From positions 1,798,001 to 1,862,000 of the forward strand of contig NZ_CP074346.1 of NCBI RefSeq assembly GCF_018343795.1: a stretch of 64,000 nucleotides of DNA. Direction: 5' to 3'. The first letter of the stretch is position 1. Every line of letters starts with the position of its first letter. Below are positions 1 to 64,000 of the stretch, piece by piece. The notes under the pieces are model-generated. The model was not told the origin of the DNA. It ran no database searches and saw only the letters and a list, made by a program, of their open reading frames with translations. This DNA is from Phocoenobacter atlanticus subsp. cyclopteri (GTDB lineage Bacteria > Pseudomonadota > Gammaproteobacteria > Enterobacterales > Pasteurellaceae). Made by a program: the position numbers and the translations under genes.

Positions 1-110
1 GATCCGATTCTAAAAACCACTAATGCAAACAAAACAAATAATAGTCTAGATTTTAGTTCACCAGAGCTTTTTTGTGTATTATTTCCTTGATATCCTGGTT
101 GCTTTGCCAT
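1..110 (-). CDS. secY: Protein translocase subunit SecY, N-terminal fragment
   Basis: This is the start of the main membrane channel of the Sec preprotein translocase, cut by the left edge of the window. Translating the minus strand from the ATG at 108-110 gives MAKQPGYQGNN, a polar stretch, then the start of a hydrophobic segment (LLFVLFALVVFRIG). That matches the cytoplasmic N-terminus and first membrane helix of gammaproteobacterial SecY. It begins 3 bases after the rplO stop, which is its usual place at the end of the spc operon. Only about 36 codons are visible, so nothing can be said about the rest. Confidence 0.9.
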   Translation of the reverse strand, partial: MAKQPGYQGNNTQKSSGELKSRLLFVLFALVVFRIG

Positions 111-113
111 TGA

Positions 114-548
114 TTATTCCTCGATTGAACCGCCAGCAGCTTCAATAGCAGCTTTTGCACCTTTAGTAACACGTAAACCTTTAACAGTTACCACTTTTTC
201 AATTTTACCTGATAAAATTACTTTTGCAGATAAAATATCTTTTGTTACTAAATTAGCGGTTTTAAGTGTGTCTAAAGTGATAATATCACCTTCAACTTTC
301 GCTAATTCATCTAAACGAATTTCAGCAGTACGTAAAGATTTTAATGACGTGAAACCAAATTTAGGTAAACGACGGTATAAAGGCATTTGTCCACCTTCGA
401 ATCCACGACGAGCACCGCCACCAGAACGAGATTTTTGACCTTTATGACCACGTCCACCAGTTTTGCCTAAGCCAGAACCGATACCACGTCCTAAACGTTT
501 ACTGCTATGTTTAGCACCTTCTGCTGGAGATAGAGAGTTTAAACGCAT
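114..548 (-). CDS. rplO: 50S ribosomal protein L15
   Basis: L15 is a late-assembly protein of the large ribosomal subunit that threads a basic tail into 23S rRNA. The 144-residue product has the typical Gly/Arg/Lys-rich N-terminal part ([21 protein letters not shown]) and the normal length of the family. It lies between rpmD and secY, as in E. coli, with very short spacers, so it is cotranscribed in the spc operon. Nothing unusual is seen. Confidence 0.98.
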
Positions 549-552
549 TCTA

Positions 553-732
553 TTACTCCTCCACTTTAACCATATATGAAACTTGGTTGATCATTCCACG
601 AACTGATGGAGTATCTTCAAGTTCCACTGTGTGTCGAATATGACGAAGGCCTAAACCTTTTAACGTTGCTTTATGCTTCGGTAAACGAGCAATTGAGCTA
701 CGAGTTTGAGTTACTTTAATCGTTTTTGTCAT
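553..732 (-). CDS. rpmD: 50S ribosomal protein L30
   Basis: L30 is a small globular protein of the large subunit. I place the start at the ATG at 730-732 ([12 protein letters not shown]), giving 59 residues, the same as E. coli L30. A TTG two codons upstream would also be in frame, but it overlaps the end of rpsE and adds residues not found in relatives. The gene ends 4 bases before rplO. The motif [20 protein letters not shown] is characteristic. Confidence 0.97.
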
Positions 733-738
733 ATTCAA

Positions 739-1607
<869 letters not shown>

Positions 1608-1619
1608 AGTTAACCTACC

Positions 1620-2153
1620 TTACTTTTTCTTAGCCTCTTTTGTACGTACTACTTCATCAGAGTAACGTACACCTTTACCTTTATAAGGCTCAGGACGGCG
1701 GTATGCACGAATATCGGCTGCTACTTGACCAACTAACTGTTTGTCCGCACTTTTTAAAACAATTTCTGTTTGCGATGGACATTCAGCAGTTACGCCTGCA
1801 GGCAACTGATGATCAACCGGATGTGAGAAACCTAAGCTAAGTGCAACTGTGTTACCTTTTACTTGTGCTCTATAACCAACACCCACTAATTGCAATTTCT
1901 TAGTAAAGCCTTCTGTAACACCGATAACCATAGCATTAACTAATGCTCTAGCAGTACCAGCTTGAGCATTTGCATTAACCATACCTTCTTTAGGTACAAA
2001 TGTTAATACGCCTGCATCTTGGTTTACTTCAACTGCATTATGAATTGTACGAGACAACTCACCATTTTTTCCTTTCACTGTTAATAACTGACCGTCAAGT
2101 TTTACCTCAACGCCGGCAGGAATATTAACAGGTGCTTTTGCGACACGAGACAT
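1620..2153 (-). CDS. rplF: 50S ribosomal protein L6
   Basis: L6 sits near the factor-binding site of the large subunit. The product has 177 residues and two homologous RNA-binding domains. The conserved C-terminal motif [16 protein letters not shown] is intact near residues 151-166. It follows rpsH by 15 bases and precedes rplR, the standard spc order. Confidence 0.98.
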
Positions 2154-2168
2154 TCTTCCTACCCCTTA

Positions 2169-2561
2169 TTAAGCGACATAACAGATGATTTCACCGCCCA
2201 ATCCTGCTTTACGAGCAGCTCGGTCAGTCATAACACCTTTTGATGTAGAAACAACAGCAATACCTAAACCACCCATTACTTTTGGTAATTCGTCTTTACG
2301 TTTATAAATACGAAGACCAGGACGGCTCACACGTTGAATTTTTTCTACAACTGGTTTATTTTGGAAATATTTTAAAGTGATTTCCAATTCAGGCTTAACG
2401 CCTTCTAAAATTTTGAAGCTCTCAACAAAACCTTCTTCAGCCAAAACGTTAGCAATAGCAACTTTTAGCTTGGATGAAGGCATACTGATAGCAACTTTGT
2501 TCGCAGCTTGCCCGTTACGAATACGAGTTAGCATATCTGCGATTGGATCTTGCATGCTCAT
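2169..2561 (-). CDS. rpsH: 30S ribosomal protein S8
   Basis: S8 binds the central domain of 16S rRNA early in assembly. In E. coli it also represses its own operon by binding near the start of rplE. The 130-residue protein starts [18 protein letters not shown] and ends [11 protein letters not shown], close to the E. coli protein over its whole length. An S8 binding hairpin at the rplX-rplE junction was not examined closely enough to claim. Confidence 0.98.
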
Positions 2562-2597
2562 GTATTTACTCCCATGATTCCAATATAAAAGAGGTGA

Positions 2598-2903
2598 TTA
2601 CCAACTAGCTTTTTTAAGGCCTGGGATTTCTCCACGCATTGCTGCTTCACGAACCTTAATACGGCTTAAACCAAACTTACGAAGTACCCCATGAGGACGA
2701 CCAGTTTGGCGACAACGGTTACGCTGACGGCTTGTACTTGAATCACGAGGAAGACCTTGTAATTTTAATACCGCATCCCAACGCTCTTCATCAGAAGAAT
2801 TAACATTAGCAATAATGTCTTTCAATTCTTGACGTTTTGCGTAGAACTTATCAGCTAATTTAGCACGTTTAACATCTCGTGCGATCATTGATTTTTTTGC
2901 CAC
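2598..2903 (-). CDS. rpsN: 30S ribosomal protein S14
   Basis: S14 is a late-binding head protein of the small subunit. The 101-residue form lacks the CxxC...CxxC zinc ribbon, so it is the long zinc-independent (C-minus) type usual in Gammaproteobacteria. The C-terminal block [21 protein letters not shown] is conserved. It lies between rplE and rpsH. Confidence 0.98.
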
Positions 2904-2914
2904 GATAACCTACC

Positions 2915-3454
2915 TTATTTACGGAATGGGAAATTAAAGGCAGCTAATAACGCTTGACCTTCTTCATCATTGTTCGCCGTTGTAGTGATAGTGATATCTA
3001 AACCACGTACACGATCAACTTTATCATAATCAATTTCTGGGAAAATGATTTGTTCACGAACACCCATACTGTAATTACCACGTCCATCAAAAGATTTTAC
3101 GCTTAAACCACGAAAATCTCGAACACGAGGAACGGCAATCGTAACCAATCTTTCAAAGAATTCCCACATACGTTCACCACGTAGGGTCACTTTACATCCG
3201 ATTGGATATCCCTGACGGATCTTAAAGCCAGCAACTGACTTACGAGCCTTAGTAATTAAAGGTTTTTGACCGCTAATCGCTGTTAGATCTGCTACTGCAT
3301 TCTCTAACAATTTTTTATCGGTCAATGCTTCACCCACACCCATATTCAGGGTTATCTTTTCGATTCGTGGGACTTGCATGACAGACGAGTAGTTGAATTT
3401 TTCTTTCAATTCATTAACTACTTGCTCTCTGTAATAATCATGCAGTTTCGCCAT
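2915..3454 (-). CDS. rplE: 50S ribosomal protein L5
   Basis: L5 forms, with L18 and 5S rRNA, the central protuberance of the large subunit and contacts P-site tRNA. The 179-residue product starts [20 protein letters not shown] and carries the family signature around [18 protein letters not shown] (residues 26-43). The length is normal. It lies between rplX and rpsN in the spc operon. Confidence 0.98.
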
Positions 3455-3471
3455 CGCATTACTCCAATTAG

Positions 3472-3783
3472 TTAAATAATTTCATTATTAGATTTGAAGA
3501 AACGAACTTTTTTGCCGTCTTCAATTCTAAAACCTACACGGTCAGCTTTGTTTGTTGTTGGATTAAAGATAGCAACATTTGATGCTTGAATTGCAGCTTC
3601 TTTCTTCACGATACCACCCTCTTTATTTAAAGCAGGGACTGGTTTTTCGTGTTTAGTGATCATATTGATCCCTTCAACAAATACTTTACCGTTTGGTAAC
3701 ACTTTTGTTACCTTACCACGCTTACCTTTATCTTTTCCGGTAAGAACAATAACTTCATCATTTTGACGGATTTTTGCAGCCAT
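3472..3783 (-). CDS. rplX: 50S ribosomal protein L24
   Basis: L24 starts large-subunit assembly by binding the 5' domain of 23S rRNA. The 103-residue protein has the N-terminal KOW motif ([21 protein letters not shown], residues about 8-28). It begins 10 bases after rplN and is followed by rplE. Confidence 0.98.
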
Positions 3784-3793
3784 TTTATTCTCC

Positions 3794-4177
<384 letters not shown>

Positions 4178-4236
4178 CTAAATTAAAAAACACCCTTCCG
4201 GGACGAACTTACCCTAGAAATAGGATAAGGTGGAGC

Positions 4237-4266
4237 ATTATATCACTACTTCTCTATAAATAACAA
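4237..4266 (-). promoter_or_regulatory. Promoter of the spc operon (rplN onward)
   Basis: On the minus strand a TTGTTA box (4261-4266) and a perfect TATAAT box (4237-4242) are separated by 18 bases. They lie about 72 bases upstream of the rplN start. A 9-bp hairpin (arms CTTATCCTA / TAGGGTAAG) lies in the leader between promoter and gene. The rpsQ terminator just upstream supports independent initiation here. Confidence 0.75.
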
Positions 4267-4333
4267 CTCAAATTTGTAAAAAGCATAGAGAATGTAACCG
4301 CTTTTTTCTATATAATTAATGGAATTCAAAAAT

Positions 4334-4371
4334 AAAAAAAAGACCTAACACAAGTGCTAGGTCTTTTTATT
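4334..4371 (-). terminator. Terminator after rpsQ (end of S10 operon)
   Basis: An 11-bp perfect stem (AAAAAGACCTA at 4337-4347 with TAGGTCTTTTT at 4358-4368) lies just downstream of the rpsQ stop on the minus strand and ends in a run of T residues. It splits the ribosomal cluster into separate S10 and spc units. It may be leaky, because E. coli reads through at this junction. Confidence 0.8.
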
Positions 4372-4388
4372 TTTTCATAGTTTAGAAA

Positions 4389-4649
4389 TTAGTCAACAAT
4401 AACTGCTTTCTCAACTACACGAACTAAAGTCCAAGATTTAGTTTTAGAGAGTGGACGACACTCTTTAATTTCAACTAAATCACCTACTTTTGCTTCGTTA
4501 TTTTCATCGTGTACGTGAAGTTTTGTAGTACGACGCATAAACTTACCATATAATGGATGTTTTACGGTACGTTCAATTGCGATTGTGAATGATTTATCCA
4601 TTTTATCGCCAACTACTTTACCTTGTACAGTACGAATTTTATCAGTCAT
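4389..4649 (-). CDS. rpsQ: 30S ribosomal protein S17
   Basis: S17 is a primary 16S rRNA-binding protein with an OB fold. The product has 86 residues and the signature around [18 protein letters not shown]. Its start touches the rpmC stop. It is the last gene of the S10 operon here, followed by a terminator. Confidence 0.98.
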
Positions 4650-4840
4650 TTACTCACCCGCCTTTTCAGTCAATACAGTTTTTACTTGTGCAATACTACG
4701 ACGCACTTCTTTTAACTGATGGGTTTGTTGAAGCTGACCGGTGGCTGCTTGCATACGCAACTTGAATTGCTCACCTAACAAGTTAACCAATTCAGCATTC
4801 AGCTCTTCAACACTTTTACTACGGAGTTCTTGAGCTTTCA

Positions 4841-4841
<1 letters not shown>
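4650..4841 (-). CDS. rpmC: 50S ribosomal protein L29
   Basis: L29 sits at the peptide exit tunnel, where trigger factor and the signal recognition particle dock. The 63-residue protein is almost all helical, starting [20 protein letters not shown]. Its start overlaps the rplP stop by one base, so the genes are probably translationally coupled. Confidence 0.98.
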
Positions 4842-5251
<410 letters not shown>

Positions 5252-5263
5252 TCAGTGATCTCC

Positions 5264-5971
5264 TTATTTACGACCTTTGCGAGAACCCTTGCGAGGTTTC
5301 TGCTTTTCAGGTTGTTTTTCTGATTCCATCACTGCAGTCATTCCACCAAGAACTTCACCTTTAAAGATCCACACTTTAACACCGATAATACCGTATGTTG
5401 TGAGAGCTTCTGCAGTGTTGTAATCGATATCTGCACGAAGTGTATGTAGAGGCACTCGACCTTCACGATACCACTCAGAACGTGCGATTTCTGCACCACC
5501 TAAACGACCACTTACTTCAACTTTGATACCTTTAGCACCTAAACGCATTGCGTTTTGTACTGCACGTTTCATCGCACGACGGAACATTACACGACGTTCT
5601 AGTTGAGAAGCAATGCCATCTGCAACTAATTTTGCATCTAGCTCTGGTTTTTTCACTTCAGCGATATTGATCTGAGCTGGAACACCTGCGATTTTCGCAA
5701 CTGCACTTCTCAATTTTTCAACATCTTCACCTTTCTTACCAATTACGATACCTGGGCGAGCTGTGTGAATAGTTACACGAATGCTTTTTGCTGGACGTTC
5801 AATAGTGATACGTGAAACGGAAGCATTTGCTAACTGTTTGTTTAAATATTTACGGACTTTAAAATCGCCTTCTAAATTATCAGCGAAATCCTGTGTATTC
5901 GCGAACCAAGTAGAGTTCCAAGGCTTAACAATGCCAAGGCGAATACCATTTGGATGTACTTTTTGACCCAT
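5264..5971 (-). CDS. rpsC: 30S ribosomal protein S3
   Basis: S3 lines the mRNA entry channel and helps unwind mRNA. The 235-residue product has an N-terminal KH type II domain ([18 protein letters not shown], residues about 73-90) and the C-terminal S3 domain, followed by a basic tail. Length and order (rplV-rpsC-rplP) are standard. Confidence 0.98.
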
Positions 5972-5988
5972 TGCTATTCTCCTACTGA

Positions 5989-6324
<336 letters not shown>

Positions 6325-6331
6325 CTACCTC

Positions 6332-6607
6332 TTATTTCTTAGCTTTCTTATCTGCGACGTGACCGCGATATGTACGAGTCGGGGCAAATTCACCTAGTTT
6401 ATGACCGATCATTTCATCGGAAATAAACACAGGAACATGCTGACGACCATTATGGACTGCGATGGTCAATCCGATCATTTGTGGAATGATCATTGAACGA
6501 CGGGACCAAGTTTTAATTGGTTTTTTATCCCCGCTTTCCACCGCCTTCTCTACCTTCTTCAACAAGTGTAGGTCAAGGAAAGGACCCTTCTTGAGAGAAC
6601 GTGGCAT
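6332..6607 (-). CDS. rpsS: 30S ribosomal protein S19
   Basis: S19 is a head protein of the small subunit in complex with S13. The 91-residue product begins [20 protein letters not shown] and ends with the conserved [20 protein letters not shown]. It lies between rplB and rplV in the S10 operon. Confidence 0.98.
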
Positions 6608-6637
6608 GGCTTACCTCTTTATTTAATTAAAAAAATA

Positions 6638-7459
6638 TTACTTGCCACGACGACGTACAATATATTTATCTGTACGTTTGTTGTGACGAGTTTTCTTACC
6701 TTTGGTTTGAACGCCCCAAGGAGTAACTGGGTGTTTACCGAAGTTACGACCTTCACCACCACCATGTGGGTGATCAACAGGGTTCATTGCTGTACCACGA
6801 ACTGTTGGACGAATACCTCTCCAACGGCTTGCACCAGCTTTACCAAGGACGCGAAGCATATGCTCTGAGTTACCTACTTCACCGATAGTCGCAGAACACT
6901 CAGCTAATACTTTACGCATTTCACCTGAGCGAAGACGTAAAGTAACATAATTACCTTCACGAGCAATAATTTGTACGTAAGTACCAGCAGAACGTGCGAT
7001 TTGACCACCTTTACCAGGTTTTAATTCTACGTTATGTACTGTTGTACCTACTGGAATATTACGCATAGGTAATGCATTACCAGCTTTAATTGGTGCTGAA
7101 ACACCCGCTTGAACTTGATCACCTGCAGAAAGACCTTTAGGTGCTAAGATATAACGACGTTCACCATCTTTATAAAGCACTAATGCGATATTCGCAGAAC
7201 GATTTGGATCATATTCTAAACGTTCAACTGTACCAACGATATCAAGTTTGTTACGTTTAAAGTCAATAATACGATAGTGTTGTTTATGTCCACCACCGAT
7301 GTGACGAGTAGTAATACGACCCAAATTATTACGACCACCTGTTTTAGATTTAGTATCTAAAAGAGGTGCATAAGGTTTACCCTTATGAAGCTCTGCGTTA
7401 ACAATTTTAACTACGTGACGACGACCAGCGGAGGTCGGCTTACATTTTACTATAGCCAT
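6638..7459 (-). CDS. rplB: 50S ribosomal protein L2
   Basis: L2 is a primary 23S rRNA-binding protein needed for subunit joining and the peptidyl-transferase centre. The 273-residue product has the OB/SH3-like core and the C-terminal signature [17 protein letters not shown] (residues about 222-238), including the conserved histidines. It lies between rplW and rpsS. Confidence 0.98.
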
Positions 7460-7477
7460 AATATTTTATTCCTCCGT

Positions 7478-7780
7478 TTACTCTGCACTACCTGCGAAGT
7501 CCAATTCTTGGCCTTCTTCAAGTGTTACATAAGCTTTTTTCCAGTCACTACGACGACCCATTTTAGCACCACGGCGTTTAGTTTTACCTTTAACTACCAC
7601 AGTACGCACAGAATCCACTTTAACTTCAAAAAGTTGTTCAACCGCATTTGCAATTTCTACTTTATTAGCATCTAATGCAACTTTGAATACGATTGTATTT
7701 GCTTTTTCTGCGTTGTTTGTCGCTTTTTCAGAGATATGAGGTGCTCTAAGCACTTTTAGCAAACGTTCTTCTTGCATCAT
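7478..7780 (-). CDS. rplW: 50S ribosomal protein L23
   Basis: L23 is the exit-tunnel protein contacted by trigger factor and the signal recognition particle. The product has 100 residues, as in E. coli, and aligns from its first residues ([20 protein letters not shown]). Its ATG overlaps the rplD stop by 4 bases (ATGA), a sign of translational coupling. Confidence 0.98.
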
Positions 7781-8382
7781 GCTAACATCTCCTCAATTTG
7801 CTTAATAGCATCAGTAGTGATAACCACTTTTTCAAAAGCGATTAGGCTTACTGGATCGATACCTTGCACATCACGTACATCAACTTTATATAAGTTGCGA
7901 GCCGCTAAAAATAAATTCTCACTTACTTCTGCTGTGATGATTAAAACATCGTCTAATGCCATTTCTTTTAATTTTTGTACTAAAACTTTCGTTTTAGGTG
8001 CATCTACATCAAATTTTTCAACAACTACTAAACGTTCTTGACGAAGAAGTTCAGAAAGAATGCTTTTGATTGCACCACGGTACATTTTTTTGTTTACTTT
8101 TTGACTATGGTCTTGTGGTTTAGCTGCGAAAGTAACACCACCAGAACGCCAAATTGGCGACTTAACATTACCTGCACGAGCACGACCAGTACCCTTTTGA
8201 CGCCAAGGTTTTTTCCCTGAACCAGACACTTCAGCACGAGTTTTTTGTGCACGAGTTCCCTGACGAGCACCTGCTGCATACGCAACAACTACCTGATGAA
8301 CTAGTGCTTCATTAAACTCACGTCCGAAGGTAGTTTCAGAAACAGTCAATGCACTTCCTGCATCTTTAGTTACTAATTCCAT
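7777..8382 (-). CDS. rplD: 50S ribosomal protein L4
   Basis: L4 reaches into the exit tunnel. In gammaproteobacteria it also represses the S10 operon through the leader RNA, which is present upstream of rpsJ here. The 201-residue product has the tunnel-loop segment [18 protein letters not shown] (residues about 51-68), intact at the macrolide-relevant positions. It is followed by the overlapping rplW. Confidence 0.98.
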
Positions 8383-8397
8383 CTCTATCTCCTAGAC

Positions 8398-9030
8398 TTA
8401 TGCTTTAACAGCTGGTTTGACAATAACGTTACCATTAATAGCACCAGGAACAGATCCTTTTACTAATAGCACGTTACGTTCAGCATCTACACGAACAACT
8501 TCAAGTGATTGAACAGTTACACGTTCAGCCCCTAAGTGTCCAGCCATTTTCTTACCTTTAAACACACGACCTGGCGTTTGGCATTGACCAATCGATCCAA
8601 GAACACGATGTGATAAAGAGTTACCGTGAGTAGCATCTTGAGTACGGAAGTTCCAGCGTTTAACACCGCCTGCAAATCCTTTACCTTTTGATGTACCAGT
8701 AACATCTACTTTTTGAACATCTGTGAAAATGTCCACTTTGATTTCTTGTCCTAAAGTGAACTCTTGAGTTTCACCTTCAGTACGAAATTCCCATAAACCG
8801 CGACCAGCTTCAACACCTGCTTTTACGAAATGACCTGCTTCTGGCTTAGTTACTCGGCTTGCTTTTTTAGCACCAGTTGTAACTTGAATTGCACAGTAGC
8901 CGTCTGTTTCAAGGGTTTTAACTTGAGTCACACGGTTGGCTTCGATTTCGATAACTGTAACTGGTACTGAAACGCCATCTTCAGTGAAGATACGAGTCAT
9001 ACCAACTTTACGACCGATTAAACCAATCAT
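8398..9030 (-). CDS. rplC: 50S ribosomal protein L3
   Basis: L3 is an early assembly protein reaching close to the peptidyl-transferase centre. The 210-residue product carries the family signature around [17 protein letters not shown] (residues about 113-129). The conserved glutamine methylated by PrmB in relatives ([10 protein letters not shown]) is present. It is the second gene of the S10 operon. Confidence 0.98.
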
Positions 9031-9056
9031 TGTAATAACCTCTTTAAATTTCCCAA

Positions 9057-9383
<327 letters not shown>

Positions 9384-9384
9384 T

Positions 9385-9594
9385 TATAAATTTAGCTAAT
9401 AAAAAAACCGAACTACCAATCTTAAGCTATCAAAAACTTAAGGGAGCACGATTAACCTCTTTAGTTTCCAAATCGGAAACATTTTATATTTCATTACAAA
9501 ATTTGTAATGACACTTGATAAATGATTACATCAAGTGACTTATTCCATAACAGAAAAGCCCCGCAATGTTACCTGACTATAAAATAAAAAGCAA
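9385..9594 (-). promoter_or_regulatory. S10 operon promoter and leader (probable L4-responsive region)
   Basis: A promoter is visible on the minus strand: TTGCTT (9589-9594), 17 bases, TAACAT (9566-9571). About 200 bases of leader follow before rpsJ. The leader folds into successive hairpins: CACTTGAT/ATCAAGTG near 9514-9539, TCATTACAAA/TTTGTAATGA near 9489-9511, and CTTAAG/CTTAAG followed by a T-rich run near 9400-9440. In E. coli, L4 binds such a leader and causes premature termination. The same control here is inferred from position and structure. Confidence 0.6.
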
Positions 9595-9635
9595 GTTAAA
9601 AGTTAGATAAAAACAGACTAATCATTATAAAACAA

Positions 9636-9695
9636 TAACTCGCTGATAAATTTCTATAGCAAGTGAGTGCTAAAATAAAATTTATCAACGAGTTA
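9636..9695. repeat. 60-bp inverted repeat downstream of glnA
   Basis: Arms of 18 bases (9636-9653 and 9678-9695) are complementary, with a single C/T difference that still allows G-U pairing. The 24-base loop contains a second stem (TAGCA/TGCTA). It lies between the glnA stop and the S10 promoter. It may terminate glnA transcription, but there is no clear T run directly after the stem, so it is not a textbook intrinsic terminator. Confidence 0.7.
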
Positions 9696-9720
9696 ATACT
9701 ATTTTGTTTGTTAAATAAAA

Positions 9721-11133
9721 TTAATAATACATTTCAAATTCTAGTGGATGTGGGGTCATATTCAAACGCTCAACTTCTTTACGTTTTATATCAATAAAGG
9801 TATCAATAAAGGTTTTTGAGAATACCCCACCTTGAGTTAAGAATTCATAATCTTGCTCAAGGGCGTCTAATGCTTCACCTAGTGAACCCGCTACTGCTGG
9901 AATACCTTTAAGCTCTTCTGGAGGAAGATCATAAAGATTTTTATCCATTGCATCCCCTGGGTGGATTTTATTATTAATTCCATCAAGCCCTGCCATTAAT
10001 AACGCAGAAAATGCTAAGTATGGATTTGCTAATGGATCAGGGAAACGTGCTTCAATACGTGTTGCTTTAGGGCTTGTGACCGCTGGGATACGGATAGAAG
10101 CAGAACGATTACCTGCTGAGTACGCCAGTAATACTGGCGCTTCAAAACCCGGAACTAAACGTTTGTATGAGTTAGTTGTTGGGTTAGTAAAGGCATTTAA
10201 TGCTCTGGCGTGTTTGATAATACCACCAATGTAATACAATGCGGTTTCTGAAAGACCTGCATATTTATCCCCCATAAAGATATTTTGTCCATCTTTACTT
10301 AATGACATATTACAGTGCATTCCTGAACCATTATCACCCGCTAATGGTTTTGGCATAAAGCAGGCAGTTTTACCGTGTTCTAATGCGACATTTTGTACCA
10401 CATACTTATAAATTTGGGTTTCATCTGCTTTTAATACTAAGGAATTAAATTGAGTGGCAATTTCATTTTGCCCTGCGGTTGCGACTTCGTGGTGATGTGC
10501 TTCAATTACTAAGCCCATTTCTTCTAATAACAAACACATTTCAGAACGAATGTCGTGTCCAGTATCATTAGGTGCTACAGCACAGTACCCTCCTTTAACA
10601 AGAGGACGATAAGCATTGTTCCCCTCTTCATATTTTCTATTGGTATTCCACGCCCCTTCAATATCATCAATCGCATAAGAATTGCCATTCATTTTATTAC
10701 TAAAACGTACATCATCAAATAAGAAGAATTCAGGCTCTGGTCCAAATAATACGGTATCTGCGATACCTGTTGATTTCAAATAAGTTTCTGCTCGCATTGC
10801 GATAGAACGAGGATCACGATCATAAGATTGCATTGTACTTGGTTCATAAACACTACAACGAATAGAGAGCGTTGGAATTTGAGCAAAAGGATCAACAACA
10901 GCACTTTCTGCAATTGGCATTAATAGCATATCGGCTTTATTAATAGCTTTCCAACCTTCTACTGATGAACCATCAAACATTTTACCTTCTTCAAAAAGGT
11001 CTTCATCTACGGCACTAATAGGTAAAGAGACGCCGAGTTCTTTCCCTTGGATATTGGTAAAACGAAGAAGAACAAATTTGATCTCATTTTCTTCGATTAA
11101 TTTAAATACATTTTGCACTGCTGCATTTGACAT
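9721..11133 (-). CDS. glnA: Glutamine synthetase, type I
   Basis: This enzyme makes glutamine from glutamate, ammonia and ATP as a cytoplasmic dodecamer. The 470-residue product is the usual length for GS-I. Visible motifs include the Asp-50 loop [10 protein letters not shown] (residues about 52-61), the metal/glutamate site GPEPEFFLF, the ATP-site region [13 protein letters not shown], and NRSASIRIP. The adenylylation tyrosine is present in NLYDLPPEE near residue 398, so GlnE control is possible. It lies alone between gltD and the ribosomal operons. The downstream GltBD partner is damaged in this genome. Confidence 0.97.
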
Positions 11134-11203
11134 AATTACGTCCTTATTGGTTAGTTTTAATATAATTTATTCATTATTGTAAATAAAATCAAGTCTTTGT
11201 TAA

Positions 11204-11260
11204 TAAGCGGTCACTTTAATGCAAAAATGTGCAAATTTTTGTATTTATCTGACCGCTTGT
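11204..11260. terminator. Inverted pair of uptake signals after gltD
   Basis: Two AAGCGGTCA-type uptake signal cores face each other (11205-11213 and 11250-11260) with AT-rich tracts between. The transcript can fold into a stem-loop followed by T residues in both directions. The pair lies between the gltD stop and the glnA promoter region, so it probably terminates gltD transcription. Confidence 0.65.
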
Positions 11261-11268
11261 TTTTTTCA

Positions 11269-12678
11269 TCATACCTCTAAATAATCTAAAATAGAGTGGG
11301 CGGCATCTCGTCCTTCTGCAATCGCAGTGACAACAAGATCTGAACCTCTGGTAATATCTCCTCCTGCAAAAATTTTCTGATTGGATGTTTGTTGCTTATG
11401 ATTTCCTTTTGCTTCAATTCTACCGTAATCATCTATTTTTACACTGACTTGCTCTAAAAAAGACATTTTTGAAGGAGAAAAACCAAAGGCAACAATCACG
11501 ACATCACAATCAATGATTTTTTCACTGCCTTCCACAATCTCAGCTCGCTGACGACCACTACTATCTGGTTTTCCCAGTTGTGTATGTACAATTTCAATAC
11601 CTGTTACTTCACCTTTTTCATTGGTTTGAATTGCCGTAGGCTGTACATTAAATTGAAATTTAACCCCCTCTTCTTTTGCATTAACAAACTCTTTTTTAGA
11701 ACCCGGCATATTGGTTTCATCACGACGATAGGCACAAATCACTTCCGTTGCTTGTTGACGAATAGCAGTACGCACACAATCCATTGCCGTATCACCGCCA
11801 CCTAACACAACCACTCGCTTACCTTGTAATGAAAAAAATTCATCCGTCTCTAAACCCATCACATTCTTTGTATTGCCAATCAAAAAAGGAAGGGCAGAAT
11901 AGACTCCTTGAGCCTCTTCATTAGGAATATTCGCTTTGATACTTTGATACGTCCCTATCCCTAAAAAAACGGCATCATAGTCATTGACAATTTCCTCCAA
12001 CTGAATATCTTTTCCAATTTCAATATTCAATTTGAACTCAATCCCCATTTCACTAAAAATTTCACGGCGACGGCTCATCACACTTTTTTCTAACTTAAAT
12101 GATGGAATACCAAAAGTGAGTAATCCGCCAATTTCAGGTTGACGTTCATACACCGTGACCGACACACCATTTTTAATCAGTTGCTCAGCACAGCCTAAGC
12201 CAGCAGGTCCTGAGCCAATTACTGCGACTTTTTTACCTGAATGAGGAATATTTTTTACTTGAGGTCGCCAGCCCATTTCAAAGGCGGTTTCTGTGATATA
12301 TTTTTCAATACTGCCAATCGTTACGGCGCCAAATTCAGGATTTAAAGTACACGCTCCTTCACATAAGCGATCTTGAGGACAAACTTGTCCGCAAATTTCA
12401 GGTAATGTATTCGTTTCGTGTGCCAATTCTGCTGCTTCAATAATTCGCCCTTCATAGGTTAGTTTCAGCCATTCTGGAATATTATTATGTAATGGGCATT
12501 TATGTTGACAATAAGGGTTACCACAGGCTAAACAACGATCTGCTTGGGATTGTGCCTGTGGTTCACTAAACACTTCATAAATCTCAATAAAATCCTCTTT
12601 CCTTTGTATTAATGGAATTTTAGGTGGATCATTACGATTTACATCGATAAATTGATAAATATTGCCTTGTCTTGTCAT
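11269..12678 (-). CDS. gltD: Glutamate synthase (NADPH), small subunit
   Basis: The small subunit of glutamate synthase carries FAD and NADPH sites and passes electrons to the large subunit, which converts glutamine and 2-oxoglutarate to two glutamates. The 469-residue protein has N-terminal cysteine clusters for [4Fe-4S] centres (CLACGNPYCQHKC near residues 48-60; CGQVCPQDRLCEGAC near 96-110). It also has two dinucleotide-binding motifs (VIGSGPAGLGCAEQ and VVLGGGDTAMDCVR). The frame is intact, but its partner gltB upstream has a premature stop, so the subunit may be orphaned. Confidence 0.96.
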   Translation of the reverse strand: MTRQGNIYQFIDVNRNDPPKIPLIQRKEDFIEIYEVFSEPQAQSQADRCLACGNPYCQHKCPLHNNIPEWLKLTYEGRIIEAAELAHETNTLPEICGQVCPQDRLCEGACTLNPEFGAVTIGSIEKYITETAFEMGWRPQVKNIPHSGKKVAVIGSGPAGLGCAEQLIKNGVSVTVYERQPEIGGLLTFGIPSFKLEKSVMSRRREIFSEMGIEFKLNIEIGKDIQLEEIVNDYDAVFLGIGTYQSIKANIPNEEAQGVYSALPFLIGNTKNVMGLETDEFFSLQGKRVVVLGGGDTAMDCVRTAIRQQATEVICAYRRDETNMPGSKKEFVNAKEEGVKFQFNVQPTAIQTNEKGEVTGIEIVHTQLGKPDSSGRQRAEIVEGSEKIIDCDVVIVAFGFSPSKMSFLEQVSVKIDDYGRIEAKGNHKQQTSNQKIFAGGDITRGSDLVVTAIAEGRDAAHSILDYLEV

Positions 12679-12701
12679 ATTCTTTCCTACTTTAATTTGG
12701 T

Positions 12702-12759
12702 GATAGCGGTGACTTAGTGATAAAAATTTGTAAATTTTGATCTTTATCCTACCGCTTGT
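12702..12759. repeat. Inverted uptake-signal pair between gltB and gltD
   Basis: Opposed AGCGGT cores lie at 12705-12710 and 12751-12756, with AAATTTG-like tracts between. The pair sits in the 90-base gap between gltB and gltD. It could form a weak stem-loop that reduces read-through into gltD. The arms match only near the cores. Confidence 0.55.
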
Positions 12760-12768
12760 TATTGCTCA

Positions 12769-15700
12769 CTATTGGGTAATTACACCAAGTTCATTGATGG
12801 TATGGCGATCTTGTCCTAGCAAGCCATCAACATCATTCGATCTGGGTTTAACAAGCACAAAACGTGCAATATATTCTTCCCAATTCTCTAAAATAACTTC
12901 TGCTAATGGACTCATTGTCTGCTCAAGATATTGAGAAAGTAAACTCTTTAAATATACTTGATGCCTTGTTAAATCAACGATAGATACCCCTTCCACTAAC
13001 TCACCATTGATACGCTCTTGAAGTCGATCATCCACATCCAATACGTAAGCAAAACCGCCAGTCATACCTGCACCAAAGTTAATACCCGTTTTACCTAGCA
13101 CACATACCACACCGCCAGTCATATATTCACAACCATTATCACCAATACCTTCAACAACAGCGGTTGCACCTGAGTTACGAACCGCAAAACGTTCTCCCAC
13201 TCGCCCTGAAGCATAGAGCGTTCCACCTGTCGCACCATATAAACAGGTATTCCCTGCAATGGTTGAATGCTCTGGTTGGAATGACACGCCAGTATGTGGA
13301 CGAATAACAATGCTTCCGCCTGCCATACCTTTACCGACATAATCGTTAGTATCGCCAATCAGAGAAATACTCACGCCACCAGATAACCACGCCCCTAAAC
13401 TTTGCCCCGCTGTTCCCACTAAATTAAGGTCAAAGCGTTGCTGTGGATTGCCTTTATTACCATATTTCTGTGCAATTTTGCCTGAAAGTGTCGCTCCAAT
13501 AGAACGATCTAAGTTGCTGACATCAAAGTTCATTTCTAAATGACAAGGTTCGTCAGATTGCAATACGCTCTCAGCTTCTTTCATTATCGCTTTATTGAGT
13601 AAGCCTTGATCCATCGGTGGATTGCTTTCAATACAATGTGTTGCCCCACCTTTTGGTACTTGCGGTTTATAAAGTAAACTCGTTAAATCAAGTTGTGAAT
13701 GCTTCGCCGTTTTACCTTCGATCACCGCCAAAAGATCTGTCCGCCCAATCAGATCCGTTAATTTTTCAACACCGAGTTGTGCCATAATTTCACGTACATC
13801 TTGGGCGATAAATTTAAAATAGTTCATCGCTTTTTCAGGTAAGCCGTGATAATGATTTTGACGTAACGTCTCATCCTGTGTGGCAATACCCGTCGCACAA
13901 TTATTTAAGTGACAAATACGCAAATAACGGCAACCTAATGCAATCATAGGACCTGTACCAAAACCAAAACTTTCTGCCCCTAAAATCGCTGCTTTAATCA
14001 CATCAAGACCAGTTTTTAAGCCACCATCAATTTGTAAACGGACTTTATGACGTAAATTATTTTCAACCAATGCCTGCTGAGCCTCTGCTAGACCAAGTTC
14101 CCACGGTGAACCCGCATATTTGACACTCGTTAGAGGGCTTGCACCTGTGCCACCGTCATACCCTGCAATAGTGATTAAATCTGCATAGGCTTTTGCCACG
14201 CCTGTTGCGATGGTGCCAACGCCTGGTAAGGAAACCAGTTTTACTGAAATTAATGCCGTTGGATTGATCTGTTTTAGATCAAAAATTAATTGTGCCAAAT
14301 CCTCAATAGAATAAATATCGTGATGAGGCGGGGGGGAAATTAAGGTTGAACCCGGTACGGAATAACGTAATTTTGCAATATAAGGCGTCACTTTATCCCC
14401 TGGAAGTTGCCCCCCTTCACCAGGTTTCGCCCCTTGTGCCACTTTAATTTGAATAACATCAGCACTCATTAAATAAGCAGGCGTTACCCCAAAACGACCT
14501 GAGGCAACTTGCTTAATACGAGACACTTTTTCCGTACCATAACGAGCAGTATCTTCCCCTCCTTCCCCTGAATTTGAGAAACCACCTAAACGGTTCATTG
14601 CAGTTGCTAATGCTTCGTGGGCTTCTGGGCTTAATGCTCCGATACTCATCGCCGCACTATCAAAGCGTTTATATAAATTTTCTGCGGGTTCAACCTGTTC
14701 AAGAGGAATAGGTTGTTGTGAGTCTATATTTAGATGTAGTAAATCTCGAATATTGGTGACAGGGCGGTTATTTACCACTTCGGTATATTTTTTATAAATC
14801 TGATAATCCCCTGAATTCAAGGCTTGTTGTAAATAATTCACTACATCAGGATTATAAGCGTGATATTCACCTTGTGGTTTATATTTAAGCTCTCCTCCCA
14901 TTGGTAATGGTTGACTAACACGCCACGCTAAGCGGTTGAGCGTTATATTATCTTGGTTTAAATGCTCAAAGGAAGCACCACCAATACGACAAGTAATACG
15001 AGGGAAACATAAATTGGTAATTTCTTTACTTAATCCTACCGCTTCAAAAAGATGAGCACAACGGTAAGAGGAGATAGTCGAAATACCCATTTTAGACATT
15101 ATTTTATACAGCCCTTTATCAATCCCTTTACGGAAATTCGCAATGACTTCTCGTAATGGTTTATTCATTGCACCTAGTTTGACTAGCTGCCCTAATGTTT
15201 CATAAGCTAAATAAGGGTAGACCGCTGTTGCTCCTAATCCAATTAACACAGCAAAGTGATGAGGGTTACGAGCTGAGCCTGTTTCCACAATAATATTGGC
15301 ATCACAACGTAAATTTTTCTCAACTAAACGTTGCTGTATCGCCCCCACTGACAATGCAGCAGGAATAGGTAAATTTGTTTTACTAATCAAACGATCAGAC
15401 ACCACAATTAAACCACAACCCTTTCTTGCGGCTTCTTCGGCTTGATCACACAAATCAACAATGGCACTTTTTAAATCGGTAATATCACGATTATAAGTCG
15501 CATCTAAAAATATATGTTTATACCACTGCTGAGGCAATGCCAATATTTGTTGCATATCAGAATAAACTAATATTGGCGATTTAAAATTCACTCTATGGGA
15601 GGTACTTTCTGTTTCAAAAAAGACACTCACCTCTTGCCCAATATTTGTGGCAAGGCTCATCACGTGGGCTTCTCGCAAAGGATCGATCGGTGGATTGGTA

Positions 15701-17235
15701 ACCTGTGCAAAATATTGACGAAAATAATCATAAATAACACGAGGCTTTTCAGACAATACCGCAAATGGGGTATCATCACCCATCGACCCTACTGGCTCTT
15801 GTCCATTCTCACCCAATACTTGAATGATATTTTCAAGCTCTTCTTTTGTATAACCAAACTGCTTTTGATAAGTGAGTAGTTGCTCAGGCGTAACCTCAAT
15901 ATCACCAACTTCAGTATCAGACACCTTTTCAAAAGGGGTTAAACGTAATACATTTTTCTCTAACCACTCTCGATATGGGTGGCGATCTTTAATTTCAGCA
16001 TCAATTTCTGCGGAATGAATTAAGCGACCATTATCAGTATCTATCACTAATAACTCACCCGGTCCGACACGCCCTTTTTCAATCACTTCATCAGGGGCAT
16101 AATCCCAAATCCCTACTTCACTGGCAATGGTAATTAACTTATCTTGCGTAATCACATAACGAGCAGGGCGTAAACCATTACGATCCAAATTACAGGCAAC
16201 GTGACGACCATCACTCAATACAATACCAGCAGGTCCGTCCCAAGGTTCCATATGCATTGCATTAAAATCATAGAAAGCTTTCAAATCCTCGTCCATATCA
16301 GGATTATGTTGCCACGCAGGTGGAATCAATAAACGCATTGCTCGAAATAAATCCATTCCCCCATTCACAAAGAGTTCTAACATATTATCTAACGAGCTGG
16401 AATCTGATCCTGTTTCATTGATAAATGGAGCAACGGTTTGTAAATCAGGAATTAATGGCGTGCTATATTTATATGCCCTTGCTCTTGCCCACGCACGGTT
16501 TCCTGAAATGGTATTGATTTCACCATTATGGGCTAGATAACGAAAAGGTTGTGCCAATTTCCATTGAGGTAGCGTATTGGTAGAAAAACGTTGATGAAAG
16601 AGACAAATTGCACTTTCCATACGTAAATCCGCCAAATCCAAATAAAATTTAGGCAAATCTTTAGGAATACATAACCCTTTGTAGATAATAATTTGAGAAG
16701 AGAGGCTACAAATATAAAAATCATTATGTTCAATGCGTTTTTCAATACGACGACGTGCCATATATAAACGGCGTTCCATATCCTTAATGCCCCAACCTGG
16801 AGGCACATTGATAAACACCTGTTTGATAGCGGGCAAGCTCGCTAAGGCAATTTAACCTAATATCGCTGGATTGATCGCCACATCACGCCACGCACTGATG
16901 GTTAAGGTTTCTTTGGTTAATTCTTGTTTAATAATCTGTGTATATTGCTCGATTAATTCAGGGTCTGCAGGAAAAAAAATCTGCCCCACCGCAAACTCTT
17001 TTGCCAATTTAAACCCTTGTTCTTCAGCAATAAAACGAAAAAAGCGTTTTGGCATTTGCAAGTGTAACCCACAGCCATCCCCTGTTTTTCCATCTGATAA
17101 CACCGCTCCACGATGTTGCATACGAGAGAGACCTAAAATGGCATTACGCACCACTTTATGGCTTTGTTCACCCTCAATATTTGCGATTAACCCAAACCCA
17201 CAGTTTTCTCGCACTTCATTTTTATCATATAACAT
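12769..17235 (-). pseudogene. gltB: Glutamate synthase large subunit, broken by an in-frame TAA
   Basis: The intact gene would encode the glutamine-amidotransferase and synthase subunit of about 1487 residues. The ATG at 17233-17235 follows a GGAAGGGG ribosome-binding site; a GTG five codons upstream is less likely. The nucleophile Cys12 (NCGFG, after a propeptide), the synthase FMN region and the GXGXG glutamate-synthase C-terminal repeats are all recognisable. After codon 127 (PAILG) a TAA at 16852-16854 replaces the Glu codon that E. coli has in LGEIALSSLP. The same frame then continues without further damage to 12769. One G-to-T change explains it. Re-initiation at a later codon would lack the catalytic cysteine. 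A sequencing error is the main alternative. Confidence 0.9.
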
Positions 17236-17524
17236 AACACCCCTTCCCACTTTTCTATTTCAAAAAGCCAATTTATTTTGATTTTTATATCAATTTATAT
17301 GAAATATAGAATTAATTTTATTATTTTAGATTAGAATTATCTATGATAATAATAAAAAATACTAATGATTGATAAGGTTAATTTGGTTAAAAAGGGATTT
17401 TTTTGTGATGAATATAGATTATTTGCTTTATTAAAGAATAAAAAACATACTATTTATGGTTAGCTAAATAAAAAATCGTCTTTCTAATTGATAAGATAAA
17501 GGGAACATTACTAATAAGAAAAAA

Positions 17525-17557
17525 ACAAGCGGTCACATTCAATCAAAAATTTGCAAG
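17525..17557 (+). repeat. Extended DNA uptake signal
   Basis: ACAAGCGGTCACATT followed by an AAAAATTTGCAAG tract is a near-ideal uptake signal of the Actinobacillus pleuropneumoniae type. It lies in the 680-base gap upstream of gltB, which otherwise shows AT-rich sequence without a convincing gene. Confidence 0.85.
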
Positions 17558-17611
17558 TTTTCATAAATAGGTTAAAGCATATTGTTGCCATATTCTTTCC
17601 CTGTGCATTAC

Positions 17612-17729
17612 GGGAGCATATACGCAAACTACGTTTGCTAATGGCTCCCCTACAATAATTATTATATATCAATTAGTTACAATGTTTTGTAGGGTCGGCA
17701 TTAGCAAACTTGTTTGCGTATATCCGACC
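17612..17729. repeat. Head-to-head pair of REP-like hairpins (BIME-like)
   Basis: Copy A (17612-17653) and copy B (17689-17729) are inverted copies of a 41-42 base unit, each headed by GTAG (seen as CTAC at 17650-17653 and GTAG at 17689-17692). The inner part CATTAGCAAAC...GTTTGCGTATAT is nearly identical. The outer 6-bp stems differ (GGGAGC/GCTCCC versus GGTCGG/CCGACC), with every change compensated. GTAG-headed hairpins in facing pairs are typical of REP elements mobilised by RAYT transposases. No such transposase is in the window. Confidence 0.8.
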
Positions 17730-17773
17730 GTTGCTCGATATAAAATTTTCTGTGAAATATATTACAAACAAAA

Positions 17774-17814
17774 CAAAAAAATCTTCTCTCTAATTTATCC
17801 CTTAGAGAGAAGAT
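17774..17814 (-). terminator. Terminator of the WG-repeat gene
   Basis: A perfect 13-bp stem (17781-17793 with 17802-17814) is followed on the minus strand by a run of T residues (complement of 17774-17780). It lies 100 bases downstream of the stop at 17914. A facing uptake-signal pair (17831-17886) lies between gene and terminator and may form an additional stem. Confidence 0.8.
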
Positions 17815-17830
17815 GAATAAACAAAAATGT

Positions 17831-17886
17831 AAGCGGTCACATTCAATCAAAAATTTGCAAATTTTATTAGAAATCTAACCGCTTAA
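17831..17886. repeat. Inverted uptake-signal pair downstream of the WG-repeat gene
   Basis: AAGCGGTCACATT at 17831 with its ATTTGCAAATTTT tract faces a TAACCGCTTA core ending near 17886. Such facing pairs occur at several operon ends in this window and probably help end transcription. Confidence 0.7.
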
Positions 17887-17913
17887 GATTTAATTATAGA
17901 AATCAATTATTCT

Positions 17914-20388
17914 TTAAAAGTTTTTGGCACATTGTGGTTGTTTTTTACAAAGTTTTGAAAATAAGTTCATATTATTTTCATCTATATTTACTACCTTATT
18001 TTGTCTTTTTGCTAATCTCGTTGGTATTGCAGGTAATTCAAAATTAAGTTCTAGTAATTTTGTAGCTAAATTATTACAAGGTTTTATATTCTTTGCCATA
18101 TTCTTTGCTTCATTTAAATTCTTAAAATATTTTACTCTTTCTAATTTTTTATTAACTGAATAACAAGCTTTTTCCGATTCTGAGAGTGCTGATAAATATT
18201 GATTTATTTCTTTTTGAAATTTAGATGTTTTTAACTCCTTATCTTTAAATTTATCATAAGTTGGTAACTCCTGTTTACCACATTTTTTAATGACTGATGC
18301 CACAAGTAATTCTAATGTTTCTGATTTAAGATCTACATTAGATAAACAAGAACCACTTAACTCTAAAGTAAAATCATTTTTTAAAAGACGATCCTTTAGT
18401 TTTTCATCAGATAATACGTTACTATTATTATCATATACAAGAACATTAAAATTATAATTAAGTTGATCAAGTAAATTAGATATATATTTTTTCACAAAAG
18501 TATTAAGTTTAGCATTTTGAATAATTGACATTCCTTTTTTATCAACCATATCCCATTTACCATTTTTTTCAACACTGGCTAAACCATCCTCCGAAAACGG
18601 ATAAACTTTATCATATTCCAACGGAACAACCACTTCCCCTTTATTATTCACAAAGCCATATTTACCTTGTTCATTATGAACCACACTTAATGTATTTTTA
18701 TCAGAATAAGGTACTAAGCCATAAAAGAATTCGCCTTTAGTATTGATGAAACCTAATGAACCACCTTTTTTGGCTTCTGCTAACCCAACCACTGAAAATG
18801 GAGCAAGATAACTATATTCAAATGGTATAACAATATCCCCTTTGCTATTTATCGCTCCCCATTGACGAAAAGTATTTCGAACTCTCGCCAAATTATCAGC
18901 TGAGGAAGAATAAATTTTATCACATTCTAATGATACAACGCTCTCTCCTTTCGTATTAATAAGTGCCCACTTGTTATATCCTGTTTGAACTCTTGCTAGA
19001 CCATTTTCTGAAAATGAATAGGCTTTATCATATTGTAATGGAATAACAACTTCTCCTTTGCTGTTAATGAACCCCCATTTCCCATCTTTTGCAATAGGAG
19101 CTAGACCATTTTTTGAAAACGATCTTACATAATCATATTTTAATGGAATAATGATTTCTTCTTTACTATTAATAAATGCTTTTTTACCATCTTTACTAAC
19201 AGGAGCTAAACCATTTTCTGAAAAGGAATCAGCCCAACTATATTGTAATGGAATAACTTCTTCTCCTTTACTATTGATAAAACCCCATCCACCTTCTTTT
19301 CTAACTGCTGCTAAACCATTTTCTGAAAATGATACCGCTTTATCATATTGTGGCTGAATAACAAATTTTCCTTTTTTATTTATAAATCCATATTTTCCCC
19401 CACGTTTTTTAACCAAAGCCAAACCATTTTTCATAAATGGCTTAGCTCTAATATATTCAAATGGAATAATTATTTCCCCATTACTGTTTATAAAGCCATA
19501 ATGACCATCTTTTCTTGCTAAGCTTAATTCTGTGTCAATACTCGCTACTTTTTTAACAGTATTACTTTCTGATGATTTAGATTCTTCATTCACCGTTACT
19601 GTACTTTTGGGTGTTGTTTCAGTATTTTGAATATTAGATTTTTCTTTATTTTCACTCACCTGCTCCGCAGACTCTCCTTTCTCCATAGCCAAAATCAAAC
19701 TGACATTATTTTTCTCTTGTTCTGTCAGTTGATTTTCATAAATATCTGTTGATGTCACTTCTGTTGGGGAGTACCACGAGAATTGTTTGAAGAACGTATC
19801 TAAATCTGAGCCTTCTTTAAAGGTAAAGCCTTTTTTAGCAAAGAAGTAGTTTCTTAATAGGCGTAATTGCCCTTTGGAATAGTCTTTTAAATCGGCTTTA
19901 GTGAGTTTGTTGTTTTCAATGTAGAAGAAGTCTTTTTTGGTTACAGAATATTCTGATTTTTTAGATTGATGATTAAGTGGAATATTCTCAAAACGCCAAC
20001 AACCTTCTTTATAATTCAAGGCACATTCACCTTCAACTAAACTAAATGTTTTAGCATTATCACTAGGAGCAACAAACTTAACAAAAAATTTATCACCTGA
20101 ACTCATTGACATTCTTTCAGGGCAATAAGTCACATTATCAAGACCAACTAAAGACGATTTTTTTGAATTATCATCAATGATAAAAGGTATATTCTCACCC
20201 GAACCATACCAACAGACATTCATACTATCAGTGACTTTAAAGTTAAGTGTAATATATTTATTATTTAAGTCATAACCTGTTACGTAAACAGGTCTGCCAC
20301 TACTTTCTTGAATATTTAGATTATCAACACTTTGTGCATTTGTATAAGACGATACTAATATTAAAAAACTAAGTAATGATCTTTTCAT
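17914..20388 (-). CDS. Secreted YARHG-domain protein with about ten WG repeats
   Basis: The function is unknown. The 824-residue protein starts with a signal peptide (MKRSLLSFLILVSSYTNAQS). Residues about 150-235 form a YARHG-like domain (LRLLRNYFFAKKGFTF is the core motif). A Ser/Thr/Glu-rich linker runs to about residue 285. About ten WG (KWG) repeats of 33-36 residues follow to near residue 630, with cores such as KYGFINKKGKFVIQPQY and KWGFINSKGEVVIPLQY. The C-terminal 190 residues are Lys-rich and contain several Cys, with no recognised domain. YARHG domains are extracellular, and WG repeats form propeller-like binding surfaces, so a periplasmic or surface binding role is inferred. It is transcribed alone. 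Confidence 0.8.
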   Translation of the reverse strand: MKRSLLSFLILVSSYTNAQSVDNLNIQESSGRPVYVTGYDLNNKYITLNFKVTDSMNVCWYGSGENIPFIIDDNSKKSSLVGLDNVTYCPERMSMSSGDKFFVKFVAPSDNAKTFSLVEGECALNYKEGCWRFENIPLNHQSKKSEYSVTKKDFFYIENNKLTKADLKDYSKGQLRLLRNYFFAKKGFTFKEGSDLDTFFKQFSWYSPTEVTSTDIYENQLTEQEKNNVSLILAMEKGESAEQVSENKEKSNIQNTETTPKSTVTVNEESKSSESNTVKKVASIDTELSLARKDGHYGFINSNGEIIIPFEYIRAKPFMKNGLALVKKRGGKYGFINKKGKFVIQPQYDKAVSFSENGLAAVRKEGGWGFINSKGEEVIPLQYSWADSFSENGLAPVSKDGKKAFINSKEEIIIPLKYDYVRSFSKNGLAPIAKDGKWGFINSKGEVVIPLQYDKAYSFSENGLARVQTGYNKWALINTKGESVVSLECDKIYSSSADNLARVRNTFRQWGAINSKGDIVIPFEYSYLAPFSVVGLAEAKKGGSLGFINTKGEFFYGLVPYSDKNTLSVVHNEQGKYGFVNNKGEVVVPLEYDKVYPFSEDGLASVEKNGKWDMVDKKGMSIIQNAKLNTFVKKYISNLLDQLNYNFNVLVYDNNSNVLSDEKLKDRLLKNDFTLELSGSCLSNVDLKSETLELLVASVIKKCGKQELPTYDKFKDKELKTSKFQKEINQYLSALSESEKACYSVNKKLERVKYFKNLNEAKNMAKNIKPCNNLATKLLELNFELPAIPTRLAKRQNKVVNIDENNMNLFSKLCKKQPQCAKNF

Positions 20389-20818
20389 TTTTTGCTCCTA
20401 ATTTGTATTTAATTCAAACAATGAGCTCAAATAATATTAGTTTTCTAAAAAAAAAAACAACTACTTAGAAGTAAAACTAATTTGGTGGTCTTTTTAACTT
20501 TTTTATCCATAATCTAACCTTTTCAATAAGTTAGCAAGATCCCAACCCTTTTAGATATTTTTATAAAAATTTCAATTTTGTGAACTAACTAGCAAAATTG
20601 AATTTTTTTATTCCTAAAATAAATAGTCTTGAATATAATCACTTTTTAGAAGTTAATTTCAAATTAACTCCAAATTTTGAAGTTTTTCTTCAGTTAATTA
20701 AATATAGGGTAAATGTAGTATCTAAATTAATTGCTCCTAATAATTAGGAACAATATTTCCTCACTTACTCTCTATTTAACTATTTCTATCTTTGTTAAAT
20801 ATATAAAGGAGTTTATCA
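20389..20818. other. 430-base AT-rich gap between two divergent genes
   Basis: The gap must contain the promoters of the WG-repeat gene (minus) and nanM (plus). It is very AT-rich, with an A12-like run near 20445-20457. I see no credible gene, RNA or repeat in it. The only clear signal is the AAAGGAG ribosome-binding site just before nanM. Confidence 0.5.
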
Positions 20819-21961
20819 ATGAAAAAAGTTTTTTTTAAATCATCTATCGCAATTGCAGCTCTCGCTTTAACTCAAGGTGCATTTGCTGGATCATACCCTG
20901 CTTTACCAGAAGTGATTGCGGGTTCAGGAACAGGTGCATTAGTGGGTGACACCCTTTATGTGGGGTTAGGTTCAGGTTCTGACTTATTCTATTCATTAAA
21001 TTTAAAAGAAAAAGAGGCTAAATGGGAAGCGGTTCCTGCATTCCCAGGTGGTAAAAGAAACCAAGCTGTTGCCGCAGGTGTTGATGGTAAACTTTATGTT
21101 TTCGGTGGTTTCCATAATACAGAAGTTGCTGATAACCAAACCGCAAAAGATGCCTATAGCTATAATCCTGCTGATAAAAAATGGCAAAAATTAACAACTC
21201 GCTCACCATTTGGTCCAAGTGCGGGTACCAGTGTGACAACTTATAAAGGTAAAATTTACTTCTTTGGTGGCGTAAACCAAAATATTTGGGATGGTTTATT
21301 CCAAGATGCAAAAGCAGCAGGAAAAGAGGGCAAGGGCAAAGTCTTTGATAAATATTTTGCAATGTCTGCAGAAGATTTCTTATTTAATTCAATTGTAACC
21401 AGTTATGAACCAAAAACCAATCACTGGGCAAATCAAGGCTACTTCCCTTATGGTGGACGTGCTGGAGCAGCCTTTGCCGTTGTTGATGGTAAATTTGTAG
21501 TTGCAAATGGTGAACTTAAAGCAGGACTTCGTACGGATACCACAGAAGTGGGAACACTAGGTGATAAAGGTATTGAGTGGAAAGCAATGCAAAAACTTCC
21601 AGCTCCAAAAGGCGATAAATATCAAGAAGGTATCGCAGCTGTAATGAGTGGTGTTAGTCACGGTACGTATTTAGTGACTGGTGGTGCAAACTTCCCAGGT
21701 GTCGCTGAAAATTACAAAAAAGGTGTTAACGATCACCGTAAAGCCAAAGCAAGTAAAACATTCCGTTCTGACGTTTATGCTTTAGATATGAAAACAGGTT
21801 CGTGGAAAATTGTAGGTAAATTACCTGTGGGTACGGCAGGAGCAGTTTCTGTTACTTATGGCGATAAAGTGATTATTGCTGGTGGTAAAACTACGGGTAA
21901 TAAAGCATTAACAGAGGTTAAAACGATGAGTTATGATGGTAAAACATTAACTGTTGAATAA
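20819..21961 (+). CDS. nanM: N-acetylneuraminate epimerase (sialic acid mutarotase)
   Basis: NanM speeds the conversion of alpha- to beta-sialic acid in the periplasm, so that sialic acid released from host glycans can be taken up faster. The 380-residue product has a signal peptide ending AFAG near residue 24. Kelch-type repeats follow (LYVFGGFHN, IYFFGGVNQ, YLVTGGANFPG, VIIAGGKTTG), typical of the six-bladed NanM propeller. The ribosome-binding site AAAGGAG is good. No sialic acid transport or catabolic genes are next to it. The gene stands alone, ending in a terminator before the tRNA cluster. Confidence 0.92.
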   Translation: MKKVFFKSSIAIAALALTQGAFAGSYPALPEVIAGSGTGALVGDTLYVGLGSGSDLFYSLNLKEKEAKWEAVPAFPGGKRNQAVAAGVDGKLYVFGGFHNTEVADNQTAKDAYSYNPADKKWQKLTTRSPFGPSAGTSVTTYKGKIYFFGGVNQNIWDGLFQDAKAAGKEGKGKVFDKYFAMSAEDFLFNSIVTSYEPKTNHWANQGYFPYGGRAGAAFAVVDGKFVVANGELKAGLRTDTTEVGTLGDKGIEWKAMQKLPAPKGDKYQEGIAAVMSGVSHGTYLVTGGANFPGVAENYKKGVNDHRKAKASKTFRSDVYALDMKTGSWKIVGKLPVGTAGAVSVTYGDKVIIAGGKTTGNKALTEVKTMSYDGKTLTVE

Positions 21962-21982
21962 TCATTTCTGATTTAAAAACAA

Positions 21983-22019
21983 ATGCCTGCAGTAATTAAT
22001 TACTGTGGGTATTTTTTTG
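21983..22019 (+). terminator. Terminator after nanM
   Basis: A stem of about 12-14 pairs (ATGCCTGCAGTAAT with ATTACTGTGGGTAT, including some G-U pairs) is followed by ATTTTTTT. It separates nanM from the convergent tRNA genes. Confidence 0.85.
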
Positions 22020-22042
22020 ATTAAAATTGAATTAAAAAGAAG

Positions 22043-22119
22043 TGGTCGGCGAGATAGGATTCGAACCTACGACCCACTGGTCCCAAACCAGTTGCGCTAC
22101 CAAGCTGCGCTACTCGCCG
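22043..22119 (-). tRNA. tRNA-Pro (TGG)
   Basis: 77 bases including an encoded CCA. On the minus strand the gene reads CGGCGAG at the 5' end, with a full cloverleaf. The anticodon stem ACTGG/CCAGT encloses TTTGGGA, giving anticodon TGG. It is the third member of a cluster transcribed from the promoter near 22364-22392. Confidence 0.97.
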
Positions 22120-22144
22120 ATCTTAATTTGAGTTAGACAAAAAA

Positions 22145-22220
22145 TGGGGTGGCTAATGGGATTTGAACCCACGACAACCGGAATCACAATCCGGGGCTCT
22201 ACCAACTGAGCTATAGCCAC
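22145..22220 (-). tRNA. tRNA-His (GTG)
   Basis: 76 bases including CCA. The anticodon stem CCGGA/TCCGG encloses TTGTGAT, giving anticodon GTG. The acceptor starts GTGGCTA, and the extra 5' G pairs with C73, the tRNA-His identity feature. Confidence 0.97.
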
Positions 22221-22257
22221 CATTGTCTATTTTTTTTGTTGTATTAGCATTAACGTC

Positions 22258-22334
<77 letters not shown>

Positions 22335-22363
22335 CTTTAAGTACTGCGTCTTTGCGAGAGCGT

Positions 22364-22392
22364 ATGTTAGTGATTTTATAAGCTATTGTCTA
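22364..22392 (-). promoter_or_regulatory. Promoter of the tRNA-Arg/His/Pro cluster
   Basis: TAGACA (22387-22392), 17 bases, TAACAT (22364-22369) on the minus strand, about 30 bases upstream of tRNA-Arg. Spacing and boxes fit a sigma-70 promoter. Confidence 0.7.
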
Positions 22393-22500
22393 GCATTTTT
22401 TTGCATTTTTTTACTGATTGAGGGGAATTTATCCAAAAACAGAAATTATTTGCAAAAAGTGTTACCGATCATACCGCTTCAAAAATATTTTGTAAGCTTA

Positions 22501-23193
22501 TTATCCCATTGAGTAATAAAGTTTACCTATTTCTATTTTTTGACGACCACTTGCCTCTCGCCATCGATTAGAATCTCGCAATGAGTACACGCAACCGCAA
22601 TATTCTTGTTGATAAAACTGTTCACGTTTACTGATTTCTATCATTCGTTGTGAGCCGCCACCTTTACGCCAATTATAATCCCAATAAACGACATCATCAT
22701 AAGGTTCTGCAGCACGATGCCCACAGCCATTAATTTGATTCATATCTTTCCAACGAGAAATACCTAAACAGCTCGTATAAACAGGAAAACCATTTTCGTG
22801 TGCATATTGTGCCGCTTTTTCAAAACGCATATCAAAGCACATTGTACAACGAATACCTCGTTCTGGTTCATCTTCCATTCCTTTTGCTCGCTCAAACCAA
22901 TCTGCACGATTATAATCTGCATCAATAAAAGGAATATTATATTTTTCTGCAAAACGAATATTTTCTTCTTTACGAATTAAGTATTCTTTTAATGGATGAA
23001 TATTTGGGTTATAAAAATAAATGGTAAACTCTATTCCTGATTCCAAAATTGCTTCCATTACTTCCCCTGAACAAGGTGCACAACAAGAATGTAATAATAA
23101 TTTTTTATGTCCATTTGGTAATTCTAGTTGTGGACGAACAAAGGGTGCATTAGGATCTTTCTTTTGACGTCTCTTTTTGTGTTGCTGTTCCAT
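22501..23193 (-). CDS. queH: Epoxyqueuosine reductase QueH
   Basis: QueH carries out the last step of queuosine synthesis in tRNA, reducing epoxyqueuosine to queuosine, and replaces the unrelated QueG. The 230-residue protein has the CC motif near the N-terminus ([12 protein letters not shown], residues about 33-44), a CTMCFDMR motif, and a later Cys pair (QEYCGCVYS), all expected iron-sulfur or catalytic cysteines. It ends the gene block that includes dacA upstream, with 2 bases between them. Confidence 0.93.
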
Positions 23194-23195
23194 AT

Positions 23196-24377
23196 TTAAT
23201 TAAAAAATCCTTGTACGGTTAAAACACACCAATCCCAAGCTTGCCCAAAGATATTTGTTTCCATTACATCTTCCATTACTTGTAAATCCGTCGAGGCGAT
23301 CTCTTTTCCTGCTAATTGATAAATTATTTTTCCAACCACTTGTTTTTTGATTAAAGGTGCTTTTAACTCTTTATTCTCTAAATCGTAGCGTACTTTTAGC
23401 TCTGCCCTTTTACCTTTAGGAATAGTAATATAGCTATCGGTAAATGATCCAAGTTTTACTTTATTTTGTTCACCATAATAAACACTTTGTTCAGCAATCG
23501 TTTGATTCGCCGTCACAGATTTGAATGTTTCAAAATTATTAAATCCCCATTTTAACAATTTCTTACTTTCAATTTCACGTCCTTTATAAGTGGGCACTCC
23601 CATTACGACTGAAATTAAACGCATATTCGAATTTGTCGCTGAGGCAACAAGGTTATAGCCAGCTTCATCAGTATGCCCTGTTTTCATTCCATCAACATTT
23701 ATTGATTTATCCCACAATAAACCATTACGATTACGTTGTTTAATCTTATTAAAGGTAAATTCTTTTTCTGAATATATTTTATATTCTTCAGGTAAATCAC
23801 GAATAATTCTAGCGGCTATTATTGCCATATCATAAGCTGAAGAATATTGTTTTGGATGGTCTAAACCGTGCACTGTTGCAAAATGTGTATTTTTTAAACC
23901 AAATTTATCTACATATTGGTTCATTACATTAATAAAAGCTTCTTGAGAACCTGAGATATGTTCAGCCATTGCAACACAAGCATCATTTCCTGAAGCAATA
24001 ATAATCCCTCTATTTAATTCGCTCACAGACACTTTTTGTTTTAAGTTTAAAAACATTTTTGATGAACCTGGGAATTTATATCCCCAAGCAGCTTCAGAAA
24101 CAATTACTTCATCATCATTACTAATATATCCCTGTTTAATAGCTGAGCCAATCACATAGCTGGTCATCATTTTAGTTAAACTTGCGGGATAATGACGTTG
24201 ATTGGGATTTAAACTCGCTAATACTTGTCCCGAATTATAATCCATTAAGACATAAGTTTGTGCCTTTAATGATGGAAGAGATGGAGTAAAATCTATATCA
24301 TTCTGAGCATAAGCGACCGATGATGTTATTAATACACATAATCCTAACTGGTGTAATTTATTCATAATTTTAGACAT
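23196..24377 (-). CDS. dacA: D-alanyl-D-alanine carboxypeptidase (PBP5/6 type)
   Basis: This low-molecular-weight penicillin-binding protein trims the terminal D-Ala from peptidoglycan pentapeptides in the periplasm. The 393-residue product has a signal peptide ([24 protein letters not shown]) and the three active-site motifs: SLTK (Ser66-Lys69), SGN near residue 129, and KTG near 229. The C-terminal part has the PBP5 beta domain and an amphipathic membrane anchor ([17 protein letters not shown]). It lies in the conserved mrdA-rodA-rlpA-dacA cluster. Confidence 0.96.
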
Positions 24378-24386
24378 TGCATCTCC

Positions 24387-25184
24387 CTATTTTTTATTGT
24401 GTATATAAACTTTGTTATGTGTTAAAAGCGCAAGCTGATTTTTTAATTTTTTTGCCTGTAATAGATTATCAACGGCAATTAACACATCATAGTACTTGCC
24501 ATTTTTTTCAATAACCGTCTTAGGTTTAACCTTTCTTGTTATCTCATAAGCGGTATCTTTAGATTTAAAATTTACAATTTTAACAATAACAGGTGCAGTT
24601 AAAATAGGTGCTTGCTTAATTTTTAATGATAGACCAGATTTTTGGGCTATCTTTAATAAAGAGGAGGTTCCCTTTCCTGAAATATAACCATTTTGATCAA
24701 CTTGTAAAGCTTCAACTTTTACTTTAGCAATACCTGAACGTAACATCCCCAAAGATCGAGCAGCTCTCTTAGAAAGATCAAGAATTCGTTTTTTACTAAA
24801 TGGACCTCGATCATTTACTCTGACAATAATTTTACGCCCATTACGTAAATTAGTGACAAGCAAATAAGTACCAAAAGCCAATGTTTTATGTGCAGCAGTA
24901 AAATTATTTTCATTAAAAATTTCACCATTTGCTGTTTTTCGACCATTAAACTTACCGCCATAGTAACTGGCAATTCCAACAGAATGATAACGAGCCGATT
25001 TTTCTTTACTCAAAGTAGTATATTTATACCCTCTGTCTCGATAGCTGTATATTCTTGTCGACACCTTAGATGGAAGCAACTTCGCACCTTTTACGTGAAC
25101 GTCATTTTTTGATAATTTTGCACTTGCAAAAGTACTCATTGTCATAGCAACAAGTAACACATTGAAAAATTTTATAACTCGCAT
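24387..25184 (-). CDS. rlpA: RlpA family septal lytic transglycosylase-like protein
   Basis: RlpA proteins have a double-psi beta-barrel that cleaves or binds glycan strands stripped of stem peptides, plus a SPOR domain that finds such glycan at the septum. The 265-residue product has a signal peptide. The barrel spans residues about 65-155 (VGIASYYGGKFNGRKTANGE, AHKTLAFGTYLLVTN, VRVNDRGPF), with the key D and H residues. A SPOR-like domain follows at about 195-262. No lipobox Cys is seen after the signal peptide, so it may be soluble. It lies between rodA and dacA. Confidence 0.92.
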   Translation of the reverse strand: MRVIKFFNVLLVAMTMSTFASAKLSKNDVHVKGAKLLPSKVSTRIYSYRDRGYKYTTLSKEKSARYHSVGIASYYGGKFNGRKTANGEIFNENNFTAAHKTLAFGTYLLVTNLRNGRKIIVRVNDRGPFSKKRILDLSKRAARSLGMLRSGIAKVKVEALQVDQNGYISGKGTSSLLKIAQKSGLSLKIKQAPILTAPVIVKIVNFKSKDTAYEITRKVKPKTVIEKNGKYYDVLIAVDNLLQAKKLKNQLALLTHNKVYIHNKK

Positions 25185-25209
25185 AGTATTCCTTTAATTC
25201 AAAACCTTC

Positions 25210-26352
25210 TTAATATTTATATTCTGTAAATTTTCTATTGTAAGGATTGGTATCCTTCTGTTTTGTTTGATGTACATAAACAGACATCATTAAACCAAAT
25301 GCCGCCATTAAAGTCACAAAAGATGTTCCTCCATAGCTAAAAAGGGGTAATGGTACACCAACCACAGGAAGAATACCACTGACCATACCTATATTTACAA
25401 AGACATAAACAAAAAATAATAACGCCGTTCCTCCTGAGATTAAACGCCCAAATATTGAATTTGCCTTCATTCCTACAATTAATCCTCTTGCTATAATAAA
25501 AAGGTAAATCGCTAGGAGAGTAACAATTCCAACCATTCCTTGCTCTTCACCTAATACGGCAAAAATAAAGTCAGTATGGGGCTCTGGTAAAAACTCTAAT
25601 TGAGATTGTGTTCCTTGCATCCAACCTTTTCCATAAAAGCCACCCGAACCAATCGCAATTTTAGATTGAATAATATGATAACCTGCACCCAGCGGATCCT
25701 TTTCTGGATCAAGTAAGGTCATTACTCTCGTTTTTTGATAATCGTGCATCAAATAAAACCACATAATCGGAATAAAAATAGCCAAACCTAAAAGCCCTGA
25801 AGCGATTAACTTCCAATTTAAGCCTGCTAAAAAAAGGATGAACATCCCCGCTGCAAATACTAGAATAGCGGTACCTAAATCAGGCTGTATCGCAACCAAT
25901 AATGTCGGTACTAAGATAATCACAAGTACAATAAACGTATCTTTTAATGATGGAGGTAAAGAACGTTTACCCAAATAAGTTGCCACCATTAATGGTACGG
26001 CTAACTTTGCCACTTCTGAAGGTTGAAAACGAACAAAACCCAAGTTTAACCAACGTTGTGCACCTTTACTTATTTCCCCCGTTACATCAACCAAAACGAG
26101 TAAAACAATACAGAGCAAATAAAGAAAAGGAGAAAAAAATTCATAAACACGAGGAGGAATAAGAGCCATAAAAAAGAGTACACCAAATCCTAATGTTATT
26201 TGAATTAATCGACTATTGAACATTCTTTCATTGGCACCACTCGCACTATATAATACCCATAAACCATAACAACTAATCATCAATAATCCAAGTAACAACC
26301 AAATATCAATATCCAATATTTTTTTCATATAAGTGATAAATGTACTATTCAT
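25210..26352 (-). CDS. rodA: Peptidoglycan polymerase RodA
   Basis: RodA is the SEDS-family glycosyltransferase that polymerises lipid II in the elongasome together with PBP2, encoded by the overlapping upstream gene. The 380-residue protein has about ten hydrophobic segments, the conserved DLGTAIL motif near residues 160-166, and the C-terminal block [17 protein letters not shown]. Its start overlaps the mrdA stop by 8 bases, so the two are coupled. Confidence 0.96.
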
Positions 26353-28294
26353 TTGAAACCTTACCTTCTTGAGGGGTATTGAGCGGTGACTTTTGATCTA
26401 AATTTTGCAAATTTTTAAATAAATCCGATTCAAGAAAGATGTAATCCATTATTTTTCTCACGACTGGAGCAGCATTACTTGATCCTCCTCCTGCATTTTC
26501 CAAAATAATAGAAACGATAACTTTGGGATCTTCATAAGGTGCAAAACTAATAAATAATGCGTGATCGTGTAATTCTTTTTTAAGCTCTTTCACATCATAT
26601 TTTTGGTTTTCTGCCAAACTAAATACTTGTGCAGTGCCAGATTTCCCTGCAACTTTATAAGGTGTATCGGCAAAAGCCTTGCGCGCAGTTCCATGCGATG
26701 AATTAATAACACTATACATTCCCTGTTTTGATGCTTTCCAAAATGTATTAGGTACATTTTTTATATCATCATACAAAAGGGGATCTTGATATGGCATAAC
26801 ATCAACCCCCACAATTTCTTTCATTAAGTGAGGAGTATTCACTTTACCATTATTCACCAAAATAGCTAATGCTTTGGCAAGTTGTAATGGTGTCGCTGTC
26901 CAATAGCCCTGCCCAATCCCTACAGAGACTGTATCTCCTTGTAACCACTGCTGTTTGTAACGTTTTTTCTTCCATTCACGACTTGGCATAATGGCAGAAG
27001 ACTCTTCAAAAATATCAATACCTGTCTTTTCTCCAAAGCCAAATTTTTTCATCCATTTTGATGTCTTATCAATACCTAAATTAAACGCCAATTGATAAAA
27101 ATAAGTATCAGAAGACTCCGTAATTGCTTTATTTAAATTTGTTTGTCCGTGTCCTGCTCGTTTCCAATCTCTAAATTTACGGCTAGTATTTGGAATTATC
27201 CAATATCCTGGGTCAAAAATGGTCATCTGAGGTGTAACAATCCCTTCTGTTAAACCTGCAATTGCCATAAAAGGTTTAATTGTTGAGGCAGGAGGGTAAG
27301 ATCCTTGCGTTGCTCGGCTATACAGAGGTCGATTAGGATTATTTAATAAATACTCATAATCATCGTAAGAAATACCATCAACAAATAAATTATTGTTATA
27401 ACTCGGATTGGTAACCATTGCTAATATGCTACTATCTTTCGCATCTAATACCACAACCGCCCCTTTGTTATCCGCTAATAAATCCACAATATAACGCTGT
27501 AAATCAATATCAAGCGTCAATTGAATACTGCTTCCTGCAATGGCATTCTTTTCCCTTAATTTACGAATAACTTTACCTCTATTATTAATTTCAACTTCTT
27601 CAAATCCTGGTATTCCGTGTAGCTGCTCTTCATAATATTTTTCGATACCACGCTTACCGATACTATGCATACCTGCATAATCTTGATATTTCCCTTCAGC
27701 TTTCAATTTTTTTTGATCTTTGTCATTTATTTTTGCGACATAACCAATAATATGCGTTAATGCATCGCCATAAGGATAGTAACGTTTAAAATAAGCCTGA
27801 ACATCAATGTTAGGAAATAAATATTGATTTACAGCAAAACGAGCAATTTGTTCTTCTGTTAAATCTTTTTTTAAAATAATCGGAGTATAATGAGAAGAAC
27901 GTCTGCGTTCTTTATGAAAGGCTTCAATATCCTTATCTGTTAGACCTACAACATCCTTTAATTTTTGCAATGTCTCTTTAAGATTATTGACTTTTTCAGG
28001 AACAATATATAATCCAAAAAAAGTTAAATTCTGTGCGAGTACTTTTCCCTTACGATCATAAATCAATCCTCGAACAGGAGGAGTGGGTAATAATTTAATT
28101 CTATTTCCATTAGAACGAGTTTGGTAGGTTTTATAATCAATAATTTGTAAATGATAGATATTAGCAAATAATATTGCAGTTAACACAAGAACACCAAGAA
28201 ACCCAATTAATGCTCGACGAATAAAAAGATGAGCTTCAGCCTTACCGTTGCTCACTTCTTTAGATGCTAATTCTTTTTGGCTAAAAACGTTCAT
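26345..28294 (-). CDS. mrdA: Penicillin-binding protein 2, elongation transpeptidase
   Basis: PBP2 cross-links peptidoglycan during cell elongation in complex with RodA. The 649-residue protein has one N-terminal membrane helix (residues about 29-50) and a pedestal domain. The transpeptidase domain follows, with STIK (in [11 protein letters not shown]), SSD (ITESSDTYF) and KSGTAQ motifs. An uptake-signal sequence falls inside the last codons (26380-26415), so it is translated into the C-terminal tail. It overlaps rlmH by one base and rodA by 8. Confidence 0.96.
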
Positions 28295-28761
28295 TATTCT
28301 CTATGATAAGGATGATTAGTCGTTAATGACCACGCACGATACAAGCTCTCTGCCACAACCACTCTCACAAGGGGATGAGGCAAAGTTAATGGCGAAAGTG
28401 ACCAACTTTGTTCTGCTCGTTGTTTACATTCAGGCGACAAACCTTCAGGACCACCGACAAGTAAGCTCACATCTCGTCCATCATTTTTCCATATTTCTAA
28501 TTGCTGAGCTAACTGCCCAGTTGTCCAAGTCTTACCCGGAATATCTAAAGTAACAATGCGATTACGCCCACAGGCGTTTAACATCGCATAACCCTCTTGC
28601 TCTAAAATACGTTTAATATCAGCATTTTTACCTCGTTTTCCCGCAGGAATTTCTACCAATTCAAAAGGCATATCCTTAGGAAAACGACGTTGATACTCTT
28701 CAAATCCAGTTGTTACCCATTTTGGCATTTTCGTACCAACTGCAACTAACTGAATTCTCAT
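28294..28761 (-). CDS. rlmH: 23S rRNA pseudouridine-1915 N3-methyltransferase
   Basis: RlmH methylates pseudouridine 1915 in helix 69 of 23S rRNA on assembled ribosomes. The 155-residue protein is a minimal SPOUT (knotted) methyltransferase. The SAM-binding region [12 protein letters not shown] lies near residues 100-111, and the C-terminus ends TTNHPYHRE, as is usual in RlmH. It overlaps both neighbours by a few bases. Confidence 0.96.
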
Positions 28762-29075
28762 CTATGCCACAATTTCTCTAATTGATACAATTCACGGCTA
28801 TCTTGTTGCAAAATATGTACTATTGCTTGCCCAAAATCTACCGCTATCCAATCTGCTGTCACTTTCCCTTCAGAGGCAAAGACTTCAATACCCGCTTTTT
28901 TACTTTCTTCGGTTAAATTATCTGCCATTGAGGCTACGTGACGGCTTGATGTTCCTGTACATACAATCATTGTATCAGTAATACTCGAATTACCTTTTAC
29001 ATCAATAGCTTGTATATTTTCAGCTTTTAAATCAGCCAAAGTGTTCTTTAAAAATTCAACTAAATTGATTTCCAC
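28758..29075 (-). CDS. rsfS: Ribosomal silencing factor
   Basis: RsfS binds L14 and blocks subunit joining when nutrients are short. The 105-residue product has the core motifs [19 protein letters not shown] and [15 protein letters not shown]. Its stop overlaps the rlmH start by 4 bases, the conserved rsfS-rlmH pair. Confidence 0.95.
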
Positions 29076-29107
29076 TTGTTTATTGTCCTTTACGATATAT
29101 ATTCAAT

Positions 29108-29131
29108 AGACAAGGTATGCCTTGTCTCTAC
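29108..29131 (-). repeat. GTAG-headed hairpin repeat
   Basis: AGACAAGG-TATG-CCTTGTCT followed by CTAC; on the minus strand it reads GTAG then an 8-bp perfect stem with loop CATA. A close relative lies at 36902-36929. It sits between rsfS and kdsC next to an uptake-signal core at 29180-29190. Confidence 0.65.
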
Positions 29132-29217
29132 GTGTTATTTAAAATTTTTTGATTAATTTGCGAATTTTATCACAAATCTTACCGCTTGTTTTTATGATTT
29201 TAAAATTATATCTAAAA

Positions 29218-29757
29218 CTACTGAGTCATTTGCTCAACCACTCTCATAAAACCGTCTGCTGTACTGTAAACATCTTCCTTTCCTTGTGAGAGTAACAACA
29301 TATCGGAAAGTTCACGAAAAGCACCTTGTCCCCCTGCCTTTTTTAAAATTAAATCAGCTTGCTTTTTAATGTAATCAGGGGCATCTGCCACAGCAATTGC
29401 CAAACCACAAATCTCAAATGCGGGTAAATCTAAGGTATCATCACCAATGTAAGCCGTTTCTTCTGGGGTTACTCCTGCTTGCTCAATTAAGGTCAAACAA
29501 GCGGTGCGTTTTTCCATTTTCCCTAATAAAAAATAAGGAATTTTCAACACATCAATTCGTTTACGTAACAACGGCGAATCACCGCCCGAAAGCACCGCCA
29601 CTTTTGTACCTGTAGTTAAGAGCATTTTAATACCTAAACCATCTTGTACGTGGAATTTTTTTAATTCTTCGCCTTTTTCATTGTAATAAAGTCCGCCGTC
29701 TGTTAAAACACCATCGACATCGGTTATTACTAATTTAATTTTTGCTAACTCTTTCAT
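29218..29757 (-). CDS. kdsC: KDO-8-phosphate phosphatase
   Basis: KdsC removes phosphate from 3-deoxy-D-manno-octulosonate 8-phosphate in the pathway to the inner-core sugar of lipopolysaccharide. The 179-residue protein is a HAD-superfamily C0 phosphatase with the motif DVDGVLTDG (residues about 13-21), the second motif VLSGGDS, and the third AYIGDDTLD. An uptake-signal core (29497-29505) lies inside the gene. It is transcribed separately from rsfS. Confidence 0.94.
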   Translation of the reverse strand: MKELAKIKLVITDVDGVLTDGGLYYNEKGEELKKFHVQDGLGIKMLLTTGTKVAVLSGGDSPLLRKRIDVLKIPYFLLGKMEKRTACLTLIEQAGVTPEETAYIGDDTLDLPAFEICGLAIAVADAPDYIKKQADLILKKAGGQGAFRELSDMLLLSQGKEDVYSTADGFMRVVEQMTQ

Positions 29758-29826
29758 ATATTCTCTATTGATTTAAACCATATTGCATTTTAATATGGAG
29801 AGATTATAGCTTATTTAGGATTAAAA

Positions 29827-30507
29827 ATGTCTATTGAACAAAATTTAACACAAATAAAGAAACAAATTTGCAAATTTTTACAAAAATGTAACCGCTTAGA
29901 TCAGGTAACATTACTTGCAGTAACCAAAACCAAACCTGTAAGCGATATTGAACAAGCAATTGCTTGCGGACAACGTGCCTTTGGGGAAAATTATATGCAA
30001 GAAGGGGTAGAAAAAATTGCTTATTTTCATAATTATAATGATCTTGAATGGCATTTTATTGGTACGCTACAATCAAAAAAGACCCGCTTAGTGGCTGAAC
30101 ATTTTGATTGGGTACAAACTATCGATCGCTTAAAAGTTGCCACTCGCTTAAATGAACAACGCCCTGAACACCTTGCTCCACTGAATGTGTTAATCCAAAT
30201 TAACATTAGTGATGAAGAATCAAAATCAGGGATTGCTCCCCGTGAAATGCTCTCTCTTGCCAATGAAATTATGCTGTTACCACGTTTAAAACTACGTGGT
30301 TTGATGGCGATTCCAAAATCGGAGAGTGAGCCTGAAAAACAAAAAATCGCCTTAAATAAAATGAAAGCATTATTTGATACCTTACAACAGCACTACCCCG
30401 AAATTGACACCCTTTCAATGGGAATGAGCAATGATATGCAAAGTGCGATTGAATGTGGTTCAACAATGGTTCGTATAGGAAGTGCAATTTTTGGAGCAAG
30501 AAGTTAA
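29827..30507 (+). CDS. yggS: PLP homeostasis protein (YggS/PROSC family)
   Basis: This family binds pyridoxal phosphate and buffers its supply without a known enzymatic activity. The 226-residue product is a single TIM barrel with the PLP lysine in LLAVTKTKP (residues about 31-39) and the phosphate-binding SMGMSNDM and RIGSAIFG segments. Codons 13-24 overlap an extended uptake signal (29861-29898), so the local peptide (QICKFLQKCNRL) is shaped by it. rsgA follows 33 bases later. Confidence 0.93.
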   Translation: MSIEQNLTQIKKQICKFLQKCNRLDQVTLLAVTKTKPVSDIEQAIACGQRAFGENYMQEGVEKIAYFHNYNDLEWHFIGTLQSKKTRLVAEHFDWVQTIDRLKVATRLNEQRPEHLAPLNVLIQINISDEESKSGIAPREMLSLANEIMLLPRLKLRGLMAIPKSESEPEKQKIALNKMKALFDTLQQHYPEIDTLSMGMSNDMQSAIECGSTMVRIGSAIFGARS

Positions 30508-30552
30508 TTCTTAGGCTATAATTTAATAAAATCAGTTAATTTGGGTAATCTT

Positions 30553-31587
30553 TTGGGAAAACAACGAAAACTCACACAAAATCAAAAACGACGTATTCAA
30601 TCTAATCATCACAATAAAATTCATAAAAAAGAATTAGAATGGCAAGATGAAATGCTGGGTGAAACAAAAGATGGTTTGGTTATCGCCCGTCACGCTAAAC
30701 ATGCTGACGTAGAAAATTCAGATGGTGAGGTATGCCGTTGTAATCTACGTCGTACTCTAAAATCTGTGGTAGTCGGAGATAAAGTATCTTGGCGAAAAGG
30801 CAGTGAACAATTGCAAGGCATTAGTGGTGTGATCGAGGCAATTTATCCTCGTAAAAATGAACTTTCTCGCCCCGATTATTATGACGGAATCAAAGTAATG
30901 GCATCAAATATTGATCAAATTATTATTGTATCTGCCGTATTGCCTGAGTTGTCATTAAATATTATTGATCGCTATTTGGTGATTTGTGAAAATGCAAAAA
31001 TTCCAGCCTTAATTGTGTTAAATAAAATTGATTTATTAAATGATGATGAGCGACAAGAAGTTGAAAAACAACTCGATATCTATCGTAACATTGGTTATCA
31101 AAGCCTTTGTTTATCTGCTCAAACAGGAGAAGGAATGGAAAAATTAGACCGCTATCTTTCACAAGGTACGTCTATTTTTGTAGGACAATCTGGAGTCGGA
31201 AAATCAAGCTTAATCAACCAAATACTTCCAGAGAGCAATATACTCACTAATAAAGTGAGTACTAACTCAGGGTTAGGGCAACACACGACTACCGCTTCCT
31301 ATTTATATCAATTACCACAAGGTGGTAAACTGATTGATTCTCCAGGTATTCGTGAGTTTGGCTTATGGCATTTAGAGGTGGAGCAAATCACTCAAGGTTA
31401 TATAGAATTTCAATCTATTTTAGGTTTATGCAAATTCCGTGATTGTAAACACAACACCGATCCAAACTGTGCAATTAGAGAAGCCGTAGAAGAAGGCAAA
31501 ATTAACCGAACTCGCTTTGAAAATTATCATCGTTTAATTGAAAGTAGTAAAGAAGTGAAAGGACAACGCTATTTTAAAAACAATTAA
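30553..31587 (+). CDS. rsgA: Ribosome small-subunit GTPase RsgA
   Basis: RsgA checks late 30S maturation and releases RbfA using GTP. The protein has an OB domain (residues about 40-110) and a circularly permuted GTPase domain with the order [22 protein letters not shown] zinc site follows in [15 protein letters not shown] choose the TTG at 30553 ([11 protein letters not shown], 344 residues) because it matches the N-terminus of Haemophilus RsgA. A TTG four codons earlier is also open. No ATG is available until well inside the OB domain. Confidence 0.93.
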
Positions 31588-31645
31588 TTTTTATTTAAAA
31601 AAAGAGGATTACTTTACAAAAAAAATGTTGTAAAATCGCACAAAA

Positions 31646-31873
31646 TTTTTAATCGTATATGCTCAAAATATGGTTGAGCGTCTCTACAGTTAACCTTAAA
31701 TTAACTACTACGAAAATAACTCTTATTACAAAAAGTACTGAATTTAATTCTGTACTCCTTGCGTTGTTTTCGTAAAACTATGGTATTTTGTAATGAGAAT
31801 AAAGCACTTGTATAAATCACAAAATAATTTATCTGTATTATTCAGCCTAGATGCGTGCATCTAGGCTTTTTTT
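31646..31873 (+). promoter_or_regulatory. Guanine-type purine riboswitch with downstream terminator
   Basis: The aptamer spans about 31653-31713. P1 is TCGTA/TACGA, and P2 is GCTCAA/TTGAGC with loop AATATGG. J2/3 is GTCTCTAC. P3 is AGTTAA/TTAACT with loop CCTTAAA. J3/1 is ACT. The two loops are the consensus kissing loops. The J3/1 base matching position 74 of the xpt riboswitch is C (31708), which specifies guanine or hypoxanthine rather than adenine. The 3' P1 strand (31709-31720) can instead pair over 12 bases with 31763-31774. A strong terminator (AGCCTAGATGC/GCATCTAGGCT, 31844-31867, then T6) lies 36 bases before purL. Ligand-dependent shut-off of the purine operon is inferred. Confidence 0.92.
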
Positions 31874-31908
31874 GTTTCTAACATTTTTAAAATGACTTTG
31901 AGGATAAG

Positions 31909-34900
31909 ATGACAAATCTACGTTTTTTCATTGAAAAGCAGTCTGGTTTTGATATAGAGGCGAAGCAGTTATGTGCTAAATTTAAACAAGAATTACATAT
32001 TCAAGGATTAGAATCCTTAAAGGTAATCAATGGTTATGATATTTTTGATCTAGAAGCAAGTGTCCAAGAGATTGCTAAAATTAAATATCGAATTTTATCA
32101 GAACTTGTTAGTGATAAAGTTATTGATGAATTAGAATTAACAAATAAAACGTACTTTGCTGTTGAATGCTTAGATGGGCAATTCGACCAACGAGCAGACT
32201 CTGCTTTACAATGTATTGAAATTATTTTATCAAAAAAACTTAATATTACCGTTAAATCTTTTAAAATTATTATTCTTGAAGGAAGTGTTAACCTCGCTGA
32301 TCTCAGTAAAATTAAACAATTCTATATAAACCCTGTTGATAGCAAAGAGAAAGATTTATCTCTCTTTGCTAAAACACCCATTACTATTAATGATAGCGTA
32401 GTTATCTATGATAACTTCCTCAGTCTTAATCATAACCAACTCGATCAATTAAAAGATGAACTAAATCTTGCTATGGGCTACGAAGATTTACATTCTATTC
32501 ATCAACATTATCAACAACTAGGTAGAAATCCTACTGAAACTGAAATTAAAGTTTTTGATACCTATTGGTCAGATCATTGTCGCCATACCACCTTTGAAAC
32601 ACAAATTAGACATATCAGCTTTCCTGATTCGCCTTTTGGACAACAAATACAGTCAGCATTCAATCATTATTTAGACATTAAATCAAAAGTAGCTGCAAAT
32701 AAGTCTCAGTGTCTAATGGATATGGCAACAGTGATGGCAAAATATTTACATAAAACTGGATATTTAGATGATTTAGAAATTTCTGATGAAAACAATGCCT
32801 GTTCTGTCTATTTGGATGTGGAAACTAGCGATTTTTCAGGGGAAAAACACCTTGAAAAATGGTTGTTGATGTTCAAAAATGAAACTCACAATCACCCAAC
32901 AGAAATTGAACCGTTTGGTGGTGCCTCTACTTGTTTAGGCGGTGCTATTCGAGATCCATTATCTGGGCGAGCTTATGTTTATCAGGCAATTCGCGTGACA
33001 GGTTCAGCTAATCCACTGGAAAAAATCGAAGATACTCTTGCTGGTAAATTAAGCCAACAAAAAATTACCACTGAAGCTGCTGAAGGTTATTCTTCCTATG
33101 GTAACCAAATTGGTATTGCCACCTCATTGGTGTCAGAATTGTATCACGAAGGTTATAAAGCTAAACGAATGGAAGTAGGTGCAGTGGTTGCTGCTGCTCC
33201 TATCAAAAATGTAATCAGGGCTAAACCACAACCTAATGATCATATTATTTTACTGGGTGGCAAGACAGGACGTGATGGCTGTGGTGGAGCATCAGGTTCA
33301 TCTAAAGAACATAATGATAATTCTTTGCTACTTTGCGGAGCAGAGGTACAAAAAGGTAACGCTCTAGAAGAGCGTAAAATTCAACGCTTATTCAGAAATG
33401 CTAATGCTACTAGATTAATTAAAAAGTGTAATGACTTTGGTGCAGGTGGGGTTTGCGTTGCGATTGGTGAGCTTGCCGATGGTGTTAAAGTTAATCTTGA
33501 TTTAATTCCTGTAAAATATGAAGGATTAAGTGGTACTGAACTCGCTATTTCTGAATCACAAGAACGTATGGCAGTGATTGTTTCTGAAAAAGATAGTCAA
33601 ACCTTTTTGCAATATGCCCAAGAAGAAAATTTATTAGCAACAGTAGTTGGTAAGGTAACCGATGATAATCGTTTATTGCTGACGTGGAAAGGTACACATA
33701 TTGTCGATATTCAACGTGAGTTTTTAAACACTAATGGTGTGAGACAACAAATTGATATTACCGTTACTAATATTGATAGACAACAACCTTTTAAGCGGGT
33801 AGTTTCAGGTGATAATTTACAAAAACAGTGGGAAGAAAATTTATGTGATTTAAACGTCACCTCACAAAAAGGTTTGAGTGAAATGTTTGATTCTACTATT
33901 GGGGCAGGAACAGTATTAATGCCATTTGGTGGACGTTATCAAATGACTCCAATAGATGTTTCTGTTGCTAAATTACCAGTGCTTAATAAAGAAACACAAA
34001 CTGTTTCTGCCATTACTTGGGGTTGTAATCCTTATCTATTATCGTGGTCACCCTATCACGGAGCAATGTATGCCGTCATTGATTCTCTTGCTAAATTGGT
34101 TTCAGTCGGTATTGATTATAAGAAAGCTCGCTTATCATTCCAAGAATATTTCCAAAAACTAGGGCAGGACAGTGTCACTTGGTCAAAACCCTTTTTAGCG
34201 CTGCTAGGGGCAATCAAGGCTCAAAGTGATTTTCACGTCGCGGCTATTGGTGGTAAAGACTCGATGAGTGGTACATTTAACGATTTACACGTACCACCAA
34301 CTTTTATTTCTTTTGCAGTAAGTTCTGGTAATATTAATAACATTATTTCTCCTGAATTTAAGCAAATTGGTTCATATATTTATCTACTGGATAATCCATT
34401 AGATGATGAAGGACACTATAATGCCCATATCCTTAAAAATAATTTTGAAACAGTGCTGACAGGTATTGAAGAAGGCACTATATTATCAGCAATGACAGTA
34501 AAACACGGTGGTATTGCGGAAGCTTTGGCAAAAATGAGTTTCGGTAATCGTATCGGTGTTAGACTCAACAACAATAACACTGATTATTTTACTATTAAAC
34601 CAGCCAGCATCATTGTTGAAAGTCAAAAAATAATCAGCCAACCTAATGCAGTTTTATTAGGGCAAAGTATTAATGAGTTTTCTGTTGTTATTGATAACGA
34701 ACATATTAATCTAACTACTTTGCAAGAAGTATGGCTAGGAAAACTAGCAAAAATTTTTCCAGTAAAAACGGATGAACAACCGGCTATTCTGACAGATTTA
34801 TCTGTGACAACAAATAAAATAGCACATTCAATACAAGGTGTTAAGGTTGCAAAACCTAGAGTATTAATCGCCACTTTCCCTGGTAGTAATTCAGAATACG

Positions 34901-35646
34901 ATATGTATAACGCATTTAATCGCAATGGAGGATGTGCGGAAATACTATTATTTAGAAATATTACCTCAAATTATATTCGTGATTCTATTAATCAACTGTG
35001 CCATAAACTTAAAACAGCACAAATCTTTGTATTACCTGGCGGTTTTAGTGCAGGTGATGAGCCAGATGGTTCAGGTAAATTTATTGCTGCTATCTTACAA
35101 AACCCACAATTAAAAGAGAGTATTAATGAATTTCTAGCAAGAGATGGCTTGGTTTTAGGCATCTGTAATGGCTTCCAAGCTCTTGTTAAATCAGGCTTGT
35201 TACCAAATGGTGATATCGGTCAAATTACGCCACAATCGCCAACGCTAACTTTTAATAAGATCGGTCGCCATATTTCTCAAATAGTAACAACAAAAATAGT
35301 AAATAACCAATCACCTTGGTTATCTTCTTTTGCTGTGGGACAAACTTTTAATATTCCCGTTTCTCATGGTGAAGGACGTTTTTATGCAAGCGAAGATACT
35401 CTACAACAACTCATTGCCAATGGGCAAATTGCGACACAATATGTTGATTTATCTAATAGAGCAACTAATGAATTTATTTATAACCCTAATGGCTCAAGCC
35501 TAGCCATAGAGGGTATTATGTCAGCTGATGGCAGAATTTTAGGCAAAATGGGGCATTCCGAGCGTTATTCTGAGGGAACATTCAAAAATATTTCTGGTGA
35601 TAATGACCAAAATATTTTTGCAAATGGGGTTAAGTATTTTGGGTAG
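31909..35646 (+). CDS. purL: Phosphoribosylformylglycinamidine synthase, long single-chain form of Firmicutes type
   Basis: PurL converts FGAR, glutamine and ATP to FGAM, step four of purine synthesis. The 1245-residue chain contains an N-terminal PurS-like part, two AIR-synthase-like halves (DTYWSDHCRHTTFET near 222; MFKNETHNHPTEIEPFGGA near 322; IGGKDSMSGTF near 784) and a C-terminal glutaminase (LPGGFSAGDEPDGS, nucleophile Cys in GICNGFQ, HGEGRF). From memory, it aligns closely with the streptococcal enzyme of about 1240 residues, and not with the N-terminus of the roughly 1300-residue Haemophilus and E. coli PurL. This points to horizontal origin. It is the first gene of the operon. Confidence 0.95.
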   Translation: MTNLRFFIEKQSGFDIEAKQLCAKFKQELHIQGLESLKVINGYDIFDLEASVQEIAKIKYRILSELVSDKVIDELELTNKTYFAVECLDGQFDQRADSALQCIEIILSKKLNITVKSFKIIILEGSVNLADLSKIKQFYINPVDSKEKDLSLFAKTPITINDSVVIYDNFLSLNHNQLDQLKDELNLAMGYEDLHSIHQHYQQLGRNPTETEIKVFDTYWSDHCRHTTFETQIRHISFPDSPFGQQIQSAFNHYLDIKSKVAANKSQCLMDMATVMAKYLHKTGYLDDLEISDENNACSVYLDVETSDFSGEKHLEKWLLMFKNETHNHPTEIEPFGGASTCLGGAIRDPLSGRAYVYQAIRVTGSANPLEKIEDTLAGKLSQQKITTEAAEGYSSYGNQIGIATSLVSELYHEGYKAKRMEVGAVVAAAPIKNVIRAKPQPNDHIILLGGKTGRDGCGGASGSSKEHNDNSLLLCGAEVQKGNALEERKIQRLFRNANATRLIKKCNDFGAGGVCVAIGELADGVKVNLDLIPVKYEGLSGTELAISESQERMAVIVSEKDSQTFLQYAQEENLLATVVGKVTDDNRLLLTWKGTHIVDIQREFLNTNGVRQQIDITVTNIDRQQPFKRVVSGDNLQKQWEENLCDLNVTSQKGLSEMFDSTIGAGTVLMPFGGRYQMTPIDVSVAKLPVLNKETQTVSAITWGCNPYLLSWSPYHGAMYAVIDSLAKLVSVGIDYKKARLSFQEYFQKLGQDSVTWSKPFLALLGAIKAQSDFHVAAIGGKDSMSGTFNDLHVPPTFISFAVSSGNINNIISPEFKQIGSYIYLLDNPLDDEGHYNAHILKNNFETVLTGIEEGTILSAMTVKHGGIAEALAKMSFGNRIGVRLNNNNTDYFTIKPASIIVESQKIISQPNAVLLGQSINEFSVVIDNEHINLTTLQEVWLGKLAKIFPVKTDEQPAILTDLSVTTNKIAHSIQGVKVAKPRVLIATFPGSNSEYDMYNAFNRNGGCAEILLFRNITSNYIRDSINQLCHKLKTAQIFVLPGGFSAGDEPDGSGKFIAAILQNPQLKESINEFLARDGLVLGICNGFQALVKSGLLPNGDIGQITPQSPTLTFNKIGRHISQIVTTKIVNNQSPWLSSFAVGQTFNIPVSHGEGRFYASEDTLQQLIANGQIATQYVDLSNRATNEFIYNPNGSSLAIEGIMSADGRILGKMGHSERYSEGTFKNISGDNDQNIFANGVKYFG

Positions 35647-35650
35647 AGTT

Positions 35651-36390
35651 ATGATGTGGAAAAAATTAACCGAATACCCTAATGAAAAAGTTATTGATAA
35701 GGAATTTAATAAGATTATTTATTGGGAAATACAAGACGGAAAAATCGTGCATCAAAAACGCATTTTGCGTAGTGCTGATATTGAAACATTTGAGATTTAT
35801 CAAAGTAGTGATACTGTTTTTATTGCACGAGATAAAAATAATATTTATCACGCTTGGTCTAAATTATCAAAGGTTGATAGAGATAGTTTTGTAGCGTTAG
35901 GCAATGGTTATTGGAAAGACAAAAATGTTGCTTACATTGAAAATGAAACTTCACTTACACAATTAAAAGGGCTTGACGCACAAGATTTTTGCGTTTTAGG
36001 TAATGGTTTTGCGTATGACAAAAACTTTGCTTATTACTTTGGCAGAGTAATAAAAAGTTGTAGCGACCCACAAACTTTAACGCTTGTAAATGCAGATGAT
36101 TACTTTGCAATGGATAGTGAAAATATCTTTTATGAAAGCGGTGTATTAAAAGGTGCAGATAAAGAAACTTGGAAATTGTTAGGCAATGGATTTTCACGAG
36201 ATAAAAAGAGCGTATTTTTTGCAATAAAAAATTACCACGAGTTGATATAAACACTTGGAAACATCTCTACCGAGCGTATTCAAAAGATAAAAATAATGTC
36301 TATTGTATGAACTTTGTAGAAAAAGACAAATTGCCACAAGATTGGAATGTGGGAAAAGTTAAAGAATATTACAAATCACAAAAATTTTAA
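35651..36390 (+). pseudogene. DKNYY-family protein, frameshifted at a run of A residues
   Basis: The function is unknown. The frame starting at ATG 35651 encodes repeats with DK-N-Y/F motifs (GYWKDKNVAYIE, GFAYDKNFAYYF, GFSRDKKSVFF), typical of DKNYY proteins, and stops at 36250. The reading frame shifted by one base at the A6 run 36226-36231 continues the same pattern without a break (RVDINTWKHLYRAYSKDKNNVYC, to the stop at 36390). One missing A therefore explains the split. The intact protein would be about 246 residues. It is squeezed between purL (4 bases) and purE (17 bases), so it rides in the purine operon. A homopolymer sequencing error or slippage-based variation are alternatives to true decay. 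Confidence 0.8.
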
Positions 36391-36407
36391 TTAACGGAGT
36401 TTTTATT

Positions 36408-36893
36408 ATGAAAGTAGGTATTATATTCGGTAGTCAATCCGATTTAGAAGTAATGAAAGGTGCATCAGATTGTTTAAAACAATTTGGCATAGAGTATTCA
36501 GCACATATTTTATCAGCACATCGAGCGCCTGAATTATTGGCAGAAATACTGACGAAATTTGAACAAGAAAACTATGGTGTGATTATCGCTGGTGCTGGTT
36601 TATCGGCACATTTACCGGGTGTAGTGGCATCAAAAACCACCTTGCCAGTTATCGGCGTGCCAATTAATGCTGGAAAATCGGCTATCGGTAATGGCATAGA
36701 CGCATTGTATTCCATTGTGCAAATGCCAAAATCTATTCCTGTGGCAAGTGTCGGCATTAATAATTCTTTTAATGCAGGTATGTTAGCAGTACAAATGCTT
36801 GCTATCGGTAATGCTGATTTGCAAGCCAAATTAGCCAATTTTAGAACGAATATGAAAGAAGGTTTTAAAGATACTATTAATGTAGCATTGTAA
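36408..36893 (+). CDS. purE: N5-carboxyaminoimidazole ribonucleotide mutase
   Basis: PurE forms CAIR, the sixth step of purine synthesis. The 161-residue octamer-forming protein has GSQSDLEVM (residues 8-16), the catalytic histidine in SAHRAPE (residues 41-47) and GAGLSAHLPGVVASKT. These are class I features, like Clostridium and other Firmicutes enzymes. Class I enzymes normally need PurK to make N5-CAIR. No purK is present beside it or elsewhere in the window. The ribosome-binding site ACGGAG precedes the start. Confidence 0.94.
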   Translation: MKVGIIFGSQSDLEVMKGASDCLKQFGIEYSAHILSAHRAPELLAEILTKFEQENYGVIIAGAGLSAHLPGVVASKTTLPVIGVPINAGKSAIGNGIDALYSIVQMPKSIPVASVGINNSFNAGMLAVQMLAIGNADLQAKLANFRTNMKEGFKDTINVAL

Positions 36894-36901
36894 TTTTATC
36901 C

Positions 36902-36929
36902 GTAGAGACAGGGCATGCCCTATCTCTAC
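36902..36929 (+). repeat. GTAG-headed hairpin repeat in the purine operon
   Basis: GTAG, then AGACAGGG-CATG-CCCTATCT (one C-A mismatch), then CTAC. It belongs to the same family as 29108-29131. It lies in the 81-base gap between purE and purC, the longest gap in the operon, where it could pause or protect the transcript. Confidence 0.65.
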
Positions 36930-36974
36930 AATAAATTCATCTTAACGAACACGATTAACCAAAAGAGCAAAAAA

Positions 36975-37682
36975 ATGAAAACAGAATTTATTTACGAAGG
37001 CAAAGCCAAACAAATTTATGCAACTGATAACACTGAGCAAGTGATTATTTTTTACAAAGATGATGCCACTGCTGGCAATGGTGCAAAAAAAGGAACAATC
37101 AAAGATAAAGGTGTACTCAATAACCAAATTACTACAATAATTTTTAAATTACTGGAAGAAAATGGTATCAAAACGCACTTTATTGAAAAGTTAAGTGATA
37201 GAGAACAACTGTGCCAAAAAGTACAAATTTTCCCATTAGAAGTGATTGTCCGCAACCTTATTGCTGGTTCAATGGCAAAACGAGTGGGTATTGCCGAAGG
37301 TACAAAACCAAATAATACTATTTTTGAAATTTGCTATAAAAATGATGAATATGGCGATCCATTGATTAATGATCACCACGCTGTCGCATTAGGCTTAGCG
37401 ACTTATGATGAATTGGCAAGTATTTATAATATTACTGCTAAGATTAATGATTTGTTAAAAGCCAAATTTGACAAACTTGGTATTACATTAGTCGATTTTA
37501 AAATTGAGTTTGGTAAAAATGCAAAGGGTGATATTTTACTTGCTGATGAAATTACGCCAGATACTTGTCGTTTCTGGGATAAAGAAACAGGTAAAAAATT
37601 GGATAAAGACCGTTTCCGTCAAGATTTAGGCGATATTGAAGATGCCTATTTGGAAATATGTAAGCGTTTGGCAAATAATTAA
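36975..37682 (+). CDS. purC: SAICAR synthetase
   Basis: PurC joins aspartate to CAIR. I take the ATG at 36975 ([17 protein letters not shown], 235 residues). The upstream in-frame ATG at 36915 would add 20 residues not found in relatives and would start inside the hairpin repeat. Motifs include YEGKAKQIY (residues 7-15), [12 protein letters not shown] and [12 protein letters not shown]. The sequence resembles the Firmicutes enzymes. It lies 14 bases before the isochorismatase-like gene. Confidence 0.95.
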
Positions 37683-37696
37683 AAAAGGAGTAAAAA

Positions 37697-38239
37697 ATGA
37701 ATAAAGCACTTATTATTATTGATATTCAAAATGACTATTTTCCGAATGGAAAAATAGAATTATTTGAAAGTGAAAAAGCAAGTATTAATGCGAAAAAAAT
37801 ATTAGATAAATTTAGAGAAAAAAATCAACTTGTTGTTCATATTAAACATTTATCTACACGACCTGATGCTAGTTTCTTTCTACCTGATACTCTGGGAGCA
37901 GAAATACATAATTCCGTAAAACCACAACCTAATGAAAAAGTATTTATTAAACATTTTCCCAATAGTTTTAGAGATACAGAGTTATTTGAATATCTAAAAA
38001 ATAATGATATAGAAAATTTAGTAATTCTAGGAATGATGACGCATATGTGCGTTGATGCAACTGTAAGGGCTGGTAAAGATTTAGGCTTTAAGATTAAAGT
38101 AATAGGCGATGCTTGTGCAACGAAAAATTTAGAAATATTCGGAAAAAAAGTCGATGCAGAAAATGTACAAAAATCGTTTTTATCAGCATTAAACTATTTT
38201 TATGCAGAAGTAATTAATACTAATGATTTTGATATATAA
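37697..38239 (+). CDS. Isochorismatase-like cysteine hydrolase
   Basis: The substrate is unknown. The 180-residue protein has the complete catalytic set of the family: Asp9 (IDIQND), Lys85 (FIKHFPNSF) and Cys118 (MMTHMCVD). Members hydrolyse isochorismate, nicotinamide, ureidoglycolate-type or similar amides. The setting inside a purine operon hints at a purine or NAD-related role, but that is inference only. It is separated from purC by 14 bases and from purM by 20, with a GGAG ribosome-binding site. Confidence 0.85.
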   Translation: MNKALIIIDIQNDYFPNGKIELFESEKASINAKKILDKFREKNQLVVHIKHLSTRPDASFFLPDTLGAEIHNSVKPQPNEKVFIKHFPNSFRDTELFEYLKNNDIENLVILGMMTHMCVDATVRAGKDLGFKIKVIGDACATKNLEIFGKKVDAENVQKSFLSALNYFYAEVINTNDFDI

Positions 38240-38259
38240 AGTTAGCAAAAGAGATAACA

Positions 38260-39276
38260 ATGACCACAATCACATACAAACAAGCAGGCGTTGATAAAGA
38301 AGAAGGCTATAAAGCCGTTGAACTGATGAAGAAAAAAGTGCAACAAACACATAATTCATCAGTACTAACCAATTTGGGTAGTTTTGGGGCGATGTACGCC
38401 TTAGGAAACTATAAAGAACCCATTTTAGTCTCAGGCACCGATGGCGTAGGCACAAAGTTAGAAATTGCTTTAACACAGAAAAAATACGATACGGTCGGTA
38501 TTGATGCGGTGGCGATGTGTGTTAATGATATTTTATGTCACGGTGCAAAACCACTGTTCTTTTTAGATTATTTGGCGTGTGGCAAATTAGAGGCTGAAGT
38601 TGCCGCTGAATTAGTATCAGGCATTTCTGATGGCTGTTTACAAGCTGGAGCAGCTTTAATTGGTGGAGAAACCGCTGAAATGCCAGGATTTTATCAAATT
38701 GGTGATTACGATATTGCTGGATTTTGTGTTGGTGTCGTAGAAAAATCACAACTGATTAATGGTGATAAAGTACGTGCTGGTGATAGTATTATTGCCTTAC
38801 CTTCGAGTGGTTTTCATAGTAATGGTTTTTCTCTGCTACGCAAAATTTTTAGCGATTATAATGAAGTTATTGAAGGCAAAAGTGTAAGTGATTGGCTACT
38901 AACTCCAACCAAAATCTATGTGAAGCCGATTTTACAACTATTAGAAAAGTTTGATATTCACGCAATGGCACATATTACTGGCGGTGGTTTGATTGAAAAT
39001 CTACCTCGTTGTATGAATAAAGACTTATCACCTGTAGTATTCAAAAATAACGTCACTCCGCTATGGCAATCACTACCACTCTTTGCCGAAGTGCAACAAC
39101 GAGGCAATATCAGTGAAGATGAGATGTTTGGCACTTTTAATATGGGTGTAGGTTTTACCCTTGTGGTTAATCCTAATATGGTTGATGATGTTGTTGATTA
39201 TTTAGCCAGCATTAGCGAACCTGCTTATGTAATTGGACATATTGAACAAGGGGATAATCAATTGTGTCTAAAATAA
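38260..39276 (+). CDS. purM: Phosphoribosylformylglycinamidine cyclo-ligase (AIR synthetase)
   Basis: PurM closes the imidazole ring to give AIR, step five of the pathway. The 338-residue protein has GTDGVGTKLEIA (residues about 59-70), DAVAMCVNDILCHGAKPLFFLDY (77-99), GGETAEMPGFY and HITGGGLIENLPR. The length is normal. Its stop lies 13 bases inside the start of purN, so the two are translationally coupled. Confidence 0.96.
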   Translation: MTTITYKQAGVDKEEGYKAVELMKKKVQQTHNSSVLTNLGSFGAMYALGNYKEPILVSGTDGVGTKLEIALTQKKYDTVGIDAVAMCVNDILCHGAKPLFFLDYLACGKLEAEVAAELVSGISDGCLQAGAALIGGETAEMPGFYQIGDYDIAGFCVGVVEKSQLINGDKVRAGDSIIALPSSGFHSNGFSLLRKIFSDYNEVIEGKSVSDWLLTPTKIYVKPILQLLEKFDIHAMAHITGGGLIENLPRCMNKDLSPVVFKNNVTPLWQSLPLFAEVQQRGNISEDEMFGTFNMGVGFTLVVNPNMVDDVVDYLASISEPAYVIGHIEQGDNQLCLK

Positions 39277-39839
39277 CATCTAAAGATTCTATCAAAATTG
39301 CTGTTTTAGTCTCTGGTGGTGGTAGCAATATGATGCAATTAATTAAACATAAAATTGCAATCGATTGCGTTGTTGCAGATAGAAGTTGTAAAGCTACCAC
39401 TCTCGCTGAACAATACCATATCACTACTTTTCAAGTAACAAGAGAAAATTGTTCACAGCAAATTTGTGAAATTTTAGCTACACGCAAAATTAATTTAGTG
39501 GTACTGGCTGGATTTTTATCTATTTTAGATAAAGACCTCACTGACTGCTATACCGTCATTAATATCCACCCCTCGTTACTACCTAAATATGGTGGACGTG
39601 GAATGTATGGAATAAATGTGCATAAAGCCGTATTGGCAAGTGGCGATACAATCAGTGGTTGTACGGTGCATTATGTTGATGCAGGCGTGGACACAGGCGA
39701 TATTATTGCCCAAAGTGAAGTGGATATTAGCAGTGCAAAAACGGCTGATGAAATTGCAAAATCGGTATTGCAAAAAGAGTGGGAACTGTTGCCGAGAGTG
39801 GTTAAAGAATTTTGTACAAAAACTCTACGAAAATCGTGA
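39264..39839 (+). CDS. purN: Phosphoribosylglycinamide formyltransferase
   Basis: PurN transfers a formyl group from 10-formyl-THF to GAR, step three. The 191-residue product has VSGGGSNM (phosphate loop), LAGFLSIL, the catalytic NIHPSLLPKYGG (Asn, His) and VDAGVDTGDII (Asp). The start is a GTG (39264) within purM. No ATG fits before the first conserved motif. The motif arrangement KYGGRGMYG is of the short Firmicutes/Bacteroidetes style. Confidence 0.95.
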   Translation: MSKITSKDSIKIAVLVSGGGSNMMQLIKHKIAIDCVVADRSCKATTLAEQYHITTFQVTRENCSQQICEILATRKINLVVLAGFLSILDKDLTDCYTVINIHPSLLPKYGGRGMYGINVHKAVLASGDTISGCTVHYVDAGVDTGDIIAQSEVDISSAKTADEIAKSVLQKEWELLPRVVKEFCTKTLRKS

Positions 39840-39894
39840 TTGGGAACAAGATACAAAATATTATCATTACAGTAAAAAAATATAGGAGTACAGA

Positions 39895-40386
39895 ATGAGA
39901 AAAGTAATAATTTTAGGAAGTTCAAGAAAAAATGGTGGCACACGAAAGGTTATTGATGAGTTAAGAAAATTTTCTGATTATGATGTGATTGATTTATTAG
40001 ATTACAACATTTCATACTACGACTATGAGCACCATAATCAAAATGATGATTTTCTCAAAATCATTGAAAATATCACTGAAAATTATGATGTTTTTGTCTT
40101 TGCAACGCCTGTATATTGGTATGCAATGTCGGCACAAATGAAAGTATTTTTTGACCGCACTAGCGATTTAATCACTATTGCAAAAGATATAGGACGAAAA
40201 TTGCGCGGCAAAAAAACAGCAGTAATTACTTCATCTATCGGTAACCATTTAGGCGATGATTTTTTCTTACCATTTAATGAAACATTTAGATATTTTGGCA
40301 CGGAACACATAGCGAATTTACATACTGTTGCAGATGAATTAGATATGAATGCACTGAAAGATTTTGATACTGCACTTAATCAATAA
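39895..40386 (+). CDS. NADPH-dependent FMN reductase-like (flavodoxin fold) protein
   Basis: The role is unknown. The 163-residue protein has the N-terminal phosphate loop GSSRKNGGT (residues 8-16) and the flavin-contact motif [19 protein letters not shown] (residues about 64-82) of NADPH-dependent FMN reductases and related oxidoreductases. It lies between purN and purH in the same direction (gaps 55 and 32 bases), so it is probably cotranscribed. Its link to purine metabolism is not obvious. Confidence 0.85.
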
Positions 40387-40418
40387 AAGATATTTTAACT
40401 TTAACAAAGGAAACAACG

Positions 40419-41939
40419 ATGAAAAAAAGAGCATTACTATCGGTTTTTGATAAAGACGGTATCGTAGAATTAGCCGAGTGTCTTATCAAACATAATGTAG
40501 AAATTATTTCTACTGGTGGCACTTATAGGCATTTGCAAGCAAGTGGCGTTCCTGTCCTTGAAGTCAGTCAACTCATTGATTCTGATGAAATGCTAGATGG
40601 TCGAGTAAAAACGCTCCACCCATATATTCACGGTGGTATTTTGGCAATACGTGACAATGCAGAACATATGCAAACTTTAAGAGAAAAAAATATCGCCACC
40701 ATTGATTTTGTCATTGTGAATCTTTATCCATTCTTTGATAAAGTGAAAGAAAATTTACCTTTTGATGATACTATTGAATTTATTGATATTGGTGGTCCAA
40801 CAATGCTCCGCAGTGCTGCCAAGTCATTTAAAGATGTAGTAGTCATTACTGATAAAAAAGATTATCAAATCGTTATTGATGAACTAAATAACAGTCAAAC
40901 TATTAGCTATGAAACAAGGAAATTTTTTGCAAAAAAAGTATTTAATCTGACCGCTTGTTATGATGCTGCTATTTCCCAATTCCTACTTGATGATGACTGC
41001 CCTGAATTTTTAACGATTTCTTATCAAAAAGAAAGTGAAATGCGTTATGGCGAAAATTCACATCAAAAAGCGGTTTACTATGTTGATAAAATGAATGATG
41101 GAGCAATGAAAAACTTTAGCCAGCTAAACGGTAAAGCCTTATCATTTAATAATATTCGAGATATGGATTTAGCGTGGAAAGTCGTCTGTGAATTTAATGA
41201 AACTGAAGACATTGCTTGTTGTGCAGTTAAGCACTCAACACCTTGTGGTGTTGCCATTGCTGATAGTGTTGAAACAGCTTATAGCAAAGCCTACGAATGC
41301 GACCCCGTATCAATTTTTGGTGGCATTGTTGCCTTTAACAGTGAAGTTGATGAAAGTACGGCAAAAAAATTAAACGATATTTTCCTAGAAATTGTTATTG
41401 CTCCTAGCTTTAGCGATGACGCCCTTACTGTTCTTAAACAAAAGAAAAACTTAAGAGTCATCAAATGCAATCAAAAGCCACAAGACAGTAAAGAATATAT
41501 CAAAGTAGATGGTGGTTTGTTAGTACAAGACGTAAATAATGCCCTACTAGATAATGCTAAAGTGGTCACAAATAAACAACCAAATGATATTGAGAATAAA
41601 GACTTATTATTTGCTTTAAAAGTGGTTAAATATGTGAAATCAAATGCAATAGTGATTGCCAAAGATGGACAAACACTTGGAATTGGTGGCGGTGAAGTCA
41701 GTCGTATTTGGGCAACAGAAAAAGCCATTGAAAGAGCTAATACCTTTGATAAAACCAATATGGTGCTTGCCTCTGATGCATTTTTCCCATTTAGTGATGT
41801 GGTTGAATTAGTATCAGAAAATGCTATTACTGCAATTATTCAACCGGGTGGCTCTATTCGTGATCAAGATTCTATTGATGTCTGCAATAAAAAAGATATT
41901 GCGATGGTATTTAGTCAATTAAGACATTTTAAACATTAA
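40419..41939 (+). CDS. purH: Bifunctional AICAR transformylase / IMP cyclohydrolase
   Basis: PurH does the last two steps to IMP. The 506-residue protein has an N-terminal cyclohydrolase domain ([31 protein letters not shown]) and a C-terminal transformylase domain from about residue 200 ([17 protein letters not shown] with catalytic Lys-His, FGGIVAFN). It is shorter than the roughly 529-residue E. coli enzyme and resembles Firmicutes forms. A full extended uptake signal is embedded at 40922-40958 and read as part of NLTACYD. Confidence 0.96.
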
Positions 41940-41949
41940 GGTAACCTAA

Positions 41950-43227
41950 ATGAAAATATTAATTATAGGAGCAGGTGGTCGTGAACACGCTATCGCTTGG
42001 AAGATAGCTCAAAATCCACGAGTAACAAAGATTTACGCAGCAGTGGGTAATGCCTATGATACTTTATTACCTAATTGCGAAAATGTAAACTTAACAACAA
42101 GTCAAGAAATCCTTACTTTTGCTAAAGAACAACAAATAGATTTAACAATTGTTGGTAGTGAGGAATTATTAGTAGCAGGTATCGTTGATTTATTTCAGCA
42201 AAATAACTTAACTATTTTTGGACCTGATAAAAAAGCAGCTAAATTAGAAGGTTCTAAATCTTTCGCTAAGCAATTTATGCAGAAGTATGGTGTGAAAACA
42301 GCAAAATCACAAAGTTTTAATGATCCTAAACTTGCTCTAGATTATATCAAATTTATGCCATATCCCCTTGTAGTTAAAGCCAGTGGTTTAGCAGCAGGTA
42401 AGGGCGTGGTTATCTGTCAAACACATACAGAGGCTGAAAAAACCATTGATGATATGATGGTTAAAAAAGTTTTCGCCAATGCTGGTGATACCATTATTAT
42501 CGAACAATTTCTAGAAGGTGTGGAAATTTCTATTTTATCAGTCACTGATGGTAAAACAATTTTACCTTTTATCTCTGCCAAAGATCACAAAAAAATTGGT
42601 GAGGGAGATACAGGTTTAAATACTGGCGGAATGGGGGTTATTGCCCCCAATCCACATTACACCCCAGAAGTAAAACAACAATTCATTACTGATATTCTGC
42701 AACCAACATTAAAAGGGTTACAGCAAGAAAAAATGGACTTTGCAGGCGTCATTTTCTTTGGATTAATGGTGTGTGCTGACGGCGTTTATTTACTCGAATA
42801 CAATATGCGTTTTGGTGATCCTGAAACGCAAGCCGTTTTACCACTTTTAGAAAGTGATCTACTGGAGATTATTCAAAAATCCTTAGATAAACAGTTAGAA
42901 AGTATCACTCTACAATGGCATAACGCTAGCACTTGTTGTGTCGTCCTTACTGCAGGGGGCTACCCTACCAAATATAAGAAAGGGGACAAAATTTTAGGCA
43001 TAGCAGAAAGCATTGAAAAAAAGGATTGTCAAATTTTCTTCGCAGGTGTTCAAGAAAAAGAACACCTCTACTACACAAACGGTGGAAGGGTGCTTAATAT
43101 CGTAGGAATAGCGAGTAGCCTAGAACAGGCAAAAGAAAAAGCATATCAAAACGTGGCTAACATTACTTTTAGAGAAATGTATTATCGTAATGATATTGGT
43201 CAATTACTTTCAGATAAAGGGATATAA
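41950..43227 (+). CDS. purD: Phosphoribosylamine-glycine ligase
   Basis: PurD makes GAR from phosphoribosylamine, glycine and ATP, step two. The 425-residue ATP-grasp protein has [12 protein letters not shown] at the N-terminus, the phosphate-binding [15 protein letters not shown] and the metal site [13 protein letters not shown]. It follows purH by 10 bases and precedes purF by 2. Confidence 0.96.
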
Positions 43228-43229
43228 AA

Positions 43230-44675
43230 ATGTGTGGTGTTGTTGGTGTTGTTGTTGCTCAAAATTATGTAAATCAAATTATCTTTGATGCCCTTACGGT
43301 GTTACAACACCGTGGGCAAGATGCTGCTGGAATAGTTACTGGCGATAATGGTAAATTTTATATGCGAAAAGAGAATGGATTAGTCAGAGAGGTTATTCGT
43401 ACTCGCCATATGAAAAAATTAACAGGAAATATTGGTATTGGACACGTTCGATACCCAACTGCAGGTACAAATAATGTGGCAGAAGCTCAACCTTTCTACG
43501 TTAACGCACCCTACGGTATCGCACTAGCTCATAATGGTAATTTGACAAATACCGCTCAATTAATTGAAGAAATTCATAGTAATGATCTGCGGCACCTTAA
43601 TACCTATTCTGATTCAGAAATATTATTAAATGTTTTTGCTCATGAGCTACAGATACAAGGAGCAAAAACCCCTACTGCAAAAGATATCTTTCAAGCAATT
43701 ACTCAAGTTCATCAACGAATTCGTGGTGGATATGCAGTTGTAACACTTATTACTGGCTACGGTATTGTCGCATTTCGAGATCCTTATGGTATACGACCTC
43801 TCGTCTATGGAAGCCGCCAAACAGATAAAGGAACGGAGTATATGGTTGCATCCGAAAGTGCAGCTTTAAGTATCTGTGGTTTTAAGTTAGAACGAGATAT
43901 TAAAGCAGGAGAAGCTATTTTTATTAGTACACAAGGAGAATGTTTTACTCAAATTTGTGTAGACCATCCACAAACTACTCCTTGCTTATTTGAATATATT
44001 TATTTATCCCGTCCTGACTCTATTTTGGACGGTGTCTCGGTTTATCATTCTCGTATGGCACAAGGTATCAAATTAGCTCAAAAATTACAGCGCGAATGGT
44101 CACATCACGATATTGATGTCATTATTCCTATACCAGAAACAAGTGGAACAGCCGCCATTGAAATGGCTCGGTATTTAAACTTACCTTGTCGATTTGGTTT
44201 TGTAAAAAACCATTATATTGGACGTACTTTTATTATGCCTAACCAAGCACAACGACAACAATCTGTGCGACGTAAACTCAATCCTATTCGTAGTGAATTT
44301 GAGGGGAAAAATGTCTTACTAGTAGATGATTCTATTGTACGTGGAACAACATCAAAGCAAATTATCAAAATGGCTCGAGAGATGGGAGCAAAAAAGGTTT
44401 ATTTTGCTTCAGCTGCACCAGCAGTTCGTTATCCTAATGTCTATGGCATTGATATGCCCTTAGCCACAGAATTGATTGGTTATAACAGAGATGATGAGGC
44501 TATTGGTAAGCAAATAGGTGCTGATGGAATTATATTTCAAGATTTAACTGATCTAAAAACATTAATTATGGAACTCAATCCTAAACTAACACAATTTGAA
44601 ACAAGTATATTTGATGGTCATTATATAACTAATGAAAAAGATAACCCTAATCTACAAGAAATTCTAAAGGAGTGA
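43230..44675 (+). CDS. purF: Amidophosphoribosyltransferase
   Basis: PurF commits PRPP to the purine pathway using glutamine. The 481-residue enzyme starts MCGVVG, with the nucleophile Cys2 exposed after Met removal. There is no propeptide, and the [4Fe-4S] cysteines of the Bacillus-type enzyme are not evident. The PRPP loop [14 protein letters not shown] is intact. From memory it aligns closely with E. coli PurF ([29 protein letters not shown]), unlike the Firmicutes-like upstream genes. In Haemophilus purF sits elsewhere. It ends the operon. Confidence 0.95.
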
Positions 44676-44689
44676 AACTTATAACTCAA

Positions 44690-44730
44690 GGTAAGGGCAA
44701 TCCTTACCTATTGATTTTATAAAATCAATA
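44690..44730 (+). terminator. Hairpin plus 22-bp perfect palindrome after purF
   Basis: A 7-bp stem (GGTAAGG/CCTTACC, 44690-44708) is followed immediately by a 22-bp perfect palindrome (44709-44730, centre TTTTATAAAA). The position right after the purF stop suggests an operon end. There is no long T run, so efficiency is uncertain, and the first hairpin may be a decayed repeat. Confidence 0.5.
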
Positions 44731-44838
44731 ACTAAATGTTATTAAAAATCAGCGAGCATAAAAGTAGTAAATTTTTAACTGGATCTACCCGCTATACTTA
44801 TGCCTAATAATGTTTTGTGAGGATTTTTATTAGAGGCG

Positions 44839-45901
44839 GATTCAAGTTTGAAGTGCAACGCACCCAAATCTAGATTTTACCTCAAGAGGTGTTTGATAGC
44901 CTAATACTTTTCTTGGTCTATTGTTTAAATTATCTTCAATAGCTTTAATCTCATCATCAGTTACTTTATCTAAAGTGGCTGATTTTGGTAAAAATTGCCG
45001 AATAAGCCCATTCGTATTTTCATTTGTTCCACGCTCCCAAGAGTGATATGGTTTTGCAAAATAAATCGTTGTCTTTAATGACTTTGCAATCTCTTCGTGT
45101 TGTGCAAACTCTTTACCATTATCAAAGGTAATACTTAATGGATTTTCACCTAAAAGCATTTCAATACAAGCTTCTTTAACTCGTTCAGCCTTACGGTTAG
45201 GTAAACATTTTATTTTAGTTTCTCGACTTACCCTATCAACCAAGGTAACTAGCACTCCACGATGATGTTTACCTACAACGGTATCACCTTCATAATCCCC
45301 TAAGCGTTCTCTATTATCAACAGAAGCAGGACGTTCTGTAATATCAATTCTATTTGCTATTTGACCACGTCTATCTTGATTAGCGTAACCTCGTTTTCTG
45401 TAGGTTTTCTGACAACGTAGGTGCTGATACAGCTTTCCTCCTGCTTGTTTATCCGCATAAATATATTGATAGATTCTTTCGTGACTAGGCACATTAGTCC
45501 ACCCAAGAAAACGTAGTCTCCCTGTAATTTGTTCAGGAGAGTATTTCCTTGATAATAACTCCTCTATATATGCCCAGCCAAAATCACTAATTGTTTGAGC
45601 ATTATTTGCTTTTCTAGAGACAGCGAGGTTATTTGCTTGTTTAGGGCGGTAACCTCGTTGTCCAGTATTACGTTTTAGTTCACGGTATATCGTTGCTTTG
45701 TGAACGCCAATGATTCGAGAAATTTCACTTTTTGAGATTCCTGTTTTCATTAGAGCAGAAATTTGATATCTTTGTTCTTGTGTAAGATGTTTGTAGTGTT
45801 TCATAACGTTTTGATATGTGGTAGTTGAAAATCGAAGTGCAACACTGCACATCTTACATTTCAATTACTATTTTTCAAACGTTGCACTTCTTTTTTGAAT
45901 C
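44839..45901 (-). mobile_element. IS30-family insertion sequence
   Basis: The element is 1063 bases, bounded by 22-base imperfect terminal inverted repeats (44839-44860 and 45880-45901; 18 of 22 match, sharing GATTCAA and GAAGTGCAACG). It holds a single transposase gene on the minus strand. I see no convincing short target duplication at the ends. It lies between the end of the purine operon and the peroxiredoxin-glutaredoxin gene, next to a short relic of an ISAs1 end. Confidence 0.9.
44842..45804 (-). CDS. IS30-family transposase
   Basis: The transposase cuts and joins the ends of the surrounding element. From the ATG at 45802-45804 (MKHYKHLTQEQRYQISALMK) it has 320 residues. The N-terminal helix-turn-helix (KSEISRIIGVHKATIYRELKRN) is clear. 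The DDE core follows: D in GDYEGDTVVG, D in ITFDNGKEF, and E in HSWERGTNENTNGLIRQFLPK. The frame is intact to the stop, and the last codons run into the inverted repeat. An ATG 20 codons upstream is open but adds a non-conserved tail. Confidence 0.95.
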   Translation of the reverse strand: MKHYKHLTQEQRYQISALMKTGISKSEISRIIGVHKATIYRELKRNTGQRGYRPKQANNLAVSRKANNAQTISDFGWAYIEELLSRKYSPEQITGRLRFLGWTNVPSHERIYQYIYADKQAGGKLYQHLRCQKTYRKRGYANQDRRGQIANRIDITERPASVDNRERLGDYEGDTVVGKHHRGVLVTLVDRVSRETKIKCLPNRKAERVKEACIEMLLGENPLSITFDNGKEFAQHEEIAKSLKTTIYFAKPYHSWERGTNENTNGLIRQFLPKSATLDKVTDDEIKAIEDNLNNRPRKVLGYQTPLEVKSRFGCVALQT

Positions 45902-45919
45902 TAAGAGATTTTAAATACT

Positions 45920-45930
45920 ATCTTGCCCTG
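45920..45930. repeat. Probable relic of an ISAs1-family terminus
   Basis: ATCTTGCCCTG here is the reverse complement of CAGGGCAAGAT, the exact first 11 bases of the left end of the intact ISAs1 element at 60159. It lies 19 bases from the IS30 right end. An 11-base match alone is weak evidence, but its placement at an insertion hotspot makes a relic plausible. Confidence 0.4.
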
Positions 45931-46060
45931 CAATAAAGTCACTCATCTAAATTATGGATAGTTATTCTTGATAGAATAGCTTGATGAATTTATCTTTTAG
46001 TACCAAGAATATAGGTATAAAGGACAAAAAAGAGAAATTTTCCTCAAAACTGTAGAATAT

Positions 46061-46094
46061 AAAAAAACCCTTACTCAAGCGAATAAGGGTTTTT
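46061..46094 (-). terminator. Terminator of the peroxiredoxin-glutaredoxin gene
   Basis: A perfect 10-bp stem (AAAACCCTTA 46064-46073 with TAAGGGTTTT 46084-46093) is followed on the minus strand by TTTTTTT, 30 bases after the stop at 46124. Confidence 0.88.
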
Positions 46095-46123
46095 AGCGGT
46101 TACTTTATTTAACCTTTTTGCAA

Positions 46124-46855
46124 TTATGCAAAATATTTTGCTAAATCGTCAAATCCGCCAATGTGTTTTCCGCCAATAAATACTTGTGGTGCTGTTGCAC
46201 GACCAGTAATTGCACGAACAGAAGTCATTGTTGCATCACGACCTAAAACGATTTCTTCATAAGCAATGCCTTTTTCTTCTAATAGCATTTTCGCTTTTGT
46301 ACAGAATGGGCAACCTGGTTTTGTAATAATTGATGCAGATTGTTTTGGTTGCCAATCAGGTTTTAAGTATTTGATCATTGTATCAGCATCAGATACTTTG
46401 AATGGGTCGCCTGGTTCTTGTGGTTCGATGAACATTTTTTCAATTACGCCATCTTTCACAAGCATAGAATAACGCCAAGAACGATCGCCAAACCCTAAGT
46501 CGTCTTTGCTTACTAACATACCCATACCTTTGGTAAATTCACCGCTACCGTCTGGGATTACTTTGATATTTTTTGCATCTTGATCAGCTTTCCACGCATT
46601 CATTACAAAAGTATCATTTACTGATAAACAGTAGATATCATCAACACCTAATGCTTCAAATTCGCTCGCTAATTCGTTATAACGAGGTAAGTGAGTTGAA
46701 GAACACGTTGGTGTGAATGCACCTGGTAATGAAAATACGATGACAGTTTTACCTGCAAAAATATCGTTCGTTGTTACATCAACCCAGTTGTCTTCTTGAC
46801 GTGTGTGGAAGGTAACTTGTGGTACTTTTTGACCTGAAATATCTTGTAAAGACAT
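46124..46855 (-). CDS. Peroxiredoxin-glutaredoxin hybrid peroxidase
   Basis: This fusion reduces hydrogen and alkyl peroxides, with electrons passed from glutathione by its own glutaredoxin domain. The 243-residue protein has an N-terminal Prx5-type domain (residues 1-165, peroxidatic Cys51 in [10 protein letters not shown]). The C-terminal glutaredoxin domain (about 172-243) has CPFC at 182-185 and the GSH-site [14 protein letters not shown]. The same fusion is known from Haemophilus. It is divergent from oxyR across a 111-base gap, which suggests OxyR control. Confidence 0.95.
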
Positions 46856-46966
46856 AATTTTCTCCTAAATTTATTGAGGTGTTTCATTAAAAACTGTTGA
46901 CTATTTTACACTGATTTATGTCATAATGTCGCCTATTATATCAATAGGTTTTTATAGAGGGTTTCT

Positions 46967-47854
46967 ATGAATATTCGTGATCTTGAATATTTAATTGCAC
47001 TTTCAGAGTTTAAACATTTCCGTAAAGCGGCGGATTCTTGTAATGTTAGCCAACCCACTCTCAGTGGTCAAATCAGAAAATTAGAAAATGAATTAGGTAC
47101 AATATTACTTGAAAGAACAAGCCGTAAAGTGTTATTTACTCAAGCAGGATTAATCCTTGTTGATCAAGCTAAAGCGATATTAAGAGAAGTGAAAGTATTT
47201 AAAGATATGGCAAGCAATCAAGGCAAAGAGATGTCTGGTCCTTTGCATATTGGAATTATTCCAACTCTAGCCCCTTATTTATCACCGATAATTTTACCTC
47301 ATTTAGCAAAATTATTTCCCCAATTAGAACTCTATATTTATGAACTTCAAACAGCTGAACTTGTACAACAATTAGAGACTGGACAACTAGACTGTGGCTT
47401 ATTAGCCTTTTGTCGAGAAACTGAATCTTTTATTGAAGTGCCTATTTTTAAAGAAACAATCCAACTCGCCGTTTCAACTCAGCACAAATGGGGAAATTTA
47501 ACTGAAATTGCTTTATCTGATCTTGCTGAAAAAGAAATGTTATTACTTGATGATGGACATTGTTTAAGGGATAAAGCATTAAGTTATTGTTTATCTGTTG
47601 GAGGAAAAGAAGATAAACATTTTAAAGCAAGAAGTTTAGAAACATTAAAAAATATGGTGGCAACCAATATGGGAATTACATTAGTTCCAGAGTTAGCTAT
47701 GCAACAAAAATTAGATAAACAAATACATTATATTCCCTTTAAAGAACCTGAACCTTTTAGAGATATTGGTTTAATTTACCGACCGGGTTCACCCTTAAGA
47801 GTAAGATATGAACGATTAGCAACAGAAATTAGAAAAATGATGGTGAAGCGTTAA
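46967..47854 (+). CDS. oxyR: Hydrogen peroxide-sensing regulator OxyR
   Basis: OxyR senses peroxide by a disulfide and activates defence genes. The 295-residue LysR-type protein has an N-terminal helix-turn-helix (FRKAADSCNVSQPTLSGQIRKLE, residues 18-40). The redox pair is Cys199 and Cys208 (GHCLRDKALSYC), at the same numbers as in E. coli. It is divergent from its likely target, the peroxiredoxin-glutaredoxin gene. Confidence 0.96.
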   Translation: MNIRDLEYLIALSEFKHFRKAADSCNVSQPTLSGQIRKLENELGTILLERTSRKVLFTQAGLILVDQAKAILREVKVFKDMASNQGKEMSGPLHIGIIPTLAPYLSPIILPHLAKLFPQLELYIYELQTAELVQQLETGQLDCGLLAFCRETESFIEVPIFKETIQLAVSTQHKWGNLTEIALSDLAEKEMLLLDDGHCLRDKALSYCLSVGGKEDKHFKARSLETLKNMVATNMGITLVPELAMQQKLDKQIHYIPFKEPEPFRDIGLIYRPGSPLRVRYERLATEIRKMMVKR

Positions 47855-47865
47855 TATAAACCAAA

Positions 47866-47900
47866 ACAAGCGGTAAGATTATTTTTATTTTTTACAAATT
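47866..47900 (+). repeat. Extended uptake signal after oxyR
   Basis: ACAAGCGGTAAG with a downstream TTTACAAATT tract. It sits exactly where the missing N-terminal codons of the downstream chloride channel gene would be expected. Confidence 0.7.
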
Positions 47901-47981
47901 ATTTTTGAAGATTTTAAATTAAATAAACAAGATATTATTCATAGTATAGGGGTTATTATTTATGCCGTTGTATTAGGGATA

Positions 47982-49640
47982 ATGGTCGCCTTTATTGCAG
48001 CGGCTTATGAAAAAAGTTTCCATCTTCTCGCAACCTATTGGCGAGAGACGAACCATTTATTAACTTTTGTTCCCCAATGGTTACTTTTTGCTCTTGGTCC
48101 TTTAATTGCGTGTCCTATACTGTACTATCTTCTACAAAAAATACCTGAACACCGCCAACATAGTCCAACAGATTTAATCTCTGGTATTCACACTAAAAAT
48201 GGCAAAATAAATGCAAAATCTTCACTACTTTCCGCATTTGCATCCATATTTTCTATTGGTTTTGGATTTTCTGTCGGCTATTATTCACCAACAGTCCAAC
48301 TTGGAAGTGGGGCGGGTATATTATTTCATCGCTTAAAATGGATTCGTCCTGTTCATCGTTATATTAGTATTGGTTGTGGGGCAGCGGCTGCAATTGCAGC
48401 AATTTTTCACTCACCACTCGGTGCGGTCATTTTTGTTCACGAAGTTTTACTACGTTTTTTTTCCATTCGTGCTTTTGCTCCTATTACCATTTCTGCGGTA
48501 ACCAGCTACGTTATCAGTAGTAAGTTATTTGATAAAGCCATCTTCTTTAACTTACCGGCTCACTATTCTTTCGATGTCACGACTTATTTTATTGCTGCAT
48601 TCGGCGGAATAGTTGCCGCCTTTATTGGTATTATGCAAATTCGCCATATTATGTGGGTACAACGTTTTAACGCAAAAATAAAACTCGCAATGTTTCATCA
48701 ACTACTTATTGCGGCTATTTTAACGTCATTCATTATTGTTACTGTACCAGAGGCTGCTGGAAGTAGCTTAGATGCAATGAATAATTTAATGACGGGGCAT
48801 AGTTATACCCTGATGGCACTATTCTTTATTTTTATGGCAAAAGGTGCTGCAACCGTTCTCACTTTCGGCTTTGGCATCCCTGGAGGAATATTTGGACCGA
48901 CCATTTTTACTGGTGCGGCACTGGGAGGACTTATTGCTGGTGTTATCCAATTATTATTTCCTCTACTCTCTTTTTCACCAGAAATTATTATCATTACTAC
49001 TATGGCTGCAATGATCTCTGCAGTTATTGGTGCACCTATTTCAATGATTTTAATTACTATTGAAATTACAGGAGATTTCCAAATTGTCAGTGTCGTAATG
49101 CTCGCTGTAGTAATGGCAAATATTACGGCTTACCGTTTTATGGGCACCTCCTCTTTCTTTGACTTACAACTGAAAGCTCGAGGACTGGATTTAGAACACG
49201 GACGAGATCGACTATATACAGAAACCCACAGTATCAATAGTTTAATATCACAAGATTATCTGGTACTGAATGGCTCAATAAGTCTGGATAGTGCAGAACG
49301 TCAAATGCTCGATAATCATAAAAATATTGCTTTTGTGGTGGATGAACATAATTATCTCCTTGGTCGAATACGATTAGTTGACATTGAACTCTATAAAAAT
49401 ACGAAAAAAGAAGAAGATATCATTATTGAAGATATCGCTCAAAAATCCATTGCATTTGTTTATCGTGCCTCTTCTATTTGGCGAGCAATGGAAGTGATGC
49501 CTAAAATAAATGTTAATTTTATCCCCGTATTAGATGGTGAAAATAATCCAAAGTTAATCGGCGTTATTTATAACAACGACTTGATTTCTCATTACCTGAG
49601 TTTTTTAAATCAGCTACGTAATGAAGAAAATGTGGTTTAA
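47982..49640 (+). CDS. CLC-family chloride channel with C-terminal CBS pair, atypical selectivity motif
   Basis: This is a membrane chloride channel or transporter of the CLC family (552 residues from the first ATG). Helix F carries GYYSPTVQLGSG where most CLC proteins have GREGP, so the gating glutamate is missing. The proton-pathway glutamate equivalent to E203 of E. coli ClcA appears to be Val (IFVHEVLL). The helix-N motif GGIFGP is kept. A CBS pair follows at about residues 415-545. The ATG lies inside the first membrane helix. The same frame stays open upstream to a TAA at 47874 with clear helix sequence (HSIGVIIYAVVLGI), but has no ATG, GTG or TTG. The true start is a rare codon, or the N-terminus is lost. 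Confidence 0.8.
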   Translation: MVAFIAAAYEKSFHLLATYWRETNHLLTFVPQWLLFALGPLIACPILYYLLQKIPEHRQHSPTDLISGIHTKNGKINAKSSLLSAFASIFSIGFGFSVGYYSPTVQLGSGAGILFHRLKWIRPVHRYISIGCGAAAAIAAIFHSPLGAVIFVHEVLLRFFSIRAFAPITISAVTSYVISSKLFDKAIFFNLPAHYSFDVTTYFIAAFGGIVAAFIGIMQIRHIMWVQRFNAKIKLAMFHQLLIAAILTSFIIVTVPEAAGSSLDAMNNLMTGHSYTLMALFFIFMAKGAATVLTFGFGIPGGIFGPTIFTGAALGGLIAGVIQLLFPLLSFSPEIIIITTMAAMISAVIGAPISMILITIEITGDFQIVSVVMLAVVMANITAYRFMGTSSFFDLQLKARGLDLEHGRDRLYTETHSINSLISQDYLVLNGSISLDSAERQMLDNHKNIAFVVDEHNYLLGRIRLVDIELYKNTKKEEDIIIEDIAQKSIAFVYRASSIWRAMEVMPKINVNFIPVLDGENNPKLIGVIYNNDLISHYLSFLNQLRNEENVV

Positions 49641-49744
49641 CTGTTAAAACGACAATAGTCTTATTTGTATGTATAAGAATACAGCTATTTCAATTTTATA
49701 AAATTTATAAGATAATAGCCTAAGTTAAAAATATTGAGGACACT

Positions 49745-50500
49745 ATGAGCAAAAGCAAAGTAAATTCTCGCATTCAACAACTCAATTTCTTACTAAAAAA
49801 AATGGATAAAATTCATCTGCGTGATGCTGCAGAAATTTTAAACGTTTCAGAAATGACGATCCGACGAGATCTCAGTAACAATACAAACTCCGTTACTTTA
49901 CTCGGTGGATATATTGTTAAATCGCCTCAAACCAATAGCCAAAATAATTATATTATTCTAGAGCAAGAAACTAAACATATTGCAGAAAAAATGTATGTGG
50001 GAAAACTTGCGGCATCGCAACTTGTTGAGAATGATGTGGTTTTTTTTGATGGTGGATCAACTATTCCCTTTATTGCATCACAAATTCCCCGCTCATTAAA
50101 ATTTACAGCCGTTTGTTGTTCTATTAATACCTTTTTGGTTTTACAAGAATACCCTTATTGTGAACTTATTCTTTGTGGTGGAAGTTATTCACGTCAAAAC
50201 AGTTACTTCAATTCAATCAGTTTATCCAATGAATTAGATAATATTTGTACAACGAAGGCATTTATTTCAGCTGCAGGAGTAAGTAATAGCAAAGGTGTTA
50301 CTTGCTTCGATTTTAATGAAGTACAAACAAAACTTAAAGCAATGGCAAAAACAGAGCAGAGTGTTCTTGTTTTTGATCATTCTAAAATTAATAAAGTACA
50401 GCAGGCTTATATTTGTCCTACTGATCGCTTTGACCAAATTATCACAGATCAACCATTGCCTTATGAATTTAATAGCAGTGATCTGAATATTATTACCTAA
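49745..50500 (+). CDS. deoR: DeoR-family repressor, probably the deoxyribonucleoside regulator
   Basis: DeoR represses nucleoside and deoxyribose catabolic genes in E. coli. The 251-residue protein has the N-terminal helix-turn-helix IHLRDAAEILNVSEMTIRRDL (residues about 23-43), then LLGGYIV and a sugar-phosphate sensor domain (DGGSTIPFIA, SAAGVSNSKGVTCF). It is nearest to E. coli DeoR itself among the family. No deo genes are beside it in the window, so the target is unknown. Confidence 0.87.
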   Translation: MSKSKVNSRIQQLNFLLKKMDKIHLRDAAEILNVSEMTIRRDLSNNTNSVTLLGGYIVKSPQTNSQNNYIILEQETKHIAEKMYVGKLAASQLVENDVVFFDGGSTIPFIASQIPRSLKFTAVCCSINTFLVLQEYPYCELILCGGSYSRQNSYFNSISLSNELDNICTTKAFISAAGVSNSKGVTCFDFNEVQTKLKAMAKTEQSVLVFDHSKINKVQQAYICPTDRFDQIITDQPLPYEFNSSDLNIIT

Positions 50501-50634
50501 AAAATGGGGAATTAATCCAATAAATATTCCTTATTTTCTGAACTAGATCATTAAATTTGTAGAAAAAAATAAAAAAATACTAAAATTTTGATATAGTTAG
50601 ACAGTTTTTTATTAATTATTATTAGGAGAAAAAA

Positions 50635-51405
50635 ATGGCACGTCGTCCACTTGTAATGGGTAACTGGAAATTAAATGGTAGCAAAGCATTCACAAAACAG
50701 TTAGTTGAAGGCTTAAAAGCAGAATTAAAAGATGTGAAAGGCTGTGATGTCGCAATTGCACCACCAGTAATGTATTTAGCTGAAGCTGAAGCGGCATTAA
50801 CTGGTCAATCTGTGATTGCATTAGGTTCACAAAATGTGGATTTAAAACAATCTGGTGCATTCACTGGTGATATTTCAACAGAAATGTTAAAAGATTTTGG
50901 GGCAAAATATATTATCATTGGTCACTCAGAACGTCGTCAATATCATAAAGAAAGTGATAAATTTGTAGCCCAAAAATTTGGTGTATTGAAAAATGCTGGT
51001 CTAGTCCCTGTTTTATGTATCGGTGAAACTGAACAAGAAAATGAGCAAGGCAAAACTCAAGAAGTTTGCCAGCGTCAAATCGATGCAATTTTAAATACTT
51101 TAGGTGTAGAAGCATTTAACGGTGCAATTATTGCGTACGAACCAATTTGGGCAATCGGAACAGGTAAATCAGCGACTCCTGAGCAAGCTCAAGCCATTCA
51201 TAAATCAATCCGTGATCATATCGCTGCAAAATCTCAAGCAGTTGCAGATCAAGTGATTATTCAATACGGTGGTTCTGTAAATGATGCAAATGCAGCAGAC
51301 TTATTTACTCAACCAGATATTGATGGTGCATTAGTGGGTGGCGCTTCACTTAAAGCAGAGGCTTTTGCAGTAATTGTTAAAGCAGCAGAAAAAGAAAAAG
51401 CTTAA
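50635..51405 (+). CDS. tpiA: Triosephosphate isomerase
   Basis: TpiA interconverts dihydroxyacetone phosphate and glyceraldehyde 3-phosphate in glycolysis. The 256-residue TIM barrel has Asn-Lys (GNWKLNG), His in IIGHSERRQ, the catalytic Glu in [11 protein letters not shown], and the phosphate-binding QYGGSVN and LVGGASL. The ribosome-binding site AGGAG precedes the ATG. Confidence 0.98.
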
Positions 51406-51425
51406 TTTTATCTCATAGAAAATCA

Positions 51426-51451
51426 CCTCCTCTGTCTTTACAGAGGAGTGC
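51426..51451 (+). terminator. Hairpin after tpiA
   Basis: CTCCTCTGT-CTTT-ACAGAGGAG forms a perfect 9-bp stem 20 bases after the tpiA stop. It is followed by A-rich and then T-rich sequence rather than a direct T run, so termination is likely but not textbook. Confidence 0.6.
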
Positions 51452-51605
51452 TAAAAAAATATTTTTAAGGTAACAATATATAAAATCGTATCTTTTCATA
51501 ATGATTTCCAAATTAAGAATGGATATAATGATAAATCCATAAATTACCTATATTTATGTGTCACCCACCCTACTATTAAAAAATGAGCGAAATTAGCAGT
51601 TAGTT

Positions 51606-52010
51606 ATGAAAAATATTGCAGAAAAAATTCACAAAGAATGGCACGAATTTGCAAAAACAAGACAAACTCTGAAATTAATAGAACTATATGCAAACGATGC
51701 AATTCTTGAAAGCCCACTTGTTCCAATAATTATGAATAAGACCAATGGAATATTAAAAGGAAAGGATGAAATACTTGAATTTTTAATTGAAGGAGCAAAA
51801 AGAAGACCAAATGAATTAGTGAAATGGTATAGAACAGATAATTATTTAATAAAGAATAATATTTTAATTTGGGAATACCCAAGGCAAACTCCGAACAATC
51901 AACAAGTTGATATCATAGAATTAATAGAGATTAAAAATGAAAAAATACAACACCATAGAATATATTGGGGATGGTTCGGAACTCAAATGTTGATTAACTC
52001 AAAAAAGTAA
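51606..52010 (+). CDS. Small NTF2/SnoaL-like protein
   Basis: The function is unknown. The 134-residue product has a nuclear-transport-factor-2-like fold pattern: an N-terminal helix with W (KEWHEFAKTRQTLKLIELYANDAILESP), then alternating beta strands (KWYRTDNYLI, NILIWEYPRQ, VDIIELIEI, HHRIYWGWFG). Such folds bind small hydrophobic ligands or act as isomerases. No ribosome-binding site stands out. It is isolated, flanked by AT-rich sequence on both sides, and looks like an acquired single gene. Confidence 0.65.
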   Translation: MKNIAEKIHKEWHEFAKTRQTLKLIELYANDAILESPLVPIIMNKTNGILKGKDEILEFLIEGAKRRPNELVKWYRTDNYLIKNNILIWEYPRQTPNNQQVDIIELIEIKNEKIQHHRIYWGWFGTQMLINSKK

Positions 52011-52431
52011 TATAATTACAGTAACATTGTATAAATAAAATACCAGAATATATACCTGATTAAAACTTTATATTTTGGTAACAAAATTGGTACTTAATTC
52101 AACTTTTCAGTTTTTTAAACTGTCACTTCGTTTGTACCCTTTCTTGTTATGCGGTAGCAGAAAAAATAGAATTATTAGCATTAACTTTTTTGTTATTACT
52201 GAACTTTTACCACTTGATATTTAGATTTAATAAGAATACTTTCGCAACTTCTACTATTTCACAAGCGGTACGATTATTACAAAAATTTGCAAATTTTTTT
52301 GATAATCGTACCGCTTGATTTTTCTAAAGTTGCAGATAATTTCACAAAATTTATAATTTGTAGTTTACTATTAACACTTTAATTGCTATTTTTTTACAAT
52401 GTTTTTACAAAATAAATAGGAATGGTGTGTT
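52011..52431. other. 421-base gap upstream of putA
   Basis: Apart from the inverted uptake-signal pair at 52262-52317, this stretch is AT-rich. I find no gene or RNA in it. The putA promoter should lie in its last 110 bases, but several AT-rich boxes compete and I do not choose among them. Confidence 0.5.
52262..52317. terminator. Perfect inverted pair of uptake signals
   Basis: CAAGCGGTACGATTAT (52262-52277) and its exact reverse complement (52302-52317) flank an AAATTTGCAAATTTT centre and are followed by GATTTTT. The 16-bp perfect stem would act as a terminator in either direction and carries two uptake-signal cores. Confidence 0.75.
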
Positions 52432-55400
52432 ATGTCTTTTTCTCTTTCTAAAAAATATAGTCAATTACGTCGTGATATCACTTCATATTATCGCATTGAT
52501 GAAAAAAAAGCGGTTGATCAGTTATATGAAACCTTAACTTTTACTCCCGAGCAAGAAAATGCCATTCAAAAAAATGCCGTAAATTTAATTAATAAAGTGC
52601 GTAATATTAAGAAGAATAGCTATGGCATTGATGCTTTAATGCAAGAGTTTTCATTGGGTGATGACGAGGGAATAGCATTAATGTGTTTAGCGGAAGCATT
52701 ATTACGTATTCCAGATGAAGAAACACAAGATGAATTAATTCACGATAAATTAAAAGAGGGCAATTGGCAAAGTCATATTGGGCGATCTTCTTCTATCTTT
52801 ATTAACGCAGCTAGCTACGGTTTGTTACTGGGTAAAAAATTAAGCGGTAGTTTTGATGAAGAAACCCTTTCTAATGCGTTAACACGTAGTTTTGCTCGTT
52901 TATCTGCACCCGCTATGCGATTGGCTATGCTACAAGCAATGCGTATTTTAGGTGCTCAGTTTGTCACAGGAACAGATATTAACAATGCCCTTCATCGAGT
53001 ACAAAAACGTGTTGAGAAAGGATTTTGTTTCTCTTTTGATATGCTAGGAGAAGCGGCAATGACTGCTTCTGATGCCGAACATTATTTCCAAGATTATATT
53101 AATGCCATCGAAGCCGTTGGTAGAGATTCTGCAGATAAAGATATTTTTCAATCAAATGGCGTTTCAGTAAAACTTTCCGCCATTCATCCACGTTATTTTC
53201 GTTCGCAATATGATCGTGTTATGGACGAACTTTACCCAAAACTAAAACAATTAATGTTGTTAGGTAAAAAATACAATATTGGTATTAATATTGACGCCGA
53301 GGAAGCAAGCCGCTTAGAACTTTCTTTAGATCTAGTTGAAAAATTATTAGATGAACCAGAATTAAAAGGCTATAAAGGAATTGGCTTTGTTATTCAGGCC
53401 TATTCAAAACGCTGTCCTAAAGTGATTGATTATTTAATTGAATTAGCCCGTGAAAAACAAAGTTATTTAATGATCCGTTTGGTAAAAGGAGCCTATTGGG
53501 ACAGTGAAATTAAATGGGCACAAACAGAAGGATTAGAAGGCTTCCCTGTTTATACTCGAAAAAATCATACCGATATTTCTTACCTTGCTTGTGCTAAAAA
53601 ATTATTAACGGCTCAAGATGTGATTTATCCGCAATTTGCAACACACAACGTACAAAGCCTCTGTACTATTTATGAATTGGGTAAAGATAAAAATTATGAA
53701 TTCCAATGCTTACACGGAATGGGTGAGAATTTATATGATAATGTGGTTGGAAAAGAGAATCTTGACCGTTTAGTTCGTGTTTATGCCCCTGTTGGCACAC
53801 ACGAAACCCTGCTCGCCTATTTAGTGCGTCGTTTATTAGAAAATGGGGCTAATTCCTCTTTTGTACATCAACTGGTCGATGAAACCATTCCTGCAGAACA
53901 GTTGGTGACACCACCTTGGAAACTTTATGAAACATCTCAAGGTGAGCGAAACAAAGCGGTGAAATTACCCTTAGAATTATTTAGTGATCGTAAAAATTCA
54001 CAAGGTTTTGATTTAACCAATGAGTTTACCCTTGAACAATTAGAGCAAGGTTTTGAAAAAGCACAAATTGAAGCGGTCACATCCTTAGTAAATTTTGCAA
54101 ATAATACGATTCACCACCAAAGTCATTCTGTTTTTAACCCTGCGGATCTGTCTAGTAAAGTAGGTGAGGTTTCATTTTTAAAAGTAGACGCAGTAGAACA
54201 AGTTTTTGAAAGTGCAACGATGACCGAGTGGAATAATTTTGATGCTACGTCAAAAGCAGATATTTTACGTAAAACAGCTGATCTTTATGAAAAAAATGCA
54301 GCATTACTAATGAAAATAGCTATTTTAGAGGCAGGTAAAACCTTACCAAATGCTATTGCAGAATTACGAGAGGCTGTGGATTTCTTACGTTATTATGCGG
54401 TTCAGTTAGAAAAATTGGCTCAATTGGGTAAACTTGCGGATCCGAGAGGTAAGATTTTATGTATCTCTCCTTGGAACTTCCCATTAGCGATTTTCACAGG
54501 GCAAATTGCCGCAAGTTTGGCAGCAGGGAATGTGGTGATAGCAAAACCTGCTGAGCAAACTTCATTAATTGCCGCAGCGGCAGTTGAATTATTTTACCAA
54601 GCAGGCTTACCTCGTAGTGCATTACAATTAGTATTAGGAGCGGGTGATATTGGTGCAGCATTAGTCAAACAACCTTTTGATGGAGTGGTATTCACTGGTT
54701 CAACGGAAGTGGCAAAACTGATCAATGAACAATTAGCACAAGCAGATAATGATCCTGTTTTTATTGCAGAAACAGGTGGACAAAATGTGTTAGTGGTTGA
54801 TTCTTCTGCTCTGGCAGAACAAGTGATTGCAGATGTCTTAAACTCTGCTTTTGATTCAGCAGGACAACGTTGCTCTGCATTACGTATTTTATTATTACAA
54901 GAAGATGTTGCCGATAAAATTTACTCAATGCTATGTGAGGCAATGAAAGAGTTAAAAATAGGAAACCCAACACAACTTGCCACTGATGTTGGTCCTGTTA
55001 TTGACAAGGAAGCACTACAAAATTTAGACAATCACAAAATGAAAATGCGTCAAATAGCACAGCGTTATGTAGAACTTAAATCCCCTAAAGAAGGGCATTT
55101 TGTCGCACCTGCTGTTTATATATTAGATAACTTGGCACAGTTAGAACGAGAAGTCTTTGGGCCTATTTTACATATCGTTACCTATAAAAAAGAGAACCTC
55201 GCTAATGTGTTAGCTGAAGTCAATGCAAAAGGATATGCACTGACAGGAGGTTGTCATAGCCGCATCTACAAACAAATGGATTTTGTTGAAAAACATCTAA
55301 ATTGCGGTAATTTTTATATTAATAGAAATATTGTTGGTGCAGTTGTGGGGGTTCAGCCTTTTGGTGGACATAGCCAGTCAGGAACAGGACCAAAAGCAGG

Positions 55401-55887
55401 AGGGGAATTCTACCTACAACGCTTAACCAAAACAACCCAATATTATAGTCAGTTTGGCGATGAAATGGCTTTAGCTAATGCTAAACCACTGTTGGAGAGC
55501 ATTACAGGTGAAGATAATTCATTAGCCTATTTACCTTGTGAAGTGGCTATTTTTGATGGTTCATTAGAACAAGCAAAACCAGCCGCAGAAAAATTATTAG
55601 CTGCAGGTTTTAGTGTGTTAGTTGAGCATCAACATCCATTAGTTAAATTAAACCTTGATAATGTTCGAGTAGCAAAAACCTTAGGGCATTGTCAAAAAGG
55701 GGTTTATTTAGAAAATATAACGAAAGAGCAACGCCTTTGGGTAGCCCAAAATAGCCCCGCTATTTTTAAATGTTATGATTGGAGAGAAACTCAAGATTTA
55801 ATGCCTCTTTATGATGAGTTTTCTCGTAGTGAAAATACCACCGCAGCAGGCGGAAATGCGTCTTTAATGGCAGCACAAGAACAATAA
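52432..55887 (+). CDS. putA: Bifunctional proline dehydrogenase / glutamate-semialdehyde dehydrogenase
   Basis: PutA oxidises proline to glutamate in two steps. The 1151-residue protein has a proline dehydrogenase barrel (about residues 150-450; GVSVKLSAIHPRY, IRLVKGAYWD). The aldehyde dehydrogenase domain follows (about 560-1010; SPWNFPLAIFTGQ, catalytic Glu in FIAETGGQN, catalytic Cys in SAGQRCSALR). A C-terminal extension of about 130 residues completes it. There is no N-terminal ribbon-helix-helix DNA-binding domain as in E. coli, so this PutA does not regulate itself in the E. coli way. An uptake signal is embedded at 54071-54105. putP follows 16 bases later. Confidence 0.95.
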   Translation: MSFSLSKKYSQLRRDITSYYRIDEKKAVDQLYETLTFTPEQENAIQKNAVNLINKVRNIKKNSYGIDALMQEFSLGDDEGIALMCLAEALLRIPDEETQDELIHDKLKEGNWQSHIGRSSSIFINAASYGLLLGKKLSGSFDEETLSNALTRSFARLSAPAMRLAMLQAMRILGAQFVTGTDINNALHRVQKRVEKGFCFSFDMLGEAAMTASDAEHYFQDYINAIEAVGRDSADKDIFQSNGVSVKLSAIHPRYFRSQYDRVMDELYPKLKQLMLLGKKYNIGINIDAEEASRLELSLDLVEKLLDEPELKGYKGIGFVIQAYSKRCPKVIDYLIELAREKQSYLMIRLVKGAYWDSEIKWAQTEGLEGFPVYTRKNHTDISYLACAKKLLTAQDVIYPQFATHNVQSLCTIYELGKDKNYEFQCLHGMGENLYDNVVGKENLDRLVRVYAPVGTHETLLAYLVRRLLENGANSSFVHQLVDETIPAEQLVTPPWKLYETSQGERNKAVKLPLELFSDRKNSQGFDLTNEFTLEQLEQGFEKAQIEAVTSLVNFANNTIHHQSHSVFNPADLSSKVGEVSFLKVDAVEQVFESATMTEWNNFDATSKADILRKTADLYEKNAALLMKIAILEAGKTLPNAIAELREAVDFLRYYAVQLEKLAQLGKLADPRGKILCISPWNFPLAIFTGQIAASLAAGNVVIAKPAEQTSLIAAAAVELFYQAGLPRSALQLVLGAGDIGAALVKQPFDGVVFTGSTEVAKLINEQLAQADNDPVFIAETGGQNVLVVDSSALAEQVIADVLNSAFDSAGQRCSALRILLLQEDVADKIYSMLCEAMKELKIGNPTQLATDVGPVIDKEALQNLDNHKMKMRQIAQRYVELKSPKEGHFVAPAVYILDNLAQLEREVFGPILHIVTYKKENLANVLAEVNAKGYALTGGCHSRIYKQMDFVEKHLNCGNFYINRNIVGAVVGVQPFGGHSQSGTGPKAGGEFYLQRLTKTTQYYSQFGDEMALANAKPLLESITGEDNSLAYLPCEVAIFDGSLEQAKPAAEKLLAAGFSVLVEHQHPLVKLNLDNVRVAKTLGHCQKGVYLENITKEQRLWVAQNSPAIFKCYDWRETQDLMPLYDEFSRSENTTAAGGNASLMAAQEQ

Positions 55888-55903
55888 AAAAAGGAAACTT
55901 ATT

Positions 55904-57394
55904 ATGCAAATTTATATTACTTTTGGACTTTATCTCGTTATTATTTTAGGTATAGGTATCTATGCCTATCGTTCCACTGATAATTTTGATGATTATATTT
56001 TGGGTGGGCGAAAAATGGGTAGTTTTGTGACCGCAATGTCAGCAGGGGCTTCGGATATGTCTGGTTGGCTATTGATGGGGTTACCGGGTGCTATTTTTGT
56101 TTCAGGGCTTTCAGAGGCGTGGATAGCGGTAGGTTTAACCATTGGTGCATACTTAAATTATCGTGTAGTTGCAGGTCGGTTACGTATTTTTACAGCAAGT
56201 TACCAGAATGCATTAACTTTACCTGAATTTTTTGCACAACGTTTTCCTCAACAAGAGAAAGCGTTAAAAATAATTTCTTCTTCAATTATTTTATTTTTCT
56301 TTACTATATACTGTGCATCAGGCGTTGTTGCAGGCGCGAAATTATTCCAAAGCTTTTTAGGATTAGATTATAGCACCGCACTTTGGTTGGGAGCATTAGC
56401 AACGATCACTTATACCTTTATTGGCGGTTATTTGGCTGTTTCGTGGAGTGATACCATTCAAGCAACATTAATGTTTTTTGCATTATTACTTGCTCCAGTA
56501 ATGGTTTTAATTAATTTGAGTTGGGAAGAAATTAATACTGCACTAACAGTAAAATCCGCAGTAACGCATATTCCTTATTCTAATTGGTTACATAATGTCT
56601 CTGGTATTGGTGTTATTTCTGCATTGGCTTGGGGATTAGGCTATTTTGGGCAACCTCATATTCTCGCACGTTTTATGGCAGCAGATTCACTGAAATCATT
56701 AAAGAGAGCTCGCCATATTGGTATTAGCTGGATGTTTTTATGTCTAGGTGGTGCAGTTGCGGTGGGCTACTTTGGCTTAGCTTATTTCTCTGCAAATAAT
56801 ATTGAATTAGAAAATTCAGAAACTGTTTTTATTGAATTATCCAAATTAATGTTTAACCCTTGGATCGTTGGTATCGTTCTTTCTGCCATTTTGGCTGCGG
56901 TGATGAGTACCCTGTCTGCACAATTACTAATGTGTTCAGCGGCAATTACTGAAGATTTTTATAAAGGATTTATCCGTAAAGCAGCATCAAGCAAGGAATT
57001 AGTTTGGGTTGGACGACTAATGGTATTGGCAATTGCAGTTGTAGCCATTGCCATTGCACAAGATCCATCATCGAAAGTAATGGGGCTTGTTTCTTATGCT
57101 TGGGCAGGGTTTGGTGCAGCGTTTGGACCAGTAATCATCTTATCTCTATTTAACCGTAATATTAGTTCAACAGCCGCTCTTTGGGGAATGTTATCGGGAG
57201 CGATAATGGTTGTGACCTGGAAGCCACTAATACAATATTTAGGTTGGATCGATCTTGCTAATCTTTATGAAATTATACCAGGGTTCTTAATGTGCTCTTT
57301 TATCACACTAACCTCGTCAATATTTAGCACAGTTAATCCACAAGTTGCAGAACAATTTGATAAAGCATTAGTTAAGTTTAATAAGAGCAATTAA
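55904..57394 (+). CDS. putP: Sodium/proline symporter
   Basis: PutP imports proline with Na+. The 496-residue protein has about 13 hydrophobic segments and the sodium:solute symporter pattern. Conserved stretches include GASDMSGWLLMGLPGA (residues about 48-63, with the Na+/proline-binding Asp) and GLGYFGQPHILARFMA. It forms an operon with putA. Confidence 0.95.
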   Translation: MQIYITFGLYLVIILGIGIYAYRSTDNFDDYILGGRKMGSFVTAMSAGASDMSGWLLMGLPGAIFVSGLSEAWIAVGLTIGAYLNYRVVAGRLRIFTASYQNALTLPEFFAQRFPQQEKALKIISSSIILFFFTIYCASGVVAGAKLFQSFLGLDYSTALWLGALATITYTFIGGYLAVSWSDTIQATLMFFALLLAPVMVLINLSWEEINTALTVKSAVTHIPYSNWLHNVSGIGVISALAWGLGYFGQPHILARFMAADSLKSLKRARHIGISWMFLCLGGAVAVGYFGLAYFSANNIELENSETVFIELSKLMFNPWIVGIVLSAILAAVMSTLSAQLLMCSAAITEDFYKGFIRKAASSKELVWVGRLMVLAIAVVAIAIAQDPSSKVMGLVSYAWAGFGAAFGPVIILSLFNRNISSTAALWGMLSGAIMVVTWKPLIQYLGWIDLANLYEIIPGFLMCSFITLTSSIFSTVNPQVAEQFDKALVKFNKSN

Positions 57395-57409
57395 ATAAAT
57401 GATAAGATT

Positions 57410-57465
57410 TAAGCGGTGACATTATACTGAAAATTTGCAAAAAGTTCTTTCAATGTAACCGCTTA
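57410..57465. terminator. Inverted uptake-signal pair between putP and znuA
   Basis: TAAGCGGTGACATT and AATGTAACCGCTTA face each other with one mismatch around an AAATTTGCAA centre. The pair lies between the convergent putP and znuA stops, and so is likely a two-way terminator. Confidence 0.75.
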
Positions 57466-57478
57466 ATTAGTCAATAAA

Positions 57479-58525
57479 TTACTTACTTAAACATTGTTCA
57501 AAGGCTGTCGCAAGTGATCTTAAATATTCTAGATATGCTGTCTTACCTTGTTTAATATTTCCACCTAATGGATCTAATCTTCCAACACCTACTTGCACTC
57601 CTTTACTTAAACGTTCAACCACTTTAGGGGTGAATTGTGGTTCAGTAAATAAGCAGGTTGCTTGATGAGTTTTGATATTTGCTTTAATTTTCTCTAATGT
57701 TTTTGCTCCAGGAGCAACAGTTGGATTCATTGTAAATGCTCCTAAGGATTTCAACCCATAAGCATCTTCAAAATAACCATAAGCAGCATGGAAAGTGTAA
57801 TAACCTTTATCTTTTACAGGTAAAAGTTGTTTAGCTATTTCTATATTCACCTTAGCCAATCCAAGTTTAAATTCTGTAAGATTTGCTTCGATTTTTGTTT
57901 TCTTAGCAGGTAATTTTTCACTTAATCGTTTTGCGATTTGCTCAGCAATAATGCTGCTCATCTTTGGAGAAACCCAGATATGCCAATCGCTATTATGGTG
58001 ATGGTGATGGTGATGAGCATGATGTTCGTGTTCATCATTATCATTATGATGTTCATGTTTGTCGTGATGCTTATGTTCATCATTATCATCGTGATGTTCG
58101 TGTTCACTATGATGCTCATGTTCATCATTATGATGGTGGTGTTTATGAGCATTATGATGCTTTTCATCAAGTTTAATTCTAACCCTTTTATCAGTATGTT
58201 CTACTATTTCTTTAATTTCAGGTATGCTTTCTAGAGTTAATACATATGATTGAGGTAGTTTCTCGATACTTTTTTCTAAAAAAGTTTCCATTTCATCACC
58301 AATCCATACAACTAGACTTGCAGATTTCAATTTCTGCACATCTGAAGGTTTTAAACTGTAATCGTGAGGGGAAGCACTAGTAGGTAACAAAACATCCGTC
58401 TCAGTTACACCATCGGTAATGGCATTTGCAATAAAACCTAAAGGTTTAATAGTTGTAAGTACATTTGCGTGCGTCACCGTAGCCATCCCTAAAATAGCTA
58501 GGCTTAAAGTAGTTTTTTTTAACAT
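57479..58525 (-). CDS. znuA: Zinc ABC transporter, periplasmic binding protein
   Basis: ZnuA captures zinc in the periplasm and hands it to ZnuBC. The 348-residue protein has a signal peptide (ending THA-N, residue 20). The conserved zinc-site residues are present: His54 (SPHDYSL), His182 (DWHIW), a His in YTFHAAYGYF, and an acidic ligand in LFTEPQF. Residues 122-178 form a long loop of His, Asp and Glu, typical of Zn rather than Mn binding. The loop DNA is built from short near-repeats. znuB and znuC are not adjacent. Confidence 0.95.
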   Translation of the reverse strand: MLKKTTLSLAILGMATVTHANVLTTIKPLGFIANAITDGVTETDVLLPTSASPHDYSLKPSDVQKLKSASLVVWIGDEMETFLEKSIEKLPQSYVLTLESIPEIKEIVEHTDKRVRIKLDEKHHNAHKHHHHNDEHEHHSEHEHHDDNDEHKHHDKHEHHNDNDEHEHHAHHHHHHHNSDWHIWVSPKMSSIIAEQIAKRLSEKLPAKKTKIEANLTEFKLGLAKVNIEIAKQLLPVKDKGYYTFHAAYGYFEDAYGLKSLGAFTMNPTVAPGAKTLEKIKANIKTHQATCLFTEPQFTPKVVERLSKGVQVGVGRLDPLGGNIKQGKTAYLEYLRSLATAFEQCLSK

Positions 58526-58660
58526 TTTTATCTCCTTTGTTATAAAAGTTGTGCGATATTAACAAAACAAAAATAAAAAGCAATAATTTTTTTATGGTTA
58601 TTATTTTTTTGTAATTTCGTTATACTGCAATCAATATTCAAGATAAAGGTTAAAAGTGGT

Positions 58661-60127
58661 ATGAATTATAAAAATCTGCGTGAATTTTTGGATTTACTTG
58701 AGCAAAAAGGACTGCTAAAACGAATCTCTCAAGAAATTGATCCTAATTTAGAAATGACAGAAATCGCTGATCGAACTTTACGTGTTGGTGGTCCTGCTCT
58801 GCTTTTTGAAAATCCTAAAGGCTATACTATGCCTGTTTTATGTAATTTATTTGGAACGCCTGAGCGTGTTGCTTTAGGAATGGGACAAAATGATGTTAAA
58901 GCATTACGTGAACTAGGTAAATTATTAGCATTTTTAAAAGAACCTGAACCGCCTAAGGGTTTAAAAGGGTTAATGGGACAACTTCCTCAGTGGAAACAAG
59001 TGTTAAATATGCCAAGTAAAACTGTCACAAAAGCACCTTGCCAACAAATAATTTTAACTGGGGATGAGGTGGATTTGTATCAATTACCAATTATGAAATG
59101 TTGGCCTGATGATGTGGCACCTTTAGTGACTTGGGGACTGACAATTACGCAAGGTCCTTACAAAAAACGCTTAAATTTAGGAATTTATCGCCAACAGTTA
59201 TTAGCAAAAAATAAATTAATTATGCGTTGGCTTTCTCATCGAGGAGGAGCATTAGATTTTCAAGAATGGCAACAACAACACCCTAATGAACCTTTTCCTG
59301 TTTCTGTCGTGTTAGGTGCAGACCCTGCCACTATTTTAGCGGCGGTAACACCTATCCCTGACACACTTTCAGAATATGCTTTTGCTGGATTATTACGTGG
59401 TAATAAAACGGAAGTCACTAAATCTATTTCTAATGATTTAGAAATTCCTGCCAGTGCTGAGATTGTATTAGAAGGTTATATTGATCCAAATGAAACTGCA
59501 TTAGAAGGTCCTTATGGTGATCATACGGGTTACTATAATGAGCAAAATCATTTTCCTGTATTTACTATTACCCATATCACAATGCGAAAAGATGCTATTT
59601 ATCATTCTACTTACACGGGTCGTCCACCTGATGAACCTGCGGTATTAGGTGAAGCCTTGAATGAAGTTTTTATCCCTATTTTACAAAAACAGTTCCCCGA
59701 AATTGTGGATTTTTATTTACCTCCAGAGGGATGTTCTTATCGTTTGGCTGTCGTTACTATAAAAAAACAGTATGCAGGACACGCCAAACGTATAATGATG
59801 GGGGTTTGGTCTTTCTTACGTCAATTTATGTATACCAAATATGTAATTGTGTGTGATGATGATATCAATGCAAGAGATTGGAAAGATGTGATTTGGGCAA
59901 TTACTACTCGTTGTGATCCAGCCCGTGATACCACAATGATTGAACATACTCCAATTGATTATTTAGATTTTGCTTCGCCAGTAGCGGGACTTGGTTCCAA
60001 AATGGGCATTGATGCTACCAATAAATGGCAAGGCGAAACGAATAGAGAGTGGGGAACACCGATTGTTAAAGATCCAAAGATAGTAAAAAAAATAGATGAT
60101 ATTTGGAGCGAATTAGGAATTGACTAA
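58661..60127 (+). CDS. ubiD: 4-hydroxy-3-polyprenylbenzoate decarboxylase
   Basis: UbiD removes the carboxyl group from polyprenyl-hydroxybenzoate in ubiquinone synthesis, using prenylated FMN made by UbiX. The 488-residue protein has the family blocks [25 protein letters not shown], the catalytic E-R-E-type region ([11 protein letters not shown]) and [18 protein letters not shown]. It is divergent from znuA. The ISAs1 element lies 31 bases after its stop. Confidence 0.95.
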
Positions 60128-60147
60128 AATAATTTCTAATCAAAATT

Positions 60148-61377
60148 ATATTTGTACCCAGGGCAAGATCGCACTTTTCTTAAAAAGATGATCTAATAGC
60201 ACTTATTATTCAATAACAAATAGGTGTAAAAATGAATATATTATCAGCTTTTAAAGATTTGGAAGACCCTCGCAAAGATATAAACAAAAAACATGACTTC
60301 TTAGATGTTATTTTTCTTGTCGTAAGTGCGGTAATATCAGGTGCAGAAGGATGGAGTGAAATTCATCAGTTTGGTAAATTGAATATAAAATGGTTACGAA
60401 AATACCGAGATTTTGAAAATGGTATTCCTGTTGATGATACGATTGCTCGTATTGTAAGACGGATAAATCCTGAGAAATTAAATTATATTTTTATTAATTT
60501 TATCAATGAGATACGAAAATCACAAGGCAAAGAGTGTATTGCAATAGATGGTAAAACATTAAAAAACAGTTCACATTTAGAGCCTCATAATGCGCTACAT
60601 AGTATTACGGCTTGGAGCTGTTCAAGAGGATTAATTTTAGCTCAAAATAAGTCCAAAGGTAAGAAAAATGAGAATGAAAGCATTCTAGAAATGATAGATA
60701 TTTTAAAGCTAAATCAAGCCGTCATTACGGTAGATGCGATGAATACGCAAAAGAAAATAGCGAATAAAATCATAGAAAAGAAGAGCGATTATGTGATGCC
60801 ATTGAAAAATAATCATAAGAAATTTAGAAATGAAATAGAAAGTTATTTTCATAAAGTAGTGCGAGAAAAATCAATAAAAATAGATAAATTTCAAGAAGTT
60901 AACTGTGAAAGAAGTCGAATAGATCAACGGTATTATTCAAAATTACCAATAAGTGATTGGCTTTTGGAATCTCAAGGTTGGACAGGAATTAAAAGCCTTA
61001 TTCAAGTTCATAGGATAAGAGAAGACAATGGCAAGAAAAGTGAAGAAAAAGTATTTTATATCAGTAGCTTAGATGTTCCTTGCGAAGACTTTGCGAAATA
61101 TATTAGGGGTCATTGGGAAGTTGAAAATAAAGCGCATTGGGTACTTGATGTTGTTTTTAAAGAAGATGATAGTACGATTTATTTGGGGGATGGCGTTGAA
61201 AATATGGCAATAATTAGGCGTTTAGGGCTTAATTTAGCACGACTACATCCAACTAAAAATAGTATAAAAAGCAAGCTGAAATCAGCTGGCTGGTCTGATG
61301 AAATGAGGTCTGAGCTTATTTTTGGTGTGTGTGATTAATTTATAGACAAAGTACGCGGTTGCCCTGATATTTGTACC
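60148..61377 (+). mobile_element. ISAs1-family insertion sequence with 11-bp target duplication
   Basis: The element proper is 60159-61366 (1208 bases). Its ends start CAGGGCAA on both sides (left CAGGGCAAGATCGCACTTT; right, reversed, CAGGGCAACCGCGTACTTT). The direct repeat ATATTTGTACC flanks it exactly (60148-60158 and 61367-61377). The duplication is intact, so the insertion is probably recent. It separates ubiD from the atp operon, and its right end lies about 30 bases upstream of the atp -35 box. Confidence 0.93.
60232..61338 (+). CDS. ISAs1-family transposase
   Basis: This is the DDE transposase of the surrounding element, 368 residues, with an intact frame. Motifs include the N-terminal FKDLEDPRKDINKKHDFLDV block, the first Asp in CIAIDGKTLKNS, VITVDAMNTQKKIA (second Asp), and the C-terminal RGHWEVENKAHWVLDVVFKEDDS with the catalytic Glu. 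The complete element suggests it can still move. Confidence 0.94.
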   Translation: MNILSAFKDLEDPRKDINKKHDFLDVIFLVVSAVISGAEGWSEIHQFGKLNIKWLRKYRDFENGIPVDDTIARIVRRINPEKLNYIFINFINEIRKSQGKECIAIDGKTLKNSSHLEPHNALHSITAWSCSRGLILAQNKSKGKKNENESILEMIDILKLNQAVITVDAMNTQKKIANKIIEKKSDYVMPLKNNHKKFRNEIESYFHKVVREKSIKIDKFQEVNCERSRIDQRYYSKLPISDWLLESQGWTGIKSLIQVHRIREDNGKKSEEKVFYISSLDVPCEDFAKYIRGHWEVENKAHWVLDVVFKEDDSTIYLGDGVENMAIIRRLGLNLARLHPTKNSIKSKLKSAGWSDEMRSELIFGVCD

Positions 61378-61395
61378 AATTTAAAAGATTTGTTG

Positions 61396-61423
61396 TTGAA
61401 TCGCATAGGTAGAGGTGTATAAT
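61396..61423 (+). promoter_or_regulatory. Promoter of the atp operon
   Basis: TTGAAT (61396-61401), 16 bases, TATAAT (61418-61423), about 60 bases upstream of atpI. It starts 19 bases beyond the ISAs1 target duplication, so any regulatory site further upstream has been displaced by 1.2 kb. Confidence 0.75.
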
Positions 61424-61484
61424 CTACAAGTTGCATAACAATAGGCTAGTAACAGTTAATTTTATTAATTTGATGGGATATTAA

Positions 61485-61883
61485 ATGTCAGCGGTAATCA
61501 ATCAGGCAAAACAAACCTATTTAAAAGCAATAAGAATCACACTGTATATTTTAATAGTAAGTTCAATAAGTATTAGTGTCGTTAAATTTAACTCACTTTC
61601 TTCTTACATTTTGGGAACTGTTGCGGGTTTTATACCCCATTGTTTGTTTACTTATTGGGTCTTTTTTAGAAAGTCATCCCAAGAAAAGCAACAAATCACT
61701 GTCTTTTATACAGGTGAAGCGATAAAATGGTTGGTTACTATTGTTCTACTTATTTTGATTTTTAAATTTTATTTAAAAATAGATGTAATTGTGTTTTTTT
61801 TAGGGTATTTTTTAATACTTATATGTAATAGTTTAGTTCCTTTTGTAATAAAAAAAGAAGGAATTAAAATAAAAAAGAATTAA
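61485..61883 (+). CDS. atpI: ATP synthase accessory protein AtpI
   Basis: AtpI helps assemble the c-ring of F-type ATP synthase. The 132-residue protein is very hydrophobic, with four predicted membrane segments and a basic C-terminus (KKEGIKIKKN). The sequence is weakly conserved, as usual for AtpI. The position as first gene before atpB gives the identification. Confidence 0.88.
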   Translation: MSAVINQAKQTYLKAIRITLYILIVSSISISVVKFNSLSSYILGTVAGFIPHCLFTYWVFFRKSSQEKQQITVFYTGEAIKWLVTIVLLILIFKFYLKIDVIVFFLGYFLILICNSLVPFVIKKEGIKIKKN

Positions 61884-61907
61884 CATTTCTTTTATTTAGA
61901 AGGGTAA

Positions 61908-62702
<795 letters not shown>

Positions 62703-62798
62703 CTATTTAAAATAGAATAACAAATAATAATGTTATTCTGCTTTTAATTATTAACTTTTTATTAACCGACCCTTTGGGTCAATTTCCTTTAACCTTAA

Positions 62799-63065
<267 letters not shown>

Positions 63066-63133
63066 TAATAGTCGGATTTTTTATTAACAATAGTTACTCT
63101 TTTAGAGTGATTAATCCGATTTAAGGAGGCATT

Positions 63134-63604
63134 GTGAATTTAAATGCAACATTAATTGGTCAAATGATTACATTCGTACTGTTTGTTACGTTTTGTATGA
63201 AATATATATGGCCAAGAATTATAACGGCAATAGAAGAGCGTCAAGCAGAAATTGCTAATGCCCTTGCTTCTGCTGAAAAAGCGAAACAAGAACAAGATGA
63301 AGTAAAAAATCTTGCAGAACAAGAAATTTTAAAAGCAAAAGAAGAAGCGCAACACATTGTTGATTTGGCAAATAAACGTCGTAATGAAATTTTGGATTCT
63401 GTCACAGCCGAAGCAGAGGTTGAGAAAGCACGTATTATTGAACAAGGTTATGCTGAAATTGAAAATGAGCGTAAACGTGTTCAAGAAGAGCTTCGTCAAA
63501 AAGTCGCTGCCTTAGCTGTTGCAGGAGCAGAGAAAATTGTGGGTCGCAATATTGATGCTGCGGCAAACAATGACATTATTGATAAATTAGTTGCAGAACT
63601 ATAA
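63134..63604 (+). CDS. atpF: ATP synthase subunit b
   Basis: Subunit b is the peripheral stalk dimer linking F0 to F1. The 156-residue protein has one N-terminal membrane helix (residues about 6-24). A long charged coiled coil follows ([19 protein letters not shown] onward). The start is a GTG at 63134 after AAGGAGG, giving the E. coli length. An upstream gap of 68 bases separates it from atpE. Confidence 0.96.
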
Positions 63605-63616
63605 TAAGGAGGAGCT

Positions 63617-64000
63617 ATGTCAGAAATTAGTACAGTAGCTCGCCCCTATGCTAAAGCGACTTTTGATTTTGCTTTAGAAAATGATCAGTTAGATAAATGG
63701 CAGGAGATGCTACAATTTTTGGCACTTGTTATCCAAGATGAACAAGTAACAAATTATTTAAAATCAGCATCATCGCCACAGCAGATTTCAGAAGTCATTA
63801 TTGGAATTTGTGAAAATCAGCTCGATCAATATGGGCAAAATTTCATTCGTATTATGGCTGAAAATCAACGTTTAACGGTGTTGCCTTCAGTATTAAAAGC
63901 ATTTATTCAATTGCGATCAGAGTATGAATCAATTAAAGATATTGAAGTTATCTCTGCAACAAAGTTAAGTAAAGCTAATGAAACTAAAATCGCAACAGCG
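63617..64000 (+). CDS. atpH: ATP synthase subunit delta, partial
   Basis: Subunit delta caps F1 and joins it to the b stalk. The reading frame starts at ATG 63617, after AAGGAGGAGC, 12 bases past atpF. It encodes [20 protein letters not shown] and runs open to the end of the window (128 codons of about 177). The N-terminal helical bundle motif ([12 protein letters not shown]) and [15 protein letters not shown] are typical. Confidence 0.95.

Follow-up and report, generated by a model that had tools for sequence, protein, structure and literature searches.

A guanine-class riboswitch probably controls a horizontally acquired, mosaic purine operon in Phocoenobacter atlanticus subsp. cyclopteri, acting through a terminator that would shut the operon off when guanine is available and allow its expression when guanine is scarce. 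The window analysed here is the whole 64,000-nucleotide stretch of contig NZ_CP074346.1 (positions 1,798,001 to 1,862,000), and all features are numbered from its first letter and lie on the forward strand unless stated otherwise. The leader under study stands between rsgA and purL, both on this strand, rsgA ending at 31587 and purL starting at 31909.

The aptamer and its ligand-contacting bases

Using the Rfam purine riboswitch model RF00167 we found a match at 31633-31730 (65.2 bits, cut-off 37; E 4e-9 in the 64-kb window) that covers the aptamer over the full model, 1-102, with an E-value of 2.1e-11 when the search was confined to the 341-nt leader. Besides RF00167, no Rfam family scored above its own cut-off when the leader was searched at E ≤1. 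The preliminary description of this stretch had named such a covariance search as the check on its proposal of a guanine-class purine riboswitch, and the search returned a significant match with C at position 74.

The kissing-loop three-way junction of the family is present, with a core at 31653-31713 (Rfam alignment and folding) formed of P1 (31653-31657/31709-31713, 5 bp), P2 (31661-31666/31674-31679, 6 bp) and P3 (31688-31693/31701-31706, 6 bp). The kissing loops are L2, AATATGG (31667-31673; AAUAUGG in RNA), and L3, CCTTAAA (31694-31700; CCUUAAA in RNA), and J2/3 ends in TCTAC at 31687; these elements, and the C in J3/1, are present as had been claimed. We mapped positions 22, 51 and 74 of the xpt numbering onto the leader from the Rfam alignment, which places U22 at 31658, U51 at 31685 and the ligand-pairing base C74, in J3/1, at 31708, where a T would denote the adenine class. 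U22, U51 and C74 are the guanine contacts of the class (PMC9295807), and all three are present in the leader. By all sequence criteria tested the element is a guanine riboswitch, with binding and discrimination against adenine predicted, and this RNA switch very probably senses guanine.

Some details of the aptamer were compared with 92 parsed aptamers from a sample of the order. In 91 of these P2 has one pair more than here, only that at locus L248 having equal length, and the leader has U24 rather than A24, T24 being ordinary (21 of 35 parsed C74-type aptamers). The P3 span, read by hand, is 19. A P1 of only 5 bp counts against our main explanation. A guanine-class variant with another ligand, such as 2'-deoxyguanosine or xanthine, would share this fold, as PMC9295807 describes for such variants. 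However, U51 and C74 are kept, the J2-3 and J3-1 regions have no insertion, unlike the xanthine-II description in the same text, and the gene context is purine synthesis, and we consider such a variant highly improbable.

Exclusive helices and a terminator in the leader

Just upstream of the core, TAAAAT at 31631-31636 (TACAAT in both sibling genomes) could conceivably be a -10 element, as read by eye; no good -35 was found for it, and a promoter scan did not list it. At the other end of the leader, and outside the folded stretch, a Shine-Dalgarno-like GAGG for purL was read by eye at 31900-31903.

The preliminary description had pointed to a 12-base pairing of the P1 3' strand with 31763-31774, and folding and shuffling bear it out. 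This pairing, here called I3 (31709-31774; 31709-31720 with 31763-31774), is predicted for the ligand-free RNA, where it breaks P1. It is 92% complementary over 12 nt, with one G-U, and its duplex energy of -13.0 compares with -4.5 (sd 1.3) in dinucleotide shuffles of the downstream stretch, none of 2000 being as good; with a fixed 20-nt window around the P1 3' strand, 4 of 2000 shuffles paired as well. A counter-helix, I1 (31721-31798; 31721-31733 with 31786-31798), excludes I3 and was likewise unmatched in 2000 shuffles, for a segment that was picked after being seen. Both helices enclose a small hairpin at 31734-31756 in the predicted structures.

When a transcript ending at 31774 was folded without constraint, the probability of I3 was 0.97 and that of P1 was 0.00, while with P1 enforced I1 reached 0.94-0.96 (0.96 at 31800) and I3 fell to 0.00. 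Unconstrained folding was near balance at 31800 (I3 0.51 versus I1 0.46) and again dominated by I3 at 31843 (0.92). I3 and I1 are two mutually exclusive long pairings, beyond chance. A short open reading frame of 11 codons, ATG to TAA, lies at 31780-31815, past the alternative helix and before the terminator, and has no clear ribosome-binding site.

An intrinsic terminator stands between the aptamer and purL at 31844-31873, with a stem of 10-11 bp (31844-31867; -14.9 kcal/mol) and a T run at 31868-31873. The terminator scan found this one site against a mean of 0.1 in shuffles, and none of 2000 shuffles had a perfect 10-bp stem containing five or more G or C, so that the strong terminator of the preliminary description is confirmed. 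Intrinsic termination is the common output of the purine riboswitch class.

We infer the ligand, the direction of switching and the relay of I3 or I1 to the terminator as follows. When guanine or hypoxanthine is plentiful, the ligand would sit in the three-way junction and hold P1, so that I1 would form and I3 be blocked; with I3 blocked, RNA polymerase would stop at 31844-31873 and the operon would be off. With purines in short supply, I3 would capture the P1 3' strand and transcription would continue into purL. On-to-off termination is the most likely mechanism, with a putative relay step to the terminator. Of the on-to-off transcription switch put forward earlier, the exclusive states and the strong terminator are supported as anatomy; control of the terminator by the pairing is putative.

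Folding of the full leader at equilibrium showed no dependence of the terminator on P1, its probability being 0.90 both with and without P1. The sole state-dependent upstream partner of the terminator 5' arm is 31778-31784, which pairs with 31845-31850. We considered this as a candidate antiterminator, with a probability of 0.62 versus 0.00 at nucleotide 31855, but dropped it as evidence after a permutation null, in which 69 of 300 permuted arms reached the 0.18 difference between states, i.e. within chance. As controls we folded three clostridial leaders, and one (L075) gave the expected difference in terminator probability (0.05 versus 0.97), while the other two (L007 and L039) showed no equilibrium difference (0.96/0.96 and 1.00/1.00, respectively). 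With two of the three controls behaving in this way, equilibrium folding is weak evidence in either direction and cannot decide the matter. As read by eye, the P1 3' strand of L075 and L007 is able to pair inside the terminator hairpin, whereas in the window leader its partner lies outside the terminator, 70 nt before it. At the counterpart of the clostridial terminator site there is a hairpin (31756-31783), which we examined as a possible ancestral terminator and rejected, as at only -2.9 kcal/mol it is not a terminator.

That weak hairpin, the independence of the terminator from P1 and the chance-level antiterminator would also suit a relic or constitutive attenuator, in which the aptamer is intact, the clostridial platform has decayed and the terminator lets a fixed fraction of transcripts through. 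However, I3 and I1 lie far beyond chance and form a clean two-state system that decay is not expected to keep, and we regard this explanation as unlikely. A smaller chance still goes to another output, such as Rho, pausing or transcript stability, with the terminator serving the upstream rsgA or setting a ceiling. The equal terminator probabilities and the antiterminator result are equally in keeping with such an output, as is the lack of any terminator-like site between the end of rsgA and the aptamer, but nothing positive speaks for it and it would depart from the output usual for the class. On-to-off termination remains our preferred reading.

A mosaic operon and its history within the genus

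Profile matches also uphold the earlier identification of a purine operon behind the riboswitch, in the order purL-purE-purC-purM-purN-purH-purD-purF plus three cargo genes. The first gene, purL, encodes a 1245-aa FGAM synthase of the TIGR01857 type (31909-35646; 1916.6 bits, cut-off 1057) and is followed by purE (36408-36893, TIGR01162), purC (36915-37682, TIGR00081), purM (38260-39276, TIGR00878), purN (39264-39839; TIGR00639 at 132.4 bits, below the cut-off of 150.1), purH (40419-41939, NF002049 and TIGR00355), purD (41950-43227, TIGR00877) and purF (43230-44675, TIGR01134). The cargo genes encode a DKNYY-family protein (35597-36250, PF13644), whose listed start overlaps purL and whose true start is probably internal, an isochorismatase-fold hydrolase (37697-38239, PF00857) and an NADPH-dependent FMN reductase-like protein (39895-40386, PF03358). 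An IS30 transposase gene follows the operon at 44842-45864.

The operon seems to be largely foreign and mosaic, acquired for the most part from Clostridium-like or Brachyspira-like bacteria, and this is what the preliminary description, though right about the riboswitch and the operon, had missed. PurL is closest to Brachyspira (56%) and to Clostridium and other Bacillota (53%) among the matches listed, in a search of named genomes that may leave out near kin. Within the family, 134 of 140 genomes have a PurL match, but only the three carriers of the riboswitch reach 96-100%, and the best-scoring match from a non-carrier is 38% over 243 residues; the usual PurL of the family is absent from the window's genome. 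Likewise, PurH is 62% identical to Clostridium versus 45-48% to the family outside the genus, and PurD 56% versus 39-45%, with 41 genomes of the family and order searched for each. For PurM the contrast is smaller (59% to a Bacillota locus versus 50-55% in the family), and it is not clearly foreign by this comparison. Among the loci found through PurL, the nearest PurE, PurC and PurN, from Clostridium or other Bacillota, are 70%, 67% and 42% identical, respectively. In trees that took in only such loci, PurL joins Brachyspira (support 100/96, 34 rows) and PurH joins Clostridium (support 100/99, 19 rows).

PurF differs from these. It is 83% identical to that of a congeneric genome (G113), 59-62% to 15 genomes from other families of the order, and within its own family 55-59% to 19 genomes and 39% to one (G032), and is by identity of proteobacterial type, with a slight lean towards other families of the order over its own. 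Foreign PurL, PurH and PurD together with a proteobacterial PurF point to at least two sources for the operon, and no one donor accounts for both PurL and PurH. Brachyspira was examined as donor of the whole block and set aside, PurL supporting it and PurH pointing to Clostridium; the two Brachyspira loci used in this test (L004 and L005) have no other pur genes and no purine riboswitch in their flanks (10 kb on each side, and 10 and 3.8 kb, respectively). Since the operon appears to have been acquired from distant bacteria, the pathway probably brought its RNA control along in place of the usual repressor protein, and we infer a joint transfer of riboswitch and operon.

The riboswitch is the only RF00167 match in its own genome, and 3 of the 140 family genomes have one, all of the window's genus: its own, G112 of the same species and G113 of the same genus. 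In G112 and G113 the pur block follows rsgA as in the window. A fourth genome of the genus, that of a sister species (G114), had no purine riboswitch in the family survey and no operon at the site, rsgA being followed directly by rsxA/rnfA (NF003481, 346.2 bits, cut-off 240). No PurL match was found in six of the 140 family genomes, and the three of these that the searches for PurF, PurH, PurM and PurD covered (G114, G013 and G137) have no full-length match to any of the four either. With all five enzymes missing, the pathway looks lost in G114, and the carriers' ancestor may have lost it too.

The operon is evidently being reshuffled within the genus, to judge from comparison of the carriers. 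All three cargo genes are missing from the G112 and G113 operons, and the purE DNA is only about 70% identical to the sibling copies. G113 and the window share 72% identity at the start of rsgA but 98-100% from the middle of rsgA through the leader into purL, which marks a recombination block. The near-identity of the sibling leaders comes from recent exchange and is not evidence of constraint, and their few differences say little. In G113 the purL reading frame ends early (L158 1777-5409; 1210 aa, with a different C-terminus), purD and purF read as one 909-aa frame (L158 10297-13026), and yidC follows the operon (L158 13125-14750), so that the genus varies in what lies to the right of the operon. 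In G112 two transposase frames follow the operon (L157 13125-15539), one of them close to the ISAs1-type transposase of the window (60232-61338). Elsewhere in the family, G032 carries purD, purH and purM with its quite different PurF (39%) in one 6-kb cluster (G032:C1:319253-325499), with no purine riboswitch in the family survey under its stricter filters, which may mean that a clustered pur operon was gained there independently.

Two further observations concern the rest of the window. The sequence ACAAGCGGT is present in eight copies versus 0.27 expected, and fits the Actinobacillus pleuropneumoniae-type uptake signal of Pasteurellaceae. The glutamate synthase gene seems disrupted close to its 5' end: the large-subunit reading frame (12769-17250, reverse strand) matches NF008730 over profile positions 137-1488 with its N-terminus missing, and the N-terminus is in a separate 132-aa frame just upstream.

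PurR, related riboswitches and comparison with known systems

The genome has a PurR orthologue (L115; NF007979, 551.9 bits, cut-off 501). Five places in the genome have a perfect PUR box, where rough arithmetic (11 fixed bases, 2.3 Mb, both strands) gives about one by chance. Three precede PF00860 permease genes (L159, L161 and L163), one is found within the coding sequence of purB, some 185 nt past its start (L160), and one has no recognised purine gene nearby (L162); E. coli purB has much the same intragenic box. With up to one mismatch allowed there were 35 and 38 matches, and the reversed pattern gave 22 and 31, an excess so small that only the five perfect places were used. No PUR box was found in the purL leader at up to two mismatches. 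With PurR kept, boxes elsewhere and none in the leader, the operon seems to be outside PurR control. A LacI-family regulator gene is split into two reading frames of 147 and 191 aa near 449700 of G000:C1 (L114).

A fuller history can be offered tentatively, as possible rather than probable: the lineage lost de novo purine synthesis and regained it as a foreign operon with its riboswitch, the expression platform then being remodelled into a 70-nt relay, which left two sensors. The P1 3' strand would have left the terminator, two long exclusive helices would pass the decision 70 nt downstream, and two unrelated sensors would serve one pathway, the riboswitch acting on the operon and PurR on purB and the permeases.

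Purine riboswitches were found in 59 of 394 genomes in the order sample (96 matches, own included) and in 1 of 369 in the class sample, only the window's own, in a sample that holds few genomes of this order. The counts of the family, order and class surveys are minimum values, as the stricter filters used there miss some weak matches; the surveys agree with the rarity in Gammaproteobacteria that had been noted before. Of the 95 other order matches, 35 have C at position 74 and 60 have T, 92 calls coming from pattern parsing and three (L218, L257 and L251) being read separately, L251 by eye. Adenosine deaminase follows 58 of the 60 T74 type (57 by motif and L251 by eye; identity confirmed by NCBIfam on the two tested), L259 precedes a reading frame with no NCBIfam match, and L166 is excluded from the 94 matches with the gene read. 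Of the C74 type, 34 of 35 precede permease-like proteins (21 by motif and 13 by eye; PF00860 confirmed on the two tested) and L248 precedes a NupC-like transporter (TIGR00804, 433.3 bits, just under the cut-off of 442).

The window riboswitch thus belongs to the same Rfam family as the others of the order and shares C74 with 35 of 95, but whereas those sit on salvage or uptake genes, adenosine deaminase (T74) or permeases (C74), with no de novo purine gene behind any of the 94 read, the window's sits on de novo synthesis. The other genomes of the order with purine riboswitches are presumably Shewanella and Vibrio. Adenosine deaminase and purine transporter contexts are published for Shewanella (PMC3223726), and two other studies suggest that sporadic purine riboswitches in Gammaproteobacteria arose by transfer (PMC2258182, PMC3766115). 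Titles and the beginnings of abstracts yielded no report of the present case, which the distribution study of Singh and Sengupta could contain.

In Pasteurellaceae the same pathway is under PurR control, as in Haemophilus influenzae, where purH is strongly induced without PurR (PMC3739930). PurR is present here too, but the window leader has no PUR box and is predicted to be under RNA control instead. The arrangement resembles that of Bacillus subtilis, where a guanine riboswitch precedes the pur (purE) operon (PMC10912719). In both, a guanine-class aptamer precedes a whole de novo purine operon that guanine is expected to turn off. However, B. subtilis is a Firmicute whose operon is also under an unrelated PurR, whereas the window's genome has a LacI-type PurR and its operon is headed by purL.

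In Clostridium, 3 of 14 pur loci scanned have a guanine riboswitch, directly before purL in L075 and between purL and purE in L013 and L015. The L075 locus (Clostridium sp. UBA3947) shares with the window the order riboswitch-purL-purE-purC...purM-purN...purD, C74 and an equal P3 span. Its P1 is 10 bp, with a 3' strand that can pair inside the terminator, whereas the window has a P1 of 5 bp and a terminator 70 nt past the alternative helix; its purF lies between purC and purM, whereas that of the window is of another type and stands at the operon end.

This is a known kind of riboswitch, and what is unusual are its host and its history, the host being unusual in that the riboswitch apparently came with the foreign operon. 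As the sister species lacks the operon at the site, its acquisition can be assigned to a single genus, and how riboswitch and PurR share control is open to testing. The locus is a clear natural case in which a riboswitch and its operon apparently crossed between phyla together, the relatives of the new host controlling the same genes by a protein repressor.
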